Below are positions 1 through 64,000 of a stretch of DNA of 64,000 nt, piece by piece (position 1 is the stretch's first letter; each line of letters opens with the position of its first letter). The position numbers and the translations under genes were made by a program. Under the pieces are notes generated by a model. It ran no database searches. It saw nothing but the letters and a program-made list of their open reading frames with translations, and was not told the origin of the DNA. Source of the DNA: Mesodorylaimus sp. YZB2_4 (lineage: Eukaryota; Nematoda; Enoplea; Dorylaimida; Dorylaimidae); contig JASANH010001455.1 in the NCBI GenBank assembly GCA_030248295.1, forward strand, positions 248,001 to 312,000, in the 5' to 3' direction.

Positions 1-3000
1 CCAGTTTCGAGGCAGTCGATGCGGAGGGCGATTCGATCACGAAGGACATCAAGTGGAGCGTCCATCCGTGCACCGACCATGCCATCATCGCGCCACGTCC
101 ATGCCTGTTCGGCCACTTGCCCACATTGTCCGATGAGAGGAAAAAGTTGGAAGGCAACAAGGACCCCGAAGCATTTATGCGAGAAATCATCACGCCCGAT
201 ATTGTGGATATGTAAGCACGGACTGGCCCCTTGGATCCCTGATCCCAACCCCAGCGAGAGCATGAGGGCTAATATCCATCTGGAAGCTCAGCTGGATAAC
301 TAGATAAGAATTTTCAGTGATTCTGACAAACTGACACTGACAAATTTTTCTTCTCTGTGAGACAAAAAAGGGAGCCTACATTTTCTATTCAACCAAGGCT
401 CAACTAATTAAGGACTCTCACTTTACAGCGTGAATCTGGCCCCCCCCCCACGTCAGAGCTTGTGATGATTTCTAGTCTCATTGCCAGCCTTGTTCTTTGG
501 ACCAAATTACTTTGACTTGGCACTCTGAAGTACCACACAGTCCATCATGGTTTCGATCAGGATTGACTGACCAGGGGCTCGAGTGGCCTGCCCTTGAATT
601 GGTTCGAGGCTGCAGAAATGGGTCACATAGGATTCGGTTACCATTCCTGTTTTAGGGTCGTAAAGTACACCAATCTGAACGGCAAACACGATTACAATGT
701 TCGATACGAGGAATTTTTGAACGATAAAACTGGAAACGGGCAGGAACCGAAAAAGTGGGTGGACGTGGACGCGACAGAGATTTGGGCGGTGAGTCGATAA
801 ACGTTTCATGCTTGTGGGTCGAGGTCTGTGCTGCCTGTCCTAGTTCCTCGCTGGAGTTCCAACCCGTACTGCATATAGCTGGGCCAGCTTTCATGATTCA
901 CGAAAAACTTCTTCTGACGTTTTCTCTCCGCCATCATCTCGCTCGCCTGCTGTCATCCCAGGTAAGGATGACAACAGGCGAGAAGGGGGAGATTATCTTG
1001 ACTAATGTGGGAGAGCTAGTGTGTCATTCCTTCACTCGTGCGGCGAGTGCCACTTGGCAGGACTGGGTGAGTTGCCCAGATCGAGGACACGAACCGACTT
1101 ACTGGCCATCGAAGAATGGTACCCCCTCTGAGAATGGGTTCATGATATTGCCATCCCTGGCCTCCTGGTCAATGCAGGAAGATGGCAGACAAATCGGTGA
1201 TACTGCGCAGTTGGTTGATAAAGTTACTTTTTCAGTTTTTCGGAATTCTGATTTACATGGGGGTCGAGCACTTGGGCAGCAAGGCAGTGTGTGAGATCTT
1301 CGGTCATAATGGACGCACGGCGCATTTGCTCATTTTGCAGTCATTTACTCGGGACAGGTAAAATTATTTTGGCCTTTTTTAGTGAAGATTTCTACCTTTT
1401 TAGATTGCGTTTTCGGAAGGGTATTGTATCTTTTCTTGCAGATTTTTGGCCATCATGAAGCACATTCGCTTTCAAGATCGCGCGACGGAACCCGGACAAG
1501 AATTACGAGAGAAAAAACAGCGCAAAATTCAAGATTTTATCGATCCTATTTTTGCCAATTGCCGAAAAGTAATCATTCCATCGAAGACGATCACTGTCGA
1601 CGAAAGTGTGCTTTCGTTCAAGGGACGGTCGGGATTAGTCCAGTATTTGCCGAAAAAGCCGGACAAGTATGTCAGTTTTGAATTCTAGATTTAAGGAAAT
1701 ATGAGCGAAGAGGGAGTTCCAAGAAACCTCGCTTTTTTGACTGTAATTTTGAAATAAGTGCCTGAAATTCAATGTCGTTCCACATATGTTGAAGAGTCGC
1801 AGTGGCTCAGTTGGTCCCGCATTGCTTGGGCCAGCAGCCCTGACCAGGAGGCCGCAGTTCTGTTCCGACTGGGGACGGCAGTTTAGTAAGTCCGTCGCTG
1901 GCCTTGCACACCTGGCTCTGGGTGACTCACCCGGTACCGTCATGAGGCGGACGCTGAACGTGTAGCAGGATGCCCTCGTGTGGAGGTGCTCCTAGTGGAG
2001 ACACACAAGGGAAGCTGCCGTGAGAGATGGTCACCTCACGGCCAAGCTTATCAGAACATGATTGCTGGCTGGCTTTAGGGAAAAAACGGGTTGGAAGTCC
2101 TATGGGGTAGCTGAGGCGGCACAGGGCCCAACCCACAAAAAATTTTAAAAAACCCATGTTGGAAGTGTGAGCAGCGCTGGGCCAATTGGTCAGCGGTGGC
2201 GAGCGGGCAATTGGGTAATTATAGACATGTAGGGTGTCTCGAAAAGACTTTCTCAGCGAGTTTTTTGACTGTCGTGTTGAATAGACAACCAGCGAGCCAT
2301 CGCTTCCTTATTCCGGATGCTGATGGGCCGAATCTGATCGCGAGCAAGACACAAGAATCGATCGCCTGCAGACTTCCTCTCCCTCAGAGTTAGATTAGTG
2401 CGCAATTTAGACAAGGAGTTCAAGATCAGTGCCTGCAAACCAAACTAGGCATTTGACCTCGGTCATTGCCTTACCAAGGAAAGGGAGGCAGACGAACTGT
2501 CTGAACCAGAGCACTGGTTAGGTGCGGGTAAGATGTCCACACCTGTCACACCCTCACCAGGTGACGATTGGGGTAGTGGTGAAAGGCGTGTGTCACAGTT
2601 TGCCTGACAGAGCTGGAAACCGGTCGACCCTGAATTCAACTCTGGCCGTCTGAGAACTTAAAGTTTTCTCTGCACCTTGCACGCCTGGCGATTGGTGACT
2701 CACTCTTCATCCCTTCGGGGTTCATCCGAGTAGAGGCTTTATGGGGCGGGAGGCTCTCGAATTCGGGTTCCCTCACAAGCACGGGCTGGGTATGGTTACT
2801 TCATGGGGCCGAAATTGCGGGGTAGCGACTAACACGCGCTCTTCCCCGGCATGCATCCCGGGCTGACCCTAGTCGATGGCAAGATAGGGTCAACTGACAA
2901 GCCCCCAGCCCGCGGGTAAAGGGTCAAAAATCGACCCTCTCATGGACCGACCAGGATTGGTCCAAAAACCACAGGTGCCAATTTGAATGCAAATTTTACT

Positions 3001-4931
3001 CGGGTGACCGAATCTATTGCATCTCCGGCCATTGCTGTCAGGGCATCATCGTGTGCTCCATGTCCAACGACGAGCACCGTGAGAAGTGTAAACCCTAGCC
3101 AGGAAGGCCATGGCGAGTGGGAGAGAGTAATCGATCTCCTGTGGCTGGCAGACGTCAACCTATGAGGTTGGTGTTTCTAGGGCAGGTATAGTTGCGAGAC
3201 TAACCTACCTCCAGTCGGATTTTTTGTCCCGCTGACTTCAATCGGCCACACTCTCTCCCACGCCTGTCTGCACGGGTTGCAGAAGCCTGTAGCTCAGGGT
3301 GGTCGGTATGGCCAGCTCAACAGTACCGGCCTTCACTCACGAGCACCATCGCCGGGGTATGATTTGTTGTCCGTCCGTCCTACAGTGCCCACAACTGGTC
3401 AGGTGGATGTTGCAGCAGTCTGTGATGACTAAAAGTCTGAGCCTGCTCTGATCGTGAGTTTGACGGGCAGTGCCTTAGCTCCTCGCACTATCGTCATCAG
3501 AACTCGTCCTACAAGTGTCAGCCGCTTGGACTCTGGAGGCGATGAGTGGTGTTATAAAAGCAGCTGAGTGCTTACTCTTCCGATCGTGAATACGTTTGAG
3601 CAATCAAGATCTAAACAGTCGTGTGCAGCCTGTCAAAAAGTTTGAAGAATCAGCCGGAAGAAGGCAGGAGCTAAAATGCAGGAGGCGAAGATAAGAGAAG
3701 AAATGGCCTTGATCTGTGTGGATTTCCCCACTGTATTGTCTCATTCTCTTTTAGGTACGGTCTCAAATTTTTTACGGCCTGTGACGCGCCATCGGGGGCG
3801 ATTCTGAATGCGATATTCTACACAGGCATGAAAGGGGATACACGAGAAGTTGGTCAGAATACGCGAGTTGTCGTGGACGCTGTCAAACACTACGCTGGTT
3901 CGGGACGATGCGTGGTCACCGATCGCTATTTCACGTCGTGTCGACTGGCGGACGCGTTGGACAAAATGGATTTGGATTGTGTCGGCACGACATCGGCTCA
4001 TCGACGAGGCGTGCCCAAAGAATTCAAGAACTTGAATCTTCACAAATATCATTCGTCGAAAAAGAAGAAAAAAGCACGTGCGAGCAGCATCGAGAAAACG
4101 GTGGCGAGCGTGGCGGAAAGAGAACACGAGGGCAAAGGCCTGGCCGGATTTGTGCACAGCGGTAGGCTGACGTTGGTCAAGTACGAACCGACGGCCAGGA
4201 AGGCCCCGGTCTACCTGCTCACGAGTATACATCACAAACCCATGGTGGCCACCAAGGACGGAAAACCAGAGGCCGTTTTGTATTACAACACCAAAAAATT
4301 TGGTGTGGATTTGTTGGATCAATTGGTTAACTCATTTTCGACGAAACGAATCTGCCGACGGTGGCACATGCGCGTTTTCTTTTGGATTTTGGATGTGGCA
4401 GCCATTCAAGCTTATATTGCATATCGATTGGCAAACCCGAAATTGGCCACGAACTCGCATTTACGGCGTAAATTTTTGGATGATTTGGCAGTTTGTATGA
4501 CGCGTGCGCATCGTCATCGATTGCGCCAGACGAATACGCATCGGCAAAAGATGGTGACGCAATTGGAATTGGCGCTGCGATTATTTCAAAGAAAATCGAG
4601 ATTGGACTCTAGCGTGGATCGCGCCTCGTCGACTGCGGCATTGCTTCAATTACTCGATCCACGGGCTGCCAAGGCAAACGCGGAGAAATCGGCCAGGCAA
4701 AGCGCCAAGAAGTCTGCTAATCAAAGTTTTCAGTATTCTCGGTACGTTGGAAGAAAGTATTGCCAAGTTGTCAAGGGATGTCGGCATTCTGGCAGAATCA
4801 GGTGCGATGAATGCCAGAAAATTGTGTGCCCATCGCATCGAGTCGAATTCGCTGGGAAAAGGGTTCAGTGCAGTTCGTGTTTCGCGTCATCAACCACTCC
4901 TTCGTCGGCGAGCAGTTTGGTTCGGAAGTGA
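1..4931 (+). CDS. piggyBac transposase-like protein (PGBD), 5' truncated by window edge
   Basis: A DDE-type transposase of the piggyBac superfamily, either a domesticated gene or an intron-bearing transposon. Exons that close in phase are 1-211, 656-788, 1236-1357, 1442-1666 and 3755-4931. The first exon contains the family's region before the catalytic core (DPEAFMREI). The core carries all three expected acidic residues: VDESVLSFKGR (exon 4), VTDRYFTS and FGVDLLDQL (exon 5). The C-terminus has a cysteine-rich cross-brace zinc finger (CDECQKIVCPSH), followed by a Ser-rich tail ending at the stop at 4929. The frame has no stop or frameshift from base 3 onward, and the N-terminus lies before the window. 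Four introns are unusual for a recently mobile copy and favour host domestication (inference). The last intron, 1667-3754, is 2.1 kb and filled with repeats. No TTAA-flanked inverted termini were found in the window. Confidence 0.9.
828..905 (-). repeat. SINE family A, diverged 3'-end fragment (copy A5)
   Basis: Resembles the tail of the copy at 58842-59267: a tract like CCTAGTTCC..GGAGTTCCAACC followed by a CATATA..GGCCAGC segment, in the same orientation. It lies in an intron of the piggyBac-like gene. Divergence is high, so the assignment is tentative. Confidence 0.4.
1797..2131 (+). repeat. SINE family A, near full-length copy (A1)
   Basis: The 5' end looks like a tRNA-derived RNA polymerase III promoter, with an A-box-like AGTGGCTCAGTTGG and a B-box-like AGTTCTGTTCC about 55 bases on. 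The body then matches the reverse complement of 58842-59267 in order: a GTGACTCACcCGGTA core, GGAGGTGCTC, AGGGAAGCTGCCGTGAGAG, CACCTCACGGCC, and a tail with TTGGAAGT. It sits in the 2.1-kb intron of the piggyBac-like gene. Confidence 0.75.
2572..2963 (+). repeat. Dispersed repeat family D, copy D1
   Basis: Matches the reverse complement of 56492-56901 over its full length. Shared blocks include GAAAGGCGTGTGTCACA, GCACGCCTGGC..GGTGACTCAC, GGCATGCATCCCGG, GACCCTAGTCGATGGCAAGA and GCCCGCGGGTAAAGGG. It has no coding potential. The GCACGCCTGGC..GGTGACTCAC block also occurs in SINE family A, so the two families share a core. It lies in the piggyBac-like gene intron. Confidence 0.8.
3102..3266 (+). 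repeat. Dispersed repeat family C, copy C1
   Basis: Shares order and wording with 29150-29290: GGCCATGGCGAG, a GATCTCC..GGCTGG block, a hairpin GTCAACC..GGTTGGTGTTT, GCAGGTAT..GTTGCGAGA, and a closing CCGCTGACTTC.ATCGG. A third, interrupted copy lies at 8208-8590. All three are in the same orientation. Confidence 0.7.
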
Positions 4932-5362
4932 GCGCTCGTGCAGGATGGGAATGGTGGGTGATCGGCACTAAGGTCAGTTGCCCTTACGTTTTTTGTGCGG
5001 TTGTTGCATAGGCTTGGTACAAAGAGTCTGACAGCTTTGGTTTTCCATGTCTGCCACCCAAATTATGTGTTTGCGACAGGTGTGTTCATCTGGTTCGGTT
5101 GAAGGAAAGAGAACGTGTGGTTATGCGGACAGTCATGGGTAAGGTATTGGATAATGCAATGTAGAGCTGCAGCTGTCGTGCACTTTGCACTAAGTTCATG
5201 CGGGACCAGTTAATTTGGTGTACCTCATCCTTTGTTTGATTCGAGACCAAGGCATACTGTAGATGAAAAGATGTTACAGACTGCAAGATTTAGGTAGGCC
5301 TCCCAAATAAGGGTCTATGCTCTGCTACCTTTTGCTAGGCCTGTCTTTACGTTCTGAGTCTC
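4932..5362. other. Intergenic, no gene seen
   Basis: This holds the presumed 3' flank of the piggyBac-like gene and nothing codes convincingly. The last ten bases (5353-5362) are the left target-site duplication of the adjacent MULE-like element. Confidence 0.5.
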
Positions 5363-6338
5363 GGTCCATAACGTTTCGGCGCCGCCGATTAGGCGCGGAC
5401 GTTTCGGCGCCTACGTTTTGGCGCCAGGTCATTTCGGCGCCGCCGTTTAGGCGCGGACGTTTCGGCGCGAGTGTTTAGGCGCAAGGCATTTGGAAACCAG
5501 CGATGACTTTCATAATCGGTTAAGACGCGTGCTAACTTTATTTTTTTATTAACGTCCACGCATAAAACGAAAAACCGATAACATAGGTACAGTTTCTTCC
5601 GCTCTCCTTTTGATTCCTTGCTTCACGATAGAAACTTGAACGTCAGCGGCGTTTGCATCATGATTGTGTTCATGCATGCGCGAAATGACCTTATAAGGAC
5701 TGCTGTGAAACTAACTTGAAGTCAAAAAGTTTTTTCAGTGTACTCACGCTATCGCTTTCGTCTGATCGTGAGTGCAATCTTGCTTTGCAACCATCACTTT
5801 TCTTCTCTCATCGCCAGAAATTTTTTGCACCGTCGCTGCTCTGCTTGTCAAAGATGTACATAAATCCGTTGTCAATAAGCTTAAGCCTTTCACGCTTCGA
5901 TTGAGCGTACTGTGCCATCCTCCCAGTTAGCCCTTGCGTTCGCAGATCCACTGCAGGATGCCGTCGATGTTCTCCTAGCCTGGGTCCGTCTTGTAGCGTA
6001 GCGTGGTCAGGTAATCAAGAATCTCGGAGTACTCCTTCGACGCCGATCGGATCAACTTGGACGGGTTCTTATGCAGCTTCTTCTTTTGGCGAATGAGAAT
6101 GCGCAAAGCATCTGTTCTGCCCTTATATACTAAATATGTCCTTTGTCCTTGTGGTCCCCTTTGTTCTTTTTTCCGTGGTCAAAGGTCTGTTTCAAAAGTC
6201 TGCGCCGAGATGACCTTGCGTCTAAACGCTGGCGCCTAAACGTCCGCGCCTAAACGGCGGCGCCGAAATGACCTGGCGCCGAAACGTACGCGCCGAAACG
6301 TCCGCGCCTAATCGGCGGCGCCGAAACGTCCTGCTCCG
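5363..6338. mobile_element. MULE-like DNA transposon, non-autonomous, with 10-bp target duplication
   Basis: Two long inverted arms, about 5363-5490 and 6209-6338, match almost base for base. Each is built from repeated units such as GACGTTTCGGCGCC and TTTAGGCGCGGACG. The element is flanked by perfect 10-bp direct repeats, TCTGAGTCTC, at 5353-5362 and 6339-6348. Long terminal inverted repeats with 9-11 bp target duplications are characteristic of Mutator-like elements (known biology). Superfamily assignment rests on that alone because no transposase is present. The interior has no intact gene but contains a coding-like fragment on the minus strand. Confidence 0.85.
5927..6109 (-). pseudogene. 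Coding-like fragment inside the MULE-like element
   Basis: One minus-strand frame reads as ordinary protein for about 60 codons, interrupted by a single TAG. It includes QKKKLHKNPSKLIRS and KEYSEILDYLTTLRYKTD before the TAG, and GILQWICERKG before a terminal TAA. The composition is charged and protein-like, unlike the rest of the element. It could be a captured host exon (Pack-MULE style) or the remnant of the element's own protein. I do not recognise the family. Confidence 0.45.
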
Positions 6339-6903
6339 TCTGAGTCTCCATTTCTATGGTTCGACCTCTGATTGTAACTGGCTGTATTGAGAGTCATTGC
6401 CATTCTTTTAACTGATTTGTTATGTGCTCGTGTTGTCTTTGCCATTTTTCGTGAATCACCTGGAAAATGGAGTAGGCAGTGGAGATTTGGATTAAGTTAG
6501 TACATGAATTTGTAGTGCGATGACGGTGAAGCACGTTATTGTCTTTGCTACTTTTTTATCTTATCTGTTGGTCATGGCTCAGAATGTGCTGGTGTGTTAA
6601 ATATGGATAGCAGTGGTTGACGGGAGGTGGGGATGTGCGAACTTATCGTTGATGGCTTGCCTTGGTTTGATCTATGGCTAACGTTAGGTCTATGTGGATG
6701 CCTCTTCTCGAACTGACGGTGGAAGTAGCAACATGCTAGGCTCACTGTCAGCTCGGGGACTGAAGCGAAGGTATAAGCCCCAGAGGCGTGCTCGAATCTG
6801 ATCTAGGATGGAACGCTTGTGTCGCGGTCAGCTGATCCGAGTGTGAGACTTTCAAGTTTATTGAAGAGACCCTCCATATTGACCTTATTCAGGCGCACTA
6901 ACA
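6339..6903. other. Intergenic, no gene seen
   Basis: The right target duplication of the MULE-like element is at 6339-6348. The rest is unremarkable AT/GC-mixed sequence with no supported exon. Confidence 0.45.
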
Positions 6904-7209
6904 CTAGCAGCGAGCCGATCTTTGTTTCAGCAGACGTGCAGCTTTCAGATCCTTCCACGAGTTCTTCCCGGCCAAGTACTCGGTGGCAATCTCGATGGAC
7001 TTCTCCTCCAAGGCGCTGGTGTAACCCGCAAATGTGGTCTTAGCGAACACGCGAGTCTTCTTCGTTTCGCTTTGTCTAAGGCATAAAAATGTTGGGGAGT
7101 GGATTTTTGCTGGGGAGGAGGTGCTTACTCTAAGCTGATAACATCGATGACAACAGTCCGCAAGGCCGAGTGCTGATAGACTGAGAATAACTGAAATGGG
7201 GCGAGCCAT
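6904..7209 (-). CDS. Possible small secreted protein, 101 residues
   Basis: An uninterrupted frame begins with a signal-peptide-like stretch (MARPISVILSLSALGLADC) and continues into a basic, protein-like tail (FAGYTSALEEKSIEIATEYL). An internal segment, 7076-7128, looks like a GT-AG intron on the minus strand. Removing it shifts the frame into a stop, so I kept the unspliced reading. No family is recognised. A tandem repeat lies directly upstream, where a promoter would be. It could be a chance frame or the 5' exon of a longer gene. Confidence 0.3.
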   Translation of the reverse strand: MARPISVILSLSALGLADCCHRCYQLRVSTSSPAKIHSPTFLCLRQSETKKTRVFAKTTFAGYTSALEEKSIEIATEYLAGKNSWKDLKAARLLKQRSARC

Positions 7210-7239
7210 AACGTTACGATTCTCCCACCGCGCATGTCT

Positions 7240-7650
7240 CTACCAATGGGCTGGGTAGCTCTACATTGGGGAGCGAATGGTCCTGAAAACCATTCCAGGC
7301 ACGCCTCCTAGTTGCAGGAGGCTGAGACATCAACCTGACGGGTTTCCGCCTCACCTGGACAGAATCGACAGCCAACGGAGGGAAGTCGACACATTGTAGC
7401 AGGTACCGCGGGGAGCGAATGGGTTCTGAAACCATTCCAGGCACGCCTCCTAGTTGCAGGAGGCTGAGACATCAACCTGACGGGTTTCCGCCTCACCTGG
7501 ACAGAATCGACAGCCAACGGAGGGAAGTCGACACACTGTAGCAGGTACCGCGGGGAGCGAATGGGTTCTGAAACCATTCCAGGCACGCCTCCTAGTTGCA
7601 GGAGGCTGAGACATCAACCTGACGGGTTTCCGCCTCACCTGGACAGAATC
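7240..7650. repeat. 142-bp tandem repeat, about 2.7 units
   Basis: The segment starting AGGCACGCCTCCTAGTTGC recurs at 7297, 7439 and 7581, giving an exact 142-base period with very few differences. Each unit contains a small hairpin (CCTCCTAGTTGCAGGAGG) and the motif GACATCAACCTGACGGG. That motif resembles the hairpin in repeat families C and E. The array probably grew from a dispersed repeat (inference). Confidence 0.9.
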
Positions 7651-8207
7651 TAGTGCCTGGAGACTCTGGTGTGCGGTGCCCTTGGAGTGCGCTTAAGTGC
7701 TTGGCTAACGAAATATAGCAATAGCAATCGACAGCCAACGAAGGCAAGTTGATGCACTGCTCCGTGTATAGGGAGGCCTGCAAGCAACCACACACAACCT
7801 TACTCAGGCCAAACTCGCCCACGCCTAATACTAGTGTAGTGGGGGACTGCCGACTCGCCTCTAGACAGAGATCGCACAGTGACATGAGAAATCAGCCCAG
7901 CTCACCCCGCAGCTTCAGGATGTCGAAAGGATTGGACCCGTGAGGATGAGGATTTACAATGCAACCAGGCGCAAGAGACAGTGTGGGCGACCACGAGTGG
8001 GCGGGACAAAAAATCAGGCTCGAGCAAGGCAAGCCTCGCGAAAGTGCCTGCGAAGCTCGATTACGCTCTGCCTCTGAGTTAGGTGCATCAGTGCGCCGAA
8101 GATTCGATTGGGGTTTCGATAAGGCGTGTCAGAATTCCTACTAATCTGTGGTCTTCACTGATCTGGCTTAGCCGAGAGCTAGGCTTGTTGGTAACCCTCG
8201 TGCCTTG

Positions 8208-8590
8208 TGGGCATGGCGAGTGATAAGAGTTGTTGATCACCATTGGCTGGAGTCGCCCATGGCTGGTGTAGTAGGTGTGTTTGGCCTCTGGAGAAGGTAG
8301 TGTATCTGATTGCCTTAAACCGAGCAGAATGTGGTTGCCTTGACTGGCCGCTGCATCAGTTGCCTTCGCAGCAGCCTGTCGGGCTGATGTCTCAGGCATC
8401 TACTGTACGACTTGGTGACCTGCCTGGAGGATTTTCGAGACTACACTGGAGGGTATCTTCTGCAACGCAAGGCTTTTCCGCTTATTGAAATCTCTCCTAC
8501 AGTAGCTGTCTCAGCCGCAGGCATAGTCGCGAGACCTGCCTTGTCACAGCCTATGTCCCGCCGACTTCGGTCGACCACGTTCCACCCCTG
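8208..8590 (+). repeat. Dispersed repeat family C, interrupted copy C2
   Basis: The left end carries GGGCATGGCGAG and a GTTGATCACC..GGCTGG block as in the other C copies. The right end carries GCCGCAGGCATAGTCGCGAGA..TGCC and CCGCCGACTTCGGTCGACCA. About 200 bases in the middle do not match the other copies, so this copy was either interrupted or is longer. Confidence 0.6.
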
Positions 8591-8711
8591 CTAGGCTTGG
8601 TCATATGTGGTCAGAGCCGTAGGTGGAGAGGCTTTCCCTTCGAGTGTGTTCAGATCTTTCAATCACCAGAAATGCAAGTGATCAAGTTAAAGTCACATCT
8701 GCCCTACTTAC

Positions 8712-8946
8712 TTTTTCATAGTATTCTTGTACTTTAGCGAAACGTTCTGGTGACCCAGGTTTATTAAACTTGTCATCATAATCGGTGTTCTCGTCAGTGA
8801 AAGAGACCGTAAACGTTTGGCCAGCGGCTGAAAAAAGTAGTCGCAGCAATAGGTCTTTTCCATCATGCACTTACTCACCATCACAGACGGCTCTCCAAGT
8901 AGCCAAGGGCAATGTACCAGGTAGGGCATCCTGCACGTTGACATCG
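8712..8946 (-). CDS. Two-exon coding fragment, unrecognised protein
   Basis: On the minus strand, exons 8879-about 8946 and 8712-8827 join in phase across a 51-base GT-AG intron. The product reads PLATWRAVCDAAGQTFTV then FTDENTDYDDKFNKPGSPER, ending at a good GTAAGT donor. The splice signals, phase and composition look like real coding sequence. No family is recognised and neighbouring exons were not found on either side, so this may be a gene remnant or part of a longer gene. Confidence 0.35.
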
Positions 8947-9222
8947 TTGTGCCGACCCTAGTGCCCACGCTTTTTGTTTGCGATCATGTCTATCCACTTA
9001 TTTTGAATAGCCGTTAAGAAAATGATATTTTACATGGAAGAGCGCGTTTGAAAAAGGGACCAGGCCCCTTGCTTGCACGACAGAGATCGCATCGAATCAG
9101 ATGACATGATGGACATCTGTTAGGACCGGTTATCGTCGTATCAGATTCGATCACGCGGGTGACACCTGCGATGTTGTCTTCGGCTACGTGGTTCTCTTCG
9201 ACGCTCCCAGGCGTTTTCTGCG

Positions 9223-11064
9223 TCACGGTGCTGGGCAGCCTGAGAACGGAAAAATGATTCAAAGATGCGCGAAAATTCAGTTGTCCTGGACTCACTTCCT
9301 CGATCCTTGTAGAGAGTAGTGATGAAGTCGAGAACGCGGCACACGACGACGACCTGCACATCGGGCTCGCCCATTCCGAACGCCTTCAGCGGTGTCGGCA
9401 AATGAACTGGAAAATGCCGAGCACGTTTAACTTCCTCGCGTCCAACCACATCTCGTTTCCGATGTACGCAGCAGTAAAGCCGGCTGATCTTTCGACCCCG
9501 AGCGAGCAGTGGGCCATCAGGGCAGTCAGTCCGCTCTTGTCCATCTCGCGGTGCTGCGCGCGAACGTGGGCCACAGCGTCGGCCAGCTTTTCGATGTCTT
9601 CGTCGGAGAGGATCCTGTCGCCGGGCCACTGCTCGATGTGTACAAACTCCATCTGCGTACAAGGATGGTTTGAAAACCGACTCGAAAAACGAGCACGACC
9701 ACTCACCGTTCTCGATTCCCGGCCACGCTTTGCGGTCACGTGGTAGGACACAAACTCGTCCTGCGGGCCGTGCACGGCTTCGTTATTTTGAATCGCGAGT
9801 TCGCCGCACGCCATCGTTGCCCCCTTCGTCATGGGGATGTAGGGGCCGATCTTGGACTTGCCCTTTTCCGTCAGCGGCCCCAACCAGACCACAATGCCCA
9901 CCTGAAGAGGATGGCTAGGTCATGTTGTAGGCAGACCACGACTGACCCACACTCGCCTTCTCCTGCCATATGGCCAACCAGTGAGTCCCAAACTGAGCGG
10001 GAAGCCGCGCCTGGCATAACAACAGCTTGTTGCCGAAATAGTAGAACAGGCAGTTCATGTGCAGCGTGGACTGCACGTCGGCGAGGATCAAGCGGTTGTC
10101 AATTAGGAGCAGGACCTCAGGTGCCCGGCAGTCGTCCATTTTGCCCGCGCGGCCGTTCCTGTTCCTGTTTTCCACATCACCAAGCACTTAACAGCGCGCT
10201 CGAGGGTGAAGGGACACATTATACAAGACTTTATTCATTGGGCCGCGACTCGAACACTCGCCCGTAAGTGAGCACCCGGCGCGACAAGTGGACGCCTAAC
10301 CCGCCAGGCCACAAGGCCGGTGCTGTTCGTCCGCCTTCTCCTTGGCCGCGTCAGCGATTAAGTGCAGATACCGAAGCATTTGCGACGACGGTTGGCCCGG
10401 CTTGCAAATTTTTGCATGGCATCGATCTTAGTCTTCTTTTTCTTGAACTCGTCAAACACTACCACCCCTTCCCGTTGGTCAGATGCCGAAGAACATCGTG
10501 AGAATCCTTGGCCCCCATCTGGGCGCAATACATGTCTCGCCGAAGCTGCCTTATATCTGAAACGTCCGAAGTGCAGCTGAAACGGAGACTGAGCGGCAAT
10601 ATGTCACTTGCTTCCAAGAACAGGAGGGCCGCCGCAAAGGCGAGGCTAATGATGATGATGACTGCGAACACGAGACTCACTATCGCGCCAGCTCCTGAAA
10701 TCTAGGCCTTCGCTGAGAAACGGCGGAGAAGGACACTCTGAAGCCCCCTTTCCCAGAGAATGATGATGTATCTTGGTCTTGGCCGTCGCATTCGTCATCT
10801 GGATCAACGCGGAAAACTGATCTGAAAGATATGCGAGTAAGGCTCAGCATTGGTTCAAGGAATTTTCGTGGATAACACTCTCACCTGGCTGCTTATCGTT
10901 GCTTGATGTCGTGGACGCTTCAGCGAGGGATGTCGTCGAGCCTAAAACATATATCGAGATAAAACGAACCAGAAATGTAAAGTCGACTTACCTAGCAAAG
11001 CGGCCAGAAGCCATGCCGCTGAAACGGTTAACAGCGTCAACGCAATCGACCACCGCGAGGGCAT
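9223..11064 (-). CDS. Receptor-type protein tyrosine phosphatase-like gene, probably damaged
   Basis: Exon 1 (10992-11064) encodes a signal peptide (MPSRWSIALTLLTVSAAWLL). Exons 10885-10941 and from 10821 give a short Ser/Thr-rich ectodomain, and the exon from 10694 a transmembrane helix (VSLVFAVIIIISLAFAAALL). The phosphatase domain follows in exons 9951-10164, 9707-9901, 9296-9652 and 9223-9239, with IWQEK and a P-loop HCSLGVERSAG. The catalytic Cys and Arg are present, but the WPD loop reads QWPGD and the second Gly of the P-loop is Glu, so activity is doubtful. The frame breaks by one base near 10465 and 9400. An indel in a G5 run near 10740 would reconcile a third junction. It is either a pseudogene or carries assembly errors. 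A SINE B copy lies between exons. Confidence 0.65.
10187..10320 (-). repeat. SINE family B, copy B1, tail missing
   Basis: Read on the minus strand it starts with the tRNA-like head TTGTGGCCTGGCGGGTTAGG (A box), has a B-box-like GTGTTCGAGTCGC, then the family's CCCTCGAGCGCGCTGTT block. The ATGACATG tail seen in other copies is absent. It lies between exons of the phosphatase-like gene. Confidence 0.75.
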
Positions 11065-11297
11065 GGCAGATCCACAGCGCATGTGTCAGAGCGCTTGGCC
11101 GAGTGGCGCATCCAAGAGGCCGAGTGCCTGCGATAACAAGAGCACAGGTTCAGGATGCAACTGTACGTTGCCAGGAAAACTCGGTGATGCTGCGATTCAG
11201 AATTCAAAGCGTAAAGAGTGCAGACGATGCAGCTGCCTGCGTGATCGAGCCAGTGTGGGACCCCGGGTAGCTAGCTGACGGCTGTGTGCTCTGCGAC
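11065..11297. promoter_or_regulatory. Shared divergent promoter region of phosphatase-like gene and serpin
   Basis: Only 233 bases separate the two start codons, which face away from each other. No TATA box or other clear motif is visible. The region must hold both 5' leaders and promoters, so the two genes could be co-regulated (inference). Confidence 0.4.
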
Positions 11298-12939
11298 ATG
11301 GTTCCGGCTCTCCGCCATTCGTGGACAGCAAGAACTGATCAACTCGATCAATCTGTGGAAATATTTGTTCCCGACGATGCTGTTGCGGCACTTCTGGCAT
11401 CGATCGCATCGATCAGCGTTCTCCTGATTGTGTTTGCGTGCACTTGCTGCCGACCAGCTGACGAGACGGACAGGACCCTGCGCGAAGTCGTGAAGAAAAT
11501 GGGACAACATCCGCCCCGCAAGTCCTCTCGAAGTTCAGGCTCAAACAGTCAGAGCGAAAAGACGAGCTCGTCAGTTTCGCACGGGCCTTGCGAACTCGTG
11601 ACTGCAAAGTTCGCCTTGGGCTGGTTCCGCGCTTTGGACGTGGCTGCGCGCAAGAACGAGCCGCTGACCATGGTCACATCGCCGTACGCCATCCAAACAG
11701 CGTTCGCATTGTGGTACCTCGGCTTGAGCGTAGAGCGTCGAGAGCAAATGGTGGCAGCATTGTTCCCAGGGTGTGGATCGAAGGGCGGCGAAGTTTTTGC
11801 GGCTCTAAAAACAATGACGAACGCGACCAAGTGGTGGCGACGCCAGTCCATGCACGTGGCCAATCGACTCTACGCTCCCAAGCAGTGCCGCGTGGCATCC
11901 AAGTATCGTCGTAAAATATCAAAACTGTTTGGCGGGCAGCAGTTTCTGCAAGTCGACTTCGTCGGAAGTGCGCCATCGATCATTGACAGTATCAATCGCT
12001 GGGCGACGGCCGTCACGAAAAAACGGATTACTCAGCTGGTAAGCAGTCTTGCGATCGAACTGATAAGGTGCTAACTTCCCAGTTTCAGGTCAATTCGTTG
12101 GACGTGCACAAGGAGACGGGTCTTCTCATGGTCAGCGCCATCTTCGTCGACGCCGGTATGAATTTACAGTACCCTTTCGATCGATACTGCACACGGGTCG
12201 GCAAGAAGTTCTTTGCTGGCGGTGTCGAGAAGGTGTGCGATTACATGTGGCTGAAGCGACCACTGGACTACTTCGAGGACGACCAATGCCAAGTCTTGCG
12301 TCTACCATACAAGGGCGATGTCGCAATGGGCCTGTATTTCCTACTGCCGCGGAAAACAGACGGTTTGGCTGAACTGGAAGCTGCACTGACACCCGAACGT
12401 CTACTCGACTACTTGCACGCGTGTTCCGGATCGACGATCGAGGTCGAGGTACGCAAGAACCGACGAGACCGTATGCCCCACTAGAAATCCTTGTCTTTCA
12501 GGTGAGGGTGCCGAAGATGGTTTTGAATACGGAGCTACAACACGGCAATGTTCTGGAGGCGCTGGAGAAATTGAGCAATGCGACGACGGAGATTAGTTCG
12601 CCGCGGGTGCCCGAAAGCGAGTTCGAGCAGAGCAACTTCTCGAAAATGGTATTCATACCAAAGAAACCGAAAGGACGCGAAGCAAAACGGGCGAACAATG
12701 GTCGGAAATTATGGCTGGCCCAAATGGTGCAAAAGACCGCATTCGAATTGGAGGACATGTTCGTGGAGACAGATGGTGACGTCAGCCTCAGATCGTACCG
12801 GACGTTGTGCACGACCGACAGGGGAAGGACATCCTCAACCACTTTGTTCAACGCCGATCATCCCTTCTTCTTCGTGCTGGTCGTCGAAGAACCCAAGATT
12901 CCGATTGTGATGGGACGATTCTGCGGGCGACAAGAGTGA
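11298..12939 (+). CDS. Serpin with N-terminal transmembrane anchor, likely non-inhibitory
   Basis: Three exons, 11298-12038, 12089-12448 and 12502-12939, join in phase 0 and encode 512 residues. That is longer than the usual ~380-420 of serpins. A hydrophobic helix at residues about 28-48 (SISVLLIVFACTCC at its end) precedes a charged Ser-rich linker. The serpin fold then shows family marks: VTSPYAIQTAFALW, VANRLYAP, INRWATAVTKKRITQL, LRLPYKGDVAMGLYFLLP and the C-terminal FNADHPFFFVLVVEEP. The reactive-loop hinge reads ETDGDVSLRSY instead of a Thr followed by small residues, so loop insertion and protease inhibition are unlikely (family knowledge). Basic residues after the helix suggest the serpin body faces the cytosol (inference). 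The first ATG of the frame was chosen. Confidence 0.9.
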
Positions 12940-13153
12940 TCTGCTGGTCTGTGTTTTTACATGTTGAGCGTACAGAAAGATCCGCTGTTTTTGTCGTAAA
13001 ATCTTTTGCCAATAAGTACATGCACGGTCATAGCGCTGGGGCTTCAGGGATGGTGTTACGTGTTATATAAGCTTCAGCCTCTAGTTTCCTCACTATGGTT
13101 CTTTCTGTGCATAAAGACCCATCTTGAGACAAATAAGCGTGCGAATATTTTAT
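12940..13153. other. 3' flank of the serpin gene
   Basis: Presumed 3' untranslated sequence. Nothing further is seen. Confidence 0.4.
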
Positions 13154-13926
13154 CTAGTAGTATTTTGCAACATCACAGCAAATGTATGGCAACACCTTGG
13201 TGAGCCGAATGGCCTGGCCACCTTTGTCATAATTATTTCTATAGCAAGTAATGGTGCCTGTTTGTGCAGGCCTATGGCTGTGTCCCAGTTCGGGAGAGCG
13301 GCAGAGGTAAATCGAGACTAGGAGCTGAGTGGCGGCTCTACTTCTTACATCTGGCGAGCTTAGATGAGTGGGAGGCTGCTGATTAAAGGAGCAAGCCTCA
13401 CGAGAAATACTATCCGTATTTTGTGCAAGTTGCCCACGAGAGCGCGGTCGAGGAGTGATTCCGACAGCGACTTGATCACCCTGCGAAGGTGAACGAGAAG
13501 GAGCACGTGGCGCGTCGTGCTCGCCTTGCCGCAAACGATCCCCACCACAGGCACGAGTCAAAGAACGCAATGAGCTGGACCGATCTTGACGCTCATCACG
13601 ACTGTGCCGTGCAGTGCGATCGGTACTTGAGCCAGAACGATATTTCCTAGCCCGAAAATCCCTGGTCCAATGATTGCTGCGACGACAGTACGCACAATAC
13701 CTGTCCTGAGCACGGGAAAAGCGATCGCCAGCTACCTGGTGCGAAACAACACGATTGACTGCGTGTCCAGACGAACCACCACAAACCGAAAGTGTGGCTT
13801 CGGCGCGCTCCGAAATGGTGCGCGCAGCTGACAAGAGCTGCAGATCAGCACGATGGACCTCCATTTGCAACTGGTGTCCCAACAAGGTGTCTGGTCTGGT
13901 CGGCGCCAGGCCAGGCGGTTCACCAA
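13154..13926 (-). mobile_element. Retrotransposon gag-like remnant with zinc knuckle
   Basis: An open minus-strand frame of about 240 codons reads like the C-terminal half of a retrotransposon Gag. An alpha-helical segment (LLSAARTISERAEATLSV) is followed by a knuckle CAYCRRSNHWTRDF, in which the final Cys of the C-C-H-C set is Phe/Asp. A very basic, Arg/Ser-rich tail follows. The knuckle form with NHW resembles BEL/Pao elements (family knowledge). No protease, reverse transcriptase or long terminal repeats are seen, so it is a solitary remnant. Confidence 0.55.
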
Positions 13927-15248
13927 GGTGTTGCCATCACATTTGCATGCTTCACATCAGGATCGCTTCAGTTGTTCATAGCAACAGGCTTTCCTCCCAG
14001 TATTTATATAAACGGCAATATCCAACACTTCATGTACATGTACAGTGCTACTAATTCCTCGAAGTGGTCAGAGATCTTTTCTCCTCACCTACACTTTGTC
14101 ATAGCTTTTTTCCATTTCTGCATTTTTCAACTGGCCATACGTAAATCTCAGAAAAGGAAAAGAAAATGTTAAAAACTAGCACTTTGCAAAACGTGCTTCT
14201 AAACCTGATCTTCTGATCATTGCCAGCCCAAGTCGATATAAGATGTCACTTCAGCGCCCCTACTTTCTAAAGGTCGGGACACAAGCAATTCTTTGTTCCC
14301 GTAGTTGGTCTAACTCTTAGGTCCAGAGACCCAACGTATCTCATAACACAGGGCGAAATGGTTTTATCTGCATATCTCGACAACCGGCCATTGTTATGCA
14401 AAATTCTTTTGTAGGATCATAGATTGATAGGTAGGACATGCTAACACCAAAAATTATCAAAATCTATCACGCGGTTCTCAAATGGCGGCCCAAAACCCCC
14501 AAAAAAGTGTACAAAAACAATAATAACTTCATTTGAAACATGAATCCTACTAAAGGAAGAACTACCTTCTAGCACAGGCATCGCACAGTTGCAACTTGAT
14601 GCTGCAAACAGTCGGACCAACAATGGCGAACTACCAGTTGTGCGGAATGAAAATCTCTACGCAGTGTACTTCGATTTTTTTGCTTTACATTGCTCACCTA
14701 AGTTGCCCAAAAAATTTTCAGAAACCGCCACTTTAGGTTGCACACACTTATTGCGCGCGCGAGATTGGAATCCTTGGTGAGCCGATCCTTTAGCGTCAAA
14801 TGCAGCTGGACCATTTCATATTGACCAAAGTTGCTGTTATCCAGTTTACAAGCTACTCGGGGCGGCCAAAACGGTTGCTCTTAGAGTATTGCTGTTATTG
14901 GGGCTTGCTCTTATGCACGGCGCAATTATCTACAAAACATAGTTGAACAAATCGGTGCGGGGAAAACAGTTGCTGTTATGCAGAAGTTGCGAGGAACGGA
15001 TTGGGTTTGATCCAACCCGCCCGCATCCGTCAGTCAATGAGTGTATATTGACGGGTGGAGCATCACTTTTCATCCGGAAAACAAAGCAAACAATGGATGA
15101 ATCGCGTTCTATGCTTTCCTCGACCCAGCAGTCACTCGCCTCTGCAGGGTCTTGGATGGGCCTGTGCATCAAGGATTTGCATCGAGATCAGCGAGGCCTA
15201 GGCCCGTGCAATAACATATTTCGCATTCTGACTTTCGACACCAGCAGG
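13927..15248. other. Intergenic, no gene seen
   Basis: AT-rich in the first half. From 14830 to 14990 the phrase TTGCTGTTAT recurs several times, without a clear unit. No supported exon. Confidence 0.4.
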
Positions 15249-15410
15249 CGCCAGTTTCACAATCAGCTAGGACATGTCCTAAAGTTAGGACGATCAAATC
15301 GAAATGATGTAAGGGACTAGGACATCCTGAGTCATACCCTACATCATTGTGATTTGACTGTCCTAAATTTGGGACATGTCATATTTGATTGTGAAAGTGG
15401 CCCCAGGTTC
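15249..15410. mobile_element. Foldback MITE with ~65-bp inverted arms
   Basis: The left arm (GTTTCACAATCAGCTAGGAC ... GATGTAAGG) and the reverse complement of the right arm (CTTTCACAATCAAATATGAC ... GATGTAGGG) match over about 65 bases, with a few dozen bases between them. The flanks are GGCGCCA and TGGCCCC. A target duplication could not be decided. Confidence 0.8.
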
Positions 15411-16470
15411 TTTTTGGCCGCGACCCCTTTGTTCTTTGTTTTTCGTTTGCACCCACCACCAATAAGTTTTGTGAGGCATGCTCTCCACACGGGTGTAAAT
15501 ACCAGTGCCTGTTCTCGCGCCAGCGTAGTGTTCCTGATAAAAGCCTAGGGTATGGGCTGTGTACATATACATATGCTGGAAATATTGTATATACTGTATA
15601 GATATATGTATTGTACATAATGTACAAATGTATTGTATTTGTGTAAATGTGTAAGTACGCATATTTTTGCTTACTCCTAGGCGTCTGCATCCCAAACCGG
15701 GGGGGGGGGGGGGTATCGCCCATGTAACCATTCCTGTAGCTGGCCAAGCGGCCATTTGTATTGAGGTCTAGCTGGACCCCAACACTAGGGATCGAGCTGA
15801 TCTGATGATTCCAAGATCCCAGTAACGAAGCGAGCCAAGTCCAAGACACTCTGTCCTTCCTTGGACCTGTCTATAGTGCTAAACTTGCAGACTAACTTGT
15901 GCCATGCTAGAAAACGGGGAAGCTGTGACCTGCGTGAGGCCTTCTTTGTGTAATATTTATTGCTGCCTCCAAACCATTGCATTCTGCGCTTTCAAAAATG
16001 TGAAAACTGTCATAGGAAAATCTTACGAAATATTCGCTGGAAATTCTTTTCTATGAATAAGTTTTTTTCAATTGAGGTTTCCCTTTATGTGAAAATGTTA
16101 ATGCGACTGAGTGTGTGTGGTATCGAGATCACTTGCTGTGAGCAGGAGAAAGTATCAAGTTATGGAAAGTCGAAAAGTACTTAGAAATGTTGAGATTTTC
16201 TGCTTGAGAAGGATGCTACGTTGGACATTTGTCCCTATGTCCGAGCGAGCCGCGAAAGAACAGCATTCATTTTTTCGAGAGGCATCCCCGAACGGTGGTT
16301 TTCAGACTTGACTGCTAGTGGGTGGATATACTAGCGATTACGTCAGGATCTGGGATACCCGCTCGGCCAGTTGCGATGGTAAGGACACGATCAATGAGTG
16401 AGCTTCCGTGACTAACGACTAACTCAGCTTCATGTCAGGCGGAGGACGGGTCTCCACGCTTTTGTACCGC
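15411..16470. other. Intergenic with AT-rich tract and poly-G run
   Basis: 15555-15660 is a degenerate TATA/TGTA-rich tract. 15699-15713 is an uninterrupted G run. No supported gene. Confidence 0.6.
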
Positions 16471-16600
16471 AGCATGTCATGTCATGTCATACTTTATCCA
16501 TAGCCAAGCACCATAAGGCGCACTCGAGGGCTAAGGAACACATAATTGACAATCACTTTGTACCGAGGCGGGAGTCGAACCCCCCCCTGAAAGGGCGCAC
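16471..16600 (-). repeat. SINE family B, copy B2
   Basis: Minus-strand copy. The tail is a (ATGAC) array, seen on the plus strand as GCATGTCATGTCATGTCATAC, followed by the family block AGCCAAGCACCATAAGGCGC and a B box GGGGTTCGACTCCCGCC near 16580. The tRNA-like 5' end is diverged or replaced by a C-rich tract. Confidence 0.8.
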
Positions 16601-19287
16601 CAAGCGGAAGGGGAAACCCCCAACCCCCCAACCCCCCGCCCCCATCCCGGCATGGAATCGGTGATATTGGGTGCAAAAATTGTGCGCTCGCCTGTCCATT
16701 GTGTTATTTTGAGTAAGATTGTTCGTTTAGGGGTCACTGGTTTTTAGGATTGCGTAATATGTGGTGCCGGAATGGACGCGACACCTCGCCGTGTTCCCAC
16801 CCTGGCCGACGATCTCGATGGCAGCAGGCATTTTCTTCGTTTTGTACTGAGCCTCACACCAGACCCCACCAGAGGCCGTACTCTCGAAAGTTGACTGGAA
16901 ACAGTGAGCTGATTGGAATAACCCTAAATTTTCATCGAGGTGACTGGGATAATTCCAGTTGAGCTTACCCTAATATTCCAGTGAGGTGACTGGAGAAAGA
17001 CCTAACGGAATTGTGCTATTCTCGCGAGAAAACTGACCGTTGGTGGATGAAATGTTGAGGTCAGCGTGAAAGAGAAGTTTCATTGGAAAATTAGGAGGAT
17101 GACGACTCTGCCTTAAAAAATTCATCGATTTGACTTAAAATATCTGATTTAGAATTTTGCTCAGTGACTGTGCAATTGACAGGAAAACAGTGACAGCAAT
17201 ACATTCGAGATAGCTATCCCAGTTACGTCAATGGAAAAGTGCGAGGTGAGCCGAAGATCTCGCGGAAAACGCTTCGAGAATACGGCCTCAGAGGCACGCC
17301 TTACGCGGCCTGCACCAACGATGTGGTGTATTCTTTCAACCTGGCGAACGAATCTAGTCAACCTTGTGAGTAGCTAATTTGATTCTACACAGCTTTTTTC
17401 ATCAAATGCTCAAAGGGAACCCGCTATTTTTCAAATTTAAAATTTTTGTTTAAAATTACCATTTTAATTGGGGGAAACTTTGGAAAAATGATTGTAAAAT
17501 ATATCTTAAGATTTGAATTTCGTGTGTGTAATAAATATAAAATTAGCCTCTCCTCCTACAGTACAATAGTCTCCGAGTCAATAACGGAAATGATTTGCTC
17601 TTAAAACACCAATGGGCATTTTATCCAGAGGCAGGGGTAATTAATAAAAGGATGGAAAATTGGAATTTCAAGGCCAGTCAGGAAAAAATGGTGGCCGCGT
17701 TTTGAAGGCTTACATTTTGAATCACTGCCCTTTCAGAGGACCACTTGATCATACTGTAAATCAGTTGAAACTTGGTCAGGACTGCTCTGAGAACAGAATC
17801 AGGGGATAAATCCCATTGTTGACTGGAAAGCCTAGAATAATCAAGGAGAACTATATTTCTGTGCCTTGTAAGAGCCCTGATAGTCTCATGAGCTATGATC
17901 ATGGTTTTGTCTTTTCAGTCAAACGGTATCTAGATTGCAAGACATCATCCGAGAGGCCGTCTGTCCAGGCGTGGACGCTGCGCCCCAGAACGCAACAAAA
18001 TTGCCCCTGACAACAGGAATGCGGCTGTAATTTGCTCATTCGATTCTGAAACGCCCGTGTATCGACTAGACTTTGGAGAATCAGAGCTCGAGCTCGAGTA
18101 GATGAATACGGCTTCATGTTTGCGGAGGCGGTTGCTTGGAACGGATGGAGCTACTGTACTGACGTTAGCCGTGCTCCGCGACTACGCCGTTCGGCATCTG
18201 TGAACTGTCGACAACTCCATCGATCCGCCACAAAAATTAGCGAAGTGTCGCAAGTTCGACCAGGACCAAGAATAGTTTTGGATTACTCAGCGATGTTGCC
18301 ATCCCAGTTTCGATGTCCTGCCTCCTAGAGTTTTCATATTTTCGTGACTAACGCGTTTTGTGTTTTTGTTTTTCGCGTTGATATTTTTTGCACAGAAAAA
18401 GCTTTACTGAAGTTCTGGTTTAGAAGGATAAAAAACCGCGAACTTTGAATTACCTCTGAGGCATGTAGTCAAGCAAAAAATTCTCAGTTTTCACGATGCA
18501 CAGCAGTTGATGGTGGGTAAAAGTCCTTTTTTCATTCCCACTTAAATGTTTGAAAAAGTCGTCTCGCAGGCTGATATGCGCAGTATCAGCTGGTTATTTA
18601 AAAAATTCCTCTACGTCCACCCATGCCATTACGTCCACAGACTAACTGTAAATGCGCAGGTGACTGAACAGACTTGACCAGATTTCATATTCTAGCGAGG
18701 TTCTCGAGAAATAATGGTCAAGAGTTTTACGCATTTCCACTTTTGTTTTTTTCAGATTGGATTCCTGATCCGATTCAGAATATCTGAAGTATTAAGGGGA
18801 GGACAGACCTGCTCCTATCAGTGCGCTGGTTCAGGGAGCCTCCCTCAAGCAGGACGCCTAAAACTCATAAGCTGCCACCCACGAGACCGAGAGCCAGATG
18901 AGACCGAGTGGCTGGTTTGGTTTGCAGGCATCAGTCAATGCATCAACCAGCATTGACGCCTATCCTGCTAACCAGCACGGATCATGACAGACTCGACAAA
19001 TGACTCCATTCGCCTGAATCAGCGCCCACGTTCTATTAAATACTCGACCATATGGTAACCTATGACCCCATAATCCTCATAATGCGCGGCTCATACTTAG
19101 CAATCATCCCGCTAATCTGACTAATCACCACCCAATTACCCAATCGATATCCCGCCACAGTCTCATCATCTGATCACTCTCTATTGCAGATACCTCGTGA
19201 CGTGTGTAACAGATACTCTTTTTCTAGCTCTTGCTTGTGAGTGTAAGTGTATGATTATGTACTGTAAAGTATAAGGGCCTAATGATA
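16601..19287. other. Long intergenic stretch, no gene seen
   Basis: The only open frames are short and lack splice-consistent partners. AT-rich around 17380-17680. At 18800-18960 there are short repeated words around CATCAGTCAATGCATCAACCAG but no clear element. Confidence 0.4.
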
Positions 19288-19900
19288 ATCGGTCGCTCCC
19301 CTGTCGTCAGGCGCGTGTGCGCCAAATTCGCGAAGTTGCCACTTTCGGGCGATTTTTCTCGAAATTTTTAGCGGTAACTCAAGCTGATGTCAGCGACAAT
19401 TTTGTAGAGGGAAATTTGCTCTATCAAGCAGATATAATATAACTTCTGTCATGTTGCTGTCCGACATGACCGCGTGTGGAGAAGAGCAATCTCGAGACCA
19501 ACCGCACTAGACGAGAATTCTATTACGGTCCCCCATACTCTACACAGGTCGCCTGCTCCGGCCGTAGCCCCAGCGAGCAAGCTTTACAATAACGCACACT
19601 ACATTATATTATGCCTAGGCGGGAGATACAAACTCAACTGTGACACTTCGAGGCTTGCTTTTTCGTTTTAAGCTTTTATCGCAGATTTTCTGAAAATTTC
19701 TCATATTCAAATGGAAAAGATTTGGTATAAAGCTAATCAAAGCAGTACAACTAAAACAGAGACAACCAGCCGATAGAGCACATTTTTTTCTACAAAACTA
19801 TTACTGACATAATCCTTCGGTATCGGTAAAAATTGCGAGAGGAATCGCCCGAAAGCGGCGGAGGCGCAAAAACGCATGTCGACAGGCGTTGAGCGCCCGA
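19288..19900. mobile_element. Foldback element with ~130-bp imperfect inverted arms
   Basis: The left arm (19288-19430) contains CTTTCGGGCGATTTTTCTCG and TTTTGTAGAG..TGCTCTATC. The reverse complement of 19735-19900 contains CTTTCGGGCGATTCCTCTCG and TTTTGTAGAA..TGCTCTATC at matching distances. The outer ends also pair loosely (CTGTCGTCAGGCGCGTG against CTGTCGACATGCG). The loop carries an independent repeat (19438-19655). No transposase and no obvious target duplication. Confidence 0.75.
19438..19655 (+). repeat. Dispersed repeat family F, copy F1, inside the foldback loop
   Basis: Matches the reverse complement of 59838-60056 at roughly 85% by eye. Shared blocks are GACCGCGTGTGGAGA, CACTAGACGAGAATT, GGTCGCCTGCTC.GGCCGTAG, GCGAGCAAGCTTTACA and GCGGGAGATAC. 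The match stops at the edges of the foldback arms, so it is a separate unit. Confidence 0.8.
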
Positions 19901-20038
19901 CTAGTTTATGAGCTGTATGTTCGTGTATGCGTAGTCTATTCGAGCACCTCGACTGTCTACCCATATTGTTCAGTGAAGCCTAAGTGCATTTTCTTACCCC
20001 TCGAGCGGGCTCCTGTATCGTAGTTGTCAGAGTAGCCC

Positions 20039-20254
20039 TTATTTGACACTTCCCACTGCAGAGAATGTTCCAGAAAAAAACGGAGTGCCGTGATCTTTGA
20101 ATGATCTTTTGTTGATGCGTAAGCACAAATCATCGAAGTCCTTATCGGCGTGCAGACTCTCAAAGGCGTCCAGGTTTTCTGCTGCGCACAAATACTGCTC
20201 ACCCAAAACGGGGAAATCGTCCACGATGTCCAGTTCGCGGCCAGCCATGGTCAT
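20039..20254 (-). CDS. Possible small protein or first exon, divergent from CDC48
   Basis: Opens with MTMAGRELDIVDDFPVLGEQ and continues as an acidic, protein-like frame (AFESLHADKDFDDLCLRINK) for about 60 codons. The frame then runs out in a T-rich stretch and stops. It faces away from the CDC48 gene, about 370 bases upstream of its start. No family is recognised, and it could be a first exon whose partner I could not place. Confidence 0.35.
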   Translation of the reverse strand: MTMAGRELDIVDDFPVLGEQYLCAAENLDAFESLHADKDFDDLCLRINKRSFKDHGTPFFSGTFSAVGSVK

Positions 20255-20626
20255 AGACCACAGCGCATTTTTTTTCTCGTGCGCATGTTCTTTTTATCAT
20301 CTGCCGCGTGGCACGTGTTGCTAGCGTGTACATAGCTACTTGGGAGGGGGGGTCTCAAGACACTCATATCGAGGATATCCGAACGTCAGGAACTGTTTTT
20401 ATGGGGACTTTCGTGTCGCCTGGACAGGTCGAGTTCAGGGTTCCTGTGACAGTGCAGTCAGCTCGGTGAGATATTGTAAAGCGATGCGCATTGTACAGTC
20501 AGCTGGAATCCAGCTGCTCTGCAGGCTTCTCGCTCATTCGATGCTTGGTGTGTCGTGAAAAGAGGTTGCGAACCGAAGCGAACTGCTGCGTATCTAAATC
20601 GGAGAAATTAGAGGACGAAGGGCGGC

Positions 20627-23771
<3,145 letters not shown>

Positions 23772-25479
23772 CGGTGGGAGCAACGAAGAGAATGGAGGCA
23801 GATGGTGGTGGTGGAGAAACGTAATGATGTCGTGATGGAACCTAGACATGACTTGTGGTATTTGCATGGAGCACTGTTCTGCTATCGTGATTAAAACTGG
23901 TTGTTCGTGCTGATTTGGTCCTCGGCTTTGCAGTACTATCGCTTTTCTATTATTAGCCACTAAGAGTCAAACCCTAGAAAAAGCTCGCTGCTCACTATGT
24001 ATAAATATCTTTTTCAAAGATATTGAATCTACGGGACTGCGCAAACATACAGGACTGTGTGACGTGCAATCTACGCTCACCTGACGACGGGCTCGGGCTG
24101 ATCTTACGCGAGCGGTCCCAGGTCTTCAATAGCCCAAGCCTAGTAGACAGGCAGACTATTGATCCCAATTCCCCAACAAACCACTCAGGCGTGGGCTGCA
24201 ACTGCTCTGTGCAATGGTACACTAGCTTGGCTGCTGGTCAAATAAACCCTGTCCTAAGAATACCCACGCGGGCAGCAGTTCCACTGTCGATGGCGCACTA
24301 GACTTGCGTCAACATCAGAGGATCGTTTACGAAGCCGCGAATACAAGACGATGTCTCATTGTCAGTCCAAGATCGTACCGGAGAATCCGGAGACGAATCA
24401 AGTACAGCCGAGTGCGCTTAGTATCACCAGCTCCGGACGGGAAGAAAATGTGACAATATCCGGACTGTGACTAAAACCGAAGTACACTCTAAAATGGCCA
24501 AAACATTACTTTTATGCGTTTTTTCGAATTTCGTATCATTTTCATATATCCTTCGCGTTTTAAAAGCTCTTGTGACCAGAGCAATCAAAATTATGAGGAT
24601 GTGTCAGATCAAAGCTGAAGCAAAAAGGTGCCATGCGCTTTCATGCAAGCGTTTTCTTGCGAGAAATCCAAGAGTGTAAATGTGACGCTTTTCTCATGCT
24701 TATTCCGATTGACCAAGAAATTTATGTGACAATAAATGGACTAAGCCATATTCAGTGTGATAATAAGCGAACTCAATATGCACACAAAGTATAGGGAAAA
24801 AATTCGGGGCTTCGAAAACCTGTGACATTATCCGGTGTGACTGTAAGTGGACTCGACTGTACCTGCCCTGACACCAAGTCATGCATAGTGAGTCATAAAA
24901 CAAGTACTGTATATCGACAGGCTACAGTGATACTCTATCGATAACGATTGAGTAAGTACTGTGTGATGCTACTGTACTTCAGGGAGTCTTGTCTTCCTAA
25001 CTTCTGCCCCCTAGATTTTTCCTTCCTAAATACACTCACAATTCACTCCCAGCACGTTTCAGATGCTTTTCAATTCGATCATGAATTTAAGAGCCATGAT
25101 CACTAGTTTTCTAACCCAATTGCTTCATAGGCTGATGACCGTACTAATCAGCCATGACACTGTAGATGTGCAAAAACGGACCTGCATAAGCGCCAACACG
25201 AATGTTGGATGACTATAATACAAAGCTGCAGGCTGCCATAATTCCTAGCATACAGCAAAGAGTGGGCAAGGACTCACATAGTCGTTGGGTGAATCGAGTT
25301 GACTGAGAGAGTGACAAAAGCGGAACAGGTTGAGTGGGAACAGACAAGGGCATGACACTTTGATATGGCTAGCTTGGAGAAGGAGATTGGGCCTACGAAT
25401 CTTTGTTGGATAATAACGGTGCCTTGTGTTAATTGCAAACACATGGCACAGGCTACGATAATCACTCGTGACTTGGACC
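23772..25479. other. Intergenic, no gene seen
   Basis: Begins with the CDC48 3' flank. Between 24450 and 24860 three loosely similar words occur (GTGACAATATCCGG, GTGACAATAAATGG, GTGACATTATCCGG), suggesting an old repeat without clear ends. No supported exon. Confidence 0.4.
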
Positions 25480-25604
25480 ATGTCATGTCATGCCATGTCA
25501 TATTTTCTCCAGAGCCAAGCACCATACAGCGCACTCAAGGGGAGTCGAACCCTCCCAACCAGCGTGAGAGGAAGACGCCTTAACCCGCTAGGCCACGACC
25601 CGGG
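25480..25604 (-). repeat. SINE family B, best-preserved copy (B3)
   Basis: On the minus strand it has a tRNA-like head GTGGCCTAGCGGGTTAAGGC (A box), a B box GGGTTCGACTCCCC about 35 bases on, then TTGAGTGCGCTGTATGGTGC, TTGGCTCTGGA and a tail of ATGACATGG/ATGACATGAC units. Internal pol III promoter plus short tandem tail is the tRNA-SINE layout. Confidence 0.88.
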
Positions 25605-26390
25605 TTCGCGGCTCTCTGACTTCGACGATCGGGGGGCCTGATCAGCATGATCAGTCTCTAGCTGTTGACCATCTTACAACTCCCGCTTCCTTCGGGAAGA
25701 ATGGTCTTCCCGAGGAGTGACATGTGTCTTTTTTTTCAACCTTTGGGTGCGGCATGTGCCATGTGGCAGGGGGTGAAGTGTGGCGGGCAAAATGTAGCAA
25801 CGAAGTTTCCTGTCTCTAATTTCATTAAAAACGGTCCTATGCAAGCTGCCTCCTAACGTAAGCTGGAAAGAGTATGACACAGATTTGAAGGCAAGAAGTC
25901 TCTGGGATAATCTTTTTTCAAGTAGTCGCTCTTACATGAGCGCATCTTCAATCTAGTCCTTCTTAAATCATTGAGAAAAATGAGAATTGACTCGAGTCAA
26001 GTTTTTGAGTTGAGACATCTAAGCGTGTCCCACAAATCCCCGTCGTCATTTTCACTGTGTCCTCCAAAAATCCTTTTTTGTTTCCAATTAAATGTGTGTG
26101 AACAAGTTGGTAGTGAACAGTACGCTCACCCTTCTCATTCCTATTTTTCTCGCTCAACTGTGACGCCGAGTTGATGCAACACGTTCTAGTCCATTTGACG
26201 ACTCGAACAAAAAGTGCATGCAAGTAATGTCGGTCAGTACGCCATGCCCGGGCCACTCAAGCACAATTTGACGAGATTCGCGTAAACGCATGTCACGAGT
26301 GACCTAGTTTAGCCCATAATCTATTTGTTATGGGAACGAGTGACAAGGTGAAGGCCACTTTCAGCCTGATTTCCTTTCCGGAGCTCTCCC
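25605..26390. other. Upstream region of the DM13 gene, no gene seen
   Basis: No supported exon. The 3' end is the promoter region of the DM13-protein gene. Confidence 0.45.
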
Positions 26391-26400
26391 CATATATAAC
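26391..26400 (+). promoter_or_regulatory. TATA box of the DM13 gene
   Basis: CATATATAAC lies 54 bases before the start codon at 26454, which leaves room for a start site near 26420 and a short leader. An ATG immediately after the box would fall upstream of that start site. Confidence 0.6.
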
Positions 26401-26453
26401 ATGGCCAACCAGGCCCAGCAATTTTGTCTTCACTACACCATTCGGCTCACAAG

Positions 26454-29400
26454 ATGCGACTAATCTATCCGGCACTCCCACTCCTTCTCGCCATCTTGTG
26501 GTCAGCTAATGGCCAGCAAGCATCGTCGCCTTATTACGGACTGCCCTTAGGGTCCATCTTCTATAGCAGCACTGCCACGCAAGGCGAAGTGTATGTTGCG
26601 GAACCAAAAAAATTGATTATTGTCAACTTCCAACATGGAGGGGAGCCTGGATGTGAGTGAGAGTATGTCTCGAAAGTCTGCTTGACGAGAGGGTTTCTTG
26701 TAGGTACGTCGTTCATGGTCGGTCCGCCAGTCCAAGGCACTAATGTAAGCATCGCACCGAGTAAGGACGGAGTCATACTTGCTGTGCAACAGAAGAATCC
26801 TAAGAGAAGAAGGCGGCAAGGAGTGTTGAATGGTAAGTCAGGTGTCCCTGAGTATCTCACAGGTCATGCTAGTACAGGTCATCCGAGCTTAGGCTCCCTA
26901 GCACGCATCTCTGCTGACCTTTTCGCTTCACACTGCGCAATAGGCACGGATGCAGGAATGAAAAGTTTTGCCCATCTGAAGCAGGTGTTGCTAACAAAAC
27001 ACCTGGAGCTGTCTCGTGCAGGCATGGTTGTGTTAGTGGTAGGCTTGCTAGACACATCAGCGGCTCACAGTCAATAAAATGATTCCTATGATGGTGTGGC
27101 TTCCAGTAGAAATGAAAGCAGCGAAAACTGCTTTAACTGGCTGCGATCCAGTTTAAAATTACAGCTACATTGCCATATCAGTTGTGACCATTGAGATAAA
27201 TGGTCATTGCCATAAACACTGCCCTCTAAACAGGTCCGTCAGCATCTGGAGAGCAGCCTCATCAGCCAAGAGATTCTTCTGATCCGATTCGTGGTAGTGG
27301 CAAGGGTGGCATTACCTGGGGCGACCAGCCTAAACCACAAAAGCAGCAAGAACCCAGCCGTCCCGTGGCTCCATCGAGCAATTCTGGCGGTGGCATTCAT
27401 TGGAGTGACAGTGCTGCACCACCGAATACAGGGCCAGCTGCTGTGCAACCATCGCCACAAGGTGACGTTATTCGTCTAGGAGGTGGTGATGGCCAAAAAC
27501 GACCACAGTCTAAACTTCGTGAACTACCCATCGAGTACATCGGTGGCTTGAACATACCCGATGAAGAGGAAGGAAAGGGCAATCCAAATGTGACAGCACT
27601 CCTGAATGATCCGTTCAACCCTGATCGCCCATTCATTCCAATCAACCGAGCCCCGACTGATCCCCCGCCTTCCACCACTGACACTTTCACTATCCAGTTT
27701 GGAGGTACGACATGACTTATAGCTAAATACAAACTGACAGCAAACGTGCTCCTGCTGTAGGTAAGAGAACTACTTCGCCTACCACTACCACTCAAGAGCC
27801 CCTAAAGACGTACCGTGGTTTGCCATTGCCGCCAGCCGGGCCATCAGCACCGGGCATTGCACCACCAGGAAGTCAGGACACTTCCGTAGTCCAATTGGGA
27901 GGCGATGGTAAGTCAGCCCAGTCCCCGACTCTGGCACCTTTGACCTTTCGTAATTTGCAGGAGCTGCTAAAAATGGAACTGTCGACCGAACAGAAGGAGG
28001 TAAGACACATTTACTTCGCCTTCGCCTTCTTTCTCTGCCCACACAAAATTGTTCCTACAGCTATGGCAGCTTTACATTTAGGGAACCAAACAGAATGTGG
28101 TGATGGCTGGTGCGTAGTGCCAGATCCACGCAAACGTGTGCCAGCTCCTGTGCAAGCTGCAGTTAATCTTTCTGCTCCAGTGCTTCTTCAGACGAGCACT
28201 GAACAGTCGTGTAAGCTGATAAAATTGGCGTCACGTGACATTGCCTCTGTATGCACCAGCCCTTTTGTCCTCATAACTTTCATCCTTTCTGAACTGTAAC
28301 CCGTACACGTACAGCCTTCAGGTTGTTCACTCGTTTACATCCTCACATTGCCAACTACCTGTGCTCTTAAGCTGACTGTTTTAGCCGACAATGAATCCAG
28401 GCCGTATGTTGTGGTGGACGACCGAAAAGCACAATTCCTGCCATCCGAAGTGCTGTCCAAATTGCAAAACGAACCTGCCCAATTGATAGCCACCAATAAA
28501 CCTGTCGACCAGAGCAATGAAAAATGTAAGATGTGGTTTCGTTTGGGGATACATTTTGTGTATGAGTGGGGTTTCAGCACAAGACAAGCTTCCGGTGGTT
28601 TCATTGCCGAGAGAGCTGCCATCGGTCAGATATCCACCGCCAACATTGCCCCTGGATGGAAAGTGAGCTGTGCAAAAAATAGTTTCAATGGTATCTGTGC
28701 GACCAGCTGGGCAGCCAGATCCAGGGGCGGGATATGAGAGAGACCAAAGTCGGTGGGACAGAAACTTCCGATTGAAGGAGGTCTCGCGACTATACGTGCC
28801 ATGGAACATCATCCCGAGAGGTTGATGTTTCCCAGAGAGGGGAGACCGCCAGGAATGATGGTTACACCTGTCTGCAATGCAACCTGAGTCCGTTCCAGAA
28901 AACAGTCCAGCGGGGCGGGGCATAGCGAATAGAGTCGTAAAGCTGCACAGGAAAAGGCTTCTTGAATATAGGACTCTGGACTGGGATCCTCTCTTCGTCA
29001 GCCTAGGTGCATGTAGTTAAAAGTTTCAGCATACTGTACAGCCAGCAGCAGTAGTCTGCATTTCTGGGCAGTAGTCAGCAGTAGTTTGCATTTCCACATC
29101 TTCGATGCGCAACTAACGATTGGCACGTTTGCAGCTTGACAGCCTGGCGGGCCATGGCGAGAGAGAATTATTGATCTCCCCTGGCTGGGTGACGTCAACC
29201 CGTCGGGTTGATGTTTTAGCCGTAGGTATTGTCGCAAGAGTTGCCTGCTCGTCCCACCGACTTCGGTCAGTCGCCTGCAAGGCACGGTTGCGCCGTACAT
29301 AAAGCGCCGATGACATAACTTCCACCTCCCTCCTACGCCTGTCAGGACTGATTACACCTGCCATATTTTTAAGGCACAAGAAAACCTTCTCTTCTAGCGT

Positions 29401-30427
29401 TTACTTGTTACCCAAGTTCAATGGCGAGAATATGATAGTCACTTTGCCAGAGCCGTACGAGATCAGCGATTTCCAGTGGTTTGGACTCTACGATCATTGC
29501 AAGCGTGTAAGTCAGCCTTGTCCAATGGAATCCTCCTGCCTTGCCTCTGTATACCATGTCTGGCATGGTGTGTTCTGCACAGCTCACTACACAGCAAAGC
29601 CTGCATGAGTATGTGTGGCACTGACACACAAGGCATACCACGCATGTAGCACTGACATAGCACGGTAAAGCCTGAGCATATAGTGTACTGTACATAAGTG
29701 TTGCATGCAGTCAGATATGCTGCAGACTGACATGCGCACTGTACAGCATACAGATCATCGAGTGCACACAAGATCCATACATGCCCTGGGCGTTTCATGC
29801 GTCTGGGACAAGTCAAGGCGATAGCTATCAACACACCACTTGCTTTCAGGCACGTACAGCATTCGTAAATGTTCGAGGAATCCAAGCACCGAAAGAAGTA
29901 AGGTTGGATGGCTTGCGGGGATGGCAGTACGATGTCAGTTCGGGAGATATATACGTCAAGAACTGCAATACTCTGCTGATTACTAACTTCACGTTCAGCG
30001 GCTCTGGGAAGACAGGTAGGGAAAATTTGAGAGCGTGACAATAGAATCAATATCATGCCTTGTGGCACCCAAAGTGTCCGTGGCCTCCTGTTGTGATACA
30101 CTGTGACTTCTCTTTAGACGCCTACATATATATTGGCAATGGCGCATTCCCGCATAGCATCATTCAAAAAGGACGTGCCCACATCGATGGAACCTTCCCG
30201 TATGCCAGCATCGTCACACTGGCATTCACACACTAATCCTCCGCTCCCTTTTTAGTGAAAGGTCCTTGAAGAACTTCAGTAACGAGGACATCTTGGTCAA
30301 ACTGCCCGATGGGTGGAAGACATTCGACCTGACTTGGATCTCTGTGTTCAATCCAAAAGGGAATGTCAGCTATGGGCACGTGCTGGTTCCCCCGTTGGTC
30401 GTGCCAGCCTGCGATGATCCAAACTGA
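26454..30427 (+). CDS. Secreted DM13-domain protein, first DM13 split by a long Pro/Gly-rich insert
   Basis: Twelve exons close in phase to 629 residues: 26454-26652, 26704-26832, 27234-27704, 27761-27907, 27961-27999, 28061-28210, 28385-28525, 28578-28662, 29398-29506, 29850-30015, 30118-30199 and 30256-30427. A signal peptide (MRLIYPALPLLLAILWSANG) leads into a DM13 half (QGEVYVAEPKKLIIVNFQHG). A linker of about 340 residues rich in Pro, Gly and Gln follows, then the closing half of a DM13 (MIVTLPEPYEISDFQWFGLY). A second, contiguous DM13 spans about 500-620 (DIYVKNCNTLLITNFTFSG, DAYIYIGNGAF, ILVKLPDGWKTFDLTWISVF). DM13 domains occur in Skeletor-type matrix proteins and may bind redox cofactors (family knowledge). 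The 3' neighbour, tail to tail, is a cuticle collagen. Confidence 0.85.
29150..29290 (+). repeat. Dispersed repeat family C, copy C3
   Basis: GGCCATGGCGAGAGAGAATT, then GATCTCCCCTGGCTGGGTGA, the hairpin GTCAACCCGTCGGGTTGATG, GTAGGTATTGTCGCAAGAG and CCACCGACTTCGGTCAGTCG. It lies in the DM13 gene intron 28663-29397. Confidence 0.8.
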
Positions 30428-30592
30428 GCAATGATTGGTGATCTTAGTGATTAGGTGATATTGACTGGGCATGTTACTCCTATGGTACAAGTGTTTGTGC
30501 AGGCAAGTTTCAATAGATGTGCTGATTTAAATGAGCCTGTCAGTTGATCTGATTTCAAGTGCATACGAATTCAAATGGAGCATAAAAATCAG

Positions 30593-30598
30593 TTTATT
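30593..30598 (-). terminator. Poly(A) signal of the collagen gene
   Basis: AATAAA on the minus strand, about 140 bases after the collagen stop. It falls between the two convergent genes. Confidence 0.5.
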
Positions 30599-30739
30599 TC
30601 GATCCTCTTTTACCCCCACCTTTTTGGAATGATCCCAAAGTAACAGAAACAAAAAAGTTGACTCGCAAAAAAAGTGTAGTTTCCAAGAAAACTTATGCTT
30701 TCCAGTGAAATAAGAATGGCTGTCCAGCTGTTATCCAAA

Positions 30740-31895
30740 TTAGGCTTTCTTGCTCTTCTTTTGGGAGGTTTTGAAACGGCGTGGGCAAGAACAATATTGG
30801 GCGTCTTTGCCCGGGTCGCCAGGTGGACCGCGGGGACCAGGTGTCCCTTTTTCTCCTGGGCGACCACCTGGACCTGGTGGGCCTGGAGGACCAGGTGGAC
30901 CGGGAGTACCTGGTTTGCCTGGCAGGCCACGTTCCGCGTTTCCACCGTTTGGACCGGGCTCGCCAGGCCTGCCGGGTGGACCAGGATCACCTTTTTGACC
31001 AGCTTCAGCATTACGACCAGGATCACCTGGCAGTCCAAGGTTGCCAGGTCGGCCGATATCGCCGGGAGGACCTAAGCGGGAAAGAAGGGAGTTTAAAACC
31101 ACAATCTTCACTGTTACTGTGAGCTTTCGTACCTGTCGGGCCGGGTGGTCCCGCACCGCCGTCACGTCCAGGTCCGCCGGGAATGCCGGGAATGCCCTTG
31201 TTTCCCTGCAATGAGAGGTACCTTAGCCACCTCGGACTGAGGTTCAACACGCGAATAACTTACGGCTGGACCTGCTGGGCCAGGAGCGCCGGGCGATCCA
31301 GGTGGGCCTGGTGGGCACCAGCGGCTAGAAAACACTCCTATGAGTCGGGTAAGCCCAAAGAATTGTCGAAGACTAGTCATACCAGCGTCCATCGGGGGCT
31401 AATGGAATTGGTGGGTATGTGCCTGGAAGTCCAGGCGCACCAGGCGATCCAGGCTCGCCGGGCAAGCTAAACAAGAAAATGGTGTCCATCGTGAAACGAG
31501 CTAGGATTTCTAGGACATACCCTTCGTGACCGGGCTCTCCGGGTGGACCGGGCGGTCCTGGTGGGCATTTGTTTTGAGCATTGCAATTGCAGGTTGGAGC
31601 AATTGGCGATGCCCTAGCTTTCCTCTTGACGGGCACTGCGTCACGGCTACTGCCACTCTTGATGATCAGAATCTCCTTCCAGGCGTCCTCGGCGATCACC
31701 TGCAAGAATGGGTTATGACAAGGGCCTAGAGCATTTGACGTGTGCATTCCTTACGTTGAACTCGTCCAAGTGGGTCTCGACCATGGCTTGAATATCAGAC
31801 ACCTTGTTCCAGAGGACAGGCACGAAGATCATGCATCCCATCAAGGTCAGGATACTGAACACAGTGGCGGCGCAGGCTGCTATACGAGCTGCCAT
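30740..31895 (-). CDS. Nematode cuticle collagen
   Basis: Structural protein of the cuticle, secreted and trimerised. Six exons close in frame to 289 residues, the usual length: 31755-31895, 31521-31699, 31383-31466, 31264-31324, 31133-31205 and 30740-31071. Order: the nematode collagen N-terminal hydrophobic domain ([20 protein letters not shown]), a basic processing site (KRKAR), a Cys pair (CNCNAQNKC), Gly-X-Y repeats in several blocks separated by short breaks and Cys (RWCPPG), and a Cys-containing C-terminus (YCSCPRR) with a Lys-rich tail. The N-terminal domain is found in nematode cuticle collagens, so this is the main evidence for the organism. An AT-rich leader intron and a TATA box lie upstream. 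Confidence 0.95.
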
Positions 31896-31896
31896 T

Positions 31897-32012
31897 CTAA
31901 AATAGCGACCTCATCAGAATAAGCAGTCACAAAGAAAGATTTGAATACAATGGATTTCAAAGTATTAGAAAACTTTCACGAAACTCTTTAAGAGAATCAA
32001 TTATTGACTTAC
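31897..32012 (-). other. Probable 5'-leader intron of the collagen gene
   Basis: On the minus strand a consensus donor GTAAGT at 32012 and an acceptor TTTTAG one base before the start codon enclose 116 AT-rich bases. The acceptor abuts the ATG, so it could alternatively be a trans-splice acceptor site. Confidence 0.5.
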
Positions 32013-32090
32013 TTGGATCTCCAAACAGTACTTTAGAATCAGCTGAACGAACCAGATGCCTTTCCCAACATCGACCACTCCTTATATACC

Positions 32091-32100
32091 CAGTTTTGAG
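32091..32100 (-). promoter_or_regulatory. TATA box of the collagen gene
   Basis: GGTATATAAG on the minus strand, about 80 bases before the leader intron, so transcription would begin near 32065. Confidence 0.65.
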
Positions 32101-35100
32101 CCCTCTGGCGAGAGAGGGCGAGTGCAGTTTACTGGAAAATATTTTCAATCCAATTGTCGCCCGCCCTTTCGTTTCCGCACTGTCGAGAAACCAGGGCGCG
32201 CACATTTCTGGTTCTCACTCCTAGACAATCCATTACTTCTTCTCACCCGGGACCAACCTATTTCGGAAATTTCGTTTTTACTACAATTCTTATATCGCGA
32301 AAACTAGAAATTTCTTTCAACTCTTACCTTTTGAGTTGAGCCGCAGGACTGGACGCCATGTCGTTGGTTCCGCTCTGCTACCTTTGTGCCCTTCTCCATA
32401 ACAAAAGACGTAACGGTCATTTGAAGAAGTCATTGGGCCGAGTGGCCGAATTCTAGGCGACGCGTAAAATGTCTATGATGCAAGAATTGTTCTAGTTCTT
32501 GTGCCTTTCCTTAAAAAAAACTAGTTTTTCCGTGCATTCGAGAGAGAAAAATTTATTTGACTTGCCTTTAAACATACGACAATAGAATGTAGTTGTTCCT
32601 AACTAGGAACTCTCAGTGCCAGACGAGCCTCGATCAGATGGCCATGATAGGCTGATCAGTTTTCGCAGCAGCATTCCATCTGCGGCAGACAACAAGATGC
32701 CCATCTGAGGCACATTGGCGCTTCGGTTTTTTAGTGGTGATAGGCCTGGTTGTACTCTCAAGCACTTTAGGCCTAAAAGGCAAGTCAAGACCACGTGTGG
32801 CTGGACCCGGCATTGGAGCCTAGCAGGGTGGTGGCATTTTGTTGGTACAAGAACTCATTGTACCCCCCCCCCCCTTGATGGACTGCGTGGGCTGTCGCTT
32901 TGCCTAGCCAGCCCCGTCTTGCACACTCGATGCTAGTTCAAGCAGCAAAAAATTAATAGGCGACCGAAGTCTCATTATTAAAAGCAGTCTCGCGATCAGT
33001 AGACTAGGGCAGCTATTGTGCATAAAAACCCAATTGATGAAGTCTTAATAATGATTTATGGTTTCTTGCTAAGGATAATAATTTTTACCTAGAAATTACT
33101 TGGGATTTTCACTCTTAGCAAATCCTAACTAAATGTTACCGGGAAATTGTTCAAAATGAAAATGCGGGATTGTAGAAATAATTATTTAAATAAGTTTCAA
33201 ATACAGCTCTCAAGCCTAGTTACTAAGAACTAATACAGCACCTACAATGCTTTTAATCCGTGAAGGGCACCCCACTCTTGCACACCAAGCACAAGGCTGG
33301 TCCAGGTTTGTGGCACCCAAGAGCATACACTCATACTTTATTCATACTCAAGTACCACTGGTGCACTCAAGGAATACAAAACACAGAAATACAATATGCA
33401 AAAAGCACTTTCCTTAAAACTGCTTCCTTTAGTGAGTTAAAACAATGAAATCAACACCTGACGAGCGCAAAGCTACATCCTCGCCCCCCCCACTGTGAGT
33501 CAATTTTTTCTGTCTTTTGTCAACTGCTGCAGTACAGCTTCATGGACGCGTCTGCAAGGCCACTGTACTGACAGCTAGCAGACGACTTGCCTTTCCTCCA
33601 TTCCTTCGCTTGCTCTTCCTGTAAGGGTATCTAGCATAGGTACTCTTGCTGGTTTACGCTTCATACATTTCCAAAACGGGCAATGGTACTGGTGTCATAA
33701 GCGAGATCCCTGCAGATACTATCCGTCCCTTCGATTCCGTATTTCCCATTCTATTTTGGTACCAATCTTGGATGCCCGATGTTGTGCAATTAAGCTCGAG
33801 GCCAGCAAACCATGGCATGACAATTTTTAAATTGCCAGTTAATTTTTGGGTCTAAAAATTCGTAGGTGTGTTGTGCTGTCACGTTTTCTTTATAGAACAA
33901 TCAACAAAGCAATAGAAGGGTCTAAAAAATCAATGAAATTAGAGTAGATGGAATTTTTTCGGAGCCGCATATGCACCTGTCTATTGGTAATGCCAGACAC
34001 CCGTACGCATCATAAATTGGCTACCATGCCAATGACGGACTGTCAAGTACGGCTTGTCGATGGCTATCTCAATCGAAGAAAGGAACCAACCGAGCAGTCC
34101 ATTCGGTAAGAGGTCTTCGAATGATATCTCTTGGCTGATGCTGATTTATGCATACAGTAATTGGCGCGAGTCCTCGGCCCGTGCGCCTCGGGCCTAGTCA
34201 AGTAACTTGTTGTCCAGGGTGCTCACTCGTCTTTCTTTGAATAGATAGGCAGTGCACTGCCCTTTCGTTCCTCACTTGTCCATGATAATACTCTCGAGGT
34301 TCTAGTCTTCTTTTATCAAGCTTGTTACCGACAAACCCGCCCCGAGTGACTTAGCTGCCGATGCAATAGGGAGACGCCTCGTGCTCGTACTCGCTATTCT
34401 AGCCTTAATCAACGTCGAGGCCGGCGAGTCCGATTTGATAAATTGTCTAGAAAAACCATGTCCAAGGCACTGCTCGATCATCATCCGTGTTCGAGGGACT
34501 TAAATCGCTTCGTGTTCTTGACACAGGAAGCTACGATTCGTGCATAGATTTCCATCACTTTTTGGATTATATCGCGAAGAATTAGCGAAGGTGTGTGGGA
34601 AGGAGAGGACGGAAGCGTGGATGTCGTGCTAGCCTAGGCTCCCGAGGTCTCATTGTTTCCTCCTTCGGCTACGAGTTTGACTTATGTGAATGCACTAGTG
34701 AGAGGAAAGAACATTGAGCCATTGATTAGGCCTCTCGATTACGTTTATCCACACAGGTTACATTTTGTGTGGGTGCCATACGTCATTCATCTCGTGCCCC
34801 CAAAACTAGTCTTAGCGGGCAAGAAAGTAGAAGATAGTAGCAGGGTGGGCTTAGAAGGAGTTAGCGTCTTGAGAGCAATTGATCAAATCCAAGAGCCATT
34901 GGGTATAAGCTATGTGAGGACGAGTGACGAAATGTTTCCGTGCTTGGCTAGTTGGGAAACGCTTGGCTTGTCGGAGCTCATTCTTCTTCTCTTTAGCTTT
35001 TCCGAGTCTCCTTTTCTAAGGCGAGGTTTTTATATTCATCCTCTCTTTAGTCGTTATTCTATTCTGAAGACGATGAAAAGTTTTCCCGTCTCCCACAACG

Positions 35101-35587
35101 AAGGCGACGCCTTTTTTTAAAATGACCGCCGACATCTCGTTTGCTCTTCTCTCGGATGGATGCTCGAAAAGGTGGCTCATCTCTGGGCTCTTAGATGGTT
35201 GGCTAACGTAGCTGTCCTTTCACGACCACCCGCCGCCGGACATAGCAGTCAGGTTTAGGAAAGTAAGTTTTAATTAAGCCGAACCTTTGGAATTACATTG
35301 CTCGATCCACAGACCTGTCACTTGTTATTCGAGCCGCGGGAACAGGGTCGCCTCGGGGTTTCCAATGGACGAGCATTAGGCAGCCTTTCTAATGCCACTT
35401 CCCCTCGAGGTTTAGCCCCCAAATCAGCTTTTCCTCCATCAACATCTTAGAAAGAGTCTTTTCGCACTTTTTTAGACGCCATATCGACACGCAATTAGGA
35501 ACTCAGATTCGATGCAGTGCCAAATAGGATTAGCATCGATTACTCGTCCTCGCTCATCCTGGTAGCAAAATAGATAGCTCGTAAATA
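32101..35587. other. Long intergenic stretch before the aminergic GPCR
   Basis: A short C run lies at 32866-32877, and AT-rich sequence at 32940-33230. A 155-codon frame at 34653-35120 has no recognisable motif and ends in repetitive-looking codons, so I did not call it. Nothing else is supported. Confidence 0.4.
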
Positions 35588-37222
35588 ATGCTCAGCATGG
35601 CCGCCACCACGTCGGCGGAATTGTTGGGTTTTGTATCGCCTACGGCCGCCACGATCGCTTGGAATAATACGAAAGTCAAACGCTTTCCGCTGGAAGAGCC
35701 AGACAATCTGCCCTTCGTCACATTGAAGGCCGCTGCTCTGGGAGGTCTGGTCGTGTGGACAGTGATCGCCAATGTGCTCGTATTCGTGGTGCTCTACAAG
35801 AACCCCCGTCTACAAACCGTGCCCAACTTTTTGGTCGGCAATTTGGCATTTAGTGATTTATGCTTAGGCCTAGTCGTCTTGCCCTTGTCCGCCGTCTACG
35901 CAGTTACCTTGCATTGGTCGTTTGGAAGAACAATGTGCGAAATATGGTTGTCCTTGGACGTGTTGTGTTCCACAGCCTCCATATGGAACTTATCGATTAT
36001 CGGCTTGGATCGATATTGGGCCATCACAGCGCCTATAACCTACATGACTAAACGAACTATGCGTTCGGCCGTCATCATGATCGCTGGTGTCTGGGCATTG
36101 TCCATGCTCATCTCAGTGGCACCATTTTTTGGTTGGAGGAATTCGTCGGAGAAAGGCAATTATGTATTTAGCAATGACACCTCTAGTTATCAGTGCGTAT
36201 TTCTCGATCTGCCCGCGTATAGCGTCTATTCAGCGACCGGCTCATTTTATATTCCATTGACTGTCATGTTTTTCGTCTACTTCCAAATTTATCGAGCTTT
36301 CGCCGAACATAAAGCCAGACATTTATACAGGCAGAAAGTACTGAAAAAACATATCGAATCGACGATATTGCATGAAATTTCGCACGTATTGCCAATGCCC
36401 ATGCCGAGATGTCCCGAACAATTCGGCAAGGACGACGAAGACGACGATGATGACTCCGAGGACGACTCGTACGACGAAGATGAGGAGGAGGAAGAGGAGG
36501 AGGAGGAGGCCGAGGGAGATGGCAATGAAGCCAATCACAACCAAAAAACCACTCATCGCGAACTCGGCTCGATTATCACAGCCTCCACTATCGTCGAAAG
36601 AACATATTCGGCATCATTGAGCAGTGCTAAAACATCAATTCAAAATGGAGAAAGACAACCTTTGCGAAAAGCGGCCACTCGTCGATCACTGAGGCGTAAA
36701 TCGAGTTCGCGAGACAACGTTGGTGGTCCGCATCGACCAGTGTCCACTTCGGCTGATTCGGCTAATCATAATCAATTGGAAAATAGAGATAAATCTTTCA
36801 CTTACACCACCTTATCACCCAACAATAACCCTCGACGTCCTCTGATAGCTGATCGGAATAAAATAAATCAGCATCAACAAGTAAAGAGACGAGAAATTGG
36901 CCCAGTTACCAAAAAACAACCAGCTGCCATATCGGCAGCAAAGGAGAAACGTGGCGTCAAAGTGCTGGGGATTATTCTTGGTTGCTTCGCTGTATGTTGG
37001 ACACCATTTTTTGTAATGTATTCTATAACTGGCCTGTGCCAAGAATGTCGTCCGAATGCGCACGTGGAACAATTTATCACCTGGTTGGGTTATTCGAACA
37101 GTGCTATGAATCCAATTATTTATACCGTTTTTAATAGAGATTATCAAACTGCACTGAAACGACTCTTTACTGGAGCCACTGCTGGTGCGGTTGGAAAGAA
37201 ACGAAAAGCGCAAGCTGTTTGA
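35588..37222 (+). CDS. Intronless biogenic-amine-type GPCR
   Basis: A 544-residue seven-helix receptor in one exon. It shows the class A aminergic signature: TM2 NLAFSDLCLGLVVLPLSA, TM3 Asp in LSLDVLCSTASIWNL, DRYWAI, TM6 FAVCWTPFFVMYS, TM7 LGYSNSAMNPIIYTVFN and a helix-8 RDYQTALKRLF. It resembles octopamine/tyramine, dopamine and serotonin receptors. The ligand cannot be set by eye. The third intracellular loop is very long (about residues 240-455) and contains an uninterrupted acidic run of Asp then Glu near residues 280-312, encoded by GAC/GAG-rich sequence. A second in-frame ATG lies three codons downstream. Confidence 0.92.
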   Translation: MLSMAATTSAELLGFVSPTAATIAWNNTKVKRFPLEEPDNLPFVTLKAAALGGLVVWTVIANVLVFVVLYKNPRLQTVPNFLVGNLAFSDLCLGLVVLPLSAVYAVTLHWSFGRTMCEIWLSLDVLCSTASIWNLSIIGLDRYWAITAPITYMTKRTMRSAVIMIAGVWALSMLISVAPFFGWRNSSEKGNYVFSNDTSSYQCVFLDLPAYSVYSATGSFYIPLTVMFFVYFQIYRAFAEHKARHLYRQKVLKKHIESTILHEISHVLPMPMPRCPEQFGKDDEDDDDDSEDDSYDEDEEEEEEEEEAEGDGNEANHNQKTTHRELGSIITASTIVERTYSASLSSAKTSIQNGERQPLRKAATRRSLRRKSSSRDNVGGPHRPVSTSADSANHNQLENRDKSFTYTTLSPNNNPRRPLIADRNKINQHQQVKRREIGPVTKKQPAAISAAKEKRGVKVLGIILGCFAVCWTPFFVMYSITGLCQECRPNAHVEQFITWLGYSNSAMNPIIYTVFNRDYQTALKRLFTGATAGAVGKKRKAQAV

Positions 37223-40200
37223 AAAAATTCCTGTACATATCTTGTAAAAAATGCTTTTTTCATTTCATGTCGGAAATGCCATTTATTGTGTCAACAGGTT
37301 TCGGGTATTTAATCAATGACGTTAGCTGGTCACGCTATTTCTGTTTTAATTTTCTCGTATCGAGATGGACGAAGCTTGACAGTGATAACAAGTTGAAGGC
37401 ATTTAGGTCCTGTTTTGTGGGTAGAGCTTCAAGGAAGTGCTGATGTGTAGAGGAAGTTAGAGGCCGTTGTTAGCTCACGCCGTCAGTTCAGACAGGATGC
37501 TGTATACCTCAGGGGCGAAACGACTCTTATCACGTGAGAATAGATATGCCCAATTAAGTTTGAAAAGTGTACTAGGCCTTGCCTTGTTAGGTGGAGACTG
37601 ATGGTACATCTGGCCCACCTACTTCAGTGCCCCTTTGTGGACACCTGCCTGGTGATAGAAAACGCGAGTCATACGATTATTTTTAGGCGCGCCTGTACGG
37701 TCCGTTAGAAAATGGTCAGATGGTTCGTGCTTTTATGCGTGCGACCTTTTCAGCGCTAAAATTTTCCTGGATTACATTCTTCAGGGGGCCTGATAAGAGG
37801 TGCTGACATTAGTGAAGAAAGAGTGCCTAACCTTTTTAAAACCTACATAATGCCAAGACGTGACTAAAATAGGGCTGATGAAGGTTTGAAAAGGTGATGA
37901 AAAATGTCCATTTGTGCAGACACGCATGTAATTCAAGTATTTCTGTTCAATAGGCTCGAGTTTAGAAATTATCTTAGCATTTTCTGACAGACGAAGGAGT
38001 CCGCCATTAATTCTAATCCTTCTTGAGAATTACACTACCCTAATTAGGCCCCTCTAAAACACCCGCTTTTTTAAGACTGTTCCAAAATGTCTCGCCCTTC
38101 TTCAAAGGGACAGAATGCGCACACATGTGACAAGTTTTTGTCAGCTATGAGCAGCTCGAAGAATGACAATATTTGTCAGCCTGCTCGTGGGAAGGCACTT
38201 GGGTATTGAAGCCCTGTACTGTACGCATACACCTTCCCCCAAACGTGACAGGCAGAGGGAGCTTGGGCTGACCATGACAAGACAGCATGGAAATGGTGTA
38301 CCCATCAGAATCGATGTCTTATCTCAAGGGTTTTTAAATAAGACGTCTGTCTAGCGAACAAGTTTCCATGCGGGGATGATAGGAATGACGTTTGTTATAG
38401 CAACGGAAAAACTCCTCGCCTATCCAACGCGGACTAAACGATAAAGCCCAACGACAGACATTGCTGGGCATCGATTTCGTGTGATGCAATCTATAGTAGC
38501 AATAATTGACAGCTAACTAGCGTTTCTCAAATTCTAGGCTATGCATTTTTCTGTTTTGCACATTCCGATCTGTTTTTCTTCCTTAAATAATCCTTCATTT
38601 GATGCGGCATTCTGACTTTCATGCGCTCTCTCATCGTCACCACTCATAATTATGCTTTATTTTTATCGCCGTTGTGTTTCCTGTGAGCTGGTGTCTTTGA
38701 CTCCTGTTTCTTCACTATCTAGGCAATATGCAGGGGCGTCTTCGACTGGAGCCCATGATCCCCTGGTTCAGAAAACAGATGCACTATGAACTGCAGGGGT
38801 AGCAGAACCCAATAAAAACAGAGGTGGGACGTGCAGCAGAGTTCAATTCTTGATTATTGGTGAAGAAAATTTGAAGAAAAGGGATTAGGATGGCCATCTT
38901 ATTGCACATTCTATCAGAAAGAGTACCATCAGAAAGAACAACCGCTGGCATGCTCTATCATGCAGTTTCACATGGCTTTAGCGTTTTACAGTTCAAACTA
39001 TAGACACTGGGTGGAAAAAATGAGTCAGGTACGTAGCGCTGCCGCCTACTGTAGGTCTATTTTTACGTGTTTACCTATTAATTCGACGACAACAACATCC
39101 AGGGGACATCGAGAATCGATTTGTATTCCATCGAGCCTTCTAGAAGATTCAGGAGAACCAGAAAGAACAAAGAAGACCGGTGATATCCTTGTGATATGCA
39201 AATTGATTTATCTGGGGTGGATAAAGGCGTATCTGCATCTTTCTTGGTCAAGTTGTGCCGGTGGCTTTGCGGCGTGGTTGATATTGAACCCCGGGTCGGA
39301 TCCCCCTCCTGATCAAATCAGCTACAATACAGGAGTCCGCTGTTTCAGGTGACGTTTTTGATCGATATCTCTCCCACCGACCAATGTTTCGTCAAGTCCC
39401 ATCGTAGGGTTTTAGGGGCTTTGTGCAGGATAATGGTAGGCCCAAAAATACTCGAGATGATAAGTAGTTCAGAAATGGCGCTGAAAATTCCTCCCAGATA
39501 TATTGTATAGTAGACTTCGAAACTAGTCTTACATTGCTTATAACTCTACGAATAGGGTGTCTTCTGTCGTTTGCTCTCACGATCAGTATCACTCGCAGCT
39601 CTGGTAATGCCAGTGCTAATTGTTGCTAGAAATCGTAATCAGCGACTACGTTCATCGTGCATGCACTTGGTTTAACATACAGTGGATCCAATCCATCTTC
39701 AGATACGATTCTTGCCCGCCAAGGCTACAGATAGTCTACTGCAGGCAAATGCTATCCCTTTGGATTCGGACTGCACTAGTCACAGCAACCGACAAAGGGA
39801 CCCATCAAGTTTTCCACCCTCCGCCCCCCCCCCCCCCCCCGCCCATCGCTTAGCGTCATTAACCTATAAATGGTGTACCTGTTCATTCATGACCAGTGTA
39901 TAAGTACCCGTCTCTCGAATACCTGAACGTATAGTACAGTAGACAGTATTCTCTTCCGAGTGTCATTGAAATTTGTATCCAGCCAGGATACGGTATTTAA
40001 TGGTACTGTATATATTGGATGATCAATTGTACGCCAGCGGTGCAGCAGTGTCAGATCACAAGGATACTCTAACACGCATCCACTACCTACCTCCTGCCAG
40101 GTTACCGCCCCCTGAGTCTAGGCGCCTGACTCCCGTCGGACGAATCCTCGCGGCGCGTAGGTGGTGCCACGAGGAGCTTACGCATACCGCTAAAACTCGG

Positions 40201-40545
40201 CGCATGCTCACCGCAGCAGTCTTAGATTTCTAGTAGTCTGAGACTGGTGATACATCCACCGGACTGGACTGGCTGGGGTGTCACTTATGCCTATCGATGG
40301 GCACACCGTCGGCTCACGAGCACGTGTTACAATACGCTGTACTGTGTGTGCGCAATGAATATGTGTTATAGAATGCATATGCACAACACCCCTCCCACCT
40401 AGCCAAAAAGCAGGCGCTGCATCTATGCATTCAAAATATCAGTTCTTCTGAACACGGACTATGGCCCTCGTTCAACAAAGTTGGTTGTCGCTAATAGTAA
40501 GTTATCCAAGAATAGCGATTATACCTGACACGGAGCATTGGCCAC
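37223..40545. other. Long intergenic stretch, no gene seen
   Basis: Contains a C run at 39824-39840. Open frames here (for example 38960-39352) have no motif or splice support. Confidence 0.4.
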
Positions 40546-41355
40546 AGAGTCATACCCTCACGACCAAAGGATGTAGGCCAATTGCGTCGTTCCCAGTTGC
40601 ACTTTTCCCAATTGCGCTGTTTCAGTGGCGCCGATCCCATTGCGCCATTCCCCGACTGCGCCATCAGCAAGTTCCGCCGCTCTCACTTGCGCTGTGCCCC
40701 AGATGCGCCATTTGCACTTGCGCTATTTCCATTAGCGCGATTTCGGCGAACCTGTTTCAAACTAGATTGGCAGGTAATAAACCTGATATCAGTGAGGCGA
40801 AGGCATCCTGGGCTCGCACGATGGCAGGTGGGCTTTGCACGCTGTCGGTGCTCGATAGCTGAGACTTCCCCTCGTTTGGCTCTGATCTCTCCACTTAAAG
40901 CACCTCGACGGTACTGGGTGCCACCCATGGCCTGGCGTGCAAGGTCAGCGAGTTTGTCTACAACTTAGCCAGGTCGCAGACTGAGCCCCTTCAGTGGGAA
41001 TAGAACCCAGGACGCCTCCAGCCTCCAAAGCAATATGGCGGGGGCGAATGCCGAACCACCTTGGCCGCCTTCATTGTTGTACGTCAGATCCTAGTCTTTC
41101 TGGTTTCAGTTGCATAGGGGTTTTTGTTTGACACTTTTTTGCACGTTTGTTCAAAGACAATTAATAACAAGGACCAACTGCCTACTGTATGGTAAACCTA
41201 GGCGCATATGGGAATGGTGCATGTGGGATCCAGCGCAATTGAGCAATGTCGCAATTGGGAACAGCGCAAATGGGGCACAACGGATATGGGAATGGCGCAA
41301 ATGGGACACGGCGCAATTGCGAATGGCGCAACTGGCTACATCCCCGATCGAGGGA
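40546..41355. mobile_element. Foldback element with repeat-built arms around a SINE
   Basis: The left arm (40566-40760) and the reverse complement of the right arm (41190-41345) both begin GGATGTAG(G)CCA.TTGCG. Both continue as degenerate ~18-20 bp units of the type CCCAATTGCGC / CCATTTGCGCCATT. The design, arms made of short GC-box units, is like the MULE-like element at 5363. The spacer is occupied by SINE copy A3. The exact ends are uncertain and no target duplication was found. Confidence 0.7.
40796..41071 (-). repeat. SINE family A, copy A3, inside a foldback spacer
   Basis: On the minus strand the tRNA-like head reads CCAAGGTGGTTCGGCATTCG with CCATATTGCTTTGGAGGC and a B box GGGTTCTATTCCC. 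The core GCACGCCAGGCCATGGG and the AGAGATCAGAGCCAAACGAG block follow. The 3' third is missing. Confidence 0.8.
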
Positions 41356-41810
41356 GTAAGAGTTATATCATTTATTGGCCAATTCGACACAGAGAACACG
41401 ATGCACGGCTTGTCTGCACACTGTACCTACAGCATACTCCAACCCAGAAACGAACACAAAGTGCAAAGCAGAATGTCCAGAAGGAAGAATGAAAACAGAG
41501 TGCGACTTGGCTAACAAGTAAAATGCAGTGTTTTGATTTTTAAAGGTCAAAGAATCTTTGTCAGAGCTACATCGCGTGCAAGAAAACCCAGCCAATCAAC
41601 GAACGGGCCTAACATCACTATAACATCCAGTAAGCACTATACCCTTATTATTTGAGCCTACGGGTGATTCGAGAGCGAATCAAATCGGAATCCTACCCTC
41701 ATTGAAAACGCCGTTTAAAACCACCTACGGTTTGCCAGCCTGACCCTGCCATGTCCTATTCTAGAAGTAGTTTACGCTGAATCAAGCTGCCTTTCTCTCT
41801 CTAGAATACC

Positions 41811-42839
41811 CTACAAACCTACGATCTCGGTGCGTCGATGATTCGCGCTCGACACCTGCTGATTGCCCCTACTGATTACGATGGATGCCACTTGATTCGA
41901 CGGCTTGTTCCAAACATTTTTCATCGTATGAGAAGCAGCGCTACGAATCTCCTTATTCCGAAATAGGAGCAGTGTCGTGTTGAGGAACAGGTCGATGGTC
42001 ATCAGCACGCCTCCGTAGGCAGCTATTCGTTTGCCATGCTGAATGATAATGCTGGCCAAGAAGTACAGCAGCTTGGTGGTGAGTGATAAGAAGACGTGCA
42101 TGATGACTTGGTTGCGCAAGTAGGGTATCAGGGCCATCTGCCTGCTCATGCTGGCCTGCTCAGCTTGCGACATGCTCTCTCGGCTGGCTCGGCCCAGGCG
42201 GACACGAATGTAGACGGCCAGCACGGCGTAGAATGCCACGACGGCAAAGATCAAGAGGAAATCGATGACTCGGAACATCTGATTGCTCAATTCGCTGATG
42301 GCACTGTACGTGTTCACACACGATACCACTTGGCCCAACGTGATGCCCATGAAGGCTGGTGTGTTCATGACCAGGATCGATAGCACATAACAGCCGATGC
42401 AGATCTGACACGCCGACCTCACCTTAAAGCTTCTGTACTTGGCGATGTAAGCTAAAGCTGCCACACGATCGCAGACTAGCAACAGCAGCAAGCTCGCTTC
42501 CAATCCTTGGCCGTGAAGGAGCCAGAAATGAATCACATTGCAGACATAGCGCTGTTGGAAAATAGAGACCAGTCCGACTGTGCGCAGTGACCTTTGGACT
42601 CCGACCACGAACAGTTGGGCCGATGACAAAGCGCGGCCAAAGGATAAGAAGCCGATGATGACGAAGAAACGTGTCCGCAGTGTCTTGGTCTTGTAGATGG
42701 TCAGTGCGATGACCAGGTTGCTGAATGTGCAATAGACACCGCACAGAAGGGTGTAGAAGAAGATTAGTTGGACCCACAGTTCAATCTCCGTCAGTCCAAT
42801 GTCGACTGTGAGTGGACCAGAGATGGTGGTGTTGTTCAT
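41811..42839 (-). CDS. Nematode chemoreceptor-like GPCR (srsx-like), copy 1
   Basis: 342 residues in a single exon, with seven hydrophobic helices. N-glycosylation sites at the N-terminus (MNNTTISG), helix 1 CGVYCTFSNLVIALTIY, helix 3 ending LLLLLVCDRVAALAYIAKY (a DRY-like CDR with the typical following Tyr) and helix 7 LNTTLLLFRNKEIR. This layout fits the nematode serpentine receptor srsx class (family resemblance by eye). Residues 1-320 are nearly identical to the gene at 52994-53998. The last ~20 residues differ because homology ends before the stop. Confidence 0.85.
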   Translation of the reverse strand: MNNTTISGPLTVDIGLTEIELWVQLIFFYTLLCGVYCTFSNLVIALTIYKTKTLRTRFFVIIGFLSFGRALSSAQLFVVGVQRSLRTVGLVSIFQQRYVCNVIHFWLLHGQGLEASLLLLLVCDRVAALAYIAKYRSFKVRSACQICIGCYVLSILVMNTPAFMGITLGQVVSCVNTYSAISELSNQMFRVIDFLLIFAVVAFYAVLAVYIRVRLGRASRESMSQAEQASMSRQMALIPYLRNQVIMHVFLSLTTKLLYFLASIIIQHGKRIAAYGGVLMTIDLFLNTTLLLFRNKEIRSAASHTMKNVWNKPSNQVASIVISRGNQQVSSANHRRTEIVGL

Positions 42840-42996
42840 AGTGGCTGCCTAGAAATACTGTAGAAAGAGTGTTAGCATCCTTTTCATGGCTAGTTTTTCG
42901 GCGACTAGCAAACGAAGTAGTTCTCGTCTCCAGAGATTCTTTATTTTATTTAGTGCTGGGTTAGTACCTGTGGGACATAATTTAGACAAAGGTTTG

Positions 42997-43021
42997 TATG
43001 TGTGTGTGTGTGTGTGTGTGT
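42997..43021. repeat. (TG)n microsatellite
   Basis: About twelve TG repeats just upstream of the GPCR start, in its presumed promoter. Confidence 0.9.
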
Positions 43022-45486
43022 TGGGTCGGAATATCACCTGGTGCAACTGCCTTGGTCAGGCAGAAATGGCTAGACATTTGCAGTCATAATTTCGCATGCA
43101 CACTTGAGTTAGTTAGTTTCAGAAGGAGCTAATGATGGAGCTGTCACAGATTCGCATTTAGAAACTTACGTTTCGTTGCTATGAAACAGCTACTGCAAAA
43201 CTTTTTTGGCTGTTCACTAGTGACCCGGGTTTTTTCTGAGCGCGAGGCAACGAACATGAGGCGGTGGTTCACTTTAGGCCCCCCTCTTTAATGCAAAGGA
43301 ATGTTACCTAACGTTGCAGCACAGAGAGCGGGTAGGCTGTCCGAAGGTAGACAGGTCTACCAGTGCACTGTGGCATATGCGCTGCCGCTATTGAGAGGCC
43401 CGCGCACCAATTGGTGTGTGTATCCCTTCGCCATTTGGCCCGCCCTGGCCCTGAATAAATGAATTGAGAGAATCCTCTTTCACGCGCTACAGGCGGCTGC
43501 TCAGATTCCTTTCTGCCTTCTGTTTATCAAGTCTTTTAAGGGTAGGCTGCATCGCAACCTAATCCTTCGTCTAGCACTCTCCAAATGGCTGAAATTACCG
43601 ACTTGCACTCGATGACCGACACTATTCGCCAAATTCTGCTGGACACGAAGTCATTAGCTGTTTTCCTTGTATTTTCCTGTGCTGATTGAATACAATATGT
43701 ACTGTATTTTGATGTTTAAAATGAGTGATTAGACGCTATTCTCTAGGCAGGCAGGCTTACCATGGATATCACTGCACTATTGAGAGGGTCCGTAACGTTG
43801 TAGCAAGATAAAAGATCTGAATCTAACAATTAGCAGAAGCATCCTCATTTGTATCCACCAGGGATAAGAGTATGCTCAGCAGTATGCATTTTTGTTGCCC
43901 AGCAGCAAAAGCGCCTATTATTGGGCCAGCACTGCAGAATGGTCATCTAATGATTGGTAATTTCGTGCAGACACTTACAATAGACCATCATCCCAAGGGT
44001 AACTATAGTTCTACGAATTACGTTGTGGGTGTATGAAACTAAATTTTTGAGGTTTGACAGTTATTGATTCTCACCTTCAGGAAGAGTTAATCATTTTTAA
44101 AACTGATTGATATTAAATTCAACGAGAAATAGGATCCTCCTTTTTGATCGCTCCGACTGCAATATATGTGGCCTTATCAGACGCAAAAATCTTTGACCAA
44201 TTGTTATTAGGTACAAAAACTACATTGGGATCTTTGATAAAAGCAAGGAAAGGTAAGGATCTTCACACAAACAACGGCCATGATAAGCGCAGGACGTTAC
44301 TGTAGTGATATCGATTTCTCGTTCGATCAGGATCAGATGAGAAAATTAAGAGGTTTTCCTTTTAGCTATGAAAATAAAATTAAGATTGCATGAGTATGCT
44401 CAGATATTAATTAAGTCAAGGTCACTGAATTTGTAAGGAGAGAGCACAGACGAGCTAATGAGCTATTGACACAGACATCAGGACGGACGTACTTCTAAAA
44501 TCATATTCTTTTTGCAATGAAATAGAGATTTTTACGATTAGCAAAACAGAGCAAATAAGACAAGGGTGGCTGATTGGCTAGAACTGTCACAAACGGACGT
44601 TGTTGACGTGGAGCTCTTGCAATTTAGTTTGCAGGCCTGCCATCGTCGACCAATCCGCCCTGATGAGCTAGTAAGCTACTGATAGGCTGACAAGTATTTG
44701 AATCGTTGGTGGGAGAAAACTGGCGCAGAGGAAAATAATAAAACACGCGAAACGTCCTTTGATGGAGGCCGTAGGGAAACTGTGGCATGTCAACCAATCT
44801 TAGAGGTCGGAACCTACTGTAGTGCTCTGAGTTTTATGCCGAGTGCGTAAGCTCCCCGCGGTCTTGCCTACCAATGGTCAAATCTTTGACTCGGGGGGGG
44901 GGGGGGGGGGTACCATCCTAGAGGTTGGGATAGAGCTCAACACATACTGCAGACCTGTTTGAAATCCTACAGTGTATATCCACCTGTCCTTACTCGTAGC
45001 TCCTGAGATAACAAGTGTGGAATTACGGTATATAGCGTGCTCCTGATCGCCTAACAAGTCCTACAACAGTCAGGAATTTTGAATTTACAGTGGGTCCTCC
45101 ATAAAAACGGGTTTGTGGCTCCCCACATTCAAAGGAAACGAGGGAATCTACTAGGGTTCCGCAAATTCTGATGTATCTGGCGGTCGGCCCAGTGCAGCTA
45201 ATACAGGCACCTAACGGAAAAATCAAGCGGAATAGAACAAAACTAACAATGCTATGAAATAAAAGCTTTATTATCGCCACATTGACGCAGTACACGTCCT
45301 CTGAGTGTTGATTAATGTAATTTAACATTTTGAGCTTAGTACCTACTTGTCCCAGGTGTGAATGCTTGTTTTGGCCAGTGGGGAGGAAAATACAGCATGG
45401 ACGCCATACGCGCACAGATAGGTCGATCGATACTTCGAGTAAACCAGGGGAAGCTCAGGCAGAACAAGAAATTCTGGTTACTGCAG
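43022..45486. other. Intergenic, no gene seen
   Basis: A G run of 18 lies at 44893-44910. The rest is AT-rich without supported exons. Confidence 0.45.
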
Positions 45487-46415
45487 AGGATATTGACCTT
45501 TTAAGAGAGGGTTTCTGAAAGACTCGACCCGGTGCTGGCCAGTCGACTTTTTCGCCCCCTTTCTTATGTCTTATTTTCCTTGAAAGACAGATGCTCTAGC
45601 ACAGAATCAGACCGACACGTGGTGAAGAAGTGAAAAGGCTATAAATTTACTGTTGATTCCCAGTGTAAGCAGCCAAATCTGCTCTTGTGTCATAAGCGGC
45701 ACGTAGGCGGGAAATTCAAAAGGTGCATTCTGTGGGCACTCCTACCGAATTTGAGTTTTCTTCAATATCTTGGGCGAAATTCAATGAATTTTGACGTAAA
45801 AAAACCATTTGAAAGCTCTTTCCAGAGGTTACAAGATAGTCTATTACTGATCAGCGCGAGTAATCAACAGCCAGGATTATCGATCATGATTAGCTAAAAT
45901 TGGCGTAATGGGGCGCAGTTATCGACCGTGCGCGCAATAACTGTGGTCCATAGTGCGAAAATTCGGGTTGTTTTATGATGTAATGACACTAGGATACTAT
46001 TTCAATGAAAAAAACAGGGAGACTTGGCTTTTATAATTCACCCATAAATCGATTATGCGCCTGATCACGGCTGATCACGAACGGCTTTTTTAAATACCTC
46101 ATGAACGGTTACAGCTAAGCTAATTTTAAAAAAGATTTGGACTCCCTAGAATGTAGCCGCCATTCCTGTATTTTTAAAATTGTTCTAGGCCCAAAATTAA
46201 GCAAGTTATGATTTTTTGACCAAAAGGGACCATTTTTTACCTACAATGTGCCATATTTCCATGTATAGGCATTTTTAAAAAATTTACTTCGGTCAAGACC
46301 ATCAGTTTTGTGAGCACTTTCGATTGAGTACATAAAAAAGGAGGTCAAAAAAGCCGACTGGCCAAGTATATTTCATATGGGTCGAGTCTTTCAGAAACCT
46401 TCTCTTAAACGTTCG
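45487..46415. repeat. Inverted repeat pair, possible old foldback element
   Basis: 45490-45550 (AAGAGAGGGTTTCTGAAAGA, CTCGACCC, TGGCCAGTCGACTTTTT) matches the reverse complement of 46340-46412 (AAGAGAAGGTTTCTGAAAGA, CTCGACCC, TTGGCCAGTCGGCTTTTTT). The distance between arms is about 800 bases. No ends, target duplication or gene could be fixed. Confidence 0.6.
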
Positions 46416-47220
46416 CCAATCCCTTCGAAATCGAACTTCCCACGTTGGCTGCTTATGACAACAAAACTGCATACCAGAGCACATTGCAATATGCTTTTGG
46501 TCCGTTTTGGGCATTATTTTTAATTTTCTTCTGCGTAGTCTTTCTTTGCATATGTATTATTTGTGTCTCTCATCCCCTCCCTCAGTACATGCATCTTACG
46601 ATTAGGTGACGAGTAAACTATGATTTCAGCATGACTCAACCCCTGAAAGTTGGTCTTCATTGGCAGCACGAACTGTGGGCATAAATAACACAATTCCACT
46701 GTTAGGCCATGCGCACCAGATTGAATAGAATTTCCGAAAAGCCCATAGGAATTCACACTATAACTCAAAAAGAAGGGTGTTGCGTAGACCAACAAGAACA
46801 TTCAAGCTATTCATCAAAGCCTAATTAGTCAACCTTACTAGGAAAGAATCTACAATAACAGTACATTTAAATATTCGCAACTCTCACCTGGTCAAGAAAT
46901 TGAATTTATCAGATGGCAATTCCCAGGACCCAGAGCTATTAAGCCAGCAGACCCGACACGCCTGAAGTAGTCTACTTCGAAGTGTCGTGAATGAGGGACA
47001 GAAACACAAACCAGTTCGAACTCGATCCAGAAAAAAATTAATTTTTTTCAAATCGTAACTTCTCAGAAAAAAGTCGCAGTTGAGAGTGTAGAGGAAGACG
47101 CGGGCATTGTGCAGTGCGCTATGATTCAGAGCTTTGCTTTGCATTGTCATTTTGCATTGCTGATCAGACGCGGTCAGATACTCGTCTTCTCTCAATTCTC
47201 GTTGTCAGCTGATTTCAAAA
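46416..47220. other. Upstream region of the type II membrane protein gene
   Basis: No supported exon. No TATA box is evident near the start codon. Confidence 0.4.
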
Positions 47221-49114
47221 ATGTCGAAGAATAAAAGCGATGCGAAAGCTAATTCCGTCCCTGAATCGAAGCCGCGTCTTCATTCGAGTCCGTCGAAACC
47301 GAGTACGAACTTGGAGAAGAAATCAGGCCAATCGCCGATCACAAAATCAGGCCAATCACCGATCAGGAAATTGGACCAATCACCGATCAGGAAATTGGGC
47401 CAGTCACCGATCACGAAAAAGACAACGACTGATGATAAATCGGGGAAATCACCAGTGGACAAAAAAATGCCGCAGGAAGATTTATTCGAGCCAAATTCAA
47501 GCCTTAGGCGCCCGCTCATGGGTCCGCCTGGTACTTATATTGAATGCGGAGGTGACTCGATGTCATCATCGTTCACTGGCCAATCAGTTCCATCGACTGA
47601 CCTGCCGAGGAAACCAACGCCAAAAGTTCAGCCCTTGAAACCAATGCGAGAGTCTCGAGGTGGCGGATCAGCCGAGAGAAAACGCGGTTCTGCCAACGAA
47701 GCTAAGCGAGCCATGGACGAAACAAAAACGAAAAATGGCAAAAAATGTTGCATTACTTCGATTATGGTCATTCTTATTCTGATTGCACTTGTTGGAATCG
47801 GAATAATCGTGTATTTTTTGGCTTTCGATAAAATCGGCTCAAAATCGACAAGTGTGATCGCACCGACCACGGCGACCAGAGCAGCAACGGCAGCTGCTCA
47901 CCAAGCAGTCAAGACGGCTTATCAAAGCATCTGCCTGGAGAAAATGGACTTAAGTGATTCCATGTGTCTCGTTGGTTCAGCGCCCAAACTCGATTCGTGT
48001 TCGAATGTCACATGCACAAAAGTCAGCTATTCATGGAAAAGTGAAAGCGAATCAGTGACTATTTCATTCCTGATCGAAGAAATGGTTGGAGAACCGTCGA
48101 TCAGCGAGGATAAAGCTCGTCAACTATGTCGAACCGATGATGGCAAACTTGGTTCGTGTTCTGAGAATGGTCAATGCCAGGTCTACCAGGGGGAAGACGA
48201 GGAGAGCTGGTATGCGAAGGGGCAATGGGAGGATAATTGCGATGAACCAAATCCATGCTGGAAAGGTGACGAAAATGTTCTTCCAAATATTTGGAAAAGC
48301 AGCATGGTTGAACGACATGAATGCAATCATGAGAACGCCTTAAACTGCACCAGCAAGCAACAAGCCATAATTTGGATCGAACATTTGCGGTGCAAAGTTG
48401 GCAAGAACAGAACGACGAGTCAGATTTGCGAAGGTGAGCTGCCAGTTTTTTAACTTGACTTTCCAAAAATTTGAAAATTGGGCCAATTGCATTTGCTTGG
48501 TTGCTCTTCATTTCAGCAAGGCTTTGCAGTTTCGATCCATTTAAATTTTATTTGCGCATTTATCTGTTCCACATGATGGCTTTCTGTTTTGCACACCAGG
48601 TACAGTAGAGAGAACCCTCGATGACAGAGCGGATACTCTATTGCATCGCATAGAGAAGCATGACCTACCCGCACGAACAGCCTCACGAAAGCGTCATCGA
48701 CAGGTTCAAATGTTGTAAGACTTAGCGCGCGAACTCAAATTTTAAACGATGTGCACTGCTGTCCGTTTTGGTAGCTCATGGTCCAGCATGGTTCTTTATC
48801 TTCTAGGTTTGCCCATCCGATTGTGGCTCTGTCAACGATGCAACTCGTCGATAGAGGAGGCTTACTGCGGAGCAGGGGGCAGCATAAACGCAACCAAAGA
48901 ATGTTGGGCCGCGTGCATGGATGATCCGACTCAAGAATTCAAATTAGAGGACGGGTCCAAATGCATTCACAAGGATGATGTGAACCAAACCCTCGAAGCC
49001 TATTGTTTCCGCGGGGCTTGTTTTCTCGTCGATCAAGTGGTCACCGAGAACAATCAAATACAGAAATTGGAGGAATGCTTGGAAAAGAAAAAACGCGATG
49101 AAGAAGATTCGTAG
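47221..49114 (+). CDS. Type II membrane protein with Cys-rich ectodomain
   Basis: Two exons, 47221-48433 and 48807-49114, join in phase to 506 residues. The N-terminal cytoplasmic part is basic and Ser/Pro-rich, with four ten-residue repeats of the form GQSPITKK / GQSPIRKL (residues about 33-65). A single membrane helix follows at about 178-203 (IMVILILIALVGIGIIVYFL) after CC. The extracellular part has about 24 Cys and several N-glycosylation sites, with two similar modules (DDGKLGSCSENGQC and EDGSKC..CFRGAC). These recall the D-G-x-C ... C-x-G-x-C pattern of ADAM-type Cys-rich regions, but I cannot name the family. The last residues are Lys/Glu-rich. An hAT element begins 88 bases after the stop. 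Confidence 0.85.
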
Positions 49115-49202
49115 TCGCGTGATGTACTTTGATCAGATGAGCCTAGTTTTGTACATGGTGCTGGTACTAATCATGGCCGCTAATCGACAGGTCTACTGGT
49201 CG

Positions 49203-51630
49203 CAGCGTTGCCAGATGCGAAAAATGAATTCCACTGCTAGGACACCTGAGATCCACTACTAGCCACTACACATCTTTCCAACAGCCACTAAAAATTTTCA
49301 TCGCAACAGAGCGATAATGCAACATTTTTGGTCCACCCTGGATACAAAATAGATTTTAATCAATCAAAATTTCGAGTTTATGTAGGCTGCCTAATAGATC
49401 GATCGACGTACTACGTGATGCCGCGCAGCAGGGTTGCCAGACGCTCAAAGTGAATCCCGTCGCACGTGACCTTAAAAACCTTCACAAAACCTTCATCACT
49501 TATCCAAAAGCCGTCAATAATTCCCTCACAAAAAACGCTTGCGGTATCAACGAGCTGGAATCACAACGAGGCCAGACAAAGGGAGCATCAAGCTTTCACT
49601 GAACGGCGCCTTGCTAGCTTCACTGAACGTTTCTTCGATAAAGTCTAATGGCTTATAAGCAAAGTCAAAAACAAGATTAGTACCTCCAGCTTCATCATCA
49701 GTAGCGTCTATCTCAGAATTAAACATTTTTCCCATTGGCGCAATAAAATTATGGGGCTGAGCACCAGGAACTTTTAACCCGAACCTTGAGAACAAGACAG
49801 AATCTACATACTGCGTCACACACGAGTCCATGACGCCTTTTTTTAAAATTAAGACCAACAGAAGTAGTACCCCCTAAGTGTATGGTGAAGCAAAAGTCAA
49901 GAATATATTTTCAACCCCCATCCATATGGAGATACACATAAAAACTTGTTGCTTGGGCGATATGGCCCATATCTCCCCGACCCTTGGTCCTGGAATGATG
50001 CAAGAAATATCACAATGATCCCAAGATGATGAGCTATCGAATTTTCTTTTTAAAGTTCTCCTAGGTCCCGCCATTCGTGAGATCCCGCCGGTAGTGGAAA
50101 CTCAGATTCCTTCACAAAAAACTTGGGCTTATACTTGAAAAAGGAAAAACAAACCTCAAATGATAATTTCACAGAGATGCTCCTTGGTGTGCAGATGCTA
50201 CAATATGCATATGCTGTATGCACTATCAACGCATGTGGAGGAGACAATTGCAAGGGTCCGAATTTTTTAGCATCTTTTTTGGACCACGCTCGTCTTATGC
50301 GCTGGATCCTCTTCTAGGATCCGTTTTTTCCCCTATGCTATTTTCGTCATACAGAAAAATTGGCTTGTTGTAGCCACGCAATAGATTCGTAAAGATAATT
50401 CCGCCACAAAAGCGTGTAGTTTAAAAAAATTAAGTCACCTAATTCTTACTAGTAATCTCGCCATTAGAGTTCGGATATATTGATTCGTCCATTTTAGAGT
50501 AAAGCTGTGTATACAAAGAAAAAAGCTTGAATTTAGGGAGAAAGCCGTGCACTTGAAAAAAAAATTGGGACCGATAATGGGCAGCGGATCGATTTGGTGC
50601 TTTTTTTGCCTAGTGTAGAAGGTGTTTAGGAAAATCCCCTCATACCTCCACAAAATGGCAAAAACCTTCACAGGCCAGTCCCCTCCATAAAAACCTCCGC
50701 TAGGTTAAAATCCCGTCAAAAATTACGGGAAACCTTCACGTCTGGCAACGCTGCCGCGCAGCAACCCAGCCAGTCGATACACCCCGTTATGCCTCGCAGA
50801 TGTTTAGCACCCTACCTTGAAAAGTTCTGCGTTACGCGTTTCGATTCATGAAAAGGGAAATACCTGATCATGATCATAAATCATGAATCTGATCATAACT
50901 GAGGAAATCTTCCCAAAGCAGTCTTTCAATAAGTAGGGTAAAATGCCCTAATCCGGAATGGTTCCGAAACCAGAACACCTCGATTGCCCATCTAATCCAA
51001 CGCCTTACTGTTTTTGACGAGGCTTTTCGGCTGGCGTAGTGAGTGAGCATGCTTGTTTTTACGGCAAAAAAATTGCCATATACGAATGGTCGGTCCTGGC
51101 AACGTGATTTTTATTTTTGCACAGAAAAGGTGAAAGTAGAAAAGAGTTTCATTTTTTTTAAAGCGATTTTAAACTCGCTTTCGGTCAAAAAAGAAGACAG
51201 AAACGGTGCTGTTTCAATCTTGGCTTTTAAAAAAACCACAACGTATCTATTCTCCTAAGATCGGCTAAAACCCCCAAACCTATGGGTGATCCGAATTAGG
51301 ACAGAACAGAGCCTAAAGCGGAACGAGTGCGTAGTTTTTAAAAATCCCTTGCCGAGCGTGTAGCTGGGCTCAAACCAAAATTTGGAGCAGTTTTGGTCGC
51401 GGGGGATTCTGCTGAGTCAAACAACATTGAAAAAACATCGCTCTCTTGTTAATTTTTAGTCAATAAGAGGACTTGAGTGTTAGGAGTTCCGGATTTGGGC
51501 ACTTTACCCTAACAACTACAATTCACTGCGTGACCATTACACATGGAAAACCACCATAGTGGCCACTACGCCACTACGGACACCCCAAATCCACCAAAGT
51601 AGTGGAATTCCACTACGTCTGGCAACGCTG
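49203..51630. mobile_element. hAT-type element (outer), with perfect 8-bp target duplication
   Basis: Ends are CAGCGTTGCCAGATG on the left and CGTCTGGCAACGCTG on the right, which are inverted repeats. The 8-bp direct repeat ACTGGTCG flanks it at 49195-49202 and 51631-51638. Terminal CAG..GTTGCCA and 8-bp duplications define the hAT superfamily (known biology). Subterminal GAATTCCACTA words also pair. About half of its length is the second element inserted at 49429. No transposase is seen, so it is non-autonomous. Confidence 0.93.
49429..50753. mobile_element. hAT-type element (inner), nested in the outer one
   Basis: Ends are CAGGGTTGCCAGACG and CGTCTGGCAACGCTG, with perfect 8-bp direct repeats CCGCGCAG at 49421-49428 and 50754-50761. 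The termini match the outer element's, so one transposase probably moves both. Open frames inside (for example minus 49547-49858) are not recognisable as transposase. Subterminal words AACCTTCAC and TTTTTA recur on both sides. Confidence 0.93.
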
Positions 51631-51638
51631 ACTGGTCG

Positions 51639-52993
51639 GTAATTTTCGTGTCTGCTCCCGTCAGTGCGCGCTAGCTGCTTGGGTTTGCAGTAAAATATGA
51701 ACTGTGAACTATGATGGAGAACCAGAGACAGAGGAAGCAGGCACACAGGGGGCCAAATTCCTTCACCTAGCCCGGTCGCAATAAGGCGAACTACTGCACC
51801 CAGCCCAGGCGCCAGGGCTATGGCACGTGCGTATTCACAGATGGTTCAGTGAAAATTTTACAGAGCCCGCCCAGCTGAAGAAAGACGCAGTCAAGTTTGT
51901 TTCGAGAGGAAGCAGATAGAAGTGATAAATAGTCTGACGATCGCACGTTCTAGCATATCCCAATTCCCCAAAAGCCGTGTAGGATCTACGGGGATACCAG
52001 CAGGGCAAGACGGACGGACAGGGGATGGTACGATACCGAGTACGAGCCTGGAGCAGTACTAGGTGGCCTGTACCAAGTACAAGTGCGACTCCGACGTTAG
52101 CAAGCTGTAGGGGCTCTTTGCTAAGGATCCGTACTAATTGTAAGGGCGTAGCAGGTGCAGTACTAGGTACCAGATGCCACTGAGGCTCCGCCCTAAGGTC
52201 CAATCTTATCACAAATCGATGCTGACAGTCAGGAGCATCCAATTTTGTGTCCCCAGAGGGTCGCTGTCGCTTAAATAAAAAAAGTCGTCGTGTTAAAAAG
52301 TTAGAAGAACTTGCCTCACGTTCATTGACCCATCAAGCTTTCCCTGTGATCTCCTAAGCGCCAGGACACGACGACCACTTATGTCCTCAGAGCAACCATG
52401 CTATTCACTTCCAACCGAGCCCCGACCCCTGGTCAAAACCGCTGGGACATGACAACTTTTACTACAGTATGTCCTCATTGTCAGCGCAACCATGTTGCCT
52501 ACTTCCAGACAGGATGCAGTGTGCAGGGTGTGATCACACAAGTCACCTGTTCCGTTTACCGTCTTTATCTCACAATAGAATCCATGTTCGTAAACGGCGC
52601 GCTGCAAGTCTTCCTCGCGTCAGTAAACATTAAAGTTACTCTTGCTCGTTGTTGGGAGAACATTTGCAGTGCAGAGAGTTTATCACGAGGACTCCGAATT
52701 CTTTGCAGTTTTTGCAACGCGAAGGTCTAGTCTAGTGTGCATTATTTACAGTCGGATCTCACAATAATACGCCCTACTCTATGTATTCTGATCATAATGG
52801 GGCGATACTTACACAGTATCCTGTCATATAACATAAAAACCTAAAACAGTTGATAGAATTATCATACCATTGTTCTATGTGTCGAGGCAGCCTAGTATAG
52901 GCGGCTGACAGTGCCCGGTCGAGTGCGAGGAAAATGACGCCTTGATCCAAAAAAGTCTTCCTTGCATGAATGACACAAAATCTGACCAGGCCC
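51639..52993. other. Intergenic, no gene seen
   Basis: The word AGTACTAGGT occurs at 52056 and 52162 in a short repetitive patch. No supported exon. Confidence 0.4.
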
Positions 52994-53998
52994 TTAAGCT
53001 GTACCCTTCAATGATTCCTGATGGCCACTACTGATTACGATGGATGCCACTTGATTCGGCGGCTTGTTCCAAACACTTTTCATCGCATGAGAAGCAGCGC
53101 TAAGAATCTCCTCGTTCCGAAATAGGAGCAGTGTCGTGTTGAGGAACAGGTCGATGGTCATCAGCACGCCTCCGTAGGCAGCTATTCGTTTGCCATGCTG
53201 AATGATAATGCTGGCCAAGAAGTACAGCAGCTTGGTGGTGAGTGATAAGAAGACGTGCATGATGACTTGGTTGCGCAAGTAGGGTATCAGGGCCATCTGC
53301 CTGCTCATGCTGGCCTGCTCAGCTTGCGACGTGCTCTCTCGGCTGGCTCGGCCCAGGCGGACACGAATGTAGACGGCCAGCACGGCGTAGAATGCCACGA
53401 CGGCAAAGATCAAGAGGAAATCGATGACTCGGAACATCTGATTGCTCAATTCGCTGATGGCACTGTACGTGTTCACACACAATACCACTTGGCCCAACGT
53501 GATGCCCATGAAGGCTGGTGTGTTCATGACCAGGATCGATAGCACATAACAGCCGATGCAGATCTGACACGCCGACCTCACCTTAAAGCTTCTGTACTTG
53601 GCGATGTAAGCTAAAGCTGCCACACGATCGCAGACTAGCAACAGCAGCAAGCTCGCTTCCAATCCTTGGCCGTGAAGGAGCCAGAAATGAATCACATTGC
53701 AGACATAGCGCTGTTGGAAAATAGAGACCAGTCCGACTGTGCGCAGTGACCTTTGGACTCCGACCACGAACAGTTGGGCCGATGACAAAGCGCGGCCAAA
53801 GGATAAGAAGCCGATGATGACGAAGAAACGTGTCCGCAGTGTCTTGGTCTTGTAGATGGTCAGTGCGATGACCAGGTTGCTGACTGTGCAATAGACACCG
53901 CACAGAAGGGTGTAGAAGAAGATTAGTTGGACCCACAGTTCAATCTCCGTCAGTCCAATGTCGACTGTGAGTGGACCAGAGATGGTGGTGTTGTTCAT
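52994..53998 (-). CDS. Nematode chemoreceptor-like GPCR (srsx-like), copy 2
   Basis: 334 residues in a single exon, from MNNTTISG to a short C-terminus ending ESLKGTA. The sequence is about 99% identical to 41869-42847 with no indel over some 975 bases. I count nine differences, six of them within the last 85 bases of the shared block. The changes include Phe to Val in helix 1 and Ser to Leu in the second extracellular loop. Three upstream codons extend the frame to 54016, but the Met matching copy 1 is used. Homology does not extend into either flank. Confidence 0.85.
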   Translation of the reverse strand: MNNTTISGPLTVDIGLTEIELWVQLIFFYTLLCGVYCTVSNLVIALTIYKTKTLRTRFFVIIGFLSFGRALSSAQLFVVGVQRSLRTVGLVSIFQQRYVCNVIHFWLLHGQGLEASLLLLLVCDRVAALAYIAKYRSFKVRSACQICIGCYVLSILVMNTPAFMGITLGQVVLCVNTYSAISELSNQMFRVIDFLLIFAVVAFYAVLAVYIRVRLGRASRESTSQAEQASMSRQMALIPYLRNQVIMHVFLSLTTKLLYFLASIIIQHGKRIAAYGGVLMTIDLFLNTTLLLFRNEEILSAASHAMKSVWNKPPNQVASIVISSGHQESLKGTA

Positions 53999-54016
53999 AG
54001 TGTCTGTATTGTACAA

Positions 54017-55362
54017 TCGTTGTTTAATACTGTTTCATGCCAGGGCAAGGACTCAAACGCACACTTTTCAGGGAAACAAAAAGCCAGCACCCCACCTCCT
54101 ACAGCAAATTTGCCACTTCGAGAGTTTGTGATGTGTGAGCGAGCAGCCCACCCCACCTTACTTTTCCGTCTGAAGCAAGAAAATCAAAGCAACTTGCCTA
54201 AACAGTCGGATGTTCGTGACTGTATGATTAATGCTTATTGTCGAGGGCTAGGCCTTGACTAGAAATATGCACCCAACCTGGCTTTTACCTGCACCATTGG
54301 TGAGGTCGCCATTTATTTATTCGATGGTATTCAACGAGTGACAATAAGTCCGGTAACAATCGTTGAGTACAATGCTCTGCTGGGCGCGAACTCATTAGCA
54401 CTGATTTCTCCAGAGCTTTCTGCAGTCTCTCAAGGGGCGTTGATTGGCTGCTTTGTGTTTTCACTTTTAAATGAGTAAAAGCTATCACAGCCATCTTAAA
54501 TCCTTGCGCTCACGATCAGTGTCGTGTGTGCGTGAGTATGTATAGCCCTGAACACTAAGAGGCGATCGGTCGCATGACCAGGTACTCCTAATCAGATTAG
54601 TCCATCAAAGCATATCCACGCCTAAGGTACCCAGTCCAAAGTATCTAAACCCCAACGCATACTGGCGCGATGCCTGTCAATGGGTTGGTCCTCTCGTAGT
54701 AAAGGGTGGCCTCTTCTACACTTTCCGGGTCTGCCTCTTATCGTGTGGCAGGGCGGCCAGATTCACGTTAGCTCAATTTAGTCAAACAAAGGAACCATAA
54801 AAAGTATTGACATTATGCAAAGAAGGCTCCAGTATGAGCTTGAATTTTTTAAAATTTGTACACCATGGGGCCAGTTTTGCAATTAGTCAAGACACGGAAT
54901 ATAAGGGCATCCTGCTGAGTCCTATTTTGCGTCATAGTGAGACGGCCGTTCTAAATTTAGGAAATGTCCTCGACGACCATAAAAGCAGCCATACATGGTC
55001 AAACGGGACAGCTAATCGATGCACTCGACGACGCGATTCAATCTAACAAATAACAGTAGGTACCTAAAAAAGGTTTTATCTTTTTCTTATTAGCATCCCA
55101 AGACTTGATTAAGATTATTTTTAGCTAATGAAATCTCAAATCAACTTTGAATCTTTCGCAAGGTGCTTGTGTTTTAACTAAAACTCAAAGAAGAAAGGAA
55201 AAGACAAAATATTTTGGAAAACGTGGAGAGCAACTAACTCTTTCAAGATAAGGCAAAAGCAAGGCACTTGAGCATAATGCAGTTTCAAAGTGGAGGGACG
55301 ACAGGTAGAGCTTTGCACCTCGCTAAATCCGATAATCGATAACTTTGCAGCTAGTCCATGGT
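54017..55362. other. Intergenic, no gene seen
   Basis: No supported exon and no clear repeat boundary. Confidence 0.4.
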
Positions 55363-55440
55363 TGAAACATCACACTGACGGGTGATGCTGCCAGCCAACT
55401 CGGTACAGAGTATCGATTGCCAGTCGAGCGTCTACACAGC
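55363..55440 (+). repeat. Dispersed repeat family E, copy E1
   Basis: The hairpin GAAACATCACACTGACGGGT then GATGCT, followed by ATCGATTGCCAGTCGAGCGT and CTACA. Matches the reverse complement of 62285-62375. Confidence 0.75.
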
Positions 55441-56491
55441 ATACGCGAATTCAATTAGACCCCAGCAATCCCCTGCACAAAGGAGGAGGAGAAACTGCAG
55501 TGAGGTTGTGTTGTCCTTGTGATTTGAATGTGGCGCCATTATTGTCCTGCGTATCAATGTTGTATGCTAGTGAGCGGGTGTGCGTGAGGATGAGCGAGTG
55601 TGGATGGAGTTGCAGAGTGGAAGGCGGTTGCCTCGCTCTGGTCGGAGTGAATCGTGCAGCCGGCGAGAGCAGTCGGGTCATATCTTGAGACGAAAATTAA
55701 AAAGAGTCTGCACGATGTCGGCACCATTCTTTTTCGGTAAGTCTGATTAGGCCTCACCTAGGTCGAGTCCCCATACCCAGTCTAGGACGTGCAAGAGCTG
55801 GGCCATCCTTAGAGAAGGAACGTCGTTACAAAACTCGTTAGGATAGCTGCAGTTTCGTTCACTGACTTGTTCGTTTGGCGGAAAGTTCAAGAACCAGGGC
55901 AACTGCTGGTCAGGACTTGCTAAGAGGGCAGAAATTTGTCCCATGCGTAGAAATAACGTGGATGAGGAGGTGGCCGCGCAAAGTGCCTTCGAGACTTCTG
56001 CTTGGGGGCCTTGCATGAAACTCACATCAAGTCAACACGCTTCGCCAACTATATGCGCAAGAGTGTACTGTATGTGTATATGTGTGTTAGACTATACTGT
56101 GTGTGTATAAGAGTAGAAATCTCCAACTCGTTGGGCCAGCGTTAGATCAGTCTGTCAGTATTTCCTGCCGCGCTCATGTCATTCACAGTTGCAGTGTATG
56201 GCCTAATAAGAGAGCGTGCTGGCTTAAAATCGAGCTGGCATAAATGAGTTGAAGCGGCGTGAGTTTTATGCAAGGGCTTCATGATCTCTCTTCTATCAGC
56301 ATCGATCAGTAATTGGTAGGGACTCTTGTCTCCAGCCAATTGGTGCACAGGTTCAGGGAACCGGTTAGGCTCTCCTAATCGTAAAAGAGGGCTGACACGA
56401 GATCGAAGTCGGTTCAGGTTCACTTCTGGTTCAGGTCCGTCAAAAACCGTTCGACGGCCGACACGTGCGGCTGCCCCCCGAATCGTTTTTT
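55441..56491. other. Intergenic, no gene established
   Basis: At 55715 an ATG with a short protein-like start (MSAPFFF) runs into a good GTAAGT donor at 55737, which could be a first exon on the plus strand. No in-phase partner exon was found. A minus-strand frame at 55747-56025 is also unsupported. Confidence 0.35.
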
Positions 56492-56901
56492 TTGGACCCA
56501 TCCTAGTTGGACCAGGGAAGGGTCGATTTTTGGCCCTTTACCCGCGGGCTGGGGGCTTCTTAGTTGACCCTATCTTGCCATCGACTAGGGTCAGTCCGGG
56601 ATGCATGCCGGGCAAGGGCGCTTGTCAGTCGCAACCTCGCGATGTCGGTGGTTACTCCGTGGGGCAACCATTCCCAGCCCGTGCCCCGTGAGGGGACCCG
56701 GATTCGAGAGCCTCGCGCCGCATGAGACCTCCCGTCGTTTATCGACCCCGGAGGGATGAAGAGTGAGTCACCCACCGCCAGGCGTGCAAGGCGCAGAGAG
56801 AACTTCACCGAGTTCTTAGACGGCCAGAGTTGAACTCTCTGCCGACCGGTTTCCAGCTCTGCCAAGCAAAGTGTGACACACGCCTTTCACAGCTACACTA
56901 C
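56492..56901 (-). repeat. Dispersed repeat family D, copy D2
   Basis: Reverse-complement copy of D1 at 2572-2963, with the same blocks in the same order from GGTCCAACTAGG to the GTGTGTCACACTTTG end. Confidence 0.8.
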
Positions 56902-57763
56902 CGATGCGTGAGATTGTTCCTGCGGCTTGCCCGGGGGCGAGCCAAGAATTTCACTGGCGTCACGGACAGGATTTCATAAGGGAAAATTTAATGCTGCGAT
57001 CCGCATGTGTGACGTTTTCAAATGCAATTGAAATCTTCAGCCGAAATACTGCAAAATGTCAGTGGGTATAATCAGAGGAGTCAGCGAAGCGTCATCTCAA
57101 AATAACCACTTCCAGTCAGAAGTAAGAAGGTCTTGGTCTGATTTCGACCTTCTGATTTCGAGGCTAGACGAGACGTGGTGTCTGATTTCTTGTTGTAAGA
57201 AGTTTGACTACATCGAAGCGGAGCTAAATTACGCTTCAAAGAATCAAAATGGCTCTGTAAGTGGCCGGCTCGTCCCTGGTCACATTCGCCATGCTGCGAC
57301 AGAACCTTCTGCAAAGAGATAGGTGACCGATTGAATGGCTAATTATGAATGCGTACGCTGTTCAAGGAGCAACGATTGGTCTCTTTATCGCTTCGTAAGA
57401 AATGGTTTGTAATAGAAATAGTAACATGGAAGCTTCTTTTGGCCGTGACTCATCCCTAGTGTTCTTCTCGCATCACAACAGGGAGTAGTCCAGTGCTTGT
57501 TTATGATAAATTCATAAAACTTGTTGACGTGTCTCTCAATACCGTTCAATTAGCACACACCCAGGTGAGTGTCTGCATTACTGCATATGGTTTTTCTTGA
57601 ACAATTTCGAAAAAGTAAGGCAGTCTTCCAGCTCAGATTTTCTGTGCTTGCCCTCCAGCGACCCTGCAGACACGCTCAAGCAGATACTGTAGGAAAACAT
57701 GATAGCGGCATAGCAAAGGAATGTGACACGTCTTTCTTGTCAAATATCGCACCATTTTTCAAA
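56902..57763. other. Intergenic, 3' flank of the EGF/ShKT gene
   Basis: No supported exon on either strand. Confidence 0.4.
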
Positions 57764-60700
57764 CTACTTTGCTGTATAGCCTGTTGAAATAATAAAAATT
57801 ACCAGCATGATCGTATTTGAGGACTGTGACTTGTAATTGGCGGCCACGTAAGCGAAACGCTCGTTGTGCCTGAAAAGATACAAAGCCTGGCTTGCCAGAT
57901 AACGATTCGGATCGGACTGGATTACTCGATTTTCCAGATTTTGGGAGAACTTAGAAAAGCTCAATTTTCTGTTTTTTTTTCTTACCTGCGAGTACAAGAA
58001 CTGAATCGCGCTTTTTGCAAAAAATGCCTGCAAAACCAGTCATACAAGGCTTCGACTCGATTTTTCACATGCTTGCAGAATCGAACTCGGGTCTCGCATG
58101 CCGGCTGGAGGCGCTGTTACCCGCGCTGTATACCATTACTAATGCTACATTATGGGGGCACCTAGCAGCTTTTCGAACGCGTGCTGGCAGCAAATGACTC
58201 TGTGCTTGTCTCAAAAGTATGGAGTCGGCCAAGGATTAACGACTCTTTTAGTCCTGATAGAGGCCACATACATGTGCTGTAATTTCTTGTTAGGTACCTG
58301 CTCACGACGCCAACCCTTCAAATGCAGTAACCAGTTTCCCTTAATCGGCAGTCGTGCTTTCGATAAATCTTAGCGGACACAGCAGCGTGAACAAAAATCT
58401 GGCCAGTTTAATTCTCAATATCAAGTTCTGACTGCTGGCTAGGCACATAATGTGGCTGGACCTTTAGCCGCATCTGGACTGACGGCATGCATATGCGCAT
58501 GCAGTATGGTCCGCCTGGATGCCTCCAGGGTCGCGGCCTGGCGGGTTAAGGCGCTTGCCTCCCACGCTGGGTGGGCACTTCCAGAGGGGGGTCTGAAAAT
58601 GATTGTGGATTTATGTGTTCCCTAGCCCTTGAGCGCGCTATATGGTGCTGTGGATCAAGTATGACATGACATGACAGCCATGCTAGCCATTTATAGACTG
58701 GAGTGGTCTCGCAAATCAGCTGTCTCGCTTGGCGTTCTTTGATCTTACGATACAGCCCTGAAGCGTATACGCAGTCTAGAGTAAACATACTGTCCTTGAT
58801 TTTCTGTAAGTTCTTTTAAAAAAATTTGTGAGATGGGTCCCGCGCCGCCCTAGTTCCCCGCGGAACTTCCAACAGTTTTGTCGACATATACAGCCAGCAG
58901 TCATGATATGATAAGCGAGGCCGTGAGGTGATCAGCTCTCACGGCAGCTTCCCTTTGCGCATCTCCGCTAAGAGCACCTCGACACGATGGAATCTTGAGC
59001 TGGAAACCGTCTTCCTCCGATGATTGCGGGCGGGCTTTGAACCCTGTCGGTGTTGGACAGCCGCGACTGTCTCCTCGTTTAGCTCCGGTCTCTCCACTTT
59101 GGCCCTTGGCGATACCGAGTGAGTCACCTACGGCCTGGCGTGCGAGGTCAGCGAGGGTTTATAGTTCGCAAACCGACCTCCATCACGAAGCGAACCCGGG
59201 ACGAGTCCAGCCACTCGCTCCCAAGCAATATGGAGAGACGGATGCCGAACCGCTGCACCGCGGCTGCTTTCTACAAGTTTTCCAGACACCTACTTTTTGA
59301 AGTTACTACCCGCTGGGCTCGTAGCTGACGAAGCCTTACGCTGATATGGCCAGTCCTCCTCACCTCCACCTAACCACAAACAGGTCGTGCTTACCGATCT
59401 AGGCAGCGAGTTGTCAGCGTGGGGCATACCCTCAGCGTAGGTAGTGTCCATCAACAACGTTTCGTTCTGCCAGTTTCCTTCTTCGATCGTGGTCACTCCT
59501 AAACGGGGGCATAGATGGGGCTTACTTTTGTTTAAAATGCAATAAACGTCTACTAACCATTGTTATCCGTACTTAACAGGTACACGCGCAGTGGCTTCGA
59601 GCCAGGTTTCAGGGTCAGGAAGCCCACACTTCTCTGCTCATCACTCGAGTCTGCCACATTGATGCTTCGTGAGCTGAAAAAGGAAGCCAGAGGGCTTGAA
59701 TGACCCTCGATAGAACCCCCTTGGAAGCGAGCAAGGAAATGTGCTCGGATGGTGCTCCCAGAGGTTGCAAGCTCACACACACACCAAGGGAGAGGGCAGG
59801 AGCCTAAAACGCCAAGCTGGCGGGTTTCTGTATCGCCTAACCCTGCAGCTGTCACGGTAGAGTTCGTATCTCCCGCATAGATATCATATAGTGTAGCGTG
59901 CGTTAGTGTAAAGCTTGCTCGCCAGGGCTACGGCCAGAGCAGGCGACCGGTGTGATGTATGGAAGAACCGTAATTTAATTCTCGTCTAGTGCGGGTTGGC
60001 CTCGAGATTGCTTCTCTCCACACGCGGTCACGTCGGACGGCAACGTGACACAGCAGAGTCACTACCCCTTGTTAGCCAGGGACAGCGGAAATTCGTCTTT
60101 ATCACTCGTAAAATACGGGATCTTCTCGGTCTGCTCTTTCAGTTGAGAACGAGCACCATGCAACGTCAGTCGAGAGATGAGGTCTGCAGGATCAAGGAGC
60201 ACCCCACTTCGCTGCGATACATCTTTCCTTCAGCTATTCGGCCTCTCATGTGCTACACACCTTAGTGGTGTCTCTTGTCTGATTATACAGTGCTGTAATA
60301 TTGCTCTTCGGCTTCGTTCGACCATTTGCTCTCCCTCTAACCCCATCCACACCACACCGCACTGGACCCATCTTCCTTGATCCCTAGCTGTCAGCAATCA
60401 GACATACTCACGTATAGTTGATAGATGGCGTTCCGAACATGGGCACCTCAGTGGCCATGAACCTGATCACTTCATGGTAGCCCTTGGTGGCCGCACTAAA
60501 GTCCATGGGATACTTCAACGAATCCAAGACCATCGTCTCCCACGTGCCCACTATAAAGTCCAGTGGCTCGAGAACTGGTGGCAGGGGTACGTCCAGGAAG
60601 ACTAGGAAATAATGACAGATTTGAGCACCTGGACAGTGGCCTGAACTTGGTCACTTACCTTCCGAGTTATTACTTCGCACACACTTGCTGCAACTTTCAC

Positions 60701-62768
60701 CACAGTTCACATCAAAGAAACGGGTCACTGTGCGCGCCCACGTGCACCTGTCTTCGGAACGCCACAGTTTGCAACTCTTGTAAATATCGCGGCAAGGTCC
60801 TGCAAGGAACAAAACCGCTGGGCTACACCTGTTCTGAGGTTGGACCATTATTGTGTGTAGACCCAGTGTTCAGTGTGACCGAATAAGGACAAGTTTATTG
60901 GCATTTTCAAGCGGGCATTGACGAGCCAATTGAAGGAATAGTCTCTCATCTGCAGGTGCGACCTGAGGATATGGACTTTCGACTTCAGGCCCCGATTTCA
61001 GTCGTCAAATAGTTCGACTTCGACTTACTGTGACAACGGTCCCCCATCCAACCATCCGGACAAATGCACTTGAAATCGAGTTTCCTATCCTTGCATATGC
61101 CACCATTCAGACACGGATTCGATTGGCACTCGTCGATTTCTAGAATAGAAATACAGTTAGGTGTCAAAAAATGTCAGGATGTTGTGCAGGGTAAAAAATC
61201 GCTTCAGCAGAATAAGAGATGGTGACAAAAGTGCGATGTTTGCTATGCAAGGCAGACACTCCTTGGAAGAGACCCAGGAGTCAAGCGAGTCATGAAAGCG
61301 GTCAGCAAAGGATCAGCTAAGGACTTGTTGAGACTTGTTTTACCCAGTGTCACACGTGGCTGGTACCTGTCATTCCTACGATAGAAAAACAGATTTTGGA
61401 AACTGCACCTGGGTTTAGGCATGAATGGTTATCCCAGGTACGTCCAGGTATCATCAGTCCGGCACAAATGCCACCGCGATGGAAAGTACTGCCTTCACTC
61501 AGGTACTCCCACGGATTGCGAGCAGCATGCATGCCCAATGCAAGTCCCACCATGATGGAAAACCCCCACTGGCAGGACGCATGAGTACGTGGACCCAAAG
61601 AGGGTGTCCCTAATGACAGAGCGAGTTACCTCTGTCGCAATGTTCCCCGGTGTAGCCAGGCAAGCACTCGCATCGGAACTTTCTCGACTGTTCATCCAAC
61701 ACGCAAGTGCCACCATTCTCGCACAGGTAGGATGGACAGAATCCTGAAAGGAGGGTCTTGGCTCAGCAGAATTACAGAAACCACTGGTCCATACTCTCGC
61801 AGTGCCGTCCAACATATCCTTGAGGACAGTGACAACGATAGCCTTGGTCACCAGTACCGTCCAACTCACACGTGGCACCGTTCACGCACGGATTGAGCAG
61901 ACAGACATTGGCGGCTGAAAGTAAGTGGAAGATACAAGTTGAAGACTACCAGCTCGCATATAAGAAAACATCTGAAACCAAATTTTAAGCAGGTTGAGGA
62001 AGACTGTGCCCTTCAGTAGAAGGGACTGGAATTTTGCCACAATAGACCACAGCAAACATGGTTGGAAAAGCCACATGACCGCAGTAGGAGAGTAAAACAG
62101 CTTCATAAGGGATTTTCCATCCATTTTCCACCCTGGATTCACTGCAGTCAAATTTACTGCTTTCGATGAACTTGAAAAACGGAAACAGTGGATTTGAATG
62201 CTAAGATGAAAAAGACCAGAGGAAACTGGCTACATAACAGGTCACAGACAAATACAGCACAGGCTGACCCTTGTAATCCTGTATTGATGTAGAGGCTCGA
62301 CTGGCAATCGACATTCTGCACAGAGCTGGGAGCTTGGAGCATCACCCGTCAGGGTGATGTTTCAGCATTACATTGGACCCAGTCGCATTACAGGGGAAGA
62401 TGCAGTAGTTTACCCATCCAATGATCAGTTTTATCTACTTCACATTCCCCTGCCATCCCCTCCCACTTACTTTCGCATAACTTTCCAGTCCACCTGGGTG
62501 CGCACAAGCAAGCCACATCGTTGGCGAATGCCACAGCGAAACACGTGCCATTGTTCTTGCAAGGATTTTGAGCACATAGATCTAAAATATCCCCCTTTAA
62601 CCTCCAGATTTTGAGACCCAAGCGGGACTTACCTCCTGTTCGTCCACCCCCTCCATTTATTGCAGCTCCATTCTCCAGCTCTTCAGAACCCTGTTGGTCT
62701 TCCTGTGCATAAACACTGTCCAGAGTGATCACAGTCCAAAGGCATAGGCAGCAGATTATGTAATTCAT
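57764..62768 (-). CDS. Secreted EGF(x4)-ShKT-nitrobindin-like protein
   Basis: Twelve exons all join in phase to 422 residues: 62633-62768, 62471-62581, 61795-61914, 61630-61743, 61029-61139, 60659-60799, 60412-60601, 59558-59673, 59395-59498, 57986-58027, 57803-57869 and 57764-57780. A signal peptide (MNYIICCLCLWTVITLDSVY) and Gly-rich spacer precede four EGF domains, one per exon. They include CAQNPCKNNGTC, CENGGTC..CECLPGYTGEHC and a calcium-type EIDECQSNPCLNGGIC. Exon 6 is an ShKT domain (CRDIYKSC..CTWARTV..NCGESCSKC). Exons 7-12 resemble the nitrobindin/THAP4 heme-binding beta-barrel: LEPLDFIVGTWETM, a GYHEVIRF strand, VGFLTLKPGSKPL, and FRLRGRQLQVTVLKYDH near the end. An upstream in-frame ATG at 62828 would bury the signal peptide. 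The last intron region carries two SINEs. Confidence 0.85.
58530..58677 (+). repeat. SINE family B, copy B4
   Basis: Head TCGCGGCCTGGCGGGTTAAG (A box), a degenerate B-box region, TATGTGTTCCCTAGCCCTTG, AGCGCGCTATATGGTGCT and the tail ATGACATGACATGACA. It sits in the 1.4-kb intron 58028-59394 of the EGF/ShKT gene, antisense to it. Confidence 0.85.
58842..59267 (-). repeat. SINE family A, longest copy (A2)
   Basis: On the minus strand: head GCCGCGGTGCAGCGGTTCGG (A box), B box GGGTTCGCTTC, core GCACGCCAGGCCGTAGGTGA, AAAGGGAAGCTGCCGTGAGA, CACCTCACGGCC and a tail TTGGAAGTTCCGCGGGGAAC. It lies in the same intron as SINE B4, sense to the host gene. Confidence 0.85.
59838..60056 (-). repeat. Dispersed repeat family F, copy F2
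   Basis: Reverse-complement match to 19438-19655. It lies in the EGF/ShKT gene intron 59674-60411. Confidence 0.8.
62285..62375 (-). repeat. Dispersed repeat family E, copy E2
   Basis: On the minus strand: GAAACATCACCCTGACGGGT, GATGCT, and TCGATTGCCAGTCGAGCCTC then TACA, as in E1. It lies in the EGF/ShKT gene intron 61915-62470. Confidence 0.75.
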
Positions 62769-62828
62769 GTCGCCGAAAACACGACTTTCGCGGAGCGTAG
62801 TCGCCTCGAGCTCGTTTTCTCTGGCCAT

Positions 62829-63749
62829 CTGGCAAGGCCAGTGCGCTTTGATGAGTACGTAGAGAGGATCAGTAGTTACATAAGGGGAACGAGGACGATG
62901 CCTTTCAATGCGTACATGCTAGCGACCTATTGAAAAATCTTTGCCCCACTAACCCAACAATACTCGTATGGAGGTGAGTTTTTGCAGGCCGTGTGAGGAA
63001 ACGTCGCCGAGATGAAAAGCGTGTGCAAGAGGATGGTCTGAACTACTTCCCTTCGCCAAGACACACCCTCTCATGACCAAAACGTTCACCAAAATCTAGG
63101 CAAACATTATTAATTCCTCGACCTCCTCTCTCACACGCCCCCTTACTCAGAACCGCAAAGTTCATACCCAATTTGCGCGTGGTCCTAATTCCTGGCTGCA
63201 TTTCATCACCGACTGGTACACTACACCAAACTCTATCATACATACCTTTGAAATCCTTGGCTGGCCCTGAGATAGACTAGGGCTGACCAGAGGATGGTTC
63301 CACGCAGTCCACGACGCCTCTTGATGTACTATCTATAAGGGCCGTATTGACTCTTTGTCCGATTCAGGCCCTTGATTCGCTCCATGCCCATGCAATGTGC
63401 GAGTGTCAAGGACGGAGGTGGAAAGCGGAACAGACTTAATTAAGTCGAGGCAAGCAGTAAGCTAAGCAGTCAAGTCAGGAGGACTCAAAAAAGGTATCTG
63501 TGCTCAGGTTTTATCCTGCCTGCGTGTCATTCACTCATGGACAGGGCGGATCCCCTCCCCCCCCCCCCCCCGGGTTCACGTCGATCATACTCCAGTTCCG
63601 CACGCGCTAATATAAGAATAAAACCATGTTAACACCACTTTTAGTCTTTCGTGTCTCCAGGAATGGGTTTGATACACTGGGCACCATTGGAAAATACCTG
63701 AAATGGTTGTCTGTTCACTTCTTTTTTTAAATTTTGTGTGCTGGCCCAT
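62829..63749. other. Intergenic, promoter side of the EGF/ShKT gene
   Basis: A C run at 63557-63571 is the only landmark. No TATA box or exon is evident. Confidence 0.45.
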
Positions 63750-63860
63750 GTGCCGCCCAAGTTCCCTGGGTACTTCCAACCTGTACGGCCGATAGCGGAC
63801 AAGAAATCATGATATGAGAAGCGAGGCCGTTAGGTGACAGCTCTCATTGCAGGTTTCCTC
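63750..63860 (-). repeat. SINE family A, 3' fragment (copy A4)
   Basis: Shares CCGCCCAAGTTCCCTGGGTA, CTTCCAACCTGTAC, ATCATGATATGAGAAGCGAG and GCCGTTAGGTGACAGCTCTC with the tail half of copy A2, in the same orientation. The tRNA-like head is absent. Confidence 0.75.
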
Positions 63861-64000
63861 GACCTCGACCTTGAAAAGCACAAGAGCCCAAAACCACAGA
63901 ATTCAAATCTGTACGGCCTGTTGCTCCACTATTGCCCTCTTTTCACCCATCTCGCATTCTACGATGCACCCCGATGGGTCCTCGCACAGCGACACTACCC

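Follow-up and report, generated by a model that had tools for sequence, protein, structure and literature searches.

A minus-strand gene at 62768-57759 of the window (that is, of the whole 64-kb stretch of DNA that was analyzed) encodes a probably secreted protein, in which a signal-peptide-like start, four EGF domains and an ShKT domain precede a C-terminal barrel of the nitrobindin family that has neither of the two histidines conserved for heme binding. At the level of sequence, the gene model, the order of its domains, the family to which the barrel belongs, its grouping with other copies in the same genome, and the missing histidines at the aligned positions were all established. The protein appears to represent an EGF-bearing offshoot of an ShKT-nitrobindin family, with a member in Caenorhabditis elegans (C28H8.5), that lost its heme ligand and would have an extracellular role in binding or adhesion. 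The original prediction had proposed a secreted modular protein that binds heme, nitric oxide or lipid: its modular part (the signal-like start, the four EGFs, the six-Cys ShKT exon and, by profile, the nitrobindin-type barrel) was upheld, whereas the heme and nitric oxide part was not, because both conserved histidine positions differ in the window protein; its lipid option, in the sense of a hydrophobic ligand other than heme, may still hold. With the conserved heme histidine replaced, this protein is probably not a nitric oxide sensor.

In its full form, to which we attach somewhat more belief than doubt, our reading is of a secreted modular protein held outside the cell by its EGF and ShKT domains, with a heme-free barrel that docks a ligand or partner. 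The signal peptide would export the protein, whose four EGFs and ShKT domain, as disulfide-locked modules, would space and hold it within an extracellular complex or matrix. The barrel appears to have lost the proximal histidine across the EGF-bearing group and both histidines in the window protein; in place of a heme or nitric oxide center, it would form a cup or docking domain free of heme, and its likeliest partner would be either a small hydrophobic molecule or another protein. The presence in one genome of histidine-bearing copies, together with EGF-bearing copies that lack the proximal histidine, offers a natural comparison, and raises the questions of what role the fold plays once heme is gone and whether EGF tethering accompanied that change.

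Gene model and domain architecture

The gene comprises 10 exons encoding 417 residues, rather than the 12 exons and 422 residues that were initially described, and its stop codon occupies 57761-57759 rather than lying at 57764; the claim that the exons close in phase was borne out on the minus strand. Splicing, as it would occur in vivo, was modeled from GT-AG sites, exon phases and paralogues, yielding the following features:

62633..62768, minus strand: exon 1, signal-peptide-like MNYIICCLCLWTVITLDSVYA and a short acidic/Gly spacer, residues 1-45; ATG at 62768, donor GTAAGT
62471..62581, minus strand: exon 2, EGF1, residues 46-82; by Pfam and Cys pattern
61795..61914, minus strand: exon 3, EGF2, residues 84-122; by Pfam and Cys pattern
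61630..61743, minus strand: exon 4, EGF3, residues 124-159; by Pfam and Cys pattern
61029..61139, minus strand: exon 5, EGF4, residues 161-197; by Pfam and Cys pattern
60659..60799, minus strand: exon 6, ShKT domain; Cys 200, 207, 216, 230, 234 and 237
60412..60601, minus strand: exon 7, barrel part 1, PPVLEPLDFIVGTWET ... MFGTPSINYT
59558..59673, minus strand: exon 8, barrel part 2; holds Gln321, codon 59636-59634
59395..59498, minus strand: exon 9, barrel part 3, VTTIEEG ... LPRS
57759..57869, minus strand: exon 10, barrel part 4 and stop; holds Tyr407, codon 57794-57792
58800..59300, plus strand: dispersed repeat in the last intron; coordinates are those of the query

Exon 10 reads through FRLRGRQLQVTVLKYDH into AGNFYYFNRLYSKVV and the stop. 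A 22-base intron yielding a stop at 57764, by which we reconstructed the route to the earlier end point, was rejected, as the tails of the paralogues follow the same pattern as that of the window protein (for example, GGKDYFTKYYYK) and favor read-through. An extra exon within the 1.5-kb last intron was also considered and set aside: none is needed, and a copy of a dispersed repeat sits there, with at least 42 matches genome-wide when the best 40 of 3650 first-look candidates were scored. An Rfam scan of the 64-kb window returned nothing at gathering scores, and a search for the exact SL1 spliced-leader pattern gave 0 matches, and so adds no confirmation of the phylum.

The hydropathy of the N-terminus peaks at 2.84 (in an 11-residue window starting at residue 4), and, as a hydropathy gauge of any later transmembrane segment, the best 19-residue window outside that start averages 1.31, at residue 245. 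One EGF per exon had been proposed, and six cysteines were indeed found in each of the four, with spacings of 4-5-8/10/11-1-8 throughout; as a set, they exceed the Pfam cut-off for PF00008 (100.8 bits, 4.4e-29, in four stretches). EGF4 carries C-x-D/N-x4-F/Y-x-C-x-C, which is the pattern of calcium-binding EGFs, and an O-fucose consensus is present in three of the four domains. The six cysteines predicted for the ShKT exon were likewise found in exon 6; submitted alone, that exon scored 20.7 bits, just under the Pfam cut-off of 20.9. The equivalent region exceeds the cut-off at the paralogous loci C1 (25.8 bits) and C51 (21.7 bits), as do ShK matches in C285 and C49, and ShK was not among the Pfam matches at E<=0.01 in C182 and C121.

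Nitrobindins are ten-strand beta-barrels that bind ferric heme and nitric oxide and isomerize peroxynitrite. The assignment of the C-terminal region containing LEPLDFIVGTWET to this THAP4/nitrobindin family was corroborated by a match to THAP4_heme-bd (PF08768) across residues 255-397 (50.5 bits against a cut-off of 25, 3.3e-13), although the 'heme-bd' of that Pfam name may mis-describe the EGF-bearing group. When a profile of seven barrel sequences, two of them EGF-less, was searched against the PDB (profile A1), nitrobindins or their redesigns accounted for 13 of the 16 matches at E<=1, headed by 3ia8 (6.8e-23), 2fr2 (2.6e-10) and At1g79260 (3.7e-10); the remaining three were weak (0.51-0.86). 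Searched alone against the PDB, the window barrel also matched ribosomal protein L22 weakly (0.004-0.013). These profiles point to a nitrobindin-type fold in the window protein. The alignment of seven barrels has sixteen invariant columns (including G19, W21, Y42, E44, S60, N62, N101, G103 and G110), which suggests that the fold has been kept; use of the cavity does not follow from them.

Related loci in the same genome

At three further loci (C182, C121 and C1), exons for four EGFs, an ShKT domain and the barrel are found in the same order and phase as in the window gene, and at a fourth, with one recognized EGF, the phases of the barrel exons match. Recurrence of the EGF4-ShKT-barrel order at three other loci is not expected by chance, and the repeated order, combined with the matching phases, makes it very unlikely that exons 7-10 form a separate gene. 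The ShKT domain also lies directly 5' of the barrel in C51, C285 and C49. The barrel exceeds the Pfam cut-off in each of C182, C121 and C1 (only two of the four EGFs of C121 pass individually), and was matched in all seven of the paralogue models scanned, a set that left out C121b, C198 and C41. For C182, C1 and C51, the spliced aligner's initial two to three exons were not trusted, and all copy numbers are lower bounds, with the genome searches scoring best candidates only. A single branch (100/99) separates the EGF-bearing barrels from the others; identity among the EGF-bearing barrels is approximately 30-58%, and dN/dS was judged to be saturated.

Heme positions of the barrel and alternative readings

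The relevant passages of a review describe the conservation, from bacteria to human, of two heme histidines in nitrobindins, one proximal and one distal (PMC10135655). With Arabidopsis (At) His158 as the reference for the proximal, heme-ligating residue and At His76 for the distal heme-contact residue, the ligating histidine that the original prediction had set as a check was found to be replaced at the aligned position by Tyr407 in the window protein, and the distal residue to be Gln321. The proximal histidine is present in none of the five intact EGF-bearing copies, versus five of the six copies in which no EGF was found within the fetched stretches; the distal histidine is present in one EGF-bearing copy (C182), the other four having Gln, versus all six of those without a detected EGF. 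Two sequences were left out before this count: C402, whose barrel contains an exon that appears to be out of frame and whose tail is interrupted by a stop, and a partial second copy on C285. In the broken C402 copy, a histidine directly precedes the Glu equivalent to the proximal position. Loss of the proximal histidine also extends beyond the EGF-bearing group: in C41, where no EGF was detected, the site is occupied by Asp.

The proximal column of the EGF-bearing copies holds Tyr (window), Asp (C182), Glu (C121), Asp (C1) and Gln (C51). Alignment of the tail is uncertain by about one residue, such that a one-residue shift would place Tyr at the proximal position in four of the five and Ser in C51; no histidine occurs in the neighboring columns of any of the five. 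The histidines of the window barrel are at 287, 373 and 402, and none of these columns is shared as histidine among the EGF-bearing copies.

A wider proposal, which we advance tentatively and with more reservation than conviction, is that EGF-tethered extracellular nitrobindin barrels constitute an undescribed animal clade that dropped heme and acquired a new ligand, whether a lipid, a pheromone-like or other hydrophobic molecule, or ferric heme held by tyrosine. If true, a fold for heme and nitric oxide would have become an extracellular carrier or signal-binding protein.

Among the alternatives, the one that fares best, while still unlikely, is that heme is bound through Tyr407, Tyr408 or a carboxylate, making the protein an extracellular carrier of ferric heme rather than a nitric oxide sensor. 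Tyrosine-ligated heme carriers exist in bacteria, Tyr407 aligns with the ligand, and a Tyr-Phe pair near the end of the barrel is conserved in four of the five EGF-bearing copies (C51 has a Tyr nearby); but a strict His-to-Tyr switch, while true of the window protein in both MAFFT and hhalign alignments, is weakened to the status of a rival by the other residues at that column in the remaining four copies, and the distal contact has also been lost in four of the five. Somewhat less probable is a barrel with no cavity ligand, acting as a structural or adhesive module of cuticle or matrix while the EGF and ShKT domains do the work. Such domains are common in extracellular matrix proteins, and the O-fucose consensus is in keeping with this idea; the sixteen invariant columns count against it, to the extent that a conserved fold can. 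More doubtful again is a secreted, heme-binding nitrobindin that senses or scavenges nitric oxide, with His402 or another histidine as its ligand. A ligating role for His402, five positions N-terminal to Tyr407, is conceivable in principle, the barrel exceeds the cut-off of a heme-binding family, and in C121b a signal-like start adjoins a barrel that keeps both heme histidines; yet the window protein has neither conserved histidine, and its own three are not in shared columns. A mis-joined model, with exons 1-6 and 7-10 in different transcripts, is very improbable: the donor of exon 8 (GTTAGT) is weaker and the joins are predicted ones, but the common order and phase at C182, C121 and C1, and the ShKT domain directly before the barrel in C51, C285 and C49, argue strongly for one gene.

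Comparison with known barrel proteins

In the open-licence literature, the combination of EGF, ShKT and nitrobindin domains was not found, which does not imply that it is unpublished; the portions of that literature that concern nematode nitrobindins describe none bearing an EGF or ShKT domain, although such a protein may be published elsewhere. Caenorhabditis elegans C28H8.5 is entered in one table as DUF1794 (PMC3597506), a name applied in part of another source to 2FR2/Rv2717c (PMC4532494), and in a second table under 'ShTK domain' (PMC2265412). Compared by those table entries alone, it resembles loci C285 and C49 in joining ShKT to a nitrobindin-family domain, and differs from the window protein in that the rows mention no EGFs. 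One invertebrate protein likewise has a THAP4-like heme-binding beta-barrel domain, with EGF and ShKT unmentioned in the passage that describes it.

Mycobacterium tuberculosis Rv2717c (2fr2) and Arabidopsis At1g79260 belong to the same barrel family, but are, in the accounts drawn upon here, single-domain heme proteins with the proximal histidine. Nitrophorins of blood-feeding insects, presented in sections of the review cited above as barrel proteins that carry nitric oxide on heme (PMC10135655), resemble the heme and nitric oxide idea of the original prediction in their mode of working, but are eight-stranded lipocalins of another family, whose proximal histidine is without a counterpart at the aligned position here. 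The best PDB match by profile, and a member of the same barrel family, is the C-terminal nitrobindin domain of human THAP4 (3ia8), a protein described in the relevant text as nuclear (PMC6275384); THAP4 has both heme histidines, whereas the window protein has neither, and its barrel is preceded by EGFs and ShKT behind a signal-like start.

The window gene and its protein

The gene model built on the window DNA consists of ten minus-strand exons, with GT-AG borders at every intron and a frame that remains open over 417 residues; splicing in vivo probably follows the same pattern.

Exons of the window gene (window numbering)
62768-62633, minus, exon 1
62581-62471, minus, exon 2
61914-61795, minus, exon 3
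61743-61630, minus, exon 4
61139-61029, minus, exon 5
60799-60659, minus, exon 6
60601-60412, minus, exon 7
59673-59558, minus, exon 8
59498-59395, minus, exon 9
57869-57759, minus, exon 10

When the 417-residue protein was remapped onto the window with a small spliced aligner, the identical ten exons were returned, as expected. The twelve exons and 422 residues of the original prediction are unnecessary, since the C-terminal end of the protein (...FRLRGRQLQVTVLKYDHAGNFYYFNRLYSKVV-stop) is carried by a single exon and the long last intron (57870-59394) contains a copy of a dispersed repeat. That repeat (window 58800-59300; about 450-500 bases in length) displayed 81-86% identity across most of its length at the best-scored other places, among the best 40 scored of 3650 first-look candidates genome-wide. 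A pattern search for the exact SL1 leader found no match in the assembly.

The predicted combination of four EGF domains with a nitrobindin-family region was borne out by Pfam, in which the four EGF stretches scored 100.8 bits and THAP4_heme-bd (PF08768) covered residues 255-397 at 50.5 bits, against a cut-off of 25; the ShKT exon by itself reached 20.7 bits, where the cut-off is 20.9. Six cysteines with EGF spacing are found in all four EGFs, and the barrel (residues 245-417) contains none. Three of the four EGFs fit the O-fucose consensus, and EGF4 fits the calcium-binding hydroxylation pattern. The N-terminus is hydrophobic, and the best 19-residue hydropathy window elsewhere averages only 1.31. 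The protein would most likely be exported from the cell, and its EGF and ShKT modules would then retain it in an extracellular complex.

Assignment of the barrel to a nitrobindin-type fold rests on sequence profiles, and is therefore put forward as probable. In the PDB, the window barrel alone matched human THAP4 best (1.1e-6), followed by weak ribosomal protein L22 matches (0.004-0.013) and by Rv2717c (0.36). A profile of seven barrels of this genome, including two EGF-less members that are nearer to nitrobindins, matched 3ia8 at 6.8e-23, 2fr2 (that is, Rv2717c) at 2.6e-10 and At1g79260 at 3.7e-10; nitrobindins or nitrobindin redesigns made up 13 of its 16 matches at E<=1, the other three falling at 0.51-0.86.

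Related copies within the genome and beyond

With the window barrel as query, the genome to which the window belongs (145 Mb in 1067 contigs) gave matches outside the window at loci named here by contig (C182, C121, C1, C51, C285 and C49) and weakly at C402 (E 0.2; 1.6e-5 in a further search). C120 came from a PF08768 search, and three more copies from another type of query: C198, C41 and C121b, the last a separate barrel gene on C121. These copy numbers are lower bounds, because the genome search scores best candidates only. The barrel exceeded the Pfam cut-off in all seven paralogue models scanned (C121b, C198 and C41 lay outside that scan).

In C182, C121 and C1, exons for four EGFs, for ShKT and for a four-exon barrel follow one another as in the window gene, and the barrel exons match in phase and length (190 or 193, 116 and 104 bases, then a tail exon), with just two of the four EGFs of C121 passing Pfam individually. 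The order EGF4-ShKT-barrel thus occurs at four loci, the window included. C51 carries a single recognised EGF followed by ShKT and by a barrel in which the final two exons are joined into one; at C285 and C49, ShKT immediately precedes a barrel with the exon layout of the window gene. Together, these layouts show a ShKT-barrel junction that is widely shared.

Around the copies C285, C49, C120, C121b, C198 and C41, tblastn with the window EGF-ShKT query picked up ShKT at C49 and C285 and found no EGF, the best remaining match (E 0.08) lying on the strand opposite to the C120 gene; because the models of C198, C41 and C120 are without upstream exons, an EGF beyond the searched stretches is possible there. 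The EGF-bearing C121 gene is followed on its own strand, at a distance of under 2 kb, by C121b (C121:11737-12291, minus), a small nitrobindin with a signal-like start, a barrel directly after it, both heme histidines and a Ser/Thr-rich tail.

Several further features accompany these copies. In C1, the first EGF is preceded by a long open frame rich in Pro, Thr and Glu (about 5300-6200), which is missing from the window gene and is perhaps a mucin-like stalk. The final two barrel exons of the C285 gene are present twice (37190-37472 and 42490-42772) with identical protein sequence, a sign of partial duplication or of a repeat in the assembly. C402 (about 3260-4750), with three recognised EGFs, a barrel exon out of frame and a stop within its tail, appears broken and was excluded from counts.

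C. elegans C28H8.5 is listed both as a DUF1794 protein (PMC3597506), a term also applied to 2FR2 (PMC4532494), and as an ShTK-domain protein (PMC2265412), so that ShKT plus a nitrobindin-family domain in one protein, as in C285 and C49, is already known in nematodes. C28H8.5 is also among the genes that one study of Vibrio cholerae hemolysin tabulates as induced more than twofold (PMC3364981), and the rat flea genome paper records a THAP4-like heme-binding protein (PMC12211885). No description of an EGF-bearing form was recognised in searches of open-licence literature, and a published account elsewhere is possible.

The heme site and the grouping of barrels

The proximal iron ligand His158 and distal-side His76 (Arabidopsis numbering) are described as conserved in nitrobindins from bacteria to human in a review (PMC10135655). 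When the human domain was aligned with 11 barrels from this genome, the window barrel had Tyr at the proximal column and Gln at the distal one. In the other EGF-bearing copies the proximal residue is Asp in C182, Glu in C121, Asp in C1 and Gln in C51, in a register for which a one-residue shift is possible, giving Tyr in four of the five EGF-bearing copies (Ser in C51) and never His; profile-profile alignment agrees on the register of the window tail. Copies without detected EGF have His there (C285, C49, C120, C121b and C198) or Asp (C41), and the human domain has His. The distal residue is Gln in C121, C1 and C51 as in the window, and His in C182, in the human domain and in each of the six copies lacking a detected EGF. 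In an alignment of seven barrels, none of the three histidines of the window barrel (287, 373 and 402) falls in a column shared among the EGF-bearing copies. In the broken C402, a His immediately precedes the Glu matching the proximal position.

The main rival reading, in which heme is held by Tyr in the window barrel, draws on that proximal tyrosine, and is set against the Asp, Glu, Asp and Gln of the other four EGF-bearing copies at this column. Canonical NO binding is a weaker rival still, the window barrel having His at neither column. We favour a probable loss of heme, with the barrel serving as a cup, or as a surface for docking, whose target would be something besides heme-NO.

In a maximum-likelihood tree of 12 barrels, the five EGF-bearing barrels share one side of a branch (support 100/99) and stay together in 100% of 200 bootstrap trees; the root is a midpoint, so the tree does not decide the ancestral form. 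C120 pairs with human THAP4 (86/87), and C41 forms a long branch.

Other reading frames of the window

A scan of 10 of the window's long reading frames gave the following matches; of the three to 7TM receptors, one is to 7tm_1 (1.1e-66) and two are to Srsx-type chemoreceptors (8.4e-7 and 5.5e-6). These Srsx-type matches and the ShKT-nitrobindin pairing of C. elegans are the two hints of a nematode affinity.

Reading frames with matches (window numbering)
3675-4928, plus, DDE_Tnp_1_7 transposase match (8.6e-25)
11271-12071, plus, partial serpin match (7.6e-17)
35585-37219, plus, long single frame, 7TM receptor match
41814-42848, minus, long single frame, 7TM receptor match
52997-54034, minus, long single frame, 7TM receptor match
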